Shown piece after piece: positions 1-48,864 of a stretch of DNA of 48,864 bases. Source of the DNA: Deltaproteobacteria bacterium RBG_16_49_23 (GTDB taxonomy: Bacteria > Desulfobacterota > BSN033 > UBA1163); the NCBI GenBank assembly GCA_001798855.1, contig MGQQ01000154.1, positions 1 through 48,864 of the forward strand. The letters are read 5' to 3'. A program made the position numbers and the translations under genes. Positions within the stretch are counted from its first letter, which is position 1. Each line of letters starts with the position of its first letter. Below the pieces are notes generated by a model. That model made no database searches. It had not been told where the DNA came from and worked only from the letters and a program-made list of their open reading frames with translations.

Positions 1-23
1 CTATTCGATTGTCAGGGAACGGT

Positions 24-67
24 GTCCACGATGTCGTGGCACATTATTTTGTCCACGATGTCATGGC
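24..67. repeat. Two tandem copies of a 17-bp dyad
   Basis: GTCCACGATGTCGTGGC at 24-40 recurs with one mismatch at 51-67. The first copy contains the perfect dyad CCACGA-TG-TCGTGG. The copies are 27 bp apart and sit directly at the start of the broken transposase, so they may be the end of an IS or a transposase binding site. That role is inferred from position only. Confidence 0.5.
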
Positions 68-588
68 ATTTAACACCTAATTCTTACATCAGCCTCTATG
101 TCCACATCGTTTTCAGTACAAAGGAACGTCAGGCCATGATCGGTCCCGATTTGCAGAATCGATTGTGGTCTTATATGGGTGGGATCGCACGAGAAAACCA
201 GATGAAGGCATATTGTCCATCGGCGGAATGCAGGATCACGTTCATGTCCTTCTATCGCTTCCCACAACCCTTCCAGTGGCAAAAGCGGTGCAACTCATTA
301 AAGGCGGTTCCTCTAAATGGGTTCATGACACATTTGTTGACTTACAGAAATTTGCGTGGCAAGAAGGGTATGGCGCCTTCAGCGTCAATGTTTCCCTGTT
401 AGAGGATACGATCCAATATATTGAAAGTCAGGGTTCACCCCGTTAGAAATTCCAGTCGTTGCGACTCGAAACCGGGCGGGGCATTATTTCTAACGGGGTG
501 AGCATCACAAGCGAAAGACATTTCAGGAAGAATAGATTGAATTTTTGAGACGGCATGGGATCGATTACGATGAACGGTATGGTTGGGG
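58..588 (+). pseudogene. Broken IS200/IS605-type (Y1) transposase
   Basis: This is a remnant of a Y1 single-strand HUH transposase of the IS200/REP-associated type. The start of the family is visible from position 58 (NSYISLYVHIVFSTKER, then GGIARENQMKA). The frame then shifts by two bases near 211-212, where an extra TA appears. The next frame carries the HUH-type motif DHVHVLL, then VAKAVQLIKGGSSKW and FAWQEGYGAFSV. At 435-501 a palindromic element interrupts the gene. Beyond it the tail resumes (EHHKRKTFQEE, a TAG at 533-535, then FLRRHGIDYDERYGW). The gene therefore carries three separate lesions and cannot make a working protein. The end is set where similarity to the usual C-terminus stops. 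Family assignment is by motif recognition and is firm; the exact ends are approximate. Confidence 0.8.
435..501. repeat. Palindromic insertion element in the transposase remnant
   Basis: The element has perfect 16-bp terminal inverted repeats, TCACCCCGTTAGAAAT at 435-450 and its complement at 486-501, around a 35-bp GC-rich core. It splits transposase coding sequence that is recognisable on both sides. No clear target duplication is seen. Confidence 0.75.
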
Positions 589-843
589 GGTAGGATTCAA
601 TCGTCCCGATGGGACTGTTGAATTATCTTTTTTCTTCCCAGCGATGAATCGCTGGGCTATTGTCATGTATGCCCCTCCGGGGCATCAGATTAATTAAGTT
701 AGCGCTTATGCCCCTCGATGGGGAGGGGGGGAGGGAGGGGGGAGATGGTATCCCCTCAGAAGCTGTGAAAATTTTGTTGCAAAATCGGGGGATTAATATG
801 TTAAAATGAATTTAAATTTTATTACAACTTTGGAGCCATCCCA
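589..843. other. Intergenic region with hairpins
   Basis: No gene is seen here. A hairpin with 9-bp arms (CCCAGCGAT at 637-645 and its complement at 648-656) and a short GCCCC-TCC-GGGGC-type hairpin near 669-681 follow the transposase remnant. These may be its 3-prime end structures. A G-rich run lies at 718-746 and an AT-rich stretch at 775-830 precedes the next gene. No convincing promoter could be assigned. Confidence 0.5.
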
Positions 844-2163
844 ATGACAAAACTCTTAATCGCCGATGACGATAAGAACCTCACAAAGGTTCTTAAGAAT
901 GAACTCTCCGAAGAAGGTTTCGATGTGGCGGTGACAGAGTGCGGCAAAAAGGCAATGGAAATGCTTGAAAAGGAAGAATACGATGTTATGGTATTGGACC
1001 TCCATATGCCCAGTATTGACGGAATGGATGTCCTCAAAAACATCAAGGCTGCCGAGATTCCCGTCGAGGTCATTATACTGACAGGGAACGCAACGGTGCC
1101 TTCCGCCGTGGAGGCGATGAAGTTAGGGGCTTATGATTTCCTGGCCAAGCCTTTTAAGATCGAAGAGTTAAAAGCAGTGGTCGCCAAAGCTTATGAAAAG
1201 AAAGAGCTCCTCAGCGAAAACCTGCACCTCAAGATGCAGATCAAGAGACAGTCGGAAATCCAGCGGATCGTTACGAAACATCCCCTCATGCTCCAAATAC
1301 TGGAAACGGTGAAGAAAGTCGCAACCTCCGATCTTCCTGTTCTTGTCTCAGGGGAGAGCGGCGTTGGCAAGGAGCTGGTTGCAAGGGCCATCCATGACGC
1401 CTCAGAGAAGAGCGAGGGCCCCTTCATCCCCGTCAATTGCGGAGCCATCCCCGAAAATATGATGGAGACCGAACTCTTCGGTCATGAAAAGGGTTCTTTC
1501 ACAGGGGCCCACGCAAGAAAATTAGGGCTTCTGGAGATCGCCCATCATGGGACGCTCTTTTTAGATGAAATTTCTGAACTCAATTCCTCCCTCCAGGGGA
1601 AATTATTGAGGGCGATCGAAACGAAGAAGTTCTTCAGAGTGGGCGGGATCAAGGAGATCGCCGTGGAAGTTCGATTCATCTCTGCCACCAACAGGGACAT
1701 CAGGAGCGAGGTCGAGAAAGGAAGCTTCCGGGCAGACTTCTATTACCGGATCAGCGCTCTCTCCATTCATATTCCGCCTTTGAGGGAGAGAAGAGAAGAC
1801 ATCCCCCTGCTTATTGACTATACCCTCACGAGCAATCCAGCCTTCAGGAAGAAGGCCTTCAGCAAGGAGGCCCTCTCCATTCTGTCGGCTTATTCCTGGC
1901 CGGGGAATGTGAGGGAGCTTCAGAATGTGGTCCATCGGACGCTCCTCCTTTCGGAAAACGATTTGATCGAATCCTCAGACCTGCCCTTGGACCTCGCCCC
2001 AAACGCGAAAGGGATTGGAAAGCGGCTTGACGAAGTGGAACGAGGGCATATCCTCAGGGTTTTCAAAGAGGCGGAGGGTCAGAGAGCAAAGGCCGCTGAA
2101 ATTCTCGGAATCGATCCAAAAACCCTTTACAGAAAACTCCAAAGTTATGGAGTAAGCGAATGA
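844..2163 (+). CDS. Sigma-54-dependent response regulator (NtrC family)
   Basis: A 439-residue transcription activator with the full three-domain NtrC layout. The receiver domain (about 1-115) has the acidic pair at D8-D10, phospho-acceptor D52 (VLDLHMP) and the KPF motif near 102. The AAA+ sigma-54 interaction domain (about 143-370) has Walker A GESGVGKE at 170-177, the sigma-54 contact loop as GSFTGA at 217-222 (usually GAFTGA) and Walker B GTLFLDEI at 236-243. A Fis-type helix-turn-helix ends the protein (RAKAAEILGIDPKTLYRKL). Start: GGAG at about 832 lies 8 nt upstream. The histidine kinase at 2838 is its natural partner, though a broken DUF559 gene now separates them. It should drive transcription with RpoN; the candidate sigma-54 promoters at 10.4, 30.0 and 36.2 kb are possible targets, which is inference. 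Confidence 0.95.
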   Translation: MTKLLIADDDKNLTKVLKNELSEEGFDVAVTECGKKAMEMLEKEEYDVMVLDLHMPSIDGMDVLKNIKAAEIPVEVIILTGNATVPSAVEAMKLGAYDFLAKPFKIEELKAVVAKAYEKKELLSENLHLKMQIKRQSEIQRIVTKHPLMLQILETVKKVATSDLPVLVSGESGVGKELVARAIHDASEKSEGPFIPVNCGAIPENMMETELFGHEKGSFTGAHARKLGLLEIAHHGTLFLDEISELNSSLQGKLLRAIETKKFFRVGGIKEIAVEVRFISATNRDIRSEVEKGSFRADFYYRISALSIHIPPLRERREDIPLLIDYTLTSNPAFRKKAFSKEALSILSAYSWPGNVRELQNVVHRTLLLSENDLIESSDLPLDLAPNAKGIGKRLDEVERGHILRVFKEAEGQRAKAAEILGIDPKTLYRKLQSYGVSE

Positions 2164-2213
2164 GACTCTCTCTCATCCCTCTTGTCCCCCCCTCTATTCC
2201 CCCCCTTATAACT

Positions 2214-2250
2214 CCTTCTTCCCCCTCTTAAATTAAGAGGGGGAAGAAGG
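2214..2250. repeat. 18-bp perfect hairpin of the C-rich palindrome family
   Basis: Arms CCTTCTTCCCCCTCTTAA (2214-2231) and its exact complement (2233-2250) are separated by one base. It lies 50 bp after the regulator stop. There is no T tract, so it is a dispersed palindrome more than a classical terminator. Related C-rich palindromes recur at 2400, 2691, 12009, 15741, 19268, 30441 and 44576. Confidence 0.8.
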
Positions 2251-2399
2251 AAGGGGGCGTTAGATTGGGGGATGAAGGGGAGTTAGGGGAGTTATGAAAT
2301 TCTTGCGCAATGACCCGACATTAAAGCAACGGCGGCGAGAGTTGAGGCGCAATCAGACCGAGACGGAGAAGACTTTCTGGGGACACTTGCGAAACAGGT

Positions 2400-2445
2400 A
2401 ACCCCACCCAGCCTCCCCTTAATTAAGGGGAGGTGTGGAGGGGTT
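2400..2445. repeat. 46-bp palindromic insert inside the DUF559 gene
   Basis: The ends are AACCCC and GGGGTT, and the centre is a perfect 22-bp palindrome at 2412-2433 (arm CCTCCCCTTAA). It introduces the TAA stop that ends the N-terminal fragment and shifts the frame. No target duplication is evident. Confidence 0.75.
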
Positions 2446-2690
2446 ATGAAATTTTTTCGCCAGTACAGCATCGGTCCTTATATTTCAGACTTTTACTGTC
2501 CGATCATGAAGCTAGCTGTAGAATTGGATGGTGGACAGCATAACCAGTGCGAGAATAAGGAGTATGATGCAGCCCGTTCAGAATATCTGAAAGCGAAGGG
2601 AATTGACGTAATACGGTTTTGGGATAATGAGGTATTGCTTGATATGCAAAGCGTCTTGGGTGCACTAACGCTGAAGATAACCCCTCCTAA

Positions 2691-2713
2691 CCTCCCCTTT
2701 AGCAAAGGGGAGG
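2691..2713. repeat. C-rich palindrome at the DUF559 3-prime end
   Basis: CCTCCCCTTT (2691-2700) and its complement (2704-2713) form a 10-bp stem with a 3-nt loop. It is the same repeat family as the insert at 2400 and supplies the last codons of the ORF. Confidence 0.7.
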
Positions 2714-2837
2714 GATAAAGACAGTACCCACTGAAATGCAGGAAGAATCAGAAATGGTAGAGATCCTGCGCTAACAAAGTGTTACAATTTTATAAATTTC
2801 AGACATCCTTTGGGTCTTTTTTAAGGAGTGAGCGCAA

Positions 2838-4697
2838 ATGCTAAGCTTTTCCAGGTTAAGAGCAGGAATTTCCAGCGTCATGGTGAAGGCTCTTCTGATC
2901 GCCGTTCCTTCGGGCCTTATCGTTTTTGGCATTACCGCTTATCTGTCAAACCAATTTGCCGCCAGGGAATATAAGAAACATTATCAGGAAAAGGCGAACC
3001 TCATCTGGATCCACATCATCGATGATATCGAGCAAGCCATGATCGCCGGGGCCCATGCGTTCATCCTTAACACCCTGAATCTTTACAAAGGATATGAGGA
3101 GATAAAAGAGGTGAGGGTCTTTAATGAGAAAGGGCGGGAGGTCTTTTCGCAGACCCCGGGTCCTCCTGACCCCAGAGTGGAAGAAACCCTCCGGACAGGG
3201 GCGCTGACTCAGTTTCACAAAAAGATCGGCCATCGGGAAGTCGATTCCTATATCATTCCAATAAGGAATAAACCTGAATGTCACCAATGCCATGACAAAA
3301 CCGAGAAAGTGAGGGGAGCCCTTCTTCTCTCTGTCTCCAAAGAGAAAATGAAGGAGGGCATGGCCCAACTGAAAAGGAGATATTATTTCCTCCTCGCCTT
3401 CGTCTTCATGGCCGTGTCCCTGATCGCCGTCTTTTCCGCCAACCGGCTTGTTCTCAGGCCATTAAGGCGTCTTCAAAAAGGGACCGAAGCGATCGCGAAG
3501 GGAGACTTTCAACATCAAATCCCTGCGGAAACGAGAGATGAATTCGGGAGCCTCACCGCTCATTTCAATTCCATGACCAGAAAATTGAGGAACCTTTTCG
3601 AAGAACTGGATCAGAAGAACAGGCAGCTCACGGATCAATTCGCCCTTTCCTCCATCTCTCAAAAAGAGTGGCAGGAGACATTCGATTGTATTACCGACCA
3701 GATCTCCGTGGTCGACACCCAATTCAATATTGTCAAGGCAAACCGGGCTTTCAGAAAATATCACTCTTTGCCTTCCTATGGCCCGGTCGACAAGAAATGT
3801 TATGAAATCATCCGCACCTGTTCCCGATCGGACTGCCCTCACGAAAAAAGCATGATGGGCAAGAGGCCGGTGATGGAAGAGAGGAAGGACGCAAAGACCG
3901 GGAATATATTTCAGATCTCTGTCTTTCCCTACTATTCCCCCGACGGGGATTATTTGGGCTCTATCTTCATTGGAAAAGATGTGACTGCAGCCAAAGAAAA
4001 CGAGATGCGTCTCATTATGAATGAGCGGCTTGCGGCTCTGGGACAGATGGCCTCCGGAATCGCCCATGAAATCAACAACCCCCTGGCCACCATCTCAGCC
4101 TGCACCGAGGGGCTTCTCGCGCGGATCGAAAAGGAGAACATCGGGTCGCTTCTGTTCGAAAGCTATCTGAGAATGATCGAGGAAGAGGTGGATCGATGCA
4201 AGAAGATTACAACGAGCATGCTCTCTTTTGTGAAGAGACCCTCTGATGAAAACCAGGACATCCATGTCAATGAGACCCTTGAAAAGGCCATCGAGATGCT
4301 GGACTTCCAGGGTAGATTGAAAGGGGTTGAAGTGCTTAGAAACTATCAAAGGGGGTTGCCATTGATCCGCCTGAATGAAGGTGGACTGATACAGGTCTTT
4401 CACTCCATTATCGGGAATGCCCTCGATGCGATGAATGGGTTTGGAGCCCTCACCCTTGAGACGGGCAATCATGAAGGTGAAGTCTATGTCATCATCGGCG
4501 ACACAGGACCGGGAATACCTCCCGAGCATGCCAATAGAATCTTCGATCCTTTCTTCACAACAAAGGGTGATAAGGGAGGCACAGGGCTTGGCCTTTCCGT
4601 CGCCGATAAGATCATTAAAGAGAACCGTGGAAAGATAGACTTCATTTCAGAGGAGGGAAAAGGAGCCAGGTTCAAAATCACCTTGCCCGTTTATTAA
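2838..4697 (+). CDS. Membrane histidine kinase with periplasmic heme-c motif, HAMP and PAS domains
   Basis: A 619-residue sensor kinase. A membrane segment (about 17-37) leads into a periplasmic sensor region (about 40-180) that contains a CXXCH heme-binding motif, CHQCH at 148-152. A second membrane segment (about 183-203) is followed by HAMP (about 205-255) and PAS (about 280-385). The PAS domain is rich in Cys (C321, C328, C333) and may bind a cofactor. The kinase core has the H box GIAHEINNPLA with H410, the N box SIIGNALDAM (about 523-532), G1 GDTGPGI (554-560) and G2 GGTGLGLS (580-587). Start: AAGGAG at about 2822 precedes ATG 2838. It should phosphorylate D52 of the sigma-54 regulator upstream. 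A covalently bound heme would make it a redox, O2, NO or electron-flow sensor; the ligand is not known. Confidence 0.93.
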   Translation: MLSFSRLRAGISSVMVKALLIAVPSGLIVFGITAYLSNQFAAREYKKHYQEKANLIWIHIIDDIEQAMIAGAHAFILNTLNLYKGYEEIKEVRVFNEKGREVFSQTPGPPDPRVEETLRTGALTQFHKKIGHREVDSYIIPIRNKPECHQCHDKTEKVRGALLLSVSKEKMKEGMAQLKRRYYFLLAFVFMAVSLIAVFSANRLVLRPLRRLQKGTEAIAKGDFQHQIPAETRDEFGSLTAHFNSMTRKLRNLFEELDQKNRQLTDQFALSSISQKEWQETFDCITDQISVVDTQFNIVKANRAFRKYHSLPSYGPVDKKCYEIIRTCSRSDCPHEKSMMGKRPVMEERKDAKTGNIFQISVFPYYSPDGDYLGSIFIGKDVTAAKENEMRLIMNERLAALGQMASGIAHEINNPLATISACTEGLLARIEKENIGSLLFESYLRMIEEEVDRCKKITTSMLSFVKRPSDENQDIHVNETLEKAIEMLDFQGRLKGVEVLRNYQRGLPLIRLNEGGLIQVFHSIIGNALDAMNGFGALTLETGNHEGEVYVIIGDTGPGIPPEHANRIFDPFFTTKGDKGGTGLGLSVADKIIKENRGKIDFISEEGKGARFKITLPVY

Positions 4698-5154
4698 GGA
4701 GTCCATAATAGAAAAGACATTCTCTTTTGAAAATCTCCCCCTGCCTACCGGCAGGCAGGCTCGCCGCTCTTTGCCCTCCGGGCCAGAGGCCCTATGGGCC
4801 GGCGGCCAAAGAGGGGTAATTCCTCCCTTTGGAAAAGGGAGGGAAGGAGGGATTTATCTTTAATGTCTATACAATTATGAACTGACTAATAACTCATATC
4901 TAAATTGAGTGATTTATTGTTTTAAATGTAGTCGCAGCCTTTAGGTTGCGTGATTTTATCGGAAACGATTTCTCACCCAACGGGTGAGAGGAAAACGCAG
5001 GCTAAAGCCTGCGGCTACAGGTTCCTTTCAAAAGAATCGCTCAATTTAGGTAATATAAACGTGACGAATGATTTCGCTATTTTTTTTTGGGGAGTAGGAT
5101 TTATTCATAGGAGCCCCTTGATGGCATTCTTTAACTGAAGGGCCGAGATTTTTC
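4698..5154. other. Intergenic region packed with palindromic repeats
   Basis: No gene is recognised in these 457 bp. A composite C-rich repeat lies at about 4733-4859, made of nested inverted repeats around GCCTACCGGCAGGCAGGC. A second element at 4928-5018 has 23-bp imperfect terminal inverted repeats (19 of 23 match) related to GTAGCCGCAGGCTTTAGCC, and relatives recur near 29259 and 33511. A T-rich run at 5081-5090 and a weak GAAGGG precede the adaptor gene. No clear promoter is visible. Confidence 0.6.
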
Positions 5155-6597
5155 ATGAAGAAACTAACGTACGCTTTTCTCATCTCTGTACTCCTGGTCG
5201 GGGCTTTTCTGGTGGGCGCTTGGTATAACCAGCGGAAATCCATCCCTGCTGACCCCTCGAAATCGCATCCTGTTCAAGCCCATGAAGGAGCTAAACGTGA
5301 AACCTCCGGGGATGATATCACTCCGGGAACTGTTAAGATTACTCCCAAAAAGCAGCAGTTGATCGGCGTTCGTGTGGAGAAGGTGGTAAGGATGCCCCAG
5401 AAGCATGGAATGCGGACCATCGGAAGGGTGGCCGCAGACGAAAACCTTACCTACCGCGTGCTCGCAGGCTCGGAAGGCTGGGTATGGGATGTCCGGGAAA
5501 GCACCACGGGGAGCGTGGTTAAAAAGGACCAGCTGATGGCAACCGTGTACAATTACCAGTTCCTGACGAGACTTCAGCAATATCTTTATGCACTCGAATT
5601 CGAAGAGCGCAGACAGAAAGCCAGGGCACAGGCTCAGAGTCCGCAGTCCCCTGAAGCACAGTCTCAGACCGGGCAGCAACCGACCATGCCGAGTCCCATG
5701 CCCACGATGGTGCCGACGACGCCTGGCGGAGCAAGTATGACCGGGGGGGCCGTCTATACCGTCAGAGATCAATTGGAAGTGGCCAAACTCGAGCTTTACA
5801 GTCTGGGCGTAGGAGACTACCAGATCTAGGAGATCACACGGACTAAGAAACTGACGACAGAGATCGAGATCAGGTCTCCTGTTATGGGCATTGTGCTCAG
5901 CCGAAATGTCTCCCCCCAGCAGAAGTTCGACAGGAATGCAGAGCTTTTCCGGATCGCAGATCTGAGCAAAGTGTGGATCGTAACGGATGTCTATGAGCAT
6001 GAAGCACAATTCATCAAGCCTGGAATGACCGCAAAGGCCGCGCTTTTTCATCAAGGCAAAGTTTTCAATGCGAGGGTAACCGATGTCCTACCGGTGTTTG
6101 ATCCCGCCACGCGCACACTGAAGGTGCGTTTGGAGGCGGATAATCCCGGATACATCCTCCGTCCCGAAATGTTTGCCGATGTCGAGTTCCTGATCGCCTT
6201 TCCAAGCGCTGTCACTGTTTCGGCAGACGCAGTCCTCGATTCCGGGCTGAGGAAGACCGTTTTCGTCGATCTCGGCGATGGACTCTTTGAGCCTCGAGAG
6301 GTGGAGACCGGCTGGCGTTTCGGCAACCGTGTGGAGATTATGAAAGGACTCAGGCCTGGAGAGCGCATTGCTATGTCGAGCACATTTCTGATCGACTCCG
6401 AGAGCCGGCTGGAGCTGGCTGCCGCCGGGATAGTTGGAACCCTGAGCAAGGACCCGGTGTGCGGTGTGGATGTCTCCATCAATAAGGCGATGAAATACGG
6501 GAGAAAAAGCACTTACCAAGGAAAGACTTACTATTTCTCTTCCGATGAATGTAAGCAGAAATTCGATCAGAATCCCCATAATTATATAAAAGAGTAA
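5155..6597 (+). pseudogene. CusB-like RND efflux adaptor with C-terminal YHS domain, interrupted by an in-frame TAG
   Basis: This is the periplasmic membrane-fusion subunit of a Cu(I)/Ag(I)-type RND exporter. The N-terminal anchor (about 5-22) is followed by the adaptor entry sequence TPKKQQLIGVRVEKV, the first lipoyl half, a Pro/Gln/Met-rich insert (about 160-200) and the hairpin. Codon 225 is TAG (5827-5829). The same frame continues without any other change into RSPVMGIVLSRNVSP, IADLSKVWIVTDVYEHE and the rest of the beta-barrel and membrane-proximal domains, up to 6597. A single base change from GAG or CAG would restore a 480-codon gene. The last 48 or so residues (DPVCGVDVSINKAM, then YYFSSDECKQKF) are a YHS metal-binding domain. 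As read, it yields two ORFs (5155-5829 and 5884-6597). It may be a true pseudogene, a sequencing error or a suppressed stop. The pump gene follows 70 bp downstream. Confidence 0.85.
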
Positions 6598-6667
6598 GGG
6601 TTATTGAGTTTATTGGGTTTGTTGAGTTTATTGTGTTGAACCCAATGAACCCAAGTAACTCAAGTGT
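6598..6667. repeat. Inverted array of degenerate GTTTATTG units
   Basis: Repeats of the type TTGAGTTTATTGGGTTTG are followed by their inverted counterparts (AACCCAATGAACCCAAG, then AACTCAA). The array fills the whole gap between adaptor and pump genes and replaces an obvious ribosome binding site. Confidence 0.6.
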
Positions 6668-9600
6668 ATGATAAACCGCATCATCGATTTTTCAATCCAT
6701 AATAAGCTCATCGTCTTTACCCTCGTAGCCGCAGCCTGCCTGGGAGGGGTGTGGTCCATCAAAAACATGGCCCTTGACGCCGTTCCCGACATGGGCGACA
6801 CCCAGGTGATCGTTTTTTCCCGCTGGGACCGAAGTCCGGATATTATCGAAGACCAGGTCACATACCCGATTATCTCTGCCATGGTGGGCGCTCCCTCTGT
6901 CAAGACAGTCCGGGGTTTCTCTGATTTCGGCTATTCCTATGTTTACATTATCTTTGAGGATGGCACGGACATTTACTGGGCAAGGTCCCGCACTCTCGAG
7001 TACCTTTCCGCCGTGCTCTCCCGGCTTCCGGATGGCGTAAAGACAGAACTGGGCCCGGACGCAACGGGTTTAGGCTGGATTTTTCAATATGCTCTCGTGG
7101 ATGAAACGGGAAAACACAGTCTTGCGGAATTACGCTCCTACCAGGACTGGTACCTCCGTTATTACCTCAAGTCTGTGCCAGGAGTGGGAGAAGTTGCACC
7201 CATCGGCGGCTTTGGAAAGCAGTACCAGGTCAACGTGGACCCCAATCGCCTTCAAGCTTATGGGATCCCAATAGGCCGCGTCGTGGAAGCGGTGCGCCGC
7301 GGAAATAATGAAGTGGGAGGACGGCTCATTGAATTCGGCGGGACCGAGTACATGGTCCGAGGCCGGGGTTATGCACGATCCATTCGTGACTTTGAGGATA
7401 TTGTCCTCGATACGAGCGAGAGCGGAACGCCCATACGGATCAAGGATATCGGCCAGGTCGTTATGGGGCCGGACCTGCGGCGAGGGATTGCTGACCTCGA
7501 TGGAGAAGGAGAGGTCGTCTCCGGAATCGTGATTATGAGGCAGGGGCAGAATGCCCTGGATGTGATCAATCGGGTAAAGGCAAAGTTGAAGGAGATCGAG
7601 CCGGGGTTTCCTCCGGGCGTCAAGGTCGTTCCCGTCTACGACCGCTCCGACCTGATCCTTCGCTCCATCGAAAACCTGAAATCCACCCTCATTGAAATCA
7701 TCCTCACCGTTTCGATCATCGTTCTGCTCTTTCTCTGGCATATCCCGAGCGCCTTGATTCCGATCATTACCATTCCGGTTGCAGTCCTTCTTTCCTTCAT
7801 TCCGTTCCGCATGATGGGCATCACGGCCAACATCATGTCCCTCGGAGGGATTGCGATTGCGATCGGAGCGCTGGTCGATGCCGCCATCGTCGTAGTCGAG
7901 CAGACACACAAGAGATTGGAGCAATGGGAGAGAGCGGGCCGCAAGGAGGATTACCGGGAGGTTGTCATAGATGCCGTCAAACAGGTGGCCGGTCCAAGCT
8001 TCTTCGCCCTGCTGGTCATTGCCGTCTCGTTCCTCCCTGTTCTCGCCCTGGAGGGTCAGGAGGGGCGTCTTTTCAAGCCCCTTGCCTACACGAAGAACCT
8101 CTCCATGATCATTGCCGCGGTCCTTGCCATCACCCTCGATCCAGCCTTGCGAATCCTCCTCACCCACATGAAGAACTTCAACTTCAGACCGGACTGGTTG
8201 TGCGGGGCAACGAACGCTATTTTTGTAGGTCGGATTCACTCTGAGGACAAACACCGGGTCAGCCGTGTTTTGATCCGGCTTTATGAGCCAGCCATAGCCT
8301 GGTCTCTTAGAAAAAAGTGGTTGGTCTTCGCCGCGGCTCTCGGTCTGGTAGTTGCAACCGTCCCTGTCTATTTTAAGCTGGGGTCTGAATTTATGCCTCC
8401 CCTCGAAGAGGGTTCCATTCTCTACATGCCCACCACCATGCCGGGCATCTCCATTACCGAGGCCCAGAAGCTCCTTCAGGTCACGGATAGGATCATCATG
8501 CAGTTCCCTGAAGTGGACCGGGTATTGGGCAAGGCGGGCCGGGCTGATACATCCACAGACCCTGCTCCGCTCTCCATGATCGAGACGGTCATTACTCTCA
8601 AGCCCAGGTTGCAATGGCGAGAGGTGGATACCTGGTATTCTTCGTGGGCGCCGGAATGGGCCAAAGCGATTTTTCGCCGTATCACTCCGGATCATATTTC
8701 CCAGCAAGAGCTGATCAGTCAGATGGATGATGCTTTAAGCATCCCCGGCCTTTCCAATTCATGGACCATGCCAATCAAGGGCCGGTTCGAAATGCTGAGC
8801 ACGGGCTTGCGCACCCCGGTGGGCCTCAAAATCTCAGGCGCCGATCTCGATACCATCGAAGAGATCGGGGCGCGGATCGAGTCTCTTCTCCCCTCGGTAG
8901 GAGGCACCCGCAGCGTCTTCGCGGAGCGTACCGGCAGCGGTTATTTTCTTGATATCGAATGGAACCGGGAAACCCTGGCCCGCTATGGCTTGAGTGTTGA
9001 CGAGGCGCAGGAAGTCGTACAGAGGGCTATCGGAGGAGAAAATGTGACGACAACGGTTGAAGGACGGGAGCGATATGGGGTGAACATCCGCTATATGAGG
9101 GATTTCCGGGCTGACTTCAGAGCCCTGGGCCGTATCCTGGTCCCGGCCTTCGGGGGACAGAAACAGATCCCGCTCTCACAACTTGCGACTGTTAAGGTGG
9201 CAAGCGGTCCCTCCATGATCCGTAACGAAGACGGCCTGCTTGTGGGTTATGTCTATGTCGATATCTCCGGACGCGATGAGAACGGATATATCAAAGAGGC
9301 AGACAGGCTCCTCCGGGAAAAGGTAAAGCTCCCCCCGGGCTATGCCGTCTCCTGGAGCGGCCGGTACGAATCGATGGAGCGGATGAAGGAGCGGTTAATT
9401 ATCGTCGTTCCTCTTACTTTGTTGTTTATCCTGTTTCTCCTCTATCTTAACACACGTTCTCTCGTAAAGACGCTCATCGTCTTGCTCGCCGTGCCATTTT
9501 CCGCCATCGGCGCCTTCTGGTTCCTCTACCTGCTCGGATACAATATGAGCATCGGCGTCTGGGTCGGGTTGATTGCATTGCTTGGCGTGGATGCTGAAAC

Positions 9601-9928
9601 AGGGATCTTCATGCTTCTCTATCTCGACCTGGCCTATGAACAGGCAAAAAAGGAAGGACGCCTTCGAAGCCTGGCTGACCTCCAGGAGGCGATTCGCTAC
9701 GGAGCGGTCAAGCGGCTTCGGCCCAAGTTTATGACCGTGGCCACCACGTTTCTTGGACTCGTTCCCATCATGTGGTCCATGGGGGCGGGATCTGATGTGA
9801 TGAAGCGAATCGCAGCCCCGATGATAGGAGGAATTTTCACCTCTTTTCTTCTGGAGTTACTGGTTTATCCGGCGATCTACCAGACCTGGAAATGGAACAG
9901 CGAGGTAAAGAAGATTAGTGATCAGTAA
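6668..9928 (+). CDS. cusA: CusA-like heavy-metal RND efflux pump
   Basis: A 1086-residue inner-membrane proton/metal antiporter of the HME-RND family. Its length and motifs match the Cu(I)/Ag(I) branch. TM1 is followed by ALDAVPDMGDTQV. The TM4 signature AIAIGALVDAAIVVVEQTHK resembles the CusA type and lacks the extra acidic pattern of CzcA. The pore region carries GKAGRADTSTDPAPLSM and TMPIKGRFEMLSTGLRTP, whose methionines fall where CusA binds metal. A second six-helix bundle ends with GAGSDVMKRIAAPMIGG and FLLELLVYPAIY. It should form a trimer that passes periplasmic metal through the adaptor to an outer-membrane channel, but no TolC-like gene lies in the window. Its partner adaptor upstream is interrupted. 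Substrate (copper or silver) is inferred from family. Confidence 0.92.
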   Translation: MINRIIDFSIHNKLIVFTLVAAACLGGVWSIKNMALDAVPDMGDTQVIVFSRWDRSPDIIEDQVTYPIISAMVGAPSVKTVRGFSDFGYSYVYIIFEDGTDIYWARSRTLEYLSAVLSRLPDGVKTELGPDATGLGWIFQYALVDETGKHSLAELRSYQDWYLRYYLKSVPGVGEVAPIGGFGKQYQVNVDPNRLQAYGIPIGRVVEAVRRGNNEVGGRLIEFGGTEYMVRGRGYARSIRDFEDIVLDTSESGTPIRIKDIGQVVMGPDLRRGIADLDGEGEVVSGIVIMRQGQNALDVINRVKAKLKEIEPGFPPGVKVVPVYDRSDLILRSIENLKSTLIEIILTVSIIVLLFLWHIPSALIPIITIPVAVLLSFIPFRMMGITANIMSLGGIAIAIGALVDAAIVVVEQTHKRLEQWERAGRKEDYREVVIDAVKQVAGPSFFALLVIAVSFLPVLALEGQEGRLFKPLAYTKNLSMIIAAVLAITLDPALRILLTHMKNFNFRPDWLCGATNAIFVGRIHSEDKHRVSRVLIRLYEPAIAWSLRKKWLVFAAALGLVVATVPVYFKLGSEFMPPLEEGSILYMPTTMPGISITEAQKLLQVTDRIIMQFPEVDRVLGKAGRADTSTDPAPLSMIETVITLKPRLQWREVDTWYSSWAPEWAKAIFRRITPDHISQQELISQMDDALSIPGLSNSWTMPIKGRFEMLSTGLRTPVGLKISGADLDTIEEIGARIESLLPSVGGTRSVFAERTGSGYFLDIEWNRETLARYGLSVDEAQEVVQRAIGGENVTTTVEGRERYGVNIRYMRDFRADFRALGRILVPAFGGQKQIPLSQLATVKVASGPSMIRNEDGLLVGYVYVDISGRDENGYIKEADRLLREKVKLPPGYAVSWSGRYESMERMKERLIIVVPLTLLFILFLLYLNTRSLVKTLIVLLAVPFSAIGAFWFLYLLGYNMSIGVWVGLIALLGVDAETGIFMLLYLDLAYEQAKKEGRLRSLADLQEAIRYGAVKRLRPKFMTVATTFLGLVPIMWSMGAGSDVMKRIAAPMIGGIFTSFLLELLVYPAIYQTWKWNSEVKKISDQ

Positions 9929-10059
9929 TCAGTGATCAGTGTTCACTGAACAGTTTAACTGCGAAATCTGTTAAAAAAAAAAGCGATTCGTGTCGTAGCA
10001 TCAGCCTGCAAAAGCAGCTTCAGACTCATGCGACCCGCCTATTCCCAAAAAAAAGTGGC

Positions 10060-10068
10060 TTACCCTAT
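10060..10068 (+). promoter_or_regulatory. TTACCCTAT motif, distal copy
   Basis: An exact copy of the 9-mer also seen at 10324, 29973 and 36014. It lies about 340 bp upstream of the sigma-54-like promoter at 10403 and could be a remote activator site. This rests on motif sharing only. Confidence 0.3.
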
Positions 10069-10323
10069 TGTCTAAATCGGTTTTCGATACATCCAATGCA
10101 CAACTATTTTTAATAATACCTAAACAAAGATATTTTAAATTTCCCAATAATTCCCTCCCCCTTGGTGGAACAGGCTTCCAGCCTGTCATAACGGGCAGGA
10201 TGCCCGTCCCACTTGGGGAGGGTGAGGGTGGGGGTGCTCAATCCTCTCCCACCGAGGGGAGAGGAAGTATTTGGGGCGTTTTATTTTCTAATAATAAGGG
10301 TGGTAAAAAATTTTTCGGGAAAA

Positions 10324-10353
10324 TTACCCTATAACAAAGGAAATTTGCCCTAT
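10324..10353 (+). promoter_or_regulatory. Paired TT(A/G)CCCTAT candidate activator sites
   Basis: TTACCCTAT (10324-10332) and TTGCCCTAT (10345-10353) start 21 bp apart, two helical turns, about 50-80 bp upstream of the sigma-54-like promoter. This spacing and distance fit enhancer sites for an NtrC-type activator. The binding protein is unproven; the regulator at 844 is the candidate. Confidence 0.45.
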
Positions 10354-10402
10354 CCCAAGGGGTTGAATTTTAAAAAATGATGTAGATTCAATATGTTATG
10401 AT

Positions 10403-10420
10403 TTGGCATGTTTATTGTAT
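10403..10420 (+). promoter_or_regulatory. Candidate sigma-54 promoter of the first oxidase operon
   Basis: TTGGCATGTTTATTGTAT has the -24 TTGGCA block and TTGT in place of the -12 TTGC, with GG and GT separated by exactly 10 bases as in sigma-54 promoters. It lies 77 bp upstream of the ATG at 10497. Confidence 0.5.
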
Positions 10421-10496
10421 ATAATATATAGCAATTTACCAGTAGTTTCATATTGGCTCATTACCGGTCATCTATATATAAGTAAGGAGGAATATT

Positions 10497-11981
10497 ATGA
10501 AGGAAGTGAGCAGAAGGAAATTCATGAAGTATAGCCTGGGGAGCATGGCAGCGCTGGCTGTGGGCTCCGGACTGGATTGGATCAAGAACGAGGCCATTGC
10601 GGCGCCGCGCGTTAACACCCTTAATTTCCACATTACCGATGCAATAAAAGACATGGGAACTCATAACAGCATCAACACTGCCCAGTGCTATTTCTGGGTT
10701 TACAAAGAGGACCGCCTTCCTGCCGAAAGTCCGGGACCTACCATTTTCGCCACTGAGGGGGACGTGATCCGGATCAACATCACAAACGATCTGGATGAGC
10801 CCCATGCTTTTTTTATTCCGGGCATGTTCAACAGCGGGCCAATCGCTCCGGGTCAAACCGTGCGCAAATTCTTTACGGCAAAAAACGCCGGCCCTCATCT
10901 CTATTTCGACAACCTGAACCAGCCTGTCAACCGGGCGATGGGGCTCCATGGAGCCATCATTGTCCATCCCAAGGCTCCTGCGCCGGGACATAAATTTACT
11001 CCCTACGGCAAGCCAACGCCCGCTGTTCAGCAGCTTTTCGATGATTTTGGCTCGACGGCCTGGTGGCCGGGCCTCGCATGGGAGCAGGGCGATCCAGCTA
11101 CCAACACCCCGCCCTTCAGGAGGCATATCTGGTTGTTTCATCAGGCCAGCCCCACTCTCTTCGCCGCGGTGGGCAATTTTACACCGGGTCTCGATTTCCC
11201 TTCAGGCCAGTTCGTTCAGAGGTTCCTGCATGACGATTTCAGCCCTACGAATAATGAAAACATTCAAGGTGAAGTCGGGAGCGACATCCCCCGGTACTTC
11301 ACTATCTCCGGTCAGTCGGGTCATTTTTCACACAACACACCGTACATTAACCCCACCTTCCGTGTGGGAGAGCCGGCTGTCGTGCATATCCTGAATGCCG
11401 GGCTAATGACAATCTCCATGCATGTTCACGCCAACCACTTTTTCGTCACCTATTTCAATGGTGTGGTCCAGGAGAATCCCATCTGGGTCGATGTCTTCAA
11501 TGTTTATCCCATGGCCATTATCGACTACACTCTCCCATACATGAGGCCGCCCGATGTCCCCAATGTCCGCGGCATCGGAAGGGCGGACGCAGGCTTGCCG
11601 GCTGGCGTCAGCGGTGGGACAACCTGGCCCCCCAATGAGGAGATTCGGACTTTCATGCCGGGTCCTGCGCCCGCAGGAGTAACACCCTTCCAGATTGTAG
11701 GGAATCTCACAGATGGAGCCGGGAATTCTCTCGGCGTGCAACTGTCGCCTCTCTGCTACCCGGCCCATGACCATTCCGAGCCGACCCAGACATCCCAGGG
11801 CGGCAACTATAATATGGGATTGATCGCAGGAATGAACTTCATCGGAGACCGGAATACCCCGGGCGCCATGAACTTCCCGAATCAGCCGCTGATTCATGGA
11901 CCCGGCCCGGGAAGCCCGTTCGGGGTCGACGGCTTAATATTTCCAACAGCGGTACAGCCTCCCTGGTTTCAGGAAGGGTAA
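10497..11981 (+). CDS. Tat-exported multicopper-oxidase-like cupredoxin protein, module 1 subunit A
   Basis: A 494-residue two-cupredoxin protein. The N-terminus has a Tat signal (SRRKFMK at 5-11, then a hydrophobic stretch and AIAA cleavage region near 33-36). Domain 1 shows PGPTIFATEGD and LHGAIIVHP, but where oxidases carry the type-1 HCH segment it has YFDNLNQPVNRAMG. Domain 2 has HVHANH (309-314) and the HDH of CYPAHDHSEP (424-426) with QGGNYNMGL. So His clusters are present, but I see no canonical type-1 Cys-His site. A strong RBS (TAAGGAGG, 10483-10490) sets the start. Next to it, 83 bp on, is a second oxidase-like gene that has the complementary HWHG and HCH motifs. The same gene order occurs at 36270/37571. 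It probably folds in the cytoplasm and is exported by Tat together with that partner (inference). Confidence 0.85.
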   Translation: MKEVSRRKFMKYSLGSMAALAVGSGLDWIKNEAIAAPRVNTLNFHITDAIKDMGTHNSINTAQCYFWVYKEDRLPAESPGPTIFATEGDVIRINITNDLDEPHAFFIPGMFNSGPIAPGQTVRKFFTAKNAGPHLYFDNLNQPVNRAMGLHGAIIVHPKAPAPGHKFTPYGKPTPAVQQLFDDFGSTAWWPGLAWEQGDPATNTPPFRRHIWLFHQASPTLFAAVGNFTPGLDFPSGQFVQRFLHDDFSPTNNENIQGEVGSDIPRYFTISGQSGHFSHNTPYINPTFRVGEPAVVHILNAGLMTISMHVHANHFFVTYFNGVVQENPIWVDVFNVYPMAIIDYTLPYMRPPDVPNVRGIGRADAGLPAGVSGGTTWPPNEEIRTFMPGPAPAGVTPFQIVGNLTDGAGNSLGVQLSPLCYPAHDHSEPTQTSQGGNYNMGLIAGMNFIGDRNTPGAMNFPNQPLIHGPGPGSPFGVDGLIFPTAVQPPWFQEG

Positions 11982-12008
11982 TTTATAGACGATTCACCCC
12001 CTCCCTCA

Positions 12009-12031
12009 CCCTCCCCCCTCGAGGGGGAGGG
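12009..12031. repeat. C-rich palindrome between the two oxidase subunit genes
   Basis: A near-palindrome centred on CTCGAG (centre at 12020/12021), flanked more widely by CACCCC and GGGTGGGG-type sequence from about 11996 to 12042. It belongs to the dispersed C-rich family and could also act as an intercistronic mRNA stabiliser. Confidence 0.6.
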
Positions 12032-12064
12032 AGTGGGTGGGGGGAGAAAGAAAGGAGATAGAAT

Positions 12065-13504
12065 ATGTCGTTTACAAGTCCTGCTTTTCATATCGATCGT
12101 ATATCAGTAGTGGGAGAAGAAGCTGAATTTGTGAAGATGTTTGACCCGAGACCGGTAGGGGCAGGTCCCGCCCTGCCGGAGCGCATAGACGTTACGACCC
12201 TTCCTATTCAACTCGGGGCGAACCCCAGGGCCAACCCCGTTCCTGAGGTAATGCAGGCTCTCGGTCTGGGCATCCCGGGCAGGCCCCATACACGGGACAT
12301 GGATCTGCTCAACGGCCTGGCGCTCCCCACGTGGGACGGCGCAAAAATACTGAACTTCATGACCATAAGGGACAAAGACTTTGGCCTTGGGGGCACGTAT
12401 CCGGGTCCGATTATTCGGATCCCCAGGGGCGTGATCGTCCATGCAGACCTCTCTGGAAAGGGACCGCCGCCGCATACCATTCACTGGCACGGCCTCGAGC
12501 CAACTCCCATCAACGACGGCGTAGGCCACTGCTCCATGGAGATCGGAAGTTACACCTACCAGTTCCAGCCCAACTTCATAGGCTCATACTTCTACCACTG
12601 TCACAGAAACACGGTCCAACACTTTGAGTTCGGTCTTTTCAGCCTGCTTCTCATCGAGCCCCCCGACGCCTATTTCGCCTCCATCGGCGCTATCAATCCC
12701 GACGGGACAGTGACCCTAAACAGCATCCCTGTTGGCGCCTGTCTGGACGGGAGATTTCGAACTGCCGCAAATCTCCTCACTCTTCCTGCCAGCATCCAGG
12801 CTAAGTTTCCAGGGTTTATTGCGGGCGACCCCGTCTTTGGAGTCGCCGGACCCAACGACGTCGGAGTGGGCCATCCCCATGCCTTCACCGTCCCCTACGA
12901 CGTAGAGGTTCTCTGGGTTCCGGATGACCGGGACTCCCGGTGGAGCGATCTTGCATCGGATGCTTTTGCTACCTTCCCTGTACACGGCTTGACACCCGGC
13001 GCCGATGACGATTTTCAGGCAAATCCCGCGATTCAAAATTTCTTTGCCTTCAACGATTATCGCGCGGACTACTGGTTTATCACAGGCCTCCCTGTTCCGA
13101 CGCCTCCCGGTGGAACGGGTACGATTCCTCCGGGCATCGTCATCCCACCCGGTGGCAACAGCGGCAGGTCCGGATCCCAGGTGTCCGTGAACGCCCGGGT
13201 CGGGCAGACCATTTTCTTGCGTTGTCTGGATGCGGCTTACAATAACATCAGGGTCACCCTGCCTGTGGATGCGGTGATTACCGCCTGGGATGGAAGGGCC
13301 CTCGGAGTCCCGCCTTTCAACCGGTACAACCACGCCTATGTGGCTCCGGCCAACACCCCGATGACGTTCAGCGTCGCCCGTCGCTTCGATGCGCTGATCA
13401 AGGCGGAAACCACAATGAATACGTTCGCAAAAGTCGAGTTTATGGATACACGGGGCAATGCTGTAACGGCGACTGCCCTGATCCCGTTTCAGATTAGCCC
13501 ATAA
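12065..13504 (+). CDS. Multicopper-oxidase-like protein without signal peptide, module 1 subunit B
   Basis: A 479-residue cupredoxin protein that carries the classical copper motifs: HTIHWHG (H137, H140, H142), DGVGH (H155) and FYHCHRNTVQHFEFGL (H178, C179, H180, H186). These correspond to type-2/type-3 ligands and the type-1 Cys-His pair of multicopper oxidases. The C-terminal half is a second, less conserved beta-sandwich. The N-terminus (MSFTSPAFHIDRIS) has no hydrophobic signal and no twin arginine. Start: AAAGGAGA upstream of ATG 12065. The gene lies directly after the Tat-signalled subunit A, so co-export as a complex is the simple explanation for how copper-site protein reaches the periplasm. 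Its paralogue is at 37571-38803 (410 residues). The substrate is unknown. Confidence 0.85.
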   Translation: MSFTSPAFHIDRISVVGEEAEFVKMFDPRPVGAGPALPERIDVTTLPIQLGANPRANPVPEVMQALGLGIPGRPHTRDMDLLNGLALPTWDGAKILNFMTIRDKDFGLGGTYPGPIIRIPRGVIVHADLSGKGPPPHTIHWHGLEPTPINDGVGHCSMEIGSYTYQFQPNFIGSYFYHCHRNTVQHFEFGLFSLLLIEPPDAYFASIGAINPDGTVTLNSIPVGACLDGRFRTAANLLTLPASIQAKFPGFIAGDPVFGVAGPNDVGVGHPHAFTVPYDVEVLWVPDDRDSRWSDLASDAFATFPVHGLTPGADDDFQANPAIQNFFAFNDYRADYWFITGLPVPTPPGGTGTIPPGIVIPPGGNSGRSGSQVSVNARVGQTIFLRCLDAAYNNIRVTLPVDAVITAWDGRALGVPPFNRYNHAYVAPANTPMTFSVARRFDALIKAETTMNTFAKVEFMDTRGNAVTATALIPFQISP

Positions 13505-13526
13505 CTGCCAGGGAAGGAGATTGCCG

Positions 13527-15716
13527 ATGAAAAAGCGTTTCAGAAGTCTATCCGTTCTGCCTCTCATATTGATATGTCTCGTTCCCATGATCTCCCCGGA
13601 GACCTCAACGGCCTTCATCCCAACCGTCTGGCAATGGAGAGATCCTCTGCCCCAGGGAAATCCTTTGTCGAGCACAGCCTTTGGCAACGGCGCCTTTGTC
13701 GCGGTCGGGAGCGGGGGAATGGTTTTAACTTCTCCGAACGGAATCATCTGGACCCTGCAAACATCCGGAGTGACCGAGGATCTTTCGGAGGTCGTTTTTT
13801 CCAATGGTATCCTCGTTGCGGTAGGGAAGGCTGGCACGATTTTAACTTCTCCGGATGGGGCGGCCTGGACTTCCAGAATTTCCGGAGTCGTTGATGATCT
13901 CTCCGGAGTGGCCTTTGGCAATGGCAACTTTGTTGCAGTAGGCAGTCTCGGCGCGATCCTGACCTCTGCCGACGGGGTTGTCTGGGCCAACAGGAAACTC
14001 ACATTTAACTCTCCCCCTGCGCCTTCCCTCTTCGGAGTGGCTTTCGGAAACAATACGTTTGTCGCCGTTGGCCATGCCGCCATCCTGACCTCTACGGATG
14101 GCGTTACCTGGACCTCCCAACCGGTAGAACCCACGCTTGAGCTCACCGGAGTCTCTTTCGGGTCGGGAAGTTTTGTGGCTGTAGGGAAATTCGGGACCAT
14201 CTTAACCTCTGTGAATGGGATTACCTGGACTCCCCAAACCTCGCCAACTTCTCAAGATCTTTCCGCAGTAACCTTTAGCGGCGCCTCCTTCATCGCTGTT
14301 GGAGGTTCGGGAACCATCCTGGCCTCACCAAACGGGGTGACCTGGACATTACAGGCCTCGCCAACTCCCCAGGACCTATCCGGCGTAACCTTTGGCGGCT
14401 CTTTCGTTGCCGTTGGGGATGGGGGCACAATTTTGTTCTCTTCGGATGGAGTCAGGTGGATTGCGCGATCGTTCGAACCTGCAGAATGGTTATTTAGCGC
14501 CGCATCCGGCAACAATACCTTTGTCACGGTGGGCGCCTCAGGCACCATCCTTAAATCTTCGAGGGGGATCAGCTGGATTTCCCGGGAATCGGGAACGGTT
14601 GATGATCTCTTCGGAGTATTGTTCGGCAATAACAGTTTTGTCGCTGTTGGAGCATCGGGTGCGATCATAACCTCTCCGGATGGCGTGTCCTGGGCTTCGC
14701 AACAATCCGGCACTGCCAATGATCTCTTCGGAGTTGTCCGTGGTGAGGATCTTTTTTTGGCGGTAGGAGCGTTTGGCACGATCCTGACCTCTGCAAACGG
14801 CGTGTCCTGGGCTTCGCAACAATCCGGCACTGCCAATGATCTCTTCGGAGTTGTCCGTGGTGTGGATCTTTTTTTGGCGGTAGGAGCGTCTGGCACGATC
14901 CTGACCTCTGCAAACGGCGTCAACTGGACACCACAAAGTTCAGGAACCGATGATGACCTGTTTGGAGCCGCCTTTCAGGATGATACCTTCGTGGCTGTGG
15001 GAGCGTTTGGTGAAATGCTCACCTCTCCGGACGGAAGTAGCTGGACTTCCCAGAGATCAGGGCTCTCTGTTCATCACTTATTTGGGCTCGTTTCTGGAGG
15101 AGGTTTTTTCGGTGTTGGGATGGAGGGCACGATCCTGTCCAATGCACCTTTAACGCCTACCTATGGCGATATCTTACTAAATCATGCAGCTTTCAACCAC
15201 GTGGAGGCAATCTCGGAGGGAGGAATCGCAAAGGGGTGCTTGCCAGGTTTATTCTGTCCCGGTGACTTAGTGACAAGGGGACAGATGGCCGTCTTCCTCG
15301 CAAGAGCTTTGAACGGAGGCGCTGATCCTACCGGAGCCTGCGCAGTCGAGCCCTTTTCGGACATTCCTGTCGCCGATCCCTTCTGCTCCCATGTTCAGTT
15401 CGTTAAAGCGCTTGGAGTTGCCAGGGGATTTCCGGATGGAACGTTCAAACCGCTGGACAGTGTGAGCCGGGGGGAGATGGCCATCTTTCTTGCGAGGGCT
15501 CTAAACGGCGGCGCAGACCCTGCTGCCTCTTGCACGACACCGCCCTTTGCGGACATTCCGGCAAGCAACCCGTTTTGCCCTCATATCAGTTTTATTAAGA
15601 ATACAACTCTTCCTGTGACACTGGGCTTTGGAGACGTAACCTTCAGGCCGGCGGACACAATCATAAGAGCAGAGATGTCCCTTTTCCTCGGCCGGGCATT
15701 TCTGGGAATACCTTAG
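13527..15716 (+). CDS. SLH-anchored surface protein with 13 propeller-type repeats
   Basis: A secreted protein of 729 residues. The signal peptide covers about 1-32 (KKRFRSLSVLPLILICLV). About 13 repeats of roughly 39 residues follow, with consensus FVAVGxxGTILTSxDGVxWTxQ and a linking DLxGVxFGN; these look like blades of one or more beta-propellers of the BNR/YCF48 kind. The C-terminal 180 residues hold three SLH motifs (GDILLNHAAFNHVEAI with GCLPGLFCPGDLVTRGQMA, then FSDIPVADPFCSHV, then FADIPASNPFCPHI) and end RAFLGIP. SLH domains tether proteins to the cell envelope. ATG 13527 is preferred over TTG 13521 because GGGAAGGAGA (13511-13520) is 6 nt upstream. It follows the oxidase genes by 22 bp and is probably co-transcribed. 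The ligand of the repeats is unknown. Confidence 0.85.
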   Translation: MKKRFRSLSVLPLILICLVPMISPETSTAFIPTVWQWRDPLPQGNPLSSTAFGNGAFVAVGSGGMVLTSPNGIIWTLQTSGVTEDLSEVVFSNGILVAVGKAGTILTSPDGAAWTSRISGVVDDLSGVAFGNGNFVAVGSLGAILTSADGVVWANRKLTFNSPPAPSLFGVAFGNNTFVAVGHAAILTSTDGVTWTSQPVEPTLELTGVSFGSGSFVAVGKFGTILTSVNGITWTPQTSPTSQDLSAVTFSGASFIAVGGSGTILASPNGVTWTLQASPTPQDLSGVTFGGSFVAVGDGGTILFSSDGVRWIARSFEPAEWLFSAASGNNTFVTVGASGTILKSSRGISWISRESGTVDDLFGVLFGNNSFVAVGASGAIITSPDGVSWASQQSGTANDLFGVVRGEDLFLAVGAFGTILTSANGVSWASQQSGTANDLFGVVRGVDLFLAVGASGTILTSANGVNWTPQSSGTDDDLFGAAFQDDTFVAVGAFGEMLTSPDGSSWTSQRSGLSVHHLFGLVSGGGFFGVGMEGTILSNAPLTPTYGDILLNHAAFNHVEAISEGGIAKGCLPGLFCPGDLVTRGQMAVFLARALNGGADPTGACAVEPFSDIPVADPFCSHVQFVKALGVARGFPDGTFKPLDSVSRGEMAIFLARALNGGADPAASCTTPPFADIPASNPFCPHISFIKNTTLPVTLGFGDVTFRPADTIIRAEMSLFLGRAFLGIP
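14682..14915 (+). repeat. 117-bp in-frame tandem duplication of a propeller blade
   Basis: 14682-14798 and 14799-14915 differ at only two positions that I can see. Each unit is 39 codons, exactly one repeat of the protein, so the duplication is recent and adds one blade. Confidence 0.85.
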
Positions 15717-15740
15717 AAATTGAATTGACATAAACATGGG

Positions 15741-15818
15741 AAAATCTCCCCCCACCCCTCTTTGCCAAAGAGGGGGGATAATTCCTCCCTTAGGCAAAGG
15801 GAGGTTAGGAGGGATTTT
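15741..15818. repeat. C-rich compound palindrome
   Basis: Two hairpins (around CCTCTTTGCCAAAGAGG and CCTCCCTTAGGCAAAGGGAGG) lie between AAAATC and GATTTT ends. It sits between the propeller gene and the peroxidase gene and is related to the elements at 4733 and 19268. Confidence 0.6.
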
Positions 15819-15877
15819 ATAAATCGATGCTTTTCCTATTTTGAAACCATTTACAATTACCGCAAAAGGAGGAATTT

Positions 15878-18800
15878 ATGGATAGAAAGATTGACAAAAG
15901 ACTTTTATGGCTGATACGCTTTTCGACCATCTTTATAAGCATGGCTTTTATGATCGTGACGCTCTTTGCAGAGACAGCGCTGGCGCAGGCGCCCAACCCG
16001 AACGCGCCGCCTTCGCTTAAGGGGGTAAACGTTCCGGACCCGCCCGATCTCGGGGCTTTCGTCTTCGACCAGAGCGCCGCAATCCGCCTGGGCAAGGCTC
16101 TTTTCTGGGACATGCAGGTGGGAAGCGATGGCGTCACGGCCTGCGCAACCTGCCATTTTCATGCCGGAGCGGACAGCCGGGTTAAAAACCAGTTCAGTTC
16201 CGGCCTTCTCCATAGAATTTCAGGGAGCCCTCATATAAGCTCAACCACTTTTAGCCTTGGCGGTGCGAATGCGACACTCCAGCCCAGCCATTTCCCCTTC
16301 CATCGCCGGGCAGCGCCTGTTGATGTTCAGGCATCAGCCGTCCTTTTCGATACGGATGATGTCGCTTCTTCCCAGGGCGTCTTCAACACCCAATTTGTGG
16401 ACATCGTGCCCGGAAGCGCGGAAGATCTTTGTAATGACGTCCCCGATCCCGTATTCAACGTCGGAGGCATAAACACGCGGCGAGTGGAGCCGAGAAATAC
16501 ACCGACTGTCATTAACGCTGTCTTCAACTTTACCAATTTCTTAGACGGCCGGGCGAACAATCTCTTTAACGGCGTCAATCCCTTTGGCCCTGCAGATGTC
16601 AACGCCCGTATCCTAATAAATGATCCTGTCTTCGGAGTGAGGGCCGCTAAGATTGCCCTAAGTGAATCGAGTCTGGCTTCTCAAGCGGTGGGACCTCCGG
16701 GCAGCGACTTCGAGATGTCCTGCGCGAACCGTCCCTTTCCGAAAATCGGAAAGAAGATGCTCACCCTGACGCCTCTTGGAAAACAATTGGTCCATCCCAA
16801 TGACAGCGTCCTCGGTCCTTTTTCCAGGGCCCTGCTCGACAGCCAGGGACGGGCTGTGGGGACTCCGGGAATTGCGGCAAACTACGCTGACATGATCAGG
16901 GCGGCCTTCCAGCCGAGATACTGGAATTCCGACAGGGTCATCACGTTTCCCAATGGAGTGATGACCATCGGCAACCCCGGCATTCCGCAGAACACAAACG
17001 AATTCACCCAGATGGAGGCAAATTTTTCCCTCTTTTTCGGTCTTGCGATCCAGATGTATGAAGCGACCCTTGTCTCCGATGACACCCCTTTTGACCGCTT
17101 TCAGATAGGCGATGCTTCAGCAATGACTTTACAGCAGCAGAATGGACTGAATACCTTCCTTTCCGGCGGCACCCGGTGCAGCGCATGCCACGAGGGGACA
17201 TTATTCTCCGGCGCTGCTCCTGTTGTATTGCCAGGAGAGGATCCGGTGCTCTTGCTGCTTTTCCCCATACAGGGAGGTGAGGTTTTTTATGATGAAGGGT
17301 TTTATAACCTGGGCGTCACAAGGAATACTGCAATTTTTTTACCCAACGGAGATACAGCGACCGTTGAAACCTACGATATAGGCCGGGGTGGAACCGATCC
17401 CTTTGGCAACCCCCTATCATTTTCACGTCTTTCGATGCTTAAGAATCAGGGCCTTCTCGACCCCGAGTATTCTCCTTTCGTTCCTGACCTGCCCTGCCTG
17501 CCGCCCTGTCCTATTCAAAGGGTGTCCGTGGACGGAAGGTTTAAAGCGCCCGGCCTTCGCAACGTAGAGTTGACCGGCCCGTTTTTCCATAATGGGGGCG
17601 AAAGAACGTTGCTTGATGTGGTTAATTTCTATGCCAGGGGCGGAAACTTCCCTGTTGACAACATTCTCAACCTTGACCCTGAAATCGGAGAAATAGGCGG
17701 ATTGCAGGGCAATCAGATTGGTAAAGACGAGTTAGTGGCATTTTTTAGAGCCCTGACGGATCCGCGGGTTCGAAACGAGGGGGCTCCTTTCGATCATCCC
17801 CAGTTGTTCGTCCCGAACGGCCATCCTGGAAACAATGCGTCTCTCACGTGTACCGATGGAATAAAAGCTTGTGACGACCTTTTGGAGGTCCTCGCTGTGG
17901 GCGCTTCCGGCCGGGCTGCCATCGGACTGCCGCCTCTTCAGGGCTTCGGGGATTCGGAGCCCACCTTGACCGTCTTATTAGCCGGCAATGGAGCCGGAAC
18001 GGTCACCAGTGCGCCTAACGGTATTGATTGCGGTCTCAGCTGCACGGAGTCGTTTAACCTGGGCACGCTGGTCACATTGACGGCAACTCCCGCCGTAGGC
18101 AGTTTTTTCACAAGCTGGGCAGGATGCACCCCTGATGCGGTGAACCCCAACGTCTGCACGTTGACGATGAATGTGGCAACGAACGTCACGGCGACATTCA
18201 GCGTGCCCAATATTACAGTGACACCACTGGCTCACGATTTTGGCAGTATCAACGTCGGCAGCGTGGCCATCAAGACATTCACCGTGAACAATGCAATCCC
18301 GGTCAATCTTGTGATAGGGAGCGCCTCTGTAAATAGCTCGCCTGCTGGCGATTTTACGAAGGGTATCGACACCTGCTCAGGACAGATCATTCCTCCAGGC
18401 GGAACCTGTATCATCCAGGTCCGGTTCTCGACCATAACGACAATTGGTTCAACGGGAAGTCTCACCATCCCGTCCAATGACCCGGATCCCGCGCCGGTCA
18501 TCGGCGTGTTCGGTTTCGGCACGAATACTCAGGTGTTCAGCGATATCCTGGCGACTTCTCCTTTTGAAAACCATGTCAATTCGCTCTTTTACAACGGCAT
18601 CACCTCTGGATGCACCCCTGTGGATTTTTGTCCCCAGGACCTTGTGACCCGGGGAACAATGTCAGCCTTTATCATCAGGGCCCTGGAGGGAAATCCTGCG
18701 GGAGTCTGCGCTGTGCCTCCATTCACGGATGTGCCGGTGATCAATCAATTTTGCAAGCATATTGAAAGAATGAAGGCTCGAAATATCTCCCTCGGTTTTC

Positions 18801-19072
18801 CCGACGGCACTTTCCAGCCGCAGGGTAACGTGACCAGGGATCAGATGGCCGCTTTTATCATCAGGGCCCTCGAGGGAGATCCTGCGGGAGCTTGCGCTGA
18901 GCAGCCGTTCACGGATGTGCCGGTGTCCAGCCCATTTTGCAAACACATTGAGAGGATGAAGGCGTTGAATATCTCTCTCGGTTTCCCCGACGGCACTTTC
19001 CAGCCGCAGGGTAACGTGACCAGGGATCAGATGGCCGCTTTTCTTGCGAGGGCATTTCTGGGTCTCCCGTAG
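15878..19072 (+). CDS. Di-heme cytochrome c peroxidase-like protein anchored by SLH motifs
   Basis: A 1064-residue secreted fusion protein. A signal anchor (about 10-36, ending ALAQA) is followed by a MauG/CcpA-type di-heme region. The first heme motif is CATCH (89-93) after RLGKALFWDMQVGSDGVTAC. The second is CSACH (434-438), followed later by RNVELTGPFFHNGGERTL, the family C-terminal signature. From about 697 comes an InlB B-repeat-like domain (AGNGAGTVTSAP, CTESF, LTATP), then an ASPM-SPD-2-Hydin (ASH) beta-domain (about 779-885), then three SLH motifs ending RAFLGLP. Typical members are about 350 residues and soluble periplasmic, so the added 370-residue surface anchor is unusual. Start: AAAGGAGG (15866-15873). 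It is the fourth gene after the candidate sigma-54 promoter. It may reduce H2O2 or carry electrons from surface oxidation; the role is inferred. Confidence 0.9.
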   Translation: MDRKIDKRLLWLIRFSTIFISMAFMIVTLFAETALAQAPNPNAPPSLKGVNVPDPPDLGAFVFDQSAAIRLGKALFWDMQVGSDGVTACATCHFHAGADSRVKNQFSSGLLHRISGSPHISSTTFSLGGANATLQPSHFPFHRRAAPVDVQASAVLFDTDDVASSQGVFNTQFVDIVPGSAEDLCNDVPDPVFNVGGINTRRVEPRNTPTVINAVFNFTNFLDGRANNLFNGVNPFGPADVNARILINDPVFGVRAAKIALSESSLASQAVGPPGSDFEMSCANRPFPKIGKKMLTLTPLGKQLVHPNDSVLGPFSRALLDSQGRAVGTPGIAANYADMIRAAFQPRYWNSDRVITFPNGVMTIGNPGIPQNTNEFTQMEANFSLFFGLAIQMYEATLVSDDTPFDRFQIGDASAMTLQQQNGLNTFLSGGTRCSACHEGTLFSGAAPVVLPGEDPVLLLLFPIQGGEVFYDEGFYNLGVTRNTAIFLPNGDTATVETYDIGRGGTDPFGNPLSFSRLSMLKNQGLLDPEYSPFVPDLPCLPPCPIQRVSVDGRFKAPGLRNVELTGPFFHNGGERTLLDVVNFYARGGNFPVDNILNLDPEIGEIGGLQGNQIGKDELVAFFRALTDPRVRNEGAPFDHPQLFVPNGHPGNNASLTCTDGIKACDDLLEVLAVGASGRAAIGLPPLQGFGDSEPTLTVLLAGNGAGTVTSAPNGIDCGLSCTESFNLGTLVTLTATPAVGSFFTSWAGCTPDAVNPNVCTLTMNVATNVTATFSVPNITVTPLAHDFGSINVGSVAIKTFTVNNAIPVNLVIGSASVNSSPAGDFTKGIDTCSGQIIPPGGTCIIQVRFSTITTIGSTGSLTIPSNDPDPAPVIGVFGFGTNTQVFSDILATSPFENHVNSLFYNGITSGCTPVDFCPQDLVTRGTMSAFIIRALEGNPAGVCAVPPFTDVPVINQFCKHIERMKARNISLGFPDGTFQPQGNVTRDQMAAFIIRALEGDPAGACAEQPFTDVPVSSPFCKHIERMKALNISLGFPDGTFQPQGNVTRDQMAAFLARAFLGLP

Positions 19073-19100
19073 GGAACGCATATATGCGTTCCCTACTTTC
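19069..19100 (+). terminator. Palindrome overlapping the peroxidase stop codon
   Basis: A perfect 28-bp palindrome at 19069-19096 (arm GTAGGGAACGCATA) includes the TAG stop and is followed by TTTCTTTCTC. It can form a strong hairpin with a short pyrimidine tail. Confidence 0.6.
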
Positions 19101-19133
19101 TTTCTCTCTTTCCTCTTTTAGAACCACCTCCTT

Positions 19134-19176
19134 TGCCTTTACTCCCGCCATCCGGCGGGGGTAAAGGCATTTTTAT
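19134..19176 (+). terminator. Rho-independent terminator after the first oxidase operon
   Basis: A 16-bp stem with one mismatch (TGCCTTTACTCCCGCC at 19134-19149 pairing with 19154-19169) and a 4-nt loop is followed by TTTTTAT. It likely ends the 10.5-19.1 kb operon. Confidence 0.75.
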
Positions 19177-19178
19177 AA

Positions 19179-19236
19179 GTAGCGCCCTCGTTTACCGGGA
19201 GCGCCTCATGACGCCGGCAATAAATGCCGCCGCTAC
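19179..19236. repeat. GTAGCG...CGCTAC palindromic repeat
   Basis: A 58-bp unit begins GTAGCGCCC and ends GCCGCCGCTAC, with internal GC-rich dyads. It resembles dispersed GTAGC-bounded repeats elsewhere in the window. Together with the terminators and the element at 19268 it fills the 445-bp gap before the WD40 gene; no gene is seen there. Confidence 0.5.
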
Positions 19237-19267
19237 GAGGAGGAGGGAATTATTGCGAAAATTTCAA

Positions 19268-19421
19268 GTAACCCCTCAGTTATTGTTTTTTATCCCCCTT
19301 TGGCAAAGGGGGATAAAGGGGGATTTTAAAAAAATGTTTGGAAAATCTCCCCACACCCCTCTTTGCAAAAGAGGGGTATAAAGGTGTAATTAGATTATGC
19401 GAGTTATAACTGAGGGGTTAC
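19268..19421. mobile_element. 154-bp MITE with 16-bp TIRs and 9-bp target duplication
   Basis: Perfect terminal inverted repeats, GTAACCCCTCAGTTAT (19268-19283) and its complement (19406-19421), are flanked immediately by the direct repeat AAATTTCAA (19259-19267 and 19422-19430). Inside are two C-rich palindromes of the dispersed family. It has no coding capacity, so a transposase in trans is required. It lies about 100 bp upstream of the WD40 gene start. Confidence 0.85.
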
Positions 19422-19517
19422 AAATTTCAAATATTTTGGGTTAGCTTTTTAGGCAGGAGTAAGATAAAATAACAATCAGTTGTGCCCAGCCATCCATTTA
19501 AGAGAGGAGGTCCTCAG

Positions 19518-22500
19518 ATGAGGCCACAAAAGGCGATGGTCTTATTATCATTCCTTCTTTCATTTTTTCTTCTATTCGGAGGCCTCTCGTGGGGAGCCGA
19601 AGCTCCCGAGGTGTTTGTCCAATCGGAGTATCCTTCAGGGATTTATGCCGTGGCCTTTCATCCGAAGGGAAAATACGTTCTTTCAGGAGGAATGGGCCAT
19701 AACTTGTGGCTCTGGGATGTGGCCTCAGGCAGGAAGATCAGGACATTTCTCGGTCACTCTGAATCACTCACGTCGATGATCACGTCGATTGCTTTCAGCC
19801 CGGATGGACGATCCGCGCTTACGGGTTTTGGCGACGGAACGTTGAAGCTCTGGGAAGTTGAAACAGGCAAAGAGGTCAGGACGTTTCAAAAACATTCAGG
19901 CATCGTCCGATCGGTCGCTTTCAGCCCTGACGGAAAATATGGACTCTCCGGGAGCGACGATCAAACCATCCGGTTTTGGGAAGTGGAGACAGGCAAGGAG
20001 ATAAGAGCATTCTCCGGCCGTCATAATGTCGTTCGATCGGTTGCTTTCAGTCCCGACGGAAAATATGGAGTTTCAGGGAGCGAAGATCAAACCATCCGGC
20101 TTTGGGAAGTGGAGACGGGCAAGGAGGTTTCCGTCCTCCGGGGACACTTGCAAGTGGTCACCTCTGTTTGCTTTAGCCCCGACGGCAAGTACCTTCTCTC
20201 CGGCAGCGTCGACAAGACCCTGAAGTTATGGGATGTTTCCATGGGCAGGGAGTTCAAAACCTTCCTGGGCCATTTGAGTCAGGTGACTTCAGTCGCCTTC
20301 AGTCCCGACGGAAAATATGGACTCTCGGGCAGCAATGATAACACGGTGAGATACTGGAATGTGGCAACAGGAGCCGAGATTAAAAGGTTTCAAGGCCATT
20401 CACAGGTCGTAACCTCTGTCTCTTTCAGCCCTGACGGGACACACGCCCTTTCGGGAAGTTGGGATAAGACGATCAGACTCTGGGACGTCACAACGGGCAA
20501 AGAAGCAAGGAGGATTCAGGGCTATTTGAGACCCGTCCGAATGGTATCAGTCAGCCCGGATGGGAGGTACGGGCTGTTCGGAACCGTTGATACGATGCTG
20601 AAACTCTGGGATCTCTCTATGGGAAAGGAGGTAAAGAGATTTAAGTCTCTTGCAGAGGCCCCGGAGCCCATGGGAGAGCATGAAGGAAAGGAAGTTCCGG
20701 TATTCCTCGGATTGGCCGACTCCATCTCATTCGCCATTAGCCCTGACAGTAAATACATCCTGTGCGGAGCGGAGGGTACCCCCCTGAAGCTCCTGGAGAT
20801 CGCCACGGGCAAGGAAATCAGCCGATTCGTCGGACATGAAGACCTGGTCCCTTCCATCGTCTTCAGCCCGGATGGGAAATATGGACTCTCAGGGTCCATC
20901 GATAAAACCGTAAAACTCTGGGATATCGCAAAGGCCAGGGATATCCGGTCATTCTCAGGCCATGTCTTCGGAGTCATCTCGGTCGCCTTCAGCCCGGACG
21001 GGAGATACGTTTATTCGGGAGCAAGGGATTCGACGGTAAAGATCTGGGAAACGGCAACCGGCAAAGAGGTCCGCTCGTTTAAAACATACACAAAGTTTAT
21101 CAGAACCTCTGCCTTCAGCCAGGACGGGAAATACGTCCTTATTGGGGGATACGACTCCGCGATCAAGCTCCTTGAAATGGAAACGGGCAGGGAAGTATGG
21201 ACAGGAAAGGGACATTCAGGTATGGTCACTTCCGTTGCCTTGAGCCGGGATGGAAAGACAGTCCTTTCAGGAAGCGATGATAAGACTATAAAGCTCTGGG
21301 ATGTCATGACAGGCAGGGAGATCAGGGTATTTCACGGCCATTCCGGTAAGATCAACTCCGTCGCCTTTGGCCCGGGAGGAAAGACGGTCCTTTCAGGAAG
21401 CGATGATGGCACAACGAGGATCTGGGCTCCCTCCACAGGGAAGGAGCTGGCCAGGCTGATCAGTTTTTTAGATGGCGAGTGGATCGCCCTCACTCCTGCA
21501 GGCCATTTCCAATCCTCACCCGGGGGAGCAAGGCTGACCAATGTGCGGATTAAAAACAGCGTCCTTTCCCTCGACAATTTCTATGAAAGGTTCTTCAATC
21601 CAGAGCGGGTGGCCCTGGCGCTCAGGGATGAAAAAACAGCTGTGTCCGAAGATATCAGAAAGGATGCTTCCCTTCCCCCCGAGATAAGAATCATCGATCC
21701 TGTAAAGGACGCCGTTATACGGACGGAGACAGTGACTCTCACGGTGGAGGCAAAAGACAGAGGCGGGGGGATCGGAGCGATCCGTCTCTATCATAATGGG
21801 AGCGCCATAGGGGATCGCCGGCAGAGCGGCAGCGGACCGGAGAAAACGGTAATGACTCGCAAGGAAGATGGCACGGTCCGGAAAGTCTATGAGGTGACCC
21901 TTGTGCCCGGAGATAATCTCTTCAGGGCGCTGGGGCTCAGCAGAGAAGGGTCGGAGAGCGATCCTCATGAGACCCTGGTGAGACAGGTCGGCGGCAAGAT
22001 CGAATCAGACCTTTACCTGATCGTCGTTGGAATCAATGATTACCAGAATCTCACATCGAAGCTCCAATTCCCAATTCCGAATGCAAAGGGAATAAAAGAG
22101 TTTTTCGAAAAAAAATGGAAAAATGCATCAAGCATGACCCATCTCTATATTGCGAAGGGAGCAGAAGGGCTCACGGGGGCTTCGCTCTTTAAGAAGATTC
22201 ACATCACCGAACTGTATGACCGGGAAGCCACAAAAGAGGGACTCAGAAAAAAGCTGTTTGATCTCAGAGCCAATCCTCAGGATATCTTGATCCTCTATGT
22301 TGCAGGGCAGAGCAGGAATATCGGCGATGAATGGCAATTCGTCCCTTACGATGCGGCTAATCCACTCTCTTTCTCCGAGATATCAGAGATGGTGAAGAAC
22401 CTTCCCCCTTTGAAGAAGGTGGTCATTTTTGATCTCTTCAAATCAGGCGGGCCCACGCCAACCTTCGTTAAGGGTTTGGAAGAGAGCAGAGCCATGGCGC

Positions 22501-22826
22501 TGATGGGTCGATCGACCGGCGCCTATATCCTATCGACATCGACCTATAGACAGGACGCTTCTGAGATCAGGCAATGGGGGCGCGGCTTATTCGCTTATGC
22601 TCTTTTACAGGGTCTGAACGGAGAAGCGGAAAACCCTGCATACACGCAGATTCCGATGTCAGCTTACGCTCACCGCGATAAGATTGTGACGATCAGGTCA
22701 TTGATGGCCTATCTTGAGAATTCAATGTTGAAATTCAGTGAGAAGGTTGGAGCGGAACCTCTCTATCCTTTGATCTACTCAAGGCCGCAAGACTTTCCGC
22801 TGGTCATCAATAAGTGGAATGATTGA
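19518..22826 (+). CDS. Secreted WD40 protein with degenerate caspase-like domain
   Basis: A 1102-residue exported protein. The signal peptide covers about 1-27 (LLSFLLSFFLLFGGLSWGA). Fourteen WD40 repeats (about 40-660; units such as GSDDKTIKLWDV) would build two seven-bladed propellers. An Ig-like linker (IRIIDPVKDAVIRTETVTL) leads to a peptidase C14-like domain (about 830-1095) beginning YLIVVGINDYQ. The usual catalytic His of the AGHG motif is replaced: AGQSRN with Q931. The catalytic Cys of D-A-C-x-S-G is replaced too: DLFKSGG with F974. It should therefore be proteolytically dead and serve as a binding fold. ATG 19518 is chosen over TTG 19482 because AGAGGAGG (19503-19510) lies 7 nt upstream and a signal peptide then begins properly. 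It ends 15 bp before a CusB-like gene, so it is probably in one operon with the second metal pump. Confidence 0.88.
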   Translation: MRPQKAMVLLSFLLSFFLLFGGLSWGAEAPEVFVQSEYPSGIYAVAFHPKGKYVLSGGMGHNLWLWDVASGRKIRTFLGHSESLTSMITSIAFSPDGRSALTGFGDGTLKLWEVETGKEVRTFQKHSGIVRSVAFSPDGKYGLSGSDDQTIRFWEVETGKEIRAFSGRHNVVRSVAFSPDGKYGVSGSEDQTIRLWEVETGKEVSVLRGHLQVVTSVCFSPDGKYLLSGSVDKTLKLWDVSMGREFKTFLGHLSQVTSVAFSPDGKYGLSGSNDNTVRYWNVATGAEIKRFQGHSQVVTSVSFSPDGTHALSGSWDKTIRLWDVTTGKEARRIQGYLRPVRMVSVSPDGRYGLFGTVDTMLKLWDLSMGKEVKRFKSLAEAPEPMGEHEGKEVPVFLGLADSISFAISPDSKYILCGAEGTPLKLLEIATGKEISRFVGHEDLVPSIVFSPDGKYGLSGSIDKTVKLWDIAKARDIRSFSGHVFGVISVAFSPDGRYVYSGARDSTVKIWETATGKEVRSFKTYTKFIRTSAFSQDGKYVLIGGYDSAIKLLEMETGREVWTGKGHSGMVTSVALSRDGKTVLSGSDDKTIKLWDVMTGREIRVFHGHSGKINSVAFGPGGKTVLSGSDDGTTRIWAPSTGKELARLISFLDGEWIALTPAGHFQSSPGGARLTNVRIKNSVLSLDNFYERFFNPERVALALRDEKTAVSEDIRKDASLPPEIRIIDPVKDAVIRTETVTLTVEAKDRGGGIGAIRLYHNGSAIGDRRQSGSGPEKTVMTRKEDGTVRKVYEVTLVPGDNLFRALGLSREGSESDPHETLVRQVGGKIESDLYLIVVGINDYQNLTSKLQFPIPNAKGIKEFFEKKWKNASSMTHLYIAKGAEGLTGASLFKKIHITELYDREATKEGLRKKLFDLRANPQDILILYVAGQSRNIGDEWQFVPYDAANPLSFSEISEMVKNLPPLKKVVIFDLFKSGGPTPTFVKGLEESRAMALMGRSTGAYILSTSTYRQDASEIRQWGRGLFAYALLQGLNGEAENPAYTQIPMSAYAHRDKIVTIRSLMAYLENSMLKFSEKVGAEPLYPLIYSRPQDFPLVINKWND

Positions 22827-22841
22827 GCACGGAGAATCACC

Positions 22842-24044
22842 ATGAACAAAAGAAAATTTGCAACGATTGCCGGCATATTTTTTGTTGCGGCCTTTATTTT
22901 CTTTCTTATAGGTAGGAGCCTTTTTCAGGACACGTCGATAAAGTCAGAAGCCACCTCCTCCCATCAAGAGCATGCGACCCTCCCCCGGGAAAGTGGGGGT
23001 GGACCTAAGACCCTTGAAATCTCCCCTGAGAAACAGCAGCTCATCGGGGTCAAGATCGCCCAGGCTTCTATGAGACCCCTCCGGAAGGTCATCAGGACAG
23101 TGGGTCGGATTGAATATGATGAAAGGAAACTGGCCACCGTCAATCTCAAGGTTGAAGGTTGGATCGAGCGGCTCCATGTGAACACCACAGGCCAATACGT
23201 TCGGAAGGGAGAGCCCCTTGCCGAGATCTACAGTCCTGAGCTTCTATCCGTCCAGCTCGAATACCTCAATCTGCTGAAGTGGAGGAAGGAGAGGAGTTAT
23301 CGGTTTCAGAGAGAGGTTGAATTTTCCTGGGGGGACCGCTACGGGACGACCGGAAAGATGCAGACCAGCGATATGGATACGCTGATCCAGGTCGCACAGC
23401 AAAGGATGAGGTTCTGGGATATCACGGACGAGCAGATGAAAGCAGTCGAGGCCAAGGGAGAACCGATGAAGACCTTCACGATCCATAGTCCGGTAAACGG
23501 GTATGTGGTGCAGAAGCCGGCCGTCCAGGGCAAGCGAGTGGAGCCCGGTGAGAAACTCTTCGACCTGGCCGATCTTTCCGAGGTCTGGATCATTGCCGAC
23601 ATCTACGTCCATGAACTGCCCATGATCAAACCGGGACAACCGGCGAGAATCAGCCTCAGCTTTTTCCCCGGCAAGGAGTTCTCCTCAAGGATCGACTACA
23701 TCTACCCTCTTCTCTCCAGTGAGACAAGAACCGCCAAAGTGAGATTCATCCTTCCCAATTCAACCGGAGATCTCAAACCTCAGATGTTCGCCAAAGTGGA
23801 GATTAAGATCGATCTCGGGAAGAGGCTGGCCATTCCGGAGGAGGCTGTCATCGATACGGGAGAGAGGCAGATCGTTTACGTGGACAGGGATGGGGGATAT
23901 TTTGAACCACGGGAAGTGAAGTTAGGGCTGATGGCTGACGGAATGGTGGAGGTGATCAAGGGACTGAAGGCCGGAGAAAAAGTCGCCTCCTCCCCCAACT
24001 TCCTGATCGATTCGGAAGCCAAACTGAAGGGAATCACACAGTGA
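22842..24044 (+). CDS. cusB: CusB-like RND efflux periplasmic adaptor
   Basis: A 400-residue membrane-fusion protein, intact and of normal family length. An N-terminal membrane anchor (about 7-27) is followed by SPEKQQLIGVKIAQAS, the first lipoyl half with KVEGWIERLHVNTTGQYVRKGEPLAEIYSPEL, an alpha-hairpin (about 130-200), the second lipoyl half (HSPVNGYVVQKP), beta-barrel (IADLS-type segment LADLSEVWIIADIYVHELP) and a membrane-proximal domain (VIKGLKAGEKVASSPNFLIDSEAKLKG). It bridges the RND pump at 24177 to an outer-membrane channel not found here. Start: CGGAGAA (22830-22836) before ATG 22842. It lacks the YHS tail of the first copy. Cu(I)/Ag(I) specificity is inferred from its CusA partner. 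Confidence 0.92.
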   Translation: MNKRKFATIAGIFFVAAFIFFLIGRSLFQDTSIKSEATSSHQEHATLPRESGGGPKTLEISPEKQQLIGVKIAQASMRPLRKVIRTVGRIEYDERKLATVNLKVEGWIERLHVNTTGQYVRKGEPLAEIYSPELLSVQLEYLNLLKWRKERSYRFQREVEFSWGDRYGTTGKMQTSDMDTLIQVAQQRMRFWDITDEQMKAVEAKGEPMKTFTIHSPVNGYVVQKPAVQGKRVEPGEKLFDLADLSEVWIIADIYVHELPMIKPGQPARISLSFFPGKEFSSRIDYIYPLLSSETRTAKVRFILPNSTGDLKPQMFAKVEIKIDLGKRLAIPEEAVIDTGERQIVYVDRDGGYFEPREVKLGLMADGMVEVIKGLKAGEKVASSPNFLIDSEAKLKGITQ

Positions 24045-24170
24045 TCAGTCATCAGTCATCAGTGGTCGGTTGAATTCGTTAGTCGCAAGGAGTAAGGCGT
24101 GAGGGGTAAAAGATCCTGCGGCAGGCCCCTTGCGCACTTGCGCCTTACGCCTAACGTCTCATTGTTGTGT
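24045..24170. repeat. Inverted short repeat arrays between adaptor and pump
   Basis: A CATCAGTCATCAGT array (24044-24068) is followed by an inverted pair, CGTTAGTCGCAAGGAGTAAG-type sequence at about 24078 and TTGCGCCTTACGCCTAACG at about 24138-24157. No ribosome binding site is obvious before the pump start. Confidence 0.55.
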
Positions 24171-24176
24171 TTATAT

Positions 24177-27100
24177 ATGATCTCACACATCATCGAATAC
24201 AGCGCCAGAAACAGGCTGGTCATCTTCTTCGTGGTTATCTTCCTCATGGCCTGGGGTTATTGGGCTTTGAGGAAAACCCCCCTCGACGCCCTCCCGGATT
24301 TAAGCGACACCCAGGTCATCATCTATACGGAATGGACCGGCAGGAGTCCGGACCTGGTGGAAGATCAAATCACCTATCCCATCTCCACGACCCTTCTTGC
24401 GGCTCCGAAAGTGGAAGTGGTGCGGGGTTTTTCCTTTCTCGGAAGCTCCTTTATCTACGTCATCTTCGAAGAGGGCACCGATATCTACTGGGCAAGAAGC
24501 AGGGTCTTGGAATATCTGCAGGCCGTTCGAAACAAGATCCCCGCCGATGTGAATCCGGTCCTCGGTCCGGATGCGACGAGCGTGGGATGGGGATTCTCAT
24601 ACGCCGTGGTAGATGAGACGGGACAACGCAACCTTTCAGAACTTCGCTCGCTCCAGGACTGGAATTTGAAGCTTGCGCTGGAAAGCGTTCCCGGGGTTTC
24701 CCAGGTGGCGAGCGTGGGCGGGTTTGTCAAGCAGTATCAGGTCACCATCGATCCGAATCAGCTTTTTTCATATAACATTCCGATCACCAAGGTGATTGAA
24801 GCGATCCGGAAGAGCAACCGGGATGTGGAAGGCAGGGTTCTCGAATTTTCAGGGATCGAGTATACGGTGCGAGGAAGAGGTTACATCAAAAGCCTCAAAG
24901 ATATGGAAACCATCCCGGTAGGAACCGATGGCGCTGGAACGCCTGTCTTTTTGAAAGACGTCGCCCGCCTGCAGCTCGGCCCTGAGATCAGAAGAGGCCT
25001 GGCGGAATTGGACGGAAAAGGGGAAGTGGCCGGCGGAATCGTCGTTGTCAGATTTGGCGAGAATGTCCTCAATGTAATCGAGAGGGTGAAGGAGAAGATT
25101 AAGAAAGAGATTGAGCCGACCCTGCCCAGTGGGGTCAGAATCGTCACCACCTACGATCGCACCGATCTGATCCAGAAATCGATTCAGACGCTTAAGGACG
25201 CCATCTTCGAGCTGATCCTTGCTGTCAGCATCGTTTCTGTCGTCTTTCTGTTTCATTTTCCAAGCGCTCTGGTCGTCCTCCTCACCTTTCCCGTCGCCCT
25301 CTTGGTCTCCTTCATCTGTATCTATTACCTGGGAGTAACCTCCAACATCATGAGCCTTGGGGGGATCGCCATCGCCATCGGCGAAATGGTCGATGCCTCT
25401 ATTGTGATGGTGGAAAACGCCCATAAAAAATTGGAGGACTGGGAGAAGAGCGGCGCTCATGGGAGCAGAGTAGAAGTCATCATCGAGGCGGCAAAGGAGG
25501 TGGGCCCTTCCCTCTTCTTCTCCCTCCTCGTCATTACGGTCGGATTTCTCCCGGTCTTCGCCCTTCAATCCCAGGCCGGGAGACTCTTTAAGCCCCTGGC
25601 CTACACCAAGACCTTCGCCATCCTCTTCTCCTCTTTCCTGGCCATCACCTTGACCCCTGCCCTGATGACCCTTTTTCTTCGCGGGAAGATCAGGGCGGAA
25701 GAGAAGAATCCTCTCAACCTTCTCCTTCTTAAGATTTACGAGCCTCTCGTCCGACTCTCCCTGAGGTTTAAGAGGGAGGTCGTGCTTCTCGCCATCCTCC
25801 TGTGCGGGGTGACGATCATTCCCTTCTTCCGTCTTGGCTCGGAATTCATGCCGCCCTTATATGAAGGCTCCCTTTTCTACATGCCTGTGACCGTTCCGGG
25901 CGCCTCGATCTCAGAGGCGGCCAAACTGCTCCAGATTCAGGACAGGATACTGAAGAGCTTTCCTGAGGTGGCCCAGGTTTTCGGAAAGGCAGGCCGGGCT
26001 GAAACAGCCATGGACCCCGCCCCTCTTGAGATGTTCGAAACGGTCATCAACCTCAAACCCGAATCGGAGTGGAGAAAGGGGATGACCGTGGAGAAGCTCA
26101 AGGATGAGATGGATGAGGCATTGACGATCCCGGGGGTGGCCAACTCCTTTACTATGCCTATCAAGGCCCGGATTGACATGCTTTCCACCGGCATACGAAC
26201 CCCTCTGGGGATAAAGGTGATGGGATCAAAGCTCGATCGGATCGAGAAATTAGGAATTGAGATCGAGACGCTCATCAAAGATATTCCCGGAACAAGAAAT
26301 GTCTATGCGGAAAGGGTGACGACGGGCTACTTCCTGGATATCGATATCAAGAGAGAGGAGGCGGCGCGATATGGCCTGACCATCGATGACGTCCAGGAGG
26401 TCATCCAGTCAGCCATCGGTGGCGCGAATATCACCACTACCGTTGAAGGAAGGGAGCGATACCCGGTCAATGTGAGATATGCAAGGGACTTGAGAGCCAA
26501 TGTAGAAAAGCTGAAAAGGGTTCTCGTCCCCGTCACCCTTGAATCAGGTCCCGCTCAAATCCCCCTCGGGGAACTGGCTGACTTCAGGGTCGTCAAGGGT
26601 CCCACCGTGATCAAGAGCGAAGAGGGGCTCCTCACCTCCTATATTTACATCGATCTTTCAGAAAGGGACGTCGGAGGTTACGTCGCCGAGGCCAATCAGA
26701 AGATCGCCTCTCTGAAGATCCCCGAAGGCTACCGCATCGAATGGAGTGGTGAGTACGAATATTTAGTGAAGACCCGCGAAAGATTGATGTTCGTGATTCC
26801 CCTGACCGCCTTGATCATTTTCTTTCTCATCTATCTCAACACAAGGTCCGTCGCCAAGACGATGATCATCCTGCTTGCTGTCCCCTTCTCCCTGGTCGGA
26901 TCGTTCTGGCTTCTCTATCTCCTTCATTACAACCTCAGCGCGGCCGCATGGGTTGGAATGATCGCCCTTGCCGGAATCAGCGCAGAAACGGGAATGGTCA
27001 TGTTCCTCTTCCTGGAATTGGCTTATCAGAAATGGAAGAGCGAAGGCCGGATGAGGACGAAGGAAGATCTTCGGGAAGCCATCCTGTACGGGGCGGCCAA

Positions 27101-27302
27101 GAGGTTAAGGCCCAAGATCATGACGGTGGCCACAAACTTCGGTCTCATCCCGATTCTCTTCAGTTATGGGACGGGGGCCGACGTGATGAAGCGGATTGCC
27201 GCTCCTGTGGTCGGAGGCCTGTTGACCTCTCTCTTGCTCGTCCTGATCATCTTCCCGGCCATCTATATGCTCTGGCGGGAGAGGGAACTCCCCCCGGAAT
27301 AA
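24177..27302 (+). CDS. cusA: CusA-like heavy-metal RND efflux pump
   Basis: A 1041-residue HME-RND transporter, paralogous to the one at 6668. TM1 (NRLVIFFVVIFLMAWGYWAL) leads to TPLDALPDLSDTQVIIY. TM4 carries AIAIGEMVDASIVMVENAHK, the Cu/Ag-type signature. The porter domain has GKAGRAETAMDPAPLEMF and TMPIKARIDMLSTGIRTP with the expected methionines. It ends with GTGADVMKRIAAPVVGG and LLVLIIFPAIYMLW. I use ATG 24177, not the upstream 24099, because homologues begin at the MISHIIEYSARNR segment and the extra 26 residues come from a repeat. It is probably translated with the adaptor 132 bp upstream and the WD40/caspase-like gene. Confidence 0.93.
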   Translation: MISHIIEYSARNRLVIFFVVIFLMAWGYWALRKTPLDALPDLSDTQVIIYTEWTGRSPDLVEDQITYPISTTLLAAPKVEVVRGFSFLGSSFIYVIFEEGTDIYWARSRVLEYLQAVRNKIPADVNPVLGPDATSVGWGFSYAVVDETGQRNLSELRSLQDWNLKLALESVPGVSQVASVGGFVKQYQVTIDPNQLFSYNIPITKVIEAIRKSNRDVEGRVLEFSGIEYTVRGRGYIKSLKDMETIPVGTDGAGTPVFLKDVARLQLGPEIRRGLAELDGKGEVAGGIVVVRFGENVLNVIERVKEKIKKEIEPTLPSGVRIVTTYDRTDLIQKSIQTLKDAIFELILAVSIVSVVFLFHFPSALVVLLTFPVALLVSFICIYYLGVTSNIMSLGGIAIAIGEMVDASIVMVENAHKKLEDWEKSGAHGSRVEVIIEAAKEVGPSLFFSLLVITVGFLPVFALQSQAGRLFKPLAYTKTFAILFSSFLAITLTPALMTLFLRGKIRAEEKNPLNLLLLKIYEPLVRLSLRFKREVVLLAILLCGVTIIPFFRLGSEFMPPLYEGSLFYMPVTVPGASISEAAKLLQIQDRILKSFPEVAQVFGKAGRAETAMDPAPLEMFETVINLKPESEWRKGMTVEKLKDEMDEALTIPGVANSFTMPIKARIDMLSTGIRTPLGIKVMGSKLDRIEKLGIEIETLIKDIPGTRNVYAERVTTGYFLDIDIKREEAARYGLTIDDVQEVIQSAIGGANITTTVEGRERYPVNVRYARDLRANVEKLKRVLVPVTLESGPAQIPLGELADFRVVKGPTVIKSEEGLLTSYIYIDLSERDVGGYVAEANQKIASLKIPEGYRIEWSGEYEYLVKTRERLMFVIPLTALIIFFLIYLNTRSVAKTMIILLAVPFSLVGSFWLLYLLHYNLSAAAWVGMIALAGISAETGMVMFLFLELAYQKWKSEGRMRTKEDLREAILYGAAKRLRPKIMTVATNFGLIPILFSYGTGADVMKRIAAPVVGGLLTSLLLVLIIFPAIYMLWRERELPPE

Positions 27303-27366
27303 TGGAATGGTGGAATAATGGAATGTTGGTGGTAAATGATTAGAAGAATGGCACGATGGAATGATG
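27303..27366. repeat. TGGAAT array (left arm)
   Basis: At least five TGGAAT units with 3-5 base spacers lie directly after the pump stop. The inverted ATTCCA array at 27818-27945 mirrors it on the far side of the four-helix-bundle gene. Confidence 0.8.
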
Positions 27367-27401
27367 TTGATAATAAGTGCTATTTATGAGATAAAAAGTT
27401 T

Positions 27402-27806
27402 GTGGATCGCAAAAACATTAATAGAGGATTCAAGAAACTTCGTGTCTGGCAAGATTCCGTCTCGCTCTATATTCTTGCGTGCAAAACATTCGAAAAGTTT
27501 CCATTTGAACTTAAAAAAGTCGCGTCGAACGTTATCGATTCGTCTCACAGTATTTCGAGAAATATATCAGAAGGTTATTGCCGTCGCAGCATAAAAGAGT
27601 ACTTGAACCATCTCAATATTGCTCTTGGTTCATGTGGGGAATTTCATTCGTGTTATGAGAGTTTTAATCGGGCTGGGCAAATTACAGGTGAAGAATATGA
27701 TGAGTTAGACCAACTTCATTACAAAGTAGAGAATGGCTTGCTAAAATTAATAGAATCCTTGCAAAAGAAACAAGCGTCGGGAAATTGGCAGGATACTTTC
27801 CAGTAA
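27402..27806 (+). CDS. Four-helix-bundle protein (S23/23S intervening-sequence family)
   Basis: A 134-residue member of the TIGR02436/S23 four-helix-bundle family, first found in rRNA intervening sequences and related to Avd of diversity-generating retroelements. The family pattern is clear: FKKLRVWQDSVSLYILA near the start, SHSISRNISEGYCRRSIKEY in the middle, then LNIALGSCGEFHSCYE. The start is GTG 27402; no strong RBS is visible. The biochemical function of the family is not known. The gene is alone between mirror-image ATTCCA arrays, inserted between the metal pump and a convergent permease. There is no reverse transcriptase or variable repeat nearby. The boxed arrangement suggests the gene and its flanking arrays move or spread as a unit (inference). 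Confidence 0.85.
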   Translation: MDRKNINRGFKKLRVWQDSVSLYILACKTFEKFPFELKKVASNVIDSSHSISRNISEGYCRRSIKEYLNHLNIALGSCGEFHSCYESFNRAGQITGEEYDELDQLHYKVENGLLKLIESLQKKQASGNWQDTFQ

Positions 27807-27817
27807 ATTCAATCTTC

Positions 27818-27945
27818 TGGTATTTCACGATATTCTTACTTTCCATCATTCAATCATTCCATTATTCCGATATTCCATCGTTCCATCATTCCGGTTTCTT
27901 CTCTTTTCCCAATATTCCATTATTCCATTATTCCAACATTCCAGA
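27818..27945. repeat. ATTCCA array (right arm)
   Basis: About ten ATTCCA or ATTCAA-type units spaced by 3-5 bases, such as ATTCCATTATTCCG and ATTCCATTATTCCATTATTC. It is inverted relative to the array at 27303. Further short copies occur at 30495-30525 and 33392-33415. Confidence 0.8.
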
Positions 27946-27947
27946 TT

Positions 27948-29081
27948 TTATGTTCTCATAACCAAATCTAAATCAATTCTTAAAACCCTCAAGGCCGGGA
28001 GAATGGTTGCAACGGTGTAAGGAAAAACAGTCGCCAGAAAGAGCGCCAGTATCTGGCCGAGATCGATAAAAGGGATAAGCCTGAAATCGGGATAGAGCGC
28101 TGCCCACCCTTTCAGGACGGGTTCAAAAAGGGCTGAGGAGATCAGAAAGACATGAACATAAGCCAGGGTGGTCCCCAATAAAAAACAGGATAGAGAAATC
28201 CCAAGCCCCTCCCAGAATTTCATCAAAAGAATATCGGAAATCGGCCAACCCATGGCCTTGAGAATACCGACCTCCCTTCTCTCCTCTTCGCCCATGCCTG
28301 ATGCTTTGTCCCATGCCAGAATGATCAAAGCGAAGAGTCCGCCCGTGAGGACGACCATCATGATTCCCCCCCGCCAGGTGAAGGCCGTTCCATAAGCGTT
28401 AACCATATCATCCCTCCCGATGAGTTTGCTATCGGGAAGAAGGGCGGTGATCTCATCGCCCACCTGGGAAAGATTTTTCTGATTCCTGGTCCGGACCGTT
28501 AAATCCGTAACAAAATCTTTCGGCATCCCAAGGAGACTTCTAAAGTCATCCTGAGAAACCAGGATCAGATCTGAAGAGACCCTCTCCGTTCCAGGCGGGA
28601 GAATCCTTGTGACGGTCAATGAGAAGAGGCCCCCCTCATAATCCCTGAATTCCATCGTATCTCCCTCAAATGCCAGGCGAGTTCTTGAAACCCCTTCGCC
28701 AATGGCGATATTTCCCCTGCCCTGATCGAAGTCCTCAGGGACGACCAGTGTATAGTTGGCGCCAATAATGGGATCGTAATAATAACCCCACAGACGGGCC
28801 CTCGCGGAATCAATCCCCTTGAGATTCTTTATTTTGTCGAGATAGCTGACCGGCATCGGATGATGCCTGCCTGCGATCACCCTCTGAATAACCAACTCCG
28901 GAGCGCTCCGTAAGAGAAAGGAGGCCTCCTTTCGGATCGCATGGGAAATGAACACGACAGAGGCGAGCATGAAGACAGCGAGCGAATAGACAGAAAGGAG
29001 GGCAAGCGTTTTTCCCTTTCTTCTCTTGAAGGAGGACAACATAAAATCAATGATATTCTTCTGCCGCTCAATCAAGATCAT
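27948..29081 (-). CDS. FtsX-like ABC transporter permease
   Basis: A 377-residue permease of the MacB/LolC-FtsX type. An N-terminal helix (about 28-50, ALLSVYSLAVFMLASVVF) is followed by a MacB-like periplasmic domain (about 55-235), then three helices (about 238-258, 288-315, 340-365). The coupling segment EEERREVGILKAMGWP between helices 2 and 3 is the family hallmark. The partner ATPase is not in the window; it might lie elsewhere or the locus may have been split. Lone genes of this kind often sit beside copper or nitrous-oxide-type periplasmic maturation genes. Here the neighbours are a CusBA pump and a YtkA-like protein, in convergent and divergent orientation respectively. Substrate unknown. 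Confidence 0.85.
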   Translation of the reverse strand: MILIERQKNIIDFMLSSFKRRKGKTLALLSVYSLAVFMLASVVFISHAIRKEASFLLRSAPELVIQRVIAGRHHPMPVSYLDKIKNLKGIDSARARLWGYYYDPIIGANYTLVVPEDFDQGRGNIAIGEGVSRTRLAFEGDTMEFRDYEGGLFSLTVTRILPPGTERVSSDLILVSQDDFRSLLGMPKDFVTDLTVRTRNQKNLSQVGDEITALLPDSKLIGRDDMVNAYGTAFTWRGGIMMVVLTGGLFALIILAWDKASGMGEEERREVGILKAMGWPISDILLMKFWEGLGISLSCFLLGTTLAYVHVFLISSALFEPVLKGWAALYPDFRLIPFIDLGQILALFLATVFPYTVATILPALRVLRIDLDLVMRT

Positions 29082-29129
29082 AAAATTTACTATAACATAT
29101 CACGCCTTCTCTGTTATAATAATTCGTAT

Positions 29130-29253
29130 TAATACAAACGAATTTTGTTTCAATACATTATTGTAGGGCATGATCCCCGATCATGCCTTTAAACGATGCG
29201 TTCGGGGAACGTATCCTACATTCCATGTAAATTCATTTATTTCGTTTGTATTA
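29130..29253. repeat. 124-bp element with 13-bp inverted ends
   Basis: TAATACAAACGAA at 29130-29142 and its exact complement at 29241-29253 enclose an inner dyad (GGGCATGATC-CCC-GATCATGCC type, near 29165-29187). It is non-coding and may be a small MITE. No target duplication was found. Confidence 0.6.
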
Positions 29254-29258
29254 GTATG

Positions 29259-29344
29259 GTAGCCGCAGGCCCTGCGGCAGGAGCCTGCGAAACGGCCTCC
29301 AATGTAATGCCAACCCTGAAACGCACCCTGCAGGGTGCGGCTAC
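29259..29344. repeat. GTAGCCGCA-bounded repeat
   Basis: GTAGCCGCA (29259-29267) and TGCGGCTAC (29336-29344) bound a GC-rich stretch with internal CCCTGCAGGG-like dyads. It is related to the element at 4928-5018. It ends 19 bp before the YtkA-like gene, so the 282-bp gap 29082-29363 is mostly repeats. Confidence 0.55.
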
Positions 29345-29363
29345 GAAAATAGGGTAGCAAATC

Positions 29364-29753
29364 ATGAACAAACGGACCTTTCTCATCCTATGCCTTCTTT
29401 TAACAATAGGGATCTCCTATGCTGCCGCCTATGAAGCCAAAAAAAGGGCAGGTGAGTATGAGGTTGAAATAAGAATAGATAAGAACCCGCCGGTGGTGGG
29501 AGAGAACAATCTTAAGATCGAAATAAAAGATCCTGCAGGAAGACCCATTACGGACTCCAGAGTGTTGGTCAATTATTATATGCCGCCCATGCCGAGAATG
29601 GCGCCCATGAACTACCGGACGGATGCCAGGCTTAAGGGAGAACATTACAGAGCGACCATGAGGCTGATCATGGCGGGTCCATGGTATATCGTTGTCATCA
29701 TCACCCGCGAGGGGAAAACATCCACGGCAAAATTCACTATCGATGCCCGCTAA
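29364..29753 (+). CDS. YtkA-like periplasmic protein with Met-rich loop
   Basis: A 129-residue secreted protein with a signal peptide (about 1-22, FLILCLLLTIGISYAAA). The mature part is a single immunoglobulin-like YtkA domain: EVEIRIDKNPPVVGENNLKI, DPAGRPITDSRVLV, then PWYIVVIITREGKTSTAKF. The loop MPPMPRMAPM has four methionines in ten residues and could bind Cu(I) or Ag(I), as proposed for other periplasmic Met motifs. Domains of this kind are frequent beside CusBA-type operons. Start ATG 29364; the RBS is weak. Copper binding is inferred from composition and context. Confidence 0.75.
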   Translation: MNKRTFLILCLLLTIGISYAAAYEAKKRAGEYEVEIRIDKNPPVVGENNLKIEIKDPAGRPITDSRVLVNYYMPPMPRMAPMNYRTDARLKGEHYRATMRLIMAGPWYIVVIITREGKTSTAKFTIDAR

Positions 29754-29936
29754 ATCAGTGTTAGTGTTAGTGTTAGTGTTAGTGTGAGGAAGCGCTGACG
29801 TTAGGTGTAAAAGGTAAGGGATGAGGGGTTACCCCTCTTACGACTTACGATTTATACTGGCATTGTCACTGAAAACTGACACTTACAAATTGATATTTTT
29901 TTACTGACACTAACACTTACACTGACACTGTTTTTA
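29754..29936. repeat. GTGTTA inverted array with inner palindrome
   Basis: CAGTGTTAGTGTTAGTGTTA (about 29757-29783) is mirrored by ACTGACACTAACACTTACAC at about 29906-29930. Between them is a second inverted pair around GAGGGGTTACCCCTC (about 29823-29838). This fills most of the 321-bp gap before the receiver gene. Confidence 0.7.
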
Positions 29937-29972
29937 TGGGATTCGGGCAGAATGCCATGCCGATAAGGAAAT

Positions 29973-29981
29973 TTACCCTAT
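29973..29981 (+). promoter_or_regulatory. TTACCCTAT motif upstream of the receiver gene
   Basis: TTACCCTAT in the context GGAAATTTACCCTATTCC lies about 52 bp upstream of the sigma-54 promoter at 30033. The same context GGAAATTTGCCCTAT occurs at 10339-10353. It is a candidate activator site. Confidence 0.45.
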
Positions 29982-30032
29982 TCCCTCCACCCATGATCAG
30001 AAAAATATTTGTAATTTCAGACCCTTAAATCA

Positions 30033-30049
30033 TGGCACCCTTCTTGCAT
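30033..30049 (+). promoter_or_regulatory. Sigma-54 promoter of the receiver gene
   Basis: TGGCACCCTTCTTGCAT matches the sigma-54 consensus TGGCAC-N5-TTGCA, with exactly 10 bases between GG and GC. It lies 26 bp upstream of ATG 30075. Confidence 0.85.
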
Positions 30050-30074
30050 TCTTTTTATATCAGAGGAAAAGCCA

Positions 30075-30434
30075 ATGGTTACTATACTACTGGCTGAGGA
30101 CGATAAGAACTTCGCGAGGGTCCTGAAGAGGGAACTTGAGGAGGATCAACACGTGGTCGATCTTGTCAACAACGGGATCGAAGCTATATTGGCCTTCATC
30201 GATCATGCCTACCAATTCGTTCTTCTCGATATAAAGATGCCCGGACTGAATGGTAATGATGCCCTGAGGATTATCAAAAAATTGAGTCCCTCGGTGCCCA
30301 TTATCACCTTTTCCGGAAATGCAGGACAGACAGAGATGGCCCAGTCGATTAAATGCGGAGCGGTGAAGTGCCTCATCAAGCCTTTCCAGATCAGCGAGTT
30401 GAAAGAAATGATTACGAGCCAGATCATGAAGTAA
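30075..30434 (+). CDS. Stand-alone response-regulator receiver protein
   Basis: A 119-residue single-domain receiver with no output domain. Acidic residues E8-D10, phospho-acceptor D52 (VLLDIKMPG), the Ser of ITFSGN and the Lys of LIKPF are all present, so it should be phosphorylated. Its start, ILLAEDDKNFARVLKREL, closely resembles that of the sigma-54 regulator at 844 (LLIADDDKNLTKVLKNEL), which suggests it is a paralogue served by the same heme-sensor kinase, perhaps as a phosphate sink. It is transcribed from a canonical sigma-54 promoter, so it may be a feedback element in that circuit (inference). An AGAGGAAA-type RBS precedes the start. Confidence 0.88.
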   Translation: MVTILLAEDDKNFARVLKRELEEDQHVVDLVNNGIEAILAFIDHAYQFVLLDIKMPGLNGNDALRIIKKLSPSVPIITFSGNAGQTEMAQSIKCGAVKCLIKPFQISELKEMITSQIMK

Positions 30435-30440
30435 GTTGGC

Positions 30441-30489
30441 CCCCTCACCCTTCCCCTCTCCCCGGTGGGGAGAGGGGAAGGGTGAGGGG
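30441..30489. repeat. 23-bp perfect C-rich hairpin
   Basis: Arms at 30441-30463 and 30467-30489 are fully complementary with a GGT loop. It follows the receiver stop by 6 bp but has no T tract. It could block exonucleases or act as an mRNA end, and it belongs to the dispersed C-rich palindromes. Confidence 0.75.
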
Positions 30490-30555
30490 AAATGAAATAA
30501 TGGAATGATGGAATTGTGGATTCCACTTCCTATATATACAGTGTCCGCAAATGGA

Positions 30556-30600
30556 AAATACATACTTTCCCCCATTTACTTATCAAACTTTAAGTGGTAG
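30556..30600 (+). promoter_or_regulatory. Conserved 45-bp block upstream of the first CHRD/SLH gene
   Basis: AAATACATACTTT, CCCATTTACTT and GTGGTAG occur here with the same spacing as at 33443-33487 upstream of the paralogous gene. The surroundings differ, so the block is probably a promoter or operator shared by the two genes. Confidence 0.5.
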
Positions 30601-30880
30601 AATTAAATTAAAATTGGTCAAAATAGGGTGCGATCGGGGATCTCACCCTACATAACCGTAAGGCCCGTTCCGAGAAAGGGCCGAAAAACGGAAGGAAGGG
30701 ATAAAAAAATATTATCAATTTTAAAATAGAAAGGAGGTGACGTTTCACTCAAAAAATAAAAAAAGCTTCTCGAATGGCGAGTTCCCCAAGCCCCCCCCCC
30801 TTCCCCCTGCCTGCCGGTAGGCAGGGGGAAGGGGGAATATAAAAAAACAATTTCCAGAAACCAAGTAAGGAGGTATCAAA
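30601..30880. other. Long leader of the first CHRD/SLH gene
   Basis: No gene is seen here. An imperfect dyad (TAGGGTGCGATC and GATCTCACCCTA) lies at 30624-30651, a GGCCC...GGGCC hairpin at 30662-30682, a perfect anti-16S sequence AGAAAGGAGGTGA at 30728-30740 that lacks a suitably spaced start codon and can pair with TTCACTC just after it, and a C-rich palindrome at 30789-30836. The real RBS is TAAGGAGG just before 30881. Confidence 0.45.
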
Positions 30881-33106
30881 ATGAGATTCAAAATATTTAC
30901 ATTATTAACGGCAGCTTTACTGCTCATTGGAATCGGCCAGACTGCTCAGGCTGACCTTATTGCAGTCGGTCCGGTTAATCCTGCGACCCTGTTTCCAACA
31001 TTCTTTACGGATATAAATGGACTGGCGCTTGGCCCCTGTGATGTAGTCAATGAGGACCCGGCTTTCCCCGCGGTCAACGGGCCGCCATGCGGCGCCCTTG
31101 CGCTCATCAATTGGGGCGACCCCCTTATTCCCGGTGATGGTCCTGGGTTTGTAGCCGGTAATGTTGAAGAGGTGACTTTCTACCGGGCTGAAAATGTTGC
31201 CGGCGCGAATTCCCGTCTTCGCATCGAAGTCCAGGGAGGGGTTTTACCTCCGGAAAGTGTCATCAATGGCGCCCTACTCCGGTTGAATATTCCCGACTTG
31301 GTTGACGGCGTCGGAAATTATACAGTGACCACACCTCTTGGAGTATTCATTGTTCCTGTAGTTGCCGCAGATCTCATAGGTGGGTTGAATACCACGCTTG
31401 TTCCCGATGCTTTGGGAGTCGCCGGGACTATTCCCGACTTCGTTGGAGCTTTACCGGGACCCGTTCAATTCTTTGTGCCGAATGGCACCGGGCCGGTGGG
31501 TTTCTTGGGGGATTCGATAACGCCAGCTCCATTGACTCCTGGATTTGGCTGGCCCCTTGCAGGTGGAGCGCTTGTCTTCCGTGTTGATGGTCCTGCCACA
31601 CCCCTGATTATAAATTCAACCGTTTTTACCGTTGAAGGCAAGGTCGCTGCCTTTGGTCTCAATGTTACACTTGCTGGCAATGGCACAGGCACTGTGACAA
31701 GCGCCCCTGTCGGAATCAATTGTCCGGGGGATTGTACGGAGTCTTATGCACCCGGAACGGTAGTCACATTAACAGCCGCCCCCACTGTGGGCGCTTTCAC
31801 GGGCTGGACAGGATGCACTCCTGTTGTTGGAGTGCCTACTCAATGCACAATCACAATGAATTTGGCAGCAAATGTTACAGCCACATTCAGCGCCGCCAGC
31901 ATTGCAGTTAACCCACTCACTCATAACTTCGGAGATGTCAATCTGGGCAGTGTTGAAATAATGAACTTCACTGTGACCAATAGCGGCGTTGTCAATGTTC
32001 TGATGGGCACTGCCGTTGTCGCCGGCACGCTTACCACCGACTTCACCAAGGGCGCTGACACCTGCTCCGGACAAACCATATTGCCCGCTGGAGCCTGCAT
32101 CATCCAGGTGCGGTTCTTGCCCACCGCAGCAGCCGCAATGGCAGGAACACTAACCATTCCTTCTAACGCTCCTACCGCAGCGCCGGTTGTTATTTTGAGC
32201 GGAACAGGAACCAATGCCCAGGTATTTGGAGACGTTCTGCCAGCCTCTCCCTTTGAGAACCATATCAATTCTCTCTCTAACACTGGCATCGCCCTCGGAT
32301 GCGCCCCTAACCAATTCTGCCCCGGAAACGCTGTCACCAGGGGACAGATGTCGGCCTTTATCATCAGGGCCTCCGAAGGAGAACCACCTGTGACAGTCAT
32401 CACCGTTCCTATGAGCGGAAACCAGGAAGTTCCTATTGTCTTAACCGCAGCTACGGGCGGAGCAGCGTTAATCGTTGACCTGACGACAGGAGGACTTAGC
32501 GGCCAAATTAACTTCTCTAACCTCACGACCGGAATCACTCTGGCCCATATCCACGAGGGCCCGTTGGGAGCAAACGGTCCGCCTATTGTCGATTTTACAG
32601 GTGGATTTACTCCGGGCCAGACCACCGGTTCAGTGACGATCAGCGGAACATTGACCCCGGCACAGATCAATACGCTGGTTTCCGGAGGCCTCTATTTAAA
32701 CATTCACTCCGTAAGCTTCCCCAATGGGGAGATCAGAGGGCAGATCGGGCCAAGGTTTGGAGATGTGCCAATCAACAACGTCTTCTTCAAACACATCGAT
32801 AGGATGGCCATAAGAGGAATCACTCTCGGCATTGGAGGTGCACTTTATGGACCCAATAACAATGTAACCAGGGCGGAGATGGCATCTTTCATTGTTCGGG
32901 CCGTGGATGGAGCTGATGCTACGACCTGCCTGGGAACAGTTTTTACCGATGTGCCCGTTGGCGCTCCTCACTGCGCCAATATTGAGAGGGTCAGGGCGCT
33001 TAACGTGACCCTGGGATGCGGTGTGAATTTATACTGTCCCGGGGAAAGTGTCCCGAGGGAGCAGATGGCCGCTTTTATCGCAAGAGCCTTCCTCGGAATT
33101 CCGTAA
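30881..33106 (+). CDS. Secreted CHRD-domain protein with split SLH anchor (paralogue 1)
   Basis: A 741-residue surface protein. The signal peptide covers about 1-24 (LLTAALLLIGIGQTAQA). A Gly/Pro-rich N-terminal region (25-250) is not recognised. Then come an InlB B-repeat-like domain (about 257-338, AGNGTGTVTSAP, CTESYAPGTVVTL), an ASH/Hydin domain (about 341-445), SLH motif 1 (448-505), a CHRD domain (about 507-622: MSGNQEVPIV, LAHIHEGPLGANGPP, GLYLNIHSVSFPNGEIRGQI), and SLH motifs 2 and 3 ending RAFLGIP. The CHRD domain is thus inserted between SLH motifs. The function of CHRD is unknown; His residues in AHIHEG and NIHS could bind metal. Start: TAAGGAGG before ATG 30881. A tandem paralogue follows. 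Confidence 0.87.
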   Translation: MRFKIFTLLTAALLLIGIGQTAQADLIAVGPVNPATLFPTFFTDINGLALGPCDVVNEDPAFPAVNGPPCGALALINWGDPLIPGDGPGFVAGNVEEVTFYRAENVAGANSRLRIEVQGGVLPPESVINGALLRLNIPDLVDGVGNYTVTTPLGVFIVPVVAADLIGGLNTTLVPDALGVAGTIPDFVGALPGPVQFFVPNGTGPVGFLGDSITPAPLTPGFGWPLAGGALVFRVDGPATPLIINSTVFTVEGKVAAFGLNVTLAGNGTGTVTSAPVGINCPGDCTESYAPGTVVTLTAAPTVGAFTGWTGCTPVVGVPTQCTITMNLAANVTATFSAASIAVNPLTHNFGDVNLGSVEIMNFTVTNSGVVNVLMGTAVVAGTLTTDFTKGADTCSGQTILPAGACIIQVRFLPTAAAAMAGTLTIPSNAPTAAPVVILSGTGTNAQVFGDVLPASPFENHINSLSNTGIALGCAPNQFCPGNAVTRGQMSAFIIRASEGEPPVTVITVPMSGNQEVPIVLTAATGGAALIVDLTTGGLSGQINFSNLTTGITLAHIHEGPLGANGPPIVDFTGGFTPGQTTGSVTISGTLTPAQINTLVSGGLYLNIHSVSFPNGEIRGQIGPRFGDVPINNVFFKHIDRMAIRGITLGIGGALYGPNNNVTRAEMASFIVRAVDGADATTCLGTVFTDVPVGAPHCANIERVRALNVTLGCGVNLYCPGESVPREQMAAFIARAFLGIP

Positions 33107-33124
33107 ATTTGATTAATCTATGGC

Positions 33125-33161
33125 AGGGGCAATTCATATTATGAATTGCCCCTTTTTTTTT
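33125..33161 (+). terminator. Rho-independent terminator
   Basis: A 13-bp perfect stem (AGGGGCAATTCAT at 33125-33137, complement at 33141-33153) with a 3-nt loop is followed by nine T. It ends transcription of the first CHRD/SLH gene. Confidence 0.9.
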
Positions 33162-33657
33162 GACCCGGATTTAATGAATTTTTCCCAGCATTTCAATATT
33201 CGTAACACTTTAGCACTTTGAAAAAGGTTATCTAATCCCCCTTTGTCAAAAGGGGGATAAATTTCTCCTCCCTTTGGCCTTTTTATCCCCACAAATGGCG
33301 GGGTAAAGGGAGGTTGCCTGCCTGCGCGAAGCCGCTTCGGCGAAGGCAGGGGAGGGATCTTACAAGAAGATTTCAAACAGCTAAATTGATACCAACATTC
33401 CATTATTCCACTCTTCCTATACATACAGTCCTCATGACAAAAAAATACATACTTTTACCCATTTACTTTTAAAATTTCCTGTGGTAGCTTTTTAACTATC
33501 TGACAAAAAATGTAATCGCAGGCTTTAGCCTGCAATACTACGGCCGAAGGGGGGTGGTAATCATCTCAATCGCTTAAAGCTTCTAAGATGGCGGAAGGCT
33601 AATGTTTAATATCAATTCGTAACAAGAACCACTACTAAGAAATGAAGGAGGTTTAAA
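33162..33657. other. Intergenic region with repeats before the second CHRD/SLH gene
   Basis: No gene is present. A compound C-rich palindrome lies at about 33233-33360, an ATTCCATTATTCCA fragment at 33398-33412, the shared upstream block at 33443-33487 and a GCAGGCTTTAGCCTGC dyad at 33517-33532. A GAAGGAGG ribosome binding site precedes ATG 33658. Confidence 0.5.
33443..33487 (+). promoter_or_regulatory. Conserved 45-bp block upstream of the second CHRD/SLH gene
   Basis: This is the second copy of the block at 30556-30600. Core AAATACATACTTT, then CCCATTTACTT, and GTGGTAG exactly 38 bp after the core start in both copies. It lies 171 bp before the start codon here and 281 bp in the other copy. 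Confidence 0.5.
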
Positions 33658-35868
33658 ATGAAATTCAAAGTATTTGCGTTATTAACAATCGCTTTAATGC
33701 TCTTTGGGTTTGGCCAGACTGCACGGGCGGACCTGACCTTGACCGGGCCTACGGACCTTGTCACCGGGTTCCCAACATTCTATCAAGATATCCCTCTCGT
33801 GCAGTTATCGCTATGCGATGTCCTCCCTGCTGATGGGCTTTCTCCCCCGTGCCCAAGCCTCACGCTGACCAACCCGGCAGGGCCGGTTGACGCAGCAAAC
33901 ATTGTTGAGGCTTTTTACTATGTAGCCGCAGCAGACAGCGCTTTAGGGGGTTTTGACGGCCCGAATGGAGAGATTCTCGTCATTACAGCACAGGTTCTTG
34001 CTGCTGGAGCAGTCGCACCGGACCCGGCAGCGGTCATCAATGAAGTTACCATCCGGCTTGACAATCTGACTATCCCCGGTGACTATACGGTTGCAACCCC
34101 GTGGGGGACTTTCGGGCCGTTCACAGTTCCTAATCCTATACCCGTCGGTTTCCGGATCGATTTCCGCACATCCGACGATGGCATTACCGGCGTTGGCGAG
34201 GCTCCAGCATTTGGCGGGGCACTGGGTGGTCCGATTCAGCATTTCCTGGGCAACGGCACTGGCGCGGCCTTCCCGGGTCATATCGGGGACGGAGTTACAG
34301 CTGCGGCATTAATTATTCCACCGGGATTCCCTGGTCCTTCTTCCGTAACTGTCTCGGGCGCTATTGATGCAACGACCAATCTTTTTCTGGTTGAAGGCAA
34401 AGTCGCTGCTTTTGGTCTCAATGTTACACTTGCCGGCAATGGGACAGGCACAGTGACAAGCGCCCCGGTTGGAATCAACTGTCCGGGGGATTGTACAGAG
34501 GCTTATGCGCCCGGAACAGTGGTTACATTGACAGCCACGCCCACTGTGGGTATTTTCACAACCTGGACAGGGTGCACTCCCGTCCCTGGAGTGCCCACTC
34601 AATGCACAGCGACAATGAATGCGGCAACGAATGTTACAGCCACATTCAGCGCCGCCAGCATTGCGGTTGCCCCGCTCACCGGGGCCTTCGGAGATGTCAA
34701 TCTGGGCAGTGTTGAAATGATGAACTTCACTGTGACCAATAACAGCGTTGTCAATGTTTTGATGGGCACGGCCGCTGTTGCTGGCACACTGACCACGGAC
34801 TTTACCAAGGGAACTGACACCTGCTCCGGGCAGACCCTATTGCCGGCTGGCACCTGTATTATCCAGGTCCGGTTCTTACCCACTGCAGCAGCCGCAATGG
34901 CAGGAACCCTGACCATTCCTTCTAACGCCCCCGGTGCAGCGCCGGTAATTCCTCTGAGCGGAACCGGGACCAACGCCCAGGTATTTGGCGACATCTTACC
35001 CACCTCTCCTTTTGAGAACCACATCAATTCACTCTCTAACAATGGCATCGCCCTTGGATGCACCGTTAACCAATTCTGTCCCCAGAACTTAGTCACTCGT
35101 GGACAGATGTCTGCCTTCATCATCCGGGCAGATGAGGGAGAACCAGCTACGACAATCATCACCGTTCCTATGAGCGGAGCCCAGGAAATTCCGGTTGTGA
35201 CAACCGCAGCTACGGGTACAGCCTCAATGACCGTAAACCTGACAACAGGAGTGCTTGGTGGCTCGATCAGCTTCTCTAACCTCACGGCTGGAGGAATTAC
35301 TCTGGCCCATATCCACGAGGCCGCACTTGGAGTAAATGGTCCGCCTATCGTCGATTTTACAGGAGGATTTACTCCGGGCCAGACCACCGGCACAGTGACG
35401 ATCAGCGGGACATTAACTCCGGCTCAGATCACGACGTTGATTGCCAGAGGCCTCTATTTCAACATTCACTCCGTAGCCTTCCCCAACGGAGAAATCAGAG
35501 GACAGATTGAGCCAAGGTTTACGGATGTGCCATTCAACGACACATTCTTCAGACACATCGAAAGGATGGCCATAAGAGGAATCACCCTCGGCATCGGAGG
35601 GAACCTCTATGGACCCGTTAACAATGTAACCAGGGCGGAGATGGCCTCCTTCATCGTGAGGGCCGTGGATGGAGCTGATGCCACGACTTGCCTGGGAACA
35701 GTTTTTACCGATGTGCCCGTTGGCGCTCCTCACTGCGCCAACATCGAAAGGCTCAGAACCCTTAATGTAACCCTGGGATGCGGTACGAATTTATACTGTC
35801 CAGCGGATAGCGTCCCCAGGGAGCAAATGGCCGCTTTCATCGCCAGAGCGTTTCTGGGAATTCCATAA
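33658..35868 (+). CDS. Secreted CHRD-domain protein with split SLH anchor (paralogue 2)
   Basis: A 736-residue tandem paralogue of the gene at 30881. The two share the same domain order and long near-identical stretches from the InlB-like domain (VEGKVAAFGLNVTLAGNGTG) to the end. The N-terminal 240 residues after the signal peptide (LLTIALMLFGFGQTARA) differ much more, so the variable part is probably the functional, exposed end. SLH motif 1, then CHRD (MSGAQEIPVV, LAHIHEAALGVNGPP, GLYFNIHSVAFPNGEIRGQI), then SLH motifs 2 and 3 ending RAFLGIP. Start: GAAGGAGG before ATG 33658. A terminator separates it from paralogue 1, so the two genes are probably transcribed separately from similar promoters. 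Confidence 0.87.
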   Translation: MKFKVFALLTIALMLFGFGQTARADLTLTGPTDLVTGFPTFYQDIPLVQLSLCDVLPADGLSPPCPSLTLTNPAGPVDAANIVEAFYYVAAADSALGGFDGPNGEILVITAQVLAAGAVAPDPAAVINEVTIRLDNLTIPGDYTVATPWGTFGPFTVPNPIPVGFRIDFRTSDDGITGVGEAPAFGGALGGPIQHFLGNGTGAAFPGHIGDGVTAAALIIPPGFPGPSSVTVSGAIDATTNLFLVEGKVAAFGLNVTLAGNGTGTVTSAPVGINCPGDCTEAYAPGTVVTLTATPTVGIFTTWTGCTPVPGVPTQCTATMNAATNVTATFSAASIAVAPLTGAFGDVNLGSVEMMNFTVTNNSVVNVLMGTAAVAGTLTTDFTKGTDTCSGQTLLPAGTCIIQVRFLPTAAAAMAGTLTIPSNAPGAAPVIPLSGTGTNAQVFGDILPTSPFENHINSLSNNGIALGCTVNQFCPQNLVTRGQMSAFIIRADEGEPATTIITVPMSGAQEIPVVTTAATGTASMTVNLTTGVLGGSISFSNLTAGGITLAHIHEAALGVNGPPIVDFTGGFTPGQTTGTVTISGTLTPAQITTLIARGLYFNIHSVAFPNGEIRGQIEPRFTDVPFNDTFFRHIERMAIRGITLGIGGNLYGPVNNVTRAEMASFIVRAVDGADATTCLGTVFTDVPVGAPHCANIERLRTLNVTLGCGTNLYCPADSVPREQMAAFIARAFLGIP

Positions 35869-35883
35869 TCTAATTGGTCCATG

Positions 35884-35951
35884 GTAGGGGCAATTCATGC
35901 TTGCACGCCGAAGTGCAGGCGTTTCAGCACGCAGGCATGAATTGCCCCTAC
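35884..35951. repeat. 17-bp inverted repeat element
   Basis: GTAGGGGCAATTCATGC (35884-35900) and its complement (35935-35951) enclose 34 bp. The arm resembles the stem of the terminator at 33125, suggesting that terminator came from the same repeat family. Confidence 0.7.
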
Positions 35952-35957
35952 TTCTAA

Positions 35958-35997
35958 ATCGGGCAAACTTCTCTTTCAAAAGGGAAGTTTGCCCGAT
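35958..35997 (+). terminator. Strong hairpin after the second CHRD/SLH gene
   Basis: A 14-bp perfect stem (ATCGGGCAAACTTC at 35958-35971, complement at 35984-35997) with a 12-nt loop. There is no long T tract, so termination is possible but not certain. Confidence 0.5.
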
Positions 35998-36013
35998 AGT
36001 TTCAGTTGTGACA

Positions 36014-36022
36014 TTACCCTAT
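36014..36022 (+). promoter_or_regulatory. TTACCCTAT motif upstream of the second oxidase module
   Basis: The fourth exact copy of the 9-mer, about 180 bp upstream of the sigma-54 promoter at 36193. It is a candidate remote activator site. Confidence 0.4.
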
Positions 36023-36035
36023 TTGCTGCAATTAG

Positions 36036-36150
36036 AGGCAGTCTATAAACTAACGGATTTAAAAAGTCCTCATTCCGGCGAAAGCCGGAATCCAGTAATT
36101 TCAGTTCGTTATAAAAACACTGGACACCGGTTTTCACCGGTGAGACGATT
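36036..36150. repeat. MITE-like repeat, degenerate copy
   Basis: GTCTATAAACTAACGG followed by the dyad CATTCCGGCGAAAGCCGGAA (36070-36089) matches the left half of the element at 40385-40513. The right end is not clearly conserved. It lies inside the control region between the activator motif and the sigma-54 promoter. Confidence 0.5.
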
Positions 36151-36192
36151 CTTCACAAAACCATAATTCATGATAGTGACAACAGAATTTGA

Positions 36193-36210
36193 TTGGCACT
36201 TTTTTTGCTT
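36193..36210 (+). promoter_or_regulatory. Sigma-54 promoter of the second oxidase module
   Basis: TTGGCACTTTTTTTGCTT has a full -24 TTGGCAC and -12 TTGC, with exactly 10 bases between GG and GC. It lies 60 bp upstream of the ATG at 36270. Confidence 0.8.
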
Positions 36211-36269
36211 ATTTATTTGACAAATGAACTTTCGAACTCCCGTTGCTACCTTTACTAAAGGAGGAATCT

Positions 36270-37475
36270 ATGAGAAGAATTAACAGACGGGAATTTATCA
36301 AGATGGGCCTCAGTAGTCTCTCGGTCATTGCTGTGGGCTCGCACATCAAGGTCCCGGGGATGTTCGGCAAGAACGAAGCTCTGGCCGCCGCCATATCGGT
36401 CAACCTCACCATCACCGATGCCCTGGTGGAGATGATAGACCTGACTCCGGTTTACCACTGGGTCTTTGACGATGGAGGAGGCCCCCGTTTCCCAGGGCCT
36501 CTGATCATTGTAGAAGAGGGCGATGACGTAACCTTCAATATCACCAACGCTCTCGATGAGCCTCATGCCGTCGCTATTTCGGGCACCAAGATTAACAGCG
36601 GCCTGGTCAATCCCGGCCAGCAGAGGCCCATGGTTTTCACAGCGCCCGCTGCCGGCACGTATATTTACTACGATCCTTTGAATGCGCCTGTGAACCGGGT
36701 TCTCGGCCTTCATGGAGTCCTGATCGTTCTTCCAAGGGGAACGCCAAACATCCCGTATAGCATTCCGACTCCCAATGTCCAGCAGCTTTTCGCCGATCTC
36801 GGAACGACAGCGCACTTCCCAGGGAACCCATGGAACCCCGCAAGAACGTTTGTCTGGGTCGTCCATCAGATCGATCCCTTGTTGAACGCACTTGCAGAGC
36901 CGGCGGGCGCTCCTCCGATTAATCGCATAAACTTTGTGAATCAGTTCCTGCCAAGATATTTCACCATCACCGGCAAGAGCGGCCACTTTGTCGTTGAAGA
37001 CGAGGAGGTTACTCCGAATGGCCGTGTCGGTCAACCGGCCCTTGTCAGGATTGTAAATACTGGTCTGGCTACCGAATCGCTCCATATTCACGCAAACCAC
37101 GTCTATCCTGTCGCAATTAACGGGGTAGTGCAGAGCAACGTCCATTACATAGACACGATGACATCCGGTCCCATGGACAGAATCGATTGGCTTGTCCCGT
37201 TTATCCGGCCGCCGGATATTCCTGTGAAACCGGGCAATCCGGGGGGGAATGCTCCATTCCAGAACCAACCCATCATCCGTTTCGATGCGTCTGATGAATT
37301 GGCTTTCATCACTACTCCTAACAACATACAGCTCAGTCCGATGGACTATCCTATGCACGATCATATGGAGCCATCTCAGACCGCGGCAGGCGGCAACTAC
37401 AACGCAGGGCTGCTCTCCCATATCATCTTTACCGGCGATATAGATGGGGTAGATTTCCCAAGACAGCCCGGATAA
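36270..37475 (+). CDS. Tat-exported multicopper-oxidase-like protein lacking Cys, module 2 subunit A
   Basis: A 401-residue two-cupredoxin protein, paralogous to 10497-11981. The Tat signal has NRREFIK (5-11), a hydrophobic stretch and an ALAA region near 37-40. Conserved features are PGPLIIVEEGD, DEPHA, YYDPLNAPVNRVLGLHGVLIV, HIHANH (272-277) and YPMHDHMEPSQTAAGGNYNAG (HDH 363-365). The protein contains no cysteine at all, so it cannot hold a type-1 blue-copper site alone. ATG 36270 with AAAGGAGG just upstream is chosen over TTG 36243. The signal-less partner with HWHG and HCH motifs follows 95 bp later. It may act as the Tat carrier and structural or His-rich half of an oxidase. Confidence 0.85.
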   Translation: MRRINRREFIKMGLSSLSVIAVGSHIKVPGMFGKNEALAAAISVNLTITDALVEMIDLTPVYHWVFDDGGGPRFPGPLIIVEEGDDVTFNITNALDEPHAVAISGTKINSGLVNPGQQRPMVFTAPAAGTYIYYDPLNAPVNRVLGLHGVLIVLPRGTPNIPYSIPTPNVQQLFADLGTTAHFPGNPWNPARTFVWVVHQIDPLLNALAEPAGAPPINRINFVNQFLPRYFTITGKSGHFVVEDEEVTPNGRVGQPALVRIVNTGLATESLHIHANHVYPVAINGVVQSNVHYIDTMTSGPMDRIDWLVPFIRPPDIPVKPGNPGGNAPFQNQPIIRFDASDELAFITTPNNIQLSPMDYPMHDHMEPSQTAAGGNYNAGLLSHIIFTGDIDGVDFPRQPG

Positions 37476-37556
37476 TTGAAGGGGACAGGGTGCAGGGTAT
37501 TGGGTGAAGTTACTCCCTACCCCCTACCCCCTACGCACTACACCCTTCTTGAAAGA
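37476..37556. repeat. GGGTG/CACCC-type inverted array
   Basis: AGGGTGCAGGGTATTGGGTG near 37488-37507 is mirrored by CCCTACCCCCTACCCCCTA near 37513-37531 and CACTACACCC after it. It separates subunit A from subunit B; a similar array lies at 46486-46540. Confidence 0.6.
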
Positions 37557-37570
37557 AAGGAGAAAACAAA

Positions 37571-38803
37571 ATGGCTGGTTTGATTCAGCGTGAACGTTTG
37601 GTGCCGGGCAGTAGGCTTGCGAGGAAGTTTAACAAGTCTCTCTGGCCCGATATCGTGAACAGAGGCACCCCATTCGATGCAGCGCCGCCGAATAGGTTTC
37701 AGGACCGGGAACTTCTCGCAGGCATCAGGCTTCCTTTGCCCTATCCCAACCCAACGACGGGAGTCAATGATATCCAGATGTGGGTTCTTTTCGACCCAGC
37801 CTTACCAGCCACATTCCCGTCTCAATTAGTTCGCGTGGTGCAGGGGGAAATTGTCCATAGCCGCACATCCGGCCACTCAGGCTCGCACACTATCCACTGG
37901 CACGGCATCGAGCCCACGCCTGCCAATGACGGCGTTGGCCATGATTCCTTCGAAGTCGGTCAATATACCTACCAGTGGCATGCCTCGGAGCCCGGCTTCT
38001 ACTTTTATCATTGCCATAAAAACACGGTGCTCCATTTTGAAATGGGACTTTACGGCGCTCTGATCATAGATCCTCCGAAGCCGCCCGGAGCGCCGGGAGC
38101 AGATCCGAACCCGCCCTACCCATTAGGAGGTCCGGGGTATGTCAGCGCTAACACGCCGGGACTGCCTGGATTCGATAATGCGACAAAAACTCTCCGATAC
38201 GACGTTGAAAGGGCCTGGGTTTGCGACTCCATGGACTCAAGGTGGCATGAGCTGGGGGTGAACGAATCCATGTTCACACACGGAGCCGATCCGAACATCC
38301 CGAACGGCCAGGTCGGCAGTGGTTGGACCAGCACCGGCATCCTTAACGATTTCAGACCCGATATCTTCGTGATCACGGGCGTGCCGATTCCTGCAGGAGC
38401 CAATGGCCAGCCTGATGGAAATATCCCCATCACGCCTGCTGCTTTCCCCCTCAACCCGGATCTCGCCGCATCAGCAGGAGTTGTCTCCGCAACCGTTCCG
38501 AGGGGTCAGACCGTTCTGCTCCACGTTCTCAATGCCGATTATCTGATTCAAGAATACACACTCGGGATCGACGCGCTGGTCATCGGAGCAGATGGCCGCA
38601 ACTTTGGAACGACTGCGCACACGCAATACGCACAGCCCTTCACCATTCCGGCCAACAGGCCGTTCCGCCTGACGAGCGCCCGGAGATGGTCGATGATAGT
38701 GAGGCCGACAACGGCCGGCGTGATTCCGTTCAAGTGCGACTTTCTCAACTGGATCACTCAGGCAAGGGAAGGGACAGCCCGGACGCAGATCACAGTAATA
38801 TAA
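37571..38803 (+). CDS. Multicopper-oxidase-like protein without signal peptide, module 2 subunit B
   Basis: A 410-residue paralogue of 12065-13504. Copper motifs: HTIHWHG (H106, H109, H111), DGVGH (H124) and FYHCHKNTVLHFEMGL (H147, C148, H149, H155 with M158 nearby). The second half is a cupredoxin-like sandwich (VSATVPRGQTVLLHVLNADY). The N-terminus MAGLIQRERLVPGSRLARKF is polar and has no signal peptide. Start: AAAGGAG (37556-37562) before ATG 37571. As in module 1 it follows a Tat-signalled subunit A, so joint Tat export is the likely route. Only about 35 more residues at the N-terminus and some loops distinguish the longer module-1 form. Confidence 0.85.
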   Translation: MAGLIQRERLVPGSRLARKFNKSLWPDIVNRGTPFDAAPPNRFQDRELLAGIRLPLPYPNPTTGVNDIQMWVLFDPALPATFPSQLVRVVQGEIVHSRTSGHSGSHTIHWHGIEPTPANDGVGHDSFEVGQYTYQWHASEPGFYFYHCHKNTVLHFEMGLYGALIIDPPKPPGAPGADPNPPYPLGGPGYVSANTPGLPGFDNATKTLRYDVERAWVCDSMDSRWHELGVNESMFTHGADPNIPNGQVGSGWTSTGILNDFRPDIFVITGVPIPAGANGQPDGNIPITPAAFPLNPDLAASAGVVSATVPRGQTVLLHVLNADYLIQEYTLGIDALVIGADGRNFGTTAHTQYAQPFTIPANRPFRLTSARRWSMIVRPTTAGVIPFKCDFLNWITQAREGTARTQITVI

Positions 38804-38906
38804 GAAAAAGTGATCAGTCATCAGTGATCAGTTATCAGTGTAGGAATACAGGGCGTTTGGTTCAGAGTTACACAACACCCTGCCCCCTGCACCCTTCACC
38901 CTCAGT
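38804..38906. repeat. CAGTGATCAGT array and CACCC-type array
   Basis: AGTGATCAGTCATCAGTGATC (about 38809-38829) and CCCTGCCCCCTGCACCC at 38878-38894. These are non-coding relatives of the arrays at 9917 and 37476. The RBS AAGGAGG follows at about 38911. Confidence 0.55.
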
Positions 38907-38924
38907 AAAGAAGGAGGAAATGCC

Positions 38925-40253
38925 ATGCGGAAAAAAACCCGGTTTCTATATCTGGCGCTCGCGCTCTTCTTATCAGGCCATGGATCTGCCATTGCCCTCA
39001 CCGCCACCCCCATAGACGATGTGACCGTAACAGCCTTGACTATTTCCCAGACGCTCATGCCTGGACTTGGAATAACAGGGCTAACTACCCTTGGAGGTGA
39101 TGAGGCATTAGGAATCTTTACGGGAACGACTCCGGTGGATGGGGTCAGTATTCCGACCGGCATCATTCTCAGCACAGGAAGGGTTGAGAATGTGCCTGGC
39201 CCCAATTTCGGAGAAAGCAATGGCCAGCATCTTAGGGCAGGAGATCCTGCTCTCGATGCTCTCATCGCCGGTCCAACCCTTGATGCGGCAGGGGTCCAAT
39301 TCAGTTTCACACCCACCCAGCCCGTGGCCATCTTCAACATCGTCTTTTCCTCTGATGAATATATGACAGGCGTGGGCGGGTCGAATGATGTCTTCGGTCT
39401 CTTTATAAACGGGACGAATATCGCCCTTGTCCCGGGGACGCTCAATCCTATGTCTGTCCTCAACATCGATAAGATACTGACCCCAACGCTCTTTAAAGAC
39501 AATGACCATTCCCCCCTGGGAGCGCCATCGGCCTTTGCCATTGAGGCGGACGGCATGACAAGAGTGATGAAGGCCAGAGTCCTCCTAACGCCCGGCGTGG
39601 CTCATACCCTCAAAGTCGTCATCGCCGATGGCCCTGTGGTGCCTGGAGCCGCTGACGACTTTGGTGATTCAACCGTGTTTATGGCTCCGGCAAAATTCCT
39701 TACCCCTCGTTTTGGAGACGTTGCCTTTGCCAACATCTTTCTGGAGTATGTTGAAGAGGTGCTCACCGAGGGAATCACCCTGGGCTGTTCAGCAAACCCC
39801 TTGCTCTATTGTCCAGGCGACCTCGTCAACAGAGGGCAGATGGCTGCATTTCTGGCAAGGGCCGTCGATGGCGTTGATCCTACTGCCTGCCTTGGAACCG
39901 TATTTCCGGATGTGCCGGTGGGATATCCATTCTGCGCCCACATCGAAAGAGTTGCAGCCCTCGGCATCGCCCTCGGTTTTGTTGATGGAACTTTCAAGCC
40001 CGCGGACCTGGTCAATCGTGAACAAATGGCCGCTTTCCTCATCAGGGGCGTGGAAGGAAATCCTGCAGGAACCTGCGCCGTCCAGCCCTTTACGGATGTG
40101 ACAGTTCCCAATGTCTTCTGCAAGCATATCGAGAGGATTAGAGACCTTGAAATAACCCTGGGCTTTGCGGATGGAACCTATAAGCCTCTGGACACGGTCA
40201 ACAGAGAGCAGATGGCCGCTTTCTTAGCCAGGGCGTTTTTGGGACTGTTTTAA
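38925..40253 (+). CDS. Choice-of-anchor-L domain protein with SLH anchor
   Basis: A 442-residue secreted protein. A signal peptide (about 1-25, FLYLALALFLSGHGSAIA) is followed by a choice-of-anchor L domain (about 30-250: GIILSTGRVENVPGPN, IVFSSDEYMTGVGGSNDVFGLF, HTLKVVIADG). Three SLH motifs (about 262-442) have the family Cys pattern (GCSANPLLYCPGDLVNRGQMA, FPDVPVGYPFCAHIERV, FTDVTVPNVFCKHIERI) and end RAFLGLF. The role of the anchor-L domain is not known. It is the third gene of the second oxidase module, where module 1 has an SLH propeller in the same place, so an SLH partner may be a fixed part of the module. Confidence 0.87.
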   Translation: MRKKTRFLYLALALFLSGHGSAIALTATPIDDVTVTALTISQTLMPGLGITGLTTLGGDEALGIFTGTTPVDGVSIPTGIILSTGRVENVPGPNFGESNGQHLRAGDPALDALIAGPTLDAAGVQFSFTPTQPVAIFNIVFSSDEYMTGVGGSNDVFGLFINGTNIALVPGTLNPMSVLNIDKILTPTLFKDNDHSPLGAPSAFAIEADGMTRVMKARVLLTPGVAHTLKVVIADGPVVPGAADDFGDSTVFMAPAKFLTPRFGDVAFANIFLEYVEEVLTEGITLGCSANPLLYCPGDLVNRGQMAAFLARAVDGVDPTACLGTVFPDVPVGYPFCAHIERVAALGIALGFVDGTFKPADLVNREQMAAFLIRGVEGNPAGTCAVQPFTDVTVPNVFCKHIERIRDLEITLGFADGTYKPLDTVNREQMAAFLARAFLGLF

Positions 40254-40273
40254 TAAAACCATAAACCATGAAA

Positions 40274-40332
40274 AGTTCCGGGTTTCGGGTTGCGGGTTAA
40301 AAAACTCGTAACTCGGAACACGGAACGGTTCT
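40274..40332. repeat. GGTTGCGGG-type inverted array
   Basis: GTTCCGGGTTTCGGGTTGCG (about 40275) is mirrored by AACTCGTAACTCGGAACACG (about 40304-40323). It follows the anchor-L gene stop and may form a long hairpin at the transcript end. Confidence 0.6.
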
Positions 40333-40384
40333 TGTAAAAATACCATATTACAATTACCTGATCCCCATCTTTCATCTATTTAGA

Positions 40385-40513
40385 GTCTGTTTATTAACTA
40401 ACGGTTTTCAAAAAGGTCGTCATTCCGGCGAAAGCCGGAATCCAGTTCTTTCAAGACCTTCTGGATGCCGGATCAGGTCCGGCATGACGGGAAAGTGGAA
40501 TTTATAAACAGAC
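40385..40513. mobile_element. 129-bp MITE-like element
   Basis: Terminal inverted repeats GTCTGTTTATTAA (40385-40397) and TTTATAAACAGAC (40501-40513) match at 12 of 13 positions. The inside has the dyads CATTCCGGCGAAAGCCGGAA and TGCCGGATCAGGTCCGGCA. CTATTT occurs on both sides (40376-40381, 40515-40520), possibly a target duplication. A degenerate copy is at 36036. Confidence 0.65.
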
Positions 40514-40542
40514 ACTATTTGGTATACAAGGAACTGTTCGCC

Positions 40543-40833
40543 ATGAAATTCAAACATCGTTTTCTGGCCAAGTGCATATTGGTATGTATGGTTTTACATC
40601 TTGTCCTGAGCGCTTCCGAATATCCCCTTTGTTCGAATGTTTTGCCGGATGAGTTTTTAGATTTTTTCGGTGTTTACCAGGACAATCTGTCGGTCTCTCT
40701 CTTATTTTTATTCATGTTTTTGGCCATCTTTTATCAATCTATTCTCAGCCCATCCATCGCCCCTCTTTCAGCTTTAGAGGCAACCCCTCTTCATTCCACA
40801 AAAAAGCTCACCTCAACCCTTCTTCGCATCTAA
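40543..40833 (+). CDS. Small hypothetical membrane protein
   Basis: A 96-residue protein that I do not recognise. A hydrophobic N-terminal segment (about 10-24, ILVCMVLHLVLSAS) is followed by a probable membrane helix (about 52-68, SLLFLFMFLAIFYQ) and a Ser/Thr/Leu-rich tail. ATG 40543 with AAGGAA upstream is preferred over the longer reading from 40465, which starts inside the repeat element. It ends 82 bp before the cadherin-like gene and may be co-transcribed with it. Reality of the gene is moderately supported. Confidence 0.5.
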   Translation: MKFKHRFLAKCILVCMVLHLVLSASEYPLCSNVLPDEFLDFFGVYQDNLSVSLLFLFMFLAIFYQSILSPSIAPLSALEATPLHSTKKLTSTLLRI

Positions 40834-40914
40834 CCTGCTTTTTCCACTGCCCTGGTGCAGGGGCATCCTTAGGTCGACTTTAGAAATCAAAAATTTTCAA
40901 GGAGGTATTTTGCT

Positions 40915-43900
40915 ATGTTGGTAAAGCCCCGTTTTTTAATCATTGTTTTCACTGCCCTTCTGATTACAGGCCTGGGTTCCCAATCCCAGGCAGTGCCAAC
41001 TCAGGCCCCAATCACCGGTGAGATCCAGCGGATCACTCTCAATAGCCCTACCGATCACTGGTCTGGGGGAACCATTGTCGTCGGAGGACAGACCGTGATC
41101 ATCCCAAGAAATCTCCTGCTCGATCTGCCTGCCAACCGGTTAACTTTGAAGCAGCTCTTTGACCAGGCTCCGGCGGGCTGTACGGGCCAGACCGGGCTGG
41201 CTAAGGCTGACCCGTGCAACACCACCGGAGTGGGTGGGTTTGCGACGATTTCCGCAAACCGCACCATCGCCGGCAACACCATTGCCGGCGATGTGTTTAT
41301 CGAAAAGGGTAAGGAGGCCGTTATCGGCGCCGTGACTTACATCAATTATACGGAAGGTTATTTCCGGGTGAACGGAACACCGGCAGCACCGGGGGGCAAT
41401 ACCGATCCCGGTACGGGAGTTATGGTTCGCCTTAACGATCCCACCGGACGCCATACCGTCCAGTCAGGTCTTGGGTGTACTCCTGGTTCTGCCTCTGTTA
41501 ATTGCAGCCCCGACCCTCGATTTACCCTCGATCCGGATAACTACACACATGTTTTTTCGAGCGGCTATCCGCTTTGCATCCCGAAGACGGCTGATGGCCT
41601 TGGCGATCCTTTCTGTCCAAGGACAAACCGTGCTCCAGTGTTCCAGCCTTTCGTTGCGGAACCGCCGGTTCCAGATTCAACACGGTTCGCTCCCATCGTG
41701 GTGGGTGATTCTCTCACTGCGGAAGGAAACTTTGAAATGATCAATGGAGTTCAGTTCCTCTCAACCCACACGATCATGGTGCATAAGGCCTTGACGACCC
41801 AGGCCAATCAGCCCGATTATTTATTTCTCGACGAGGTGGAGATCGACGCTCCCGGATTTCAGAATCAGCGAGCCCGAACCCTCATCATCGGGTATGCGAC
41901 TCAGGCAGCCCCCATCGTTGGCGCAGATATTCTCATCTGGTCCATCCACCGCGACCCGGTTAACAATGCAGTGCATGAGTTTCCTTTGGCTTCGGTAAGA
42001 GGATGTGATAGTGCCGCCGGAGCAGGGACATGCGGAGTTCAGGGCCTTGGAGGCGCCGGAAACAATATTTTCAAGATCCGTCACGATGTAGACTTTACTA
42101 TTGCCACCGATGCAAAGCTTGATCCCTGCGCCCATCTCAGGGCGGATCCCCGGTTCGCCGGCCTGAATATTTGCCCCGGTTCCAACGGGACAGGCACCAA
42201 CATCGCTGAGCAGTTCGCCATCCTGAGCCCCATTCCCCACGAGATTCAGGCAAGGACCGGCCAGAAGCTTGCGACACCCGGTTTTGTGGTTCTTGATGTT
42301 CAAGGCAATCCTGCTACATGGGGCCAGTACCTCTTTCCCTTTGGAATGAACCTGGGTGGGGTTTCCACCCCCGAGATGAATGAAATCAACCTTGATCTGC
42401 TTGCGACTCCTTTCATTTTTGAAGGAATTTCCTGGAATCTTGACCGGAGGCTTTCCCCCGGAGGTTGTAATGGCCCGTGCGATGCAACGCCCCAGCCGTT
42501 AGACCCGTTCCCGTTCTCAGGGCTCGATCCCCGGACTCAGGCAAGCATCCCCAACGTTTCGTACAACGATCCGAACTATACGGCAAGCCCTTTAACGAGT
42601 GCGAGAGACCGGATCCTCTCCTACGTGGATGCTGAAATTGGAAAATTCAACGGCAATGCGACGGTATTGCCTCTTTCGCTGGCAGTCGACCCGGCAGTAA
42701 TACCCATTGTTCCGGTCACACCGGTAACACTGGTTTGTACCGCCACCGGCACGAACACCCCGCCACTGGCAGCCGATGATACGGCAACAACACCGCAGAA
42801 CACTGCTGTTGTAATCGACGTCCTTATTAATGACTCGGACCCCGATGTGGGGGGAACTCTAAATGCAACCACTGTTACGGTTGTGAACGCGCCCGCCAAT
42901 GGTACGACCTTGGTTGATGCAGCATCGGGGGCTGTCACTTACACTCCCAATGCCGCATTTGTCGGCCTCGACAGTTTTACCTACACAGTGCAGGACAACC
43001 TGGGCGCTGTTTCGAATGTGGCGATCGTCAGGGTGACGGTAACACCAATCGCGGGAAACACGCCCCCTGTGGCAGTGGATGATACGGCTACAACCCTTCA
43101 AAATACTGCTGCAGTCGTCGATGCTCTATTGAATGACACGGGTGCGGATGGCACTTTGAATCCCGCTTCGGTCATAGTGATGAACCAGCCAACCAACGGT
43201 ACGACTTCCGTCAATACAACAACGGGTGCGATCACCTATACTCCGAATGCTCCGTTTACCGGACTGGAAAGTTTTACCTATACGGTCCGGGATAACTTAG
43301 GTGCAGTTTCAAATGTGGCTATTGTCAGGGTGACAGTAACACCAATTGGAGGAGACACGCCGCCTGTGGCAGTGAACGATACTGCCACAACCCTGCAAAA
43401 TAATGCTGTGATCAGCGATGTTCTTGCCAATGACACGGATGCCGATGGCACGTTGAATCCCGCTTCGGTCACAGTGGTGAACCAGCCAGCCAACGGTACG
43501 ACTTCCGTCAATACGACAACGGGTGCCATCACCTATACTCCCAATGCTGGATTTGCCGGCTCGGACAGCTTCACTTATACAGTGCAGGACAACTTGGGTG
43601 CCGTATCTAATGTAGCGATCGTCCGGGTAACGGTATCCCTGCCTCCAAATACGCCGCCTGCGGCAGTCGATGATACCGCTACGACCCTGCAGAATAATGC
43701 AGTGATCATCGGTGTTCTCGCCAATGACACGGATGTCGATGGCACGTTGAACCCAGCTTCGGTCACAGTCGCAAACCAGCCGGCCAACGGTGTCACTTCC
43801 GTTAATACTGCAACAGGTGCGATTACCTATACTCCCAATGCCGGATTTGCCGGCTCGGATAGCTTCACTTACACAGTGCAGGACAACCTGGGCGCTGTCT

Positions 43901-44508
43901 CGAATGTGGCGATTGTCCGGGTATCTGTGGTGGGAGTTCCTGCCAATATTCCGCCAATTGCAACAAATGACGTGGCCAGCACTCCTCAGGGGATCCCGGT
44001 CCTGGTCAATGTGCTTGCCAACGACAGTGACCCGGATGGGACACTTAATCCGGCAACACTGACGGCAGTTTCGCTGCCCGCAAATGGTACTCTTTTCATG
44101 AATACGGCAACAGGCACCATTACCTATACCCCCCGGGCAGGTTTCTCCGGTGCAGACACATTCACCTATACGGTGGCAGACAACCTTGGCGCTGTCTCGA
44201 ATGTAGCAACCGCAGTGATCACCGTGCAGGCGCCAAGTTTCGAGGCCCTTGCAATCTTACGGGCAGAATTTGTGGCGGGGGCCGGATGGAGAATTGCCGG
44301 GTCAAGTACGGCGAACGGGGCTACGGTAACGATCCATCTTGGCTCGAATCTCGGCGGTCCTGTGATCGGCACGGCAGCGGTTGCCGGAAACAAGTGGGAA
44401 TTCAGAGGCCTCTCAACCGCTGTTCCTGACCCGGGGACCGTAAGAACGATTAGCGTTGAATCAACCGGAGGTGGAGTCGTCTTAGGAGCTCCGTTAAGTG
44501 TGAGGTAA
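40915..44508 (+). CDS. Large secreted protein with five cadherin-like tandem repeats
   Basis: A 1197-residue extracellular protein. A signal peptide (about 1-26, LLITGLGSQSQA) is followed by a unique region of nearly 590 residues rich in Gly, Asn and Pro, with several Cys, that I do not recognise. From about 614 to 1105 there are five repeats of 97-101 residues of the cadherin-like/Ig-17 (tandem-95) type: TPPVAVDDTATTLQN, VLANDTDADGTLNPASV, AITYTPNAGFAGSDSFTYTV, NLGAVSNVAIV. The Asp-rich turns can bind calcium. A last domain (ILRAEFVAGAGWRIAGSST) resembles the beta-sandwich after such arrays. There is no SLH motif, so its surface attachment differs from its neighbours. Start: AAGGAGGT before ATG 40915. 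Probable adhesion or matrix role (inference). Confidence 0.85.
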   Translation: MLVKPRFLIIVFTALLITGLGSQSQAVPTQAPITGEIQRITLNSPTDHWSGGTIVVGGQTVIIPRNLLLDLPANRLTLKQLFDQAPAGCTGQTGLAKADPCNTTGVGGFATISANRTIAGNTIAGDVFIEKGKEAVIGAVTYINYTEGYFRVNGTPAAPGGNTDPGTGVMVRLNDPTGRHTVQSGLGCTPGSASVNCSPDPRFTLDPDNYTHVFSSGYPLCIPKTADGLGDPFCPRTNRAPVFQPFVAEPPVPDSTRFAPIVVGDSLTAEGNFEMINGVQFLSTHTIMVHKALTTQANQPDYLFLDEVEIDAPGFQNQRARTLIIGYATQAAPIVGADILIWSIHRDPVNNAVHEFPLASVRGCDSAAGAGTCGVQGLGGAGNNIFKIRHDVDFTIATDAKLDPCAHLRADPRFAGLNICPGSNGTGTNIAEQFAILSPIPHEIQARTGQKLATPGFVVLDVQGNPATWGQYLFPFGMNLGGVSTPEMNEINLDLLATPFIFEGISWNLDRRLSPGGCNGPCDATPQPLDPFPFSGLDPRTQASIPNVSYNDPNYTASPLTSARDRILSYVDAEIGKFNGNATVLPLSLAVDPAVIPIVPVTPVTLVCTATGTNTPPLAADDTATTPQNTAVVIDVLINDSDPDVGGTLNATTVTVVNAPANGTTLVDAASGAVTYTPNAAFVGLDSFTYTVQDNLGAVSNVAIVRVTVTPIAGNTPPVAVDDTATTLQNTAAVVDALLNDTGADGTLNPASVIVMNQPTNGTTSVNTTTGAITYTPNAPFTGLESFTYTVRDNLGAVSNVAIVRVTVTPIGGDTPPVAVNDTATTLQNNAVISDVLANDTDADGTLNPASVTVVNQPANGTTSVNTTTGAITYTPNAGFAGSDSFTYTVQDNLGAVSNVAIVRVTVSLPPNTPPAAVDDTATTLQNNAVIIGVLANDTDVDGTLNPASVTVANQPANGVTSVNTATGAITYTPNAGFAGSDSFTYTVQDNLGAVSNVAIVRVSVVGVPANIPPIATNDVASTPQGIPVLVNVLANDSDPDGTLNPATLTAVSLPANGTLFMNTATGTITYTPRAGFSGADTFTYTVADNLGAVSNVATAVITVQAPSFEALAILRAEFVAGAGWRIAGSSTANGATVTIHLGSNLGGPVIGTAAVAGNKWEFRGLSTAVPDPGTVRTISVESTGGGVVLGAPLSVR

Positions 44509-44575
44509 ACATCCCCCTCATTCCAGAGAGGCGAAGCCCCCTTAATCCCACCTCGCCTCCAAATCTAACGCCCCC

Positions 44576-44616
44576 CTCCCCCTTCCCCCTCTTAAGGTAA
44601 GAGGGGGAAGGGGGAG
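44576..44616. repeat. 19-bp perfect C-rich hairpin
   Basis: CTCCCCCTTCCCCCTCTTA (44576-44594) pairs exactly with 44598-44616. It lies in the 177-bp gap after the cadherin-like gene and belongs to the family at 2214 and 2400. Further C-rich sequence surrounds it from 44512 to 44650. Confidence 0.75.
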
Positions 44617-44685
44617 TTAAAAGGGGAGGTAGGGAGGGGTTAGGATGAGGGTGGTTAATGAATGAAAAGGAAAGGAGACTGATAA

Positions 44686-46422
44686 ATGAAACTGATCAAT
44701 TCAAGAGTGAGGGTGAAAGGACTGCTGAGGCATGCCTCGATCTTTTCAATGATTCTCTTGATTCTCATTTTTTTATGCGGCCGGGCTTTTGCAGTCACGA
44801 ATTTGGCTGATCTGAATGTGAAATCGCCGGCTGTTGTTGCAGCGGAGCTGATGCCGGGAGCCATCATCGACCCGGCATCGGTGAAATTTACCGGGCAGAA
44901 CATTGCCGCGGGAACCTTCACGTCAGGCCTGAACGACGGCATTGGCATAGACCAGGGTATTCTCCTGACCACTGGAGCCATACTGAATGCCGTGGGGCCG
45001 AATTTTGTGGGAAATTTGGGGGTTAAGGCCGATCTTCCCGGAGACCCTCAACTCGATGCCATCGTAGCGCCGGCTCTTACCTTTGATGCCGCTGTCCTGG
45101 AATTTGATTTCACGCTTCCGGATCCGGCAAACAATGTCATCACATTTAAAATGGTTTTTGCCTCGGACGAATACTCCGAAAATGTAGGGAAATCGAATGG
45201 ATCCGGGAATGATATCTTCGGGCTCTTTTTGAACGGGGTCAACATCGCCCTGATCCCGGAGTCGGGAGATCCGGTCACCGTCAATACGCTGAACAGGATC
45301 GTGAACCCGGGCCTTTTCATTAACAACGATCCGGAGCTTCTCGGGCTGCCGACCCCATTTGAAACACAATACGACGGGTTCAGCAAAGTCATCACTTTTT
45401 CAGTGACGGTGGACCCTTCGGTCCCACACCACTTGAAGCTCGCCATCGCCGATACACGTGACAGGACGATTGACTCGGCTGTTTTTCTTGCCCCTGCAGC
45501 CCTTGGAAGCGGCGATCTATCACCACAACCGGAAATCAGTGTTTCACCGATGTCCAAAGATTTTCCCACCGTCAACGTGGGAAGCGCCTCATCCCAGCTG
45601 ATCACCATTTCAAACAATGGGATAGGAGATCTTAAAGTGGCGTCCGTTGAATTCATAGGAGGCAATGGGATGTTTATTCTCTCCCCGGAAGGTCCAAGCC
45701 CCTGTCCGAATCTTACGCCCACCGTTGGGATCGGCGGCTACTGCACCATGATCATCGACTTTTCCCCGCTATCCGAAGGGGCCTGGTCAGCGATACTCCG
45801 GATCAATTCCAATGACGCCCTAACTCCAACCGATATCACCCTAACCGGAGTAGGAGCCATTCAGCCTGTATTCGCTGACTCTCCGGAGACTTCCTGGGCG
45901 GAAGATTATATTAACACGTTATTCTACAATGATCTCACGAAAGGTTGCTCAGCAAGCCCATTGCTATTCTGCCCTGATGATGGAGTCACAAGGGAACAGA
46001 TGGCAGCTTTCATCATCCGGGCCATGGAAGGCGACCCGACAGCGACCTGCGAGGCTACTCCATTTCCTGATGTTTCCGTGTTTGACACCTTCAGCATGCA
46101 CATAGAGAGGCTCAAGGCGCGCGGGATCACTCTGGGATATGCAGATGGGACGTATATACCCGGGAATTTTATTACACGGGAAGAGATGGCCGCTTTTATA
46201 GTGAGAGCCGTGGAAGGCGGCCAGTTCTTTGAAGGACCCTGTGCCGGTCCATCTCCGTTTCTCGATGTGCTTGCAAGCAATCCCTTCTGCAAAAATATCG
46301 AGAGGCTCAAGGCGCTTAACGTGACACTGGGATGTGGCGGAGGAAACTATTGCCCTAATGGCTATGTCCTCCGGGAGCAGATGGCCGCTTTTATAGCAAG
46401 AGGATTTTTAGGGATACCATAA
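44686..46422 (+). CDS. Choice-of-anchor-L, ASH and SLH surface protein
   Basis: A 578-residue secreted protein. A signal peptide (about 15-37, SMILLILIFLCGRAFA) is followed by a choice-of-anchor L domain (about 40-275: GILLTTGAILNAVGPN, MVFASDEYSENVG, GNDIFGLFLNGVNIAL). An ASH/Hydin domain (about 284-395) and three SLH motifs (about 400-578) end with RGFLGIP. The SLH part keeps the paired Cys pattern (GCSASPLLFCPDDGVTREQMA, FLDVLASNPFCKNIERLKAL, GCGGGNYCPNG). It is a paralogue of the gene at 38925 with an added ASH spacer. Start: AAAGGAG before ATG 44686. It is not clearly in an operon with its neighbours. Confidence 0.87.
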   Translation: MKLINSRVRVKGLLRHASIFSMILLILIFLCGRAFAVTNLADLNVKSPAVVAAELMPGAIIDPASVKFTGQNIAAGTFTSGLNDGIGIDQGILLTTGAILNAVGPNFVGNLGVKADLPGDPQLDAIVAPALTFDAAVLEFDFTLPDPANNVITFKMVFASDEYSENVGKSNGSGNDIFGLFLNGVNIALIPESGDPVTVNTLNRIVNPGLFINNDPELLGLPTPFETQYDGFSKVITFSVTVDPSVPHHLKLAIADTRDRTIDSAVFLAPAALGSGDLSPQPEISVSPMSKDFPTVNVGSASSQLITISNNGIGDLKVASVEFIGGNGMFILSPEGPSPCPNLTPTVGIGGYCTMIIDFSPLSEGAWSAILRINSNDALTPTDITLTGVGAIQPVFADSPETSWAEDYINTLFYNDLTKGCSASPLLFCPDDGVTREQMAAFIIRAMEGDPTATCEATPFPDVSVFDTFSMHIERLKARGITLGYADGTYIPGNFITREEMAAFIVRAVEGGQFFEGPCAGPSPFLDVLASNPFCKNIERLKALNVTLGCGGGNYCPNGYVLREQMAAFIARGFLGIP

Positions 46423-46423
46423 A

Positions 46424-46543
46424 GATCAGTGACAGTGTCTGTGAAAAGATTTGCTGACACTGATCACTGACACAGACACTAAAAGGGTGTGGGGTCTTGG
46501 GTGTAACAACACCCTACCCCCTGCAAACGACACCCTTTAGCAA
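46424..46543. repeat. Inverted arrays of CAGTGTC and GGGTGT types
   Basis: GATCAGTGACAGTGTCTGTG (46426-46445) is mirrored by TGATCACTGACACAGACAC (about 46461-46479). Then GGGTGTGGGGTCTTGGGTGT near 46486-46505 is mirrored by ACACCCTACCCCCTGC and ACACCC near 46509-46535. They form two adjoining long hairpins with no coding content. Confidence 0.65.
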
Positions 46544-46564
46544 ACGCAGAATCCTAAACACCCG

Positions 46565-46600
46565 AATAGCCGGGGCATCCTACCCCGGCTATTCTATTTC
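46565..46600 (+). terminator. Probable rho-independent terminator
   Basis: An 11-bp perfect stem (AATAGCCGGGG at 46565-46575, complement at 46583-46593) with a 7-nt loop is followed by CTATTTCTAT. It lies 143 bp after the anchor-L/SLH stop. Confidence 0.6.
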
Positions 46601-46690
46601 TATAAAATACAGTATTCCCCCGAAAAAAATACTTTCTTCATCCCATTGTCCTATTTCATAGATTCTGCTATTCTTGAGCTTAACGAATAG

Positions 46691-46772
46691 AGAAAGGAGG
46701 TGAAGAAGATAGGCTGGGGGGCTGACGAAACACTCCTAAAAGGAATTCAAAGTTCAGAAAGGAGAAAAAGCC
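46691..46772 (+). other. Leader with anti-16S sequence and possible hairpin
   Basis: AGAAAGGAGGTGA (46691-46703) is identical to 30728-30740 and matches the 16S anti-Shine-Dalgarno perfectly, yet no properly spaced ATG follows. A later CACTCCT (about 46731-46737) could pair with AGGAGGTG. The next gene uses its own RBS, AAAGGAG at about 46759. It may be a translated or structured leader. Confidence 0.3.
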
Positions 46773-48864
46773 ATGTTTAAAAAAAAGAAATTTTTTTTCG
46801 CGGTCCTCTTGGCTCTTGGGATGGCAGGAGCATGGGTTCCAGGCTCTATGGCTCAGGTTCCGTGTCCGATAACCCAGGTGACAACCACTCCCGCCGGTAA
46901 TTCCGACAGGCCAGCCGTCAGCGCTGGAGGAGGTTTTATTGTCTTCGAGTCAACAAGCGATCCCTTAGGAACAAACCCCGACGGAAGCTCCGAGATCTTT
47001 CTCTTTGTAAGAAGCAATAGCCTTCTTACTCAGATTACGGATACACCTGCCGGAAGTTTAAGCACAAGGGCGAAAATCAGCGCCGACGGGATAATAATCG
47101 CCTTTGAGTCGAATGCGGATCTTGTCCCCGCTCCGGGAGGGCCGGGCAATGCCGATGGCAACACCGAGGTCTTCCTTTTCAATACTACGACAAGCGCCTT
47201 CACCCAAGTCACCAATACAATTGGAGGCTCCAATGATAATGTTTCGATAAATTTTGATGGGACGCGCATCGTCTTTGAATCAAACAGAGATCTTGTTCCG
47301 GTGGTGGGCAACGCCGATGCCAACACCGAGATTTTCATGTTCAACACGACAGCGGGAACTTTCACCCAGATTACGAACACAGTGGCTGGGGAGATCAACA
47401 ACGCTCCCTCCATCAGCGCGAATGGCACATGCGTTGTCTTCTCGTCGGATGCGGACTTTGGGGGCGGAGGTAATCTTGACGGCAACCTGGAAATATTTCT
47501 ATTCAACGTTGTGTCGAGCGCCTTTGTGCAGTTAACTTTCACAGTCGGCGGAGCCGTTATGGACAATCCCGCGGTCAATTTCGATTGCACCATGATCGCC
47601 TTTGAGTCGGATGCTGATCTTGTCCCAGCTCCCGGAGGGCCGGGCAATGCCGATGGAAACACCGAGATCTTCGTGTTCAAATCCTTCATTAGCGCCTTCA
47701 CCCAGATTACCAACACCCTGGCGCCGGTCGTCAATGCGAACCCCGCAATCATTGACGCTCTTACAGGATTATTTGACCTGGGTACCCGCATAACGTTTAC
47801 ATCCAATGGCGATCTTGTGGCGGGCCAGAACGCAGATCTGAACGATGAGATCTTCCTCTTCATCACAACTACAGGGGTGATTTCACAGTTTACAAATACG
47901 GTTCTGGGGGGCAGTGGCAACTCGGCCATGGATAACAGCGGCAACCTCATCGCTTTTCAATCGAATGGCGAGCCGGTTGTTGGTGGAAACCCGGAGCTCA
48001 ACCAGGAGATCTTCATAGCAGGCTGTGCAGACATTTCGGTGTCGCACACAAGCTTTGACTTCGGGGCTGTCAATCGCGGAAGCGTGGCCATCCTGCAAGT
48101 ATTCGTTACCAATCCGGGTAAAGCCGATCTCTCGATAGGCTCAATTACGGTAACGGGCGATGCCGATTTCACGAAGGGCGCTGACACCTGCTCAGGACAA
48201 ACGATTCTTCCCGTAAGTGGGGCCTGCTCATTTCTGATTCGATTTTTGGCGACGTTGACAGCGCCATCGCTTTCCACAATTGCGACTATCCCTTCCAATG
48301 TTTTCGACACACCGGTGGTGAATGTTTCTGTTAGCGGAACCGTGACCGATTCACAGCTTTTTGGCGATGTCTTACCGACCTCTCCTTTTGAGAACCACAT
48401 CAATTCACTCTTTCATAGTGGGGTTTCCCTTGGGTGCACTTCCGGGCAATTCTGTCCTGGCCTCTTTACAACAAGAGGCCAGATGGCGGCCTTTATTATC
48501 CGGGCCCTCCGGGAGCCACAGACGCTTCCGCCAGTGGCTACCTTCAGTGACGTGCCGGTCGGCCATCCCTTCTTCATACATGTTGAGAGGATGGTGTTTC
48601 TAAACATCACTCAGGGCATCGGCGGCGGTCTCTATGGCCCCGATCTCAACGTGACCAGGGCGGAGATGGCATCCTTCATCGTGAGAGCAAAAGATGGAGC
48701 CGATTCAACGGCGCTCTGCACAGGAGTTTTTACCGATGTACCCATTGGCGCCCCGCACTGTGCTAATATTGAGAAGCTCAGGACTTATACTCCCCCGATT
48801 ACCCTGGGATGCGATGGAGGGAACTACTGTCCCGCAGCAAATGTGCCCAGGGAACAGATGGCCG
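46773..48864 (+). CDS. TolB-like propeller protein with ASH and SLH domains (3-prime end outside the window)
   Basis: An open reading frame of 697 codons that runs off the window end. A signal peptide (about 1-28, FFFAVLLALGMAGAWVPGSMA) is followed by seven or so TolB/PD40-like repeats of about 55 residues: GxIVFESxxDLVPxxGNADGNTEIFLFNTTTxxFTQIT and close variants (about 30-410). An ASH/Hydin domain (about 415-525, VSHTSFDFGAVNRGSVAIL) is followed by SLH motifs 1, 2 and most of 3, with the family Cys pairs (GCTSGQFCPGLFTTRGQMA, GCDGGNYCPAANVPREQMA). By comparison with paralogues only about 10 residues are missing. Start: AAAGGAG before ATG 46773. The propeller may bind a ligand or partner at the surface; the function is unknown. 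Confidence 0.87.
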   Translation, partial: MFKKKKFFFAVLLALGMAGAWVPGSMAQVPCPITQVTTTPAGNSDRPAVSAGGGFIVFESTSDPLGTNPDGSSEIFLFVRSNSLLTQITDTPAGSLSTRAKISADGIIIAFESNADLVPAPGGPGNADGNTEVFLFNTTTSAFTQVTNTIGGSNDNVSINFDGTRIVFESNRDLVPVVGNADANTEIFMFNTTAGTFTQITNTVAGEINNAPSISANGTCVVFSSDADFGGGGNLDGNLEIFLFNVVSSAFVQLTFTVGGAVMDNPAVNFDCTMIAFESDADLVPAPGGPGNADGNTEIFVFKSFISAFTQITNTLAPVVNANPAIIDALTGLFDLGTRITFTSNGDLVAGQNADLNDEIFLFITTTGVISQFTNTVLGGSGNSAMDNSGNLIAFQSNGEPVVGGNPELNQEIFIAGCADISVSHTSFDFGAVNRGSVAILQVFVTNPGKADLSIGSITVTGDADFTKGADTCSGQTILPVSGACSFLIRFLATLTAPSLSTIATIPSNVFDTPVVNVSVSGTVTDSQLFGDVLPTSPFENHINSLFHSGVSLGCTSGQFCPGLFTTRGQMAAFIIRALREPQTLPPVATFSDVPVGHPFFIHVERMVFLNITQGIGGGLYGPDLNVTRAEMASFIVRAKDGADSTALCTGVFTDVPIGAPHCANIEKLRTYTPPITLGCDGGNYCPAANVPREQMA

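Follow-up and report, generated by a model that had tools for sequence, protein, structure and literature searches.

In the 48,864 nucleotides analysed here (contig MGQQ01000154.1, henceforth called the window), two pairs of adjacent genes, each coding for a subunit A followed by a subunit B, raise the question of whether two proteins, of which only one carries an export signal, can be the two parts of one multicopper oxidase. Each pair consists of two genes that encode 410-494 residues each, and all four proteins match the multicopper oxidase model PF07732 above the Pfam cut-off. The coordinates are given in Table 1. In pair 1, 83 bases separate the stop of A from the start of B; in pair 2, A and B are 95 bases apart. 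For A copy 2, a TTG at 36243, upstream of the ATG, is also open. A third A-B pair is found elsewhere in the same genome. The initial annotation had placed A and B of pair 1 at 10497 and 12065, had seen the pair recur at 36270/37571 and had reported that the second A lacks Cys; all of this is correct. Cys residues occur in A copy 1 at positions 64 and 420 only and in A copy 2 at none, in agreement with the earlier statement that A has no canonical type-1 site.

To the following answer we assign a probability of roughly 0.7: A and B form an obligate hetero-oligomeric multicopper oxidase, whose copper cluster lies at the A-B interface, and B is exported on A through the Tat pathway.

Table 1. Positions of the A and B genes, their motifs and neighbouring transport genes in the window
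Feature	Position	Strand	Remarks
CusB-like adaptor with YHS domain	5155..6597	+	reading frame broken by a stop codon at 5827-5829
CusA/CzcA-family heavy-metal RND pump	6668..9928	+	directly upstream of pair 1; TIGR00914, 1071.5 bits (cut-off 701.45)
Subunit A, copy 1	10497..11981	+	494 aa, ATG; degenerate cupredoxin domain 1 and domain 2 with half of the proposed trinuclear copper site
Twin-arginine signal of A copy 1 (SRRKFMK...)	10497..10604	+	signal end is our estimate
HVHANH of A copy 1, residues 309-314	11421..11438	+	H309, H311 proposed cluster ligands; H314 invariant
HDH of A copy 1, residues 424-426	11766..11774	+	two more proposed cluster ligands; the central Asp is mostly Cys in distant pairs
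Subunit B, copy 1	12065..13504	+	479 aa, ATG; no recognised export signal
Domains of B copy 1			domain 1 with putative type-1 site and other cluster half; second part without conserved His
HTIHWHG of B copy 1, residues 137-143	12473..12493	+	proposed type-1 His and two cluster ligands
HCHRNTVQH of B copy 1, residues 178-186	12596..12622	+	proposed cluster His, type-1 Cys, cluster His, type-1 His
Subunit A, copy 2	36270..37475	+	ATG; lacks Cys; signal with RREFIK; HIHANH and HDH retained
Subunit B, copy 2	37571..38803	+	no recognised export signal

Pairing and distribution of A and B

A scan of 84,980 species genomes with a B profile yielded 71 loci. L017, L038, L039 and the window were added, and two duplicates were dropped (L072 and L079, the same records as L038 and L039), which resulted in 77 B-type reading frames. 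In 68 of these cases, A is located beside B, upstream on the same strand. Strong B homologues have A directly upstream in 49 of 51 cases; the two without A lie at base 2 (L050) and base 378 (L062) of the contig start. The remaining B frames lacking A comprise L092, whose start coincides with that of its contig, L077, which is the second fragment of a broken B, and five weak matches (at most 72.2 bits). The 49 of the 68 pairs that have a B profile score above 300 and A beside B are named the main clade in the following. The remaining 19 are named distant; they include the second pair of L097, which scores low because a contig edge cuts the pair.

In 395 genomes sampled evenly from the phylum (E 1e-20), B was detected in 12 and A in 11 of the same 12; in the twelfth genome, A is present but cut off by the contig start. 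Chance adjacency of A and B is ruled out by the pairing of 49/51, which came from the neighbour search suggested in the initial annotation, and by the phylum-wide co-occurrence. Records with main-clade pairs are titled Deltaproteobacteria, Desulfuromonadales, Chloroflexi, Nitrospirae, Phycisphaerae, Poribacteria, a Bacillus and the archaeon Methanoperedens. Pairs are present in the named strains Geomonas silvestris, G. limicola, Citrifermentans bremense, Minicystis rosea and Bacillus sp. OV166, which makes direct testing possible.

L042 and L045, whose A is incomplete, as well as L077 and L084 were excluded from the comparison of trees and from the count of His columns given below. For 45 pairs, the A and B trees correlate with r = 0.788, and 1000 permutations reach at most 0.62. 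The two trees have 20 of 42 splits in common, and the nearest neighbour is shared by 27 of the 45 pairs. This agreement may stem from shared descent alone. No single reading frame at the surveyed loci matches both the A and the B profile well, the weaker score being at most 39.2 bits. Among viral contigs, 25 stretches fit a pattern and none of them encodes a relative; among plasmids, three places in two records, both from Indioceanicola, were found, none of which covers 80% of B.

Presumed copper-site residues and domain homology

The copper roles of the His and Cys residues discussed here are presumed ones, which we assigned via homology and general knowledge of the multicopper oxidase family. 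In A, H309 and H311 are present in all 48 main-clade rows that have a letter at these positions (one row is gapped), and H424, D425 and H426 are each found in 49 of 49 pairs. In B, the residues H137, H140, H142, H178, C179, H180 and H186 are each conserved in all 49 main-clade pairs. The same is true for Leu 191, which occupies the axial position; an axial Leu would be in keeping with a type-1 site of high potential. Four HxH cluster motifs plus the Cys/His set of a type-1 site are contained in A and B together and in neither protein alone. The initial annotation had listed His clusters in A. These do exist, but are not merely scattered, as domain 2 has two HxH motifs typical of half a cluster. 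At position 425 of A, the 19 distant pairs contain Cys (15 pairs), Asp (three) or a gap (one), and the motif is mostly YPMHCH. Due to this Cys, A of most distant pairs may keep a type-1 site of its own.

Outside A domain 2 and B domain 1, the only columns of the 45 complete pairs with at least 90% His are H103 and H151 of A; the second part of B has no such column. HxH motifs in these regions are unconserved and occur in domain 1 of A in four and in the second part of B in nine of the 45 pairs.

The best match of an A domain-2 profile in the PDB is the second domain of the two-domain laccase 2zwn (E 1.1e-4), and in this alignment HVHANH (309-314) falls on the HxH motif of that domain. The HDH of A (424-426) is placed on an HDH of 2zwn; that segment scored -0.5 bits and the alignment is therefore only suggestive there. 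The first domains of 2zwn and 3g5w are matched by domain 1 of B, with the HTIHWHG and YHCH motifs in register. Both structures are, as we take it, type C two-domain multicopper oxidases. Domain 1 of A is homologous to domain 1 of B (hhalign 94%, E 1.7e-8), and no sequence relation between domain 2 of A and the second part of B was detected in the hhalign comparison. A duplication is therefore evident in the case of domain 1, while for the second domains it can only be suspected. The second part of B was called cupredoxin-like from predicted strands only.

Main-clade A has no type-1 Cys, and one may ask whether A is a copper carrier or a MelC1-like helper and not a catalytic half, the active site being formed by a homo-oligomer of B. 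A precedent is the Tat-tagged MelC1, which is described as being needed for the copper loading of the signal-less MelC2 (PMC2758597). This explanation is unlikely: a homo-oligomer of B would miss half a cluster, because the second part of B has no conserved second HxH set, and A itself is a multicopper oxidase homologue with four invariant cluster-type His residues.

Export signals

The N-terminus of A copy 1, MKEVSRRKFMKYSLGSMAALAVGS, combines a twin arginine with a hydrophobic stretch, which agrees with the Tat signal that had been annotated. Its scores against Tat models are below the cut-offs (TIGR01409, 16.3 versus 16.7 bits; PF10518, 16.5 versus 22.7 bits), and full-length A copy 2 gives no hit to a Tat model with an E-value of 1 or lower. 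The motif RR[DENQKG]F is located near the start in all 47 complete main-clade A proteins, L042 and L045 being excluded from this count as well. The subsequent hydrophobic stretch has a 12-residue mean of 1.12-2.29, and TIGR01409 is hit by 42 of the 47 N-termini at the same E-value limit.

For B, none of the 49 main-clade N-termini has a match among the NCBIfam models. Over residues 1-45 of these 49 proteins, the highest 12-residue hydropathy mean is 1.31 and the median is 0.50, which is not signal-like. In the first five pairs aligned, A contains the twin arginine and B begins with a short M(S/A)... start lacking a signal in five out of five cases. For ten further pairs from the phylum sample, inspection by eye yielded no B signal in any of the ten, and RR was seen in the seven with the A start present. 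The start of B copy 1 is secure, as AAAGGAGA precedes the ATG and an in-frame stop lies two codons upstream; HTIHWHG and HCHRNTVQH are found as well, so that the earlier description of B by HWHG and HCH motifs and a missing signal peptide holds. According to a permissive criterion of 4-base patterns, a Shine-Dalgarno-like pattern precedes the conserved Met of B in 47 of 49 main-clade cases. The B starts are at most 15 codons away from an upstream stop or the edge of the reading frame in 39 of 49 cases, and the other ten are at the same aligned Met. In view of this count, a missed upstream start that would give B a signal was thought unlikely.

In the main clade, one partner is hence signalled, the other is not, and both are encoded together, which is the constellation expected of a Tat hitchhiker. 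The genome contains two TatC genes. C-terminal extensions of more than 50 residues are present in 20 of 49 main-clade B proteins, and CarboxypepD_reg scores above the cut-off in the extensions of three of the four proteins scanned. As this domain is of a kind usual on exported proteins, the extensions suggest that B ends up outside. An interpretation in which the two are neighbours and not partners, with the copper protein B staying in the cytoplasm and A acting separately in the periplasm, is very unlikely. It would account for the missing signal of B, and the copper oxidase MelD2 is reported to stay inside (PMC2758597); it conflicts with the exported-type domains of some B proteins, with the presence of A upstream of all strong B homologues located away from contig ends, and with the invariance of eight His residues in the main clade, although neither protein alone has a full trinuclear set.

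The B ends of Geomonas look dockerin-like to us; no model reported a dockerin.

A twin arginine is absent from A in ten Arthrobacter/Paeniglutamicibacter pairs. The remote flavobacterial pairs L105 and L106 have Sec-like signals on A and on B alike, and the B of L105, the one flavobacterial B scanned, possesses a T9SS tail. That a flavobacterial B has a signal of its own points to a B-type protein with an extracytoplasmic function. The initial annotation had regarded B homologues with their own signal peptides as a refutation; these exist in L105/L106, where A is signalled too, and B proteins with a recognised signal number 0 of 49 in the main clade. The same pairs, and likewise the A proteins without a twin arginine, would be compatible with an oxidase whose cluster is shared but whose B leaves the cell by another route (non-classical export or vesicles) and meets A outside. 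Assembly outside is possible in the remote kin. For the main clade it is improbable, given that none of its B N-termini matches an NCBIfam model or is signal-like and that all 47 A proteins keep the twin arginine, Tat being the route for folded cargo. Tat hitchhiking of B on A, as put forward in the initial annotation, is supported indirectly by these signal counts, by the two TatC genes and by the exported-type domains on some B proteins. The copper loading before export that the initial annotation considered is speculative.

Proposed enzyme and comparison with known systems

For a joint model, the natural A-stop-B stretch of L043 was read through, and the stop was read as a residue, which tethers A and B. 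The alignment comprised 66 rows (11 paired, 28 A-only and 27 B-only). The available rows of L017, L040, L057, L059, L067, L074, L084 and of the second copy of L058 were left out of the folds, as was L077 for B. The tethered AlphaFold model has a pLDDT of 85.4 and a pTM of 0.89. We reason that the pTM could not rise much above 0.5 if both halves were well folded but unplaced relative to each other; the model is therefore confident about the placement of the A and B halves. The best fold match in the PDB is MnxG (9bxa_A; E 1.5e-23, TMq 0.44), and because of an rmsd of 14.8 Å the overall structure of the model is not that of MnxG. A smaller fold of A domain 2 and B domain 1 alone, intended to reveal the interface, gave lower values (pLDDT 71.9, pTM 0.73). 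Among its 50 listed PDB matches, which do not fix the arrangement of the two domains, MnxG has a TMq of 0.35 (rmsd 14.9 Å) and the others have 0.16-0.22. The joint pTM, which is a property of this predicted structure, is in line with the heterodimer of the initial annotation, for which the complementary invariant residues, the adjacency and the co-occurrence argue well.

According to the mechanism that we propose, A and B would be two subunits of one multicopper oxidase. A single trinuclear cluster at the interface would be bound by H309, H311, H424 and H426 of A domain 2 and by H140, H142, H178 and H180 of B domain 1. The type-1 copper of B domain 1 would be held by H137, C179 and H186, the axial residue being Leu 191, and would take electrons from the substrate. 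Domain 1 of A would be a relative of B domain 1 that has lost its sites. As B has no signal, A and B are likely to fold together in the cytoplasm and to cross the membrane as one complex via Tat, a passage that would rely on the signal of A. Outside the cytoplasm, the pair would oxidise a metal ion or another one-electron donor and reduce oxygen. If this is true, export would be a proofreading step, since the signal is on one subunit and each subunit contributes half of the active site, and only the assembled oxidase would leave the cell.

The gene neighbourhood bears on the substrate. The C144 pair is located after relatives of both the pump and the adaptor of pair 1. In a clustering of neighbours from 47 sources, whose flanks are uneven in length, the adaptor cluster is found in nine and the pump cluster in six. 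Downstream of pair 1, an S-layer-domain protein and a CCP_MauG di-haem protein are encoded. A giant oxidase adjoins the pair in three of the 47 sources, and the two that were scanned match the MnxG model below the cut-off. The pump and adaptor, di-haem and giant-oxidase neighbours favour an extracytoplasmic metal oxidase. For copy 1, the likeliest donor would be Cu(I), which is a guess from the context of the CusA/CzcA-type pump.

Two-domain oxidases build their cluster from residues of two protomers, and in the type C enzymes the type-1 site is in the N-terminal domain, as described in PMC13151041. The alignment of B domain 1 and A domain 2 with the first and the second domain of 2zwn, respectively, corresponds to this architecture. 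However, the protomers of type C oxidases are the product of one gene and combine the type-1 site and both cluster halves in one chain, whereas the A/B halves are on two gene products, each without the complementary sites: B contains the first-domain set and A the second-domain set. In the bacterial six-domain oxidases analysed in PMC3600357, the cluster lies between domains 2 and 3, and this is the place where A2 and B1 would meet in the order A1-A2-B1-B2. In contrast to A/B, MnxG is a single chain of six cupredoxin domains, and its type-1 site is in domain 2 and not in the third, as reported in the same article. The Mnx complex (MnxE, MnxF, MnxG) is similar to A/B in that a multicopper oxidase needs partner gene products, but in the account of PMC5622069 the oxidase is encoded by mnxG only, and MnxE and MnxF are not described there as halves of a copper site.

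Export of a signal-less partner has precedents. The MelC2 of Streptomyces tyrosinase is exported by Tat on the tagged MelC1 from the same operon (PMC2758597), and the signal-less catalytic subunits of the NiFe hydrogenase HybOC and of PaoABC are described as hitchhiking via Tat (PMC4273604). However, MelC1/MelC2 is a tyrosinase and not a multicopper oxidase, and MelC1 acts as a helper that does not contribute half of an active site; HybOC and PaoABC are unrelated to A/B with respect to enzyme and cofactors. CueO, CopA and CutO are single chains with a complete ligand set. The A/B proteins are far below the NCBIfam cut-offs of the CueO/CopA type, the best score being 44.1 versus 478.95 bits (copper_res_A, B of pair 2). 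Like the proposed A/B oxidase, these enzymes are multicopper oxidases, and they are linked to copper detoxification (PMC8456105); CueO is listed as a Tat substrate (PMC4148689).

The initial annotation had been aware of no described oxidase of this kind. In the open-access literature, no multicopper oxidase with cluster halves on two gene products and a signal on one of them was found, which is not proof of absence; as to the hitchhiking, the statement is too broad in view of MelC2 and MelC1. We lean slightly towards the view that A/B is the first multicopper oxidase whose trinuclear cluster comes from two individually incomplete gene products joined by Tat hitchhiking. It would then be a duplicated two-domain oxidase, whose sites were split by complementary loss, and a living intermediate between the homo-oligomeric two-domain and the single-chain six-domain oxidases. 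If this holds, the pairs offer a testable intermediate on the route from two-domain to six-domain copper proteins that is proposed in the scheme of PMC3600357.

Genes around the two pairs in the window

Downstream of the first A-B pair (adjoining genes for the proposed halves of one multicopper oxidase), a domain scan of two proteins yielded S-layer homology, one of them being a fusion with a di-haem CCP_MauG domain. According to neighbour clustering, the second pair is flanked by several relatives of these proteins. Between both pairs lies the gene of a WD40-repeat protein, which precedes a second CzcB/CzcA-type pump. The frame of the CusB-like adaptor gene is interrupted by an in-frame stop, which could represent real decay or an assembly error; the homologue from the C144 locus (L017) has an open frame without this stop.

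Location of features (L-numbers: loci outside the window, own coordinates)
Feature	Locus	Position	Remark
CusB-like adaptor gene	window	5155-6597	stop at 5827-5829
CusB-like homologue	L017	15421-16929	
S-layer-homology proteins	window	13521-15716, 15878-19072, 30881-40253	
WD40-repeat protein	window	19482-22826	1114 aa, many repeats (domain scan)
CzcB/CzcA-type pump	window	22842-27302	
Tandem A-B pairs	L058	2486-10457	two per contig
Tandem A-B pairs	L097	5011-9809	two per contig
Gene couple, Indioceanicola plasmid	L123	2805-5044	
MnxG-like oxidase; multihaem cytochrome and putative barrel	L039	2409-7832, 14545-17501	

Pairs in other genomes

Another A-B pair may lie on an Indioceanicola plasmid, where a gene annotated as "hypothetical protein" sits immediately 5' of one annotated as "multicopper oxidase domain-containing protein". 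In the distant Arthrobacter/Paeniglutamicibacter pairs (L089, L090, L093, L094, L096, L099-L103), the A proteins retain the second-domain HCH motif with its Cys; the B frames contain approximately 200-280 residues ahead of the copper domain, often charged or of low complexity.

An MnxG-like neighbour

In a genome of the same genus (L039), genes farther from the A-B pair would encode, as we read their sequences, a multihaem cytochrome and a putative outer-membrane barrel. The pair itself adjoins a 1807-aa MnxG-like oxidase, which in a model scan matches the single-chain, six-domain MnxG below the cut-off.
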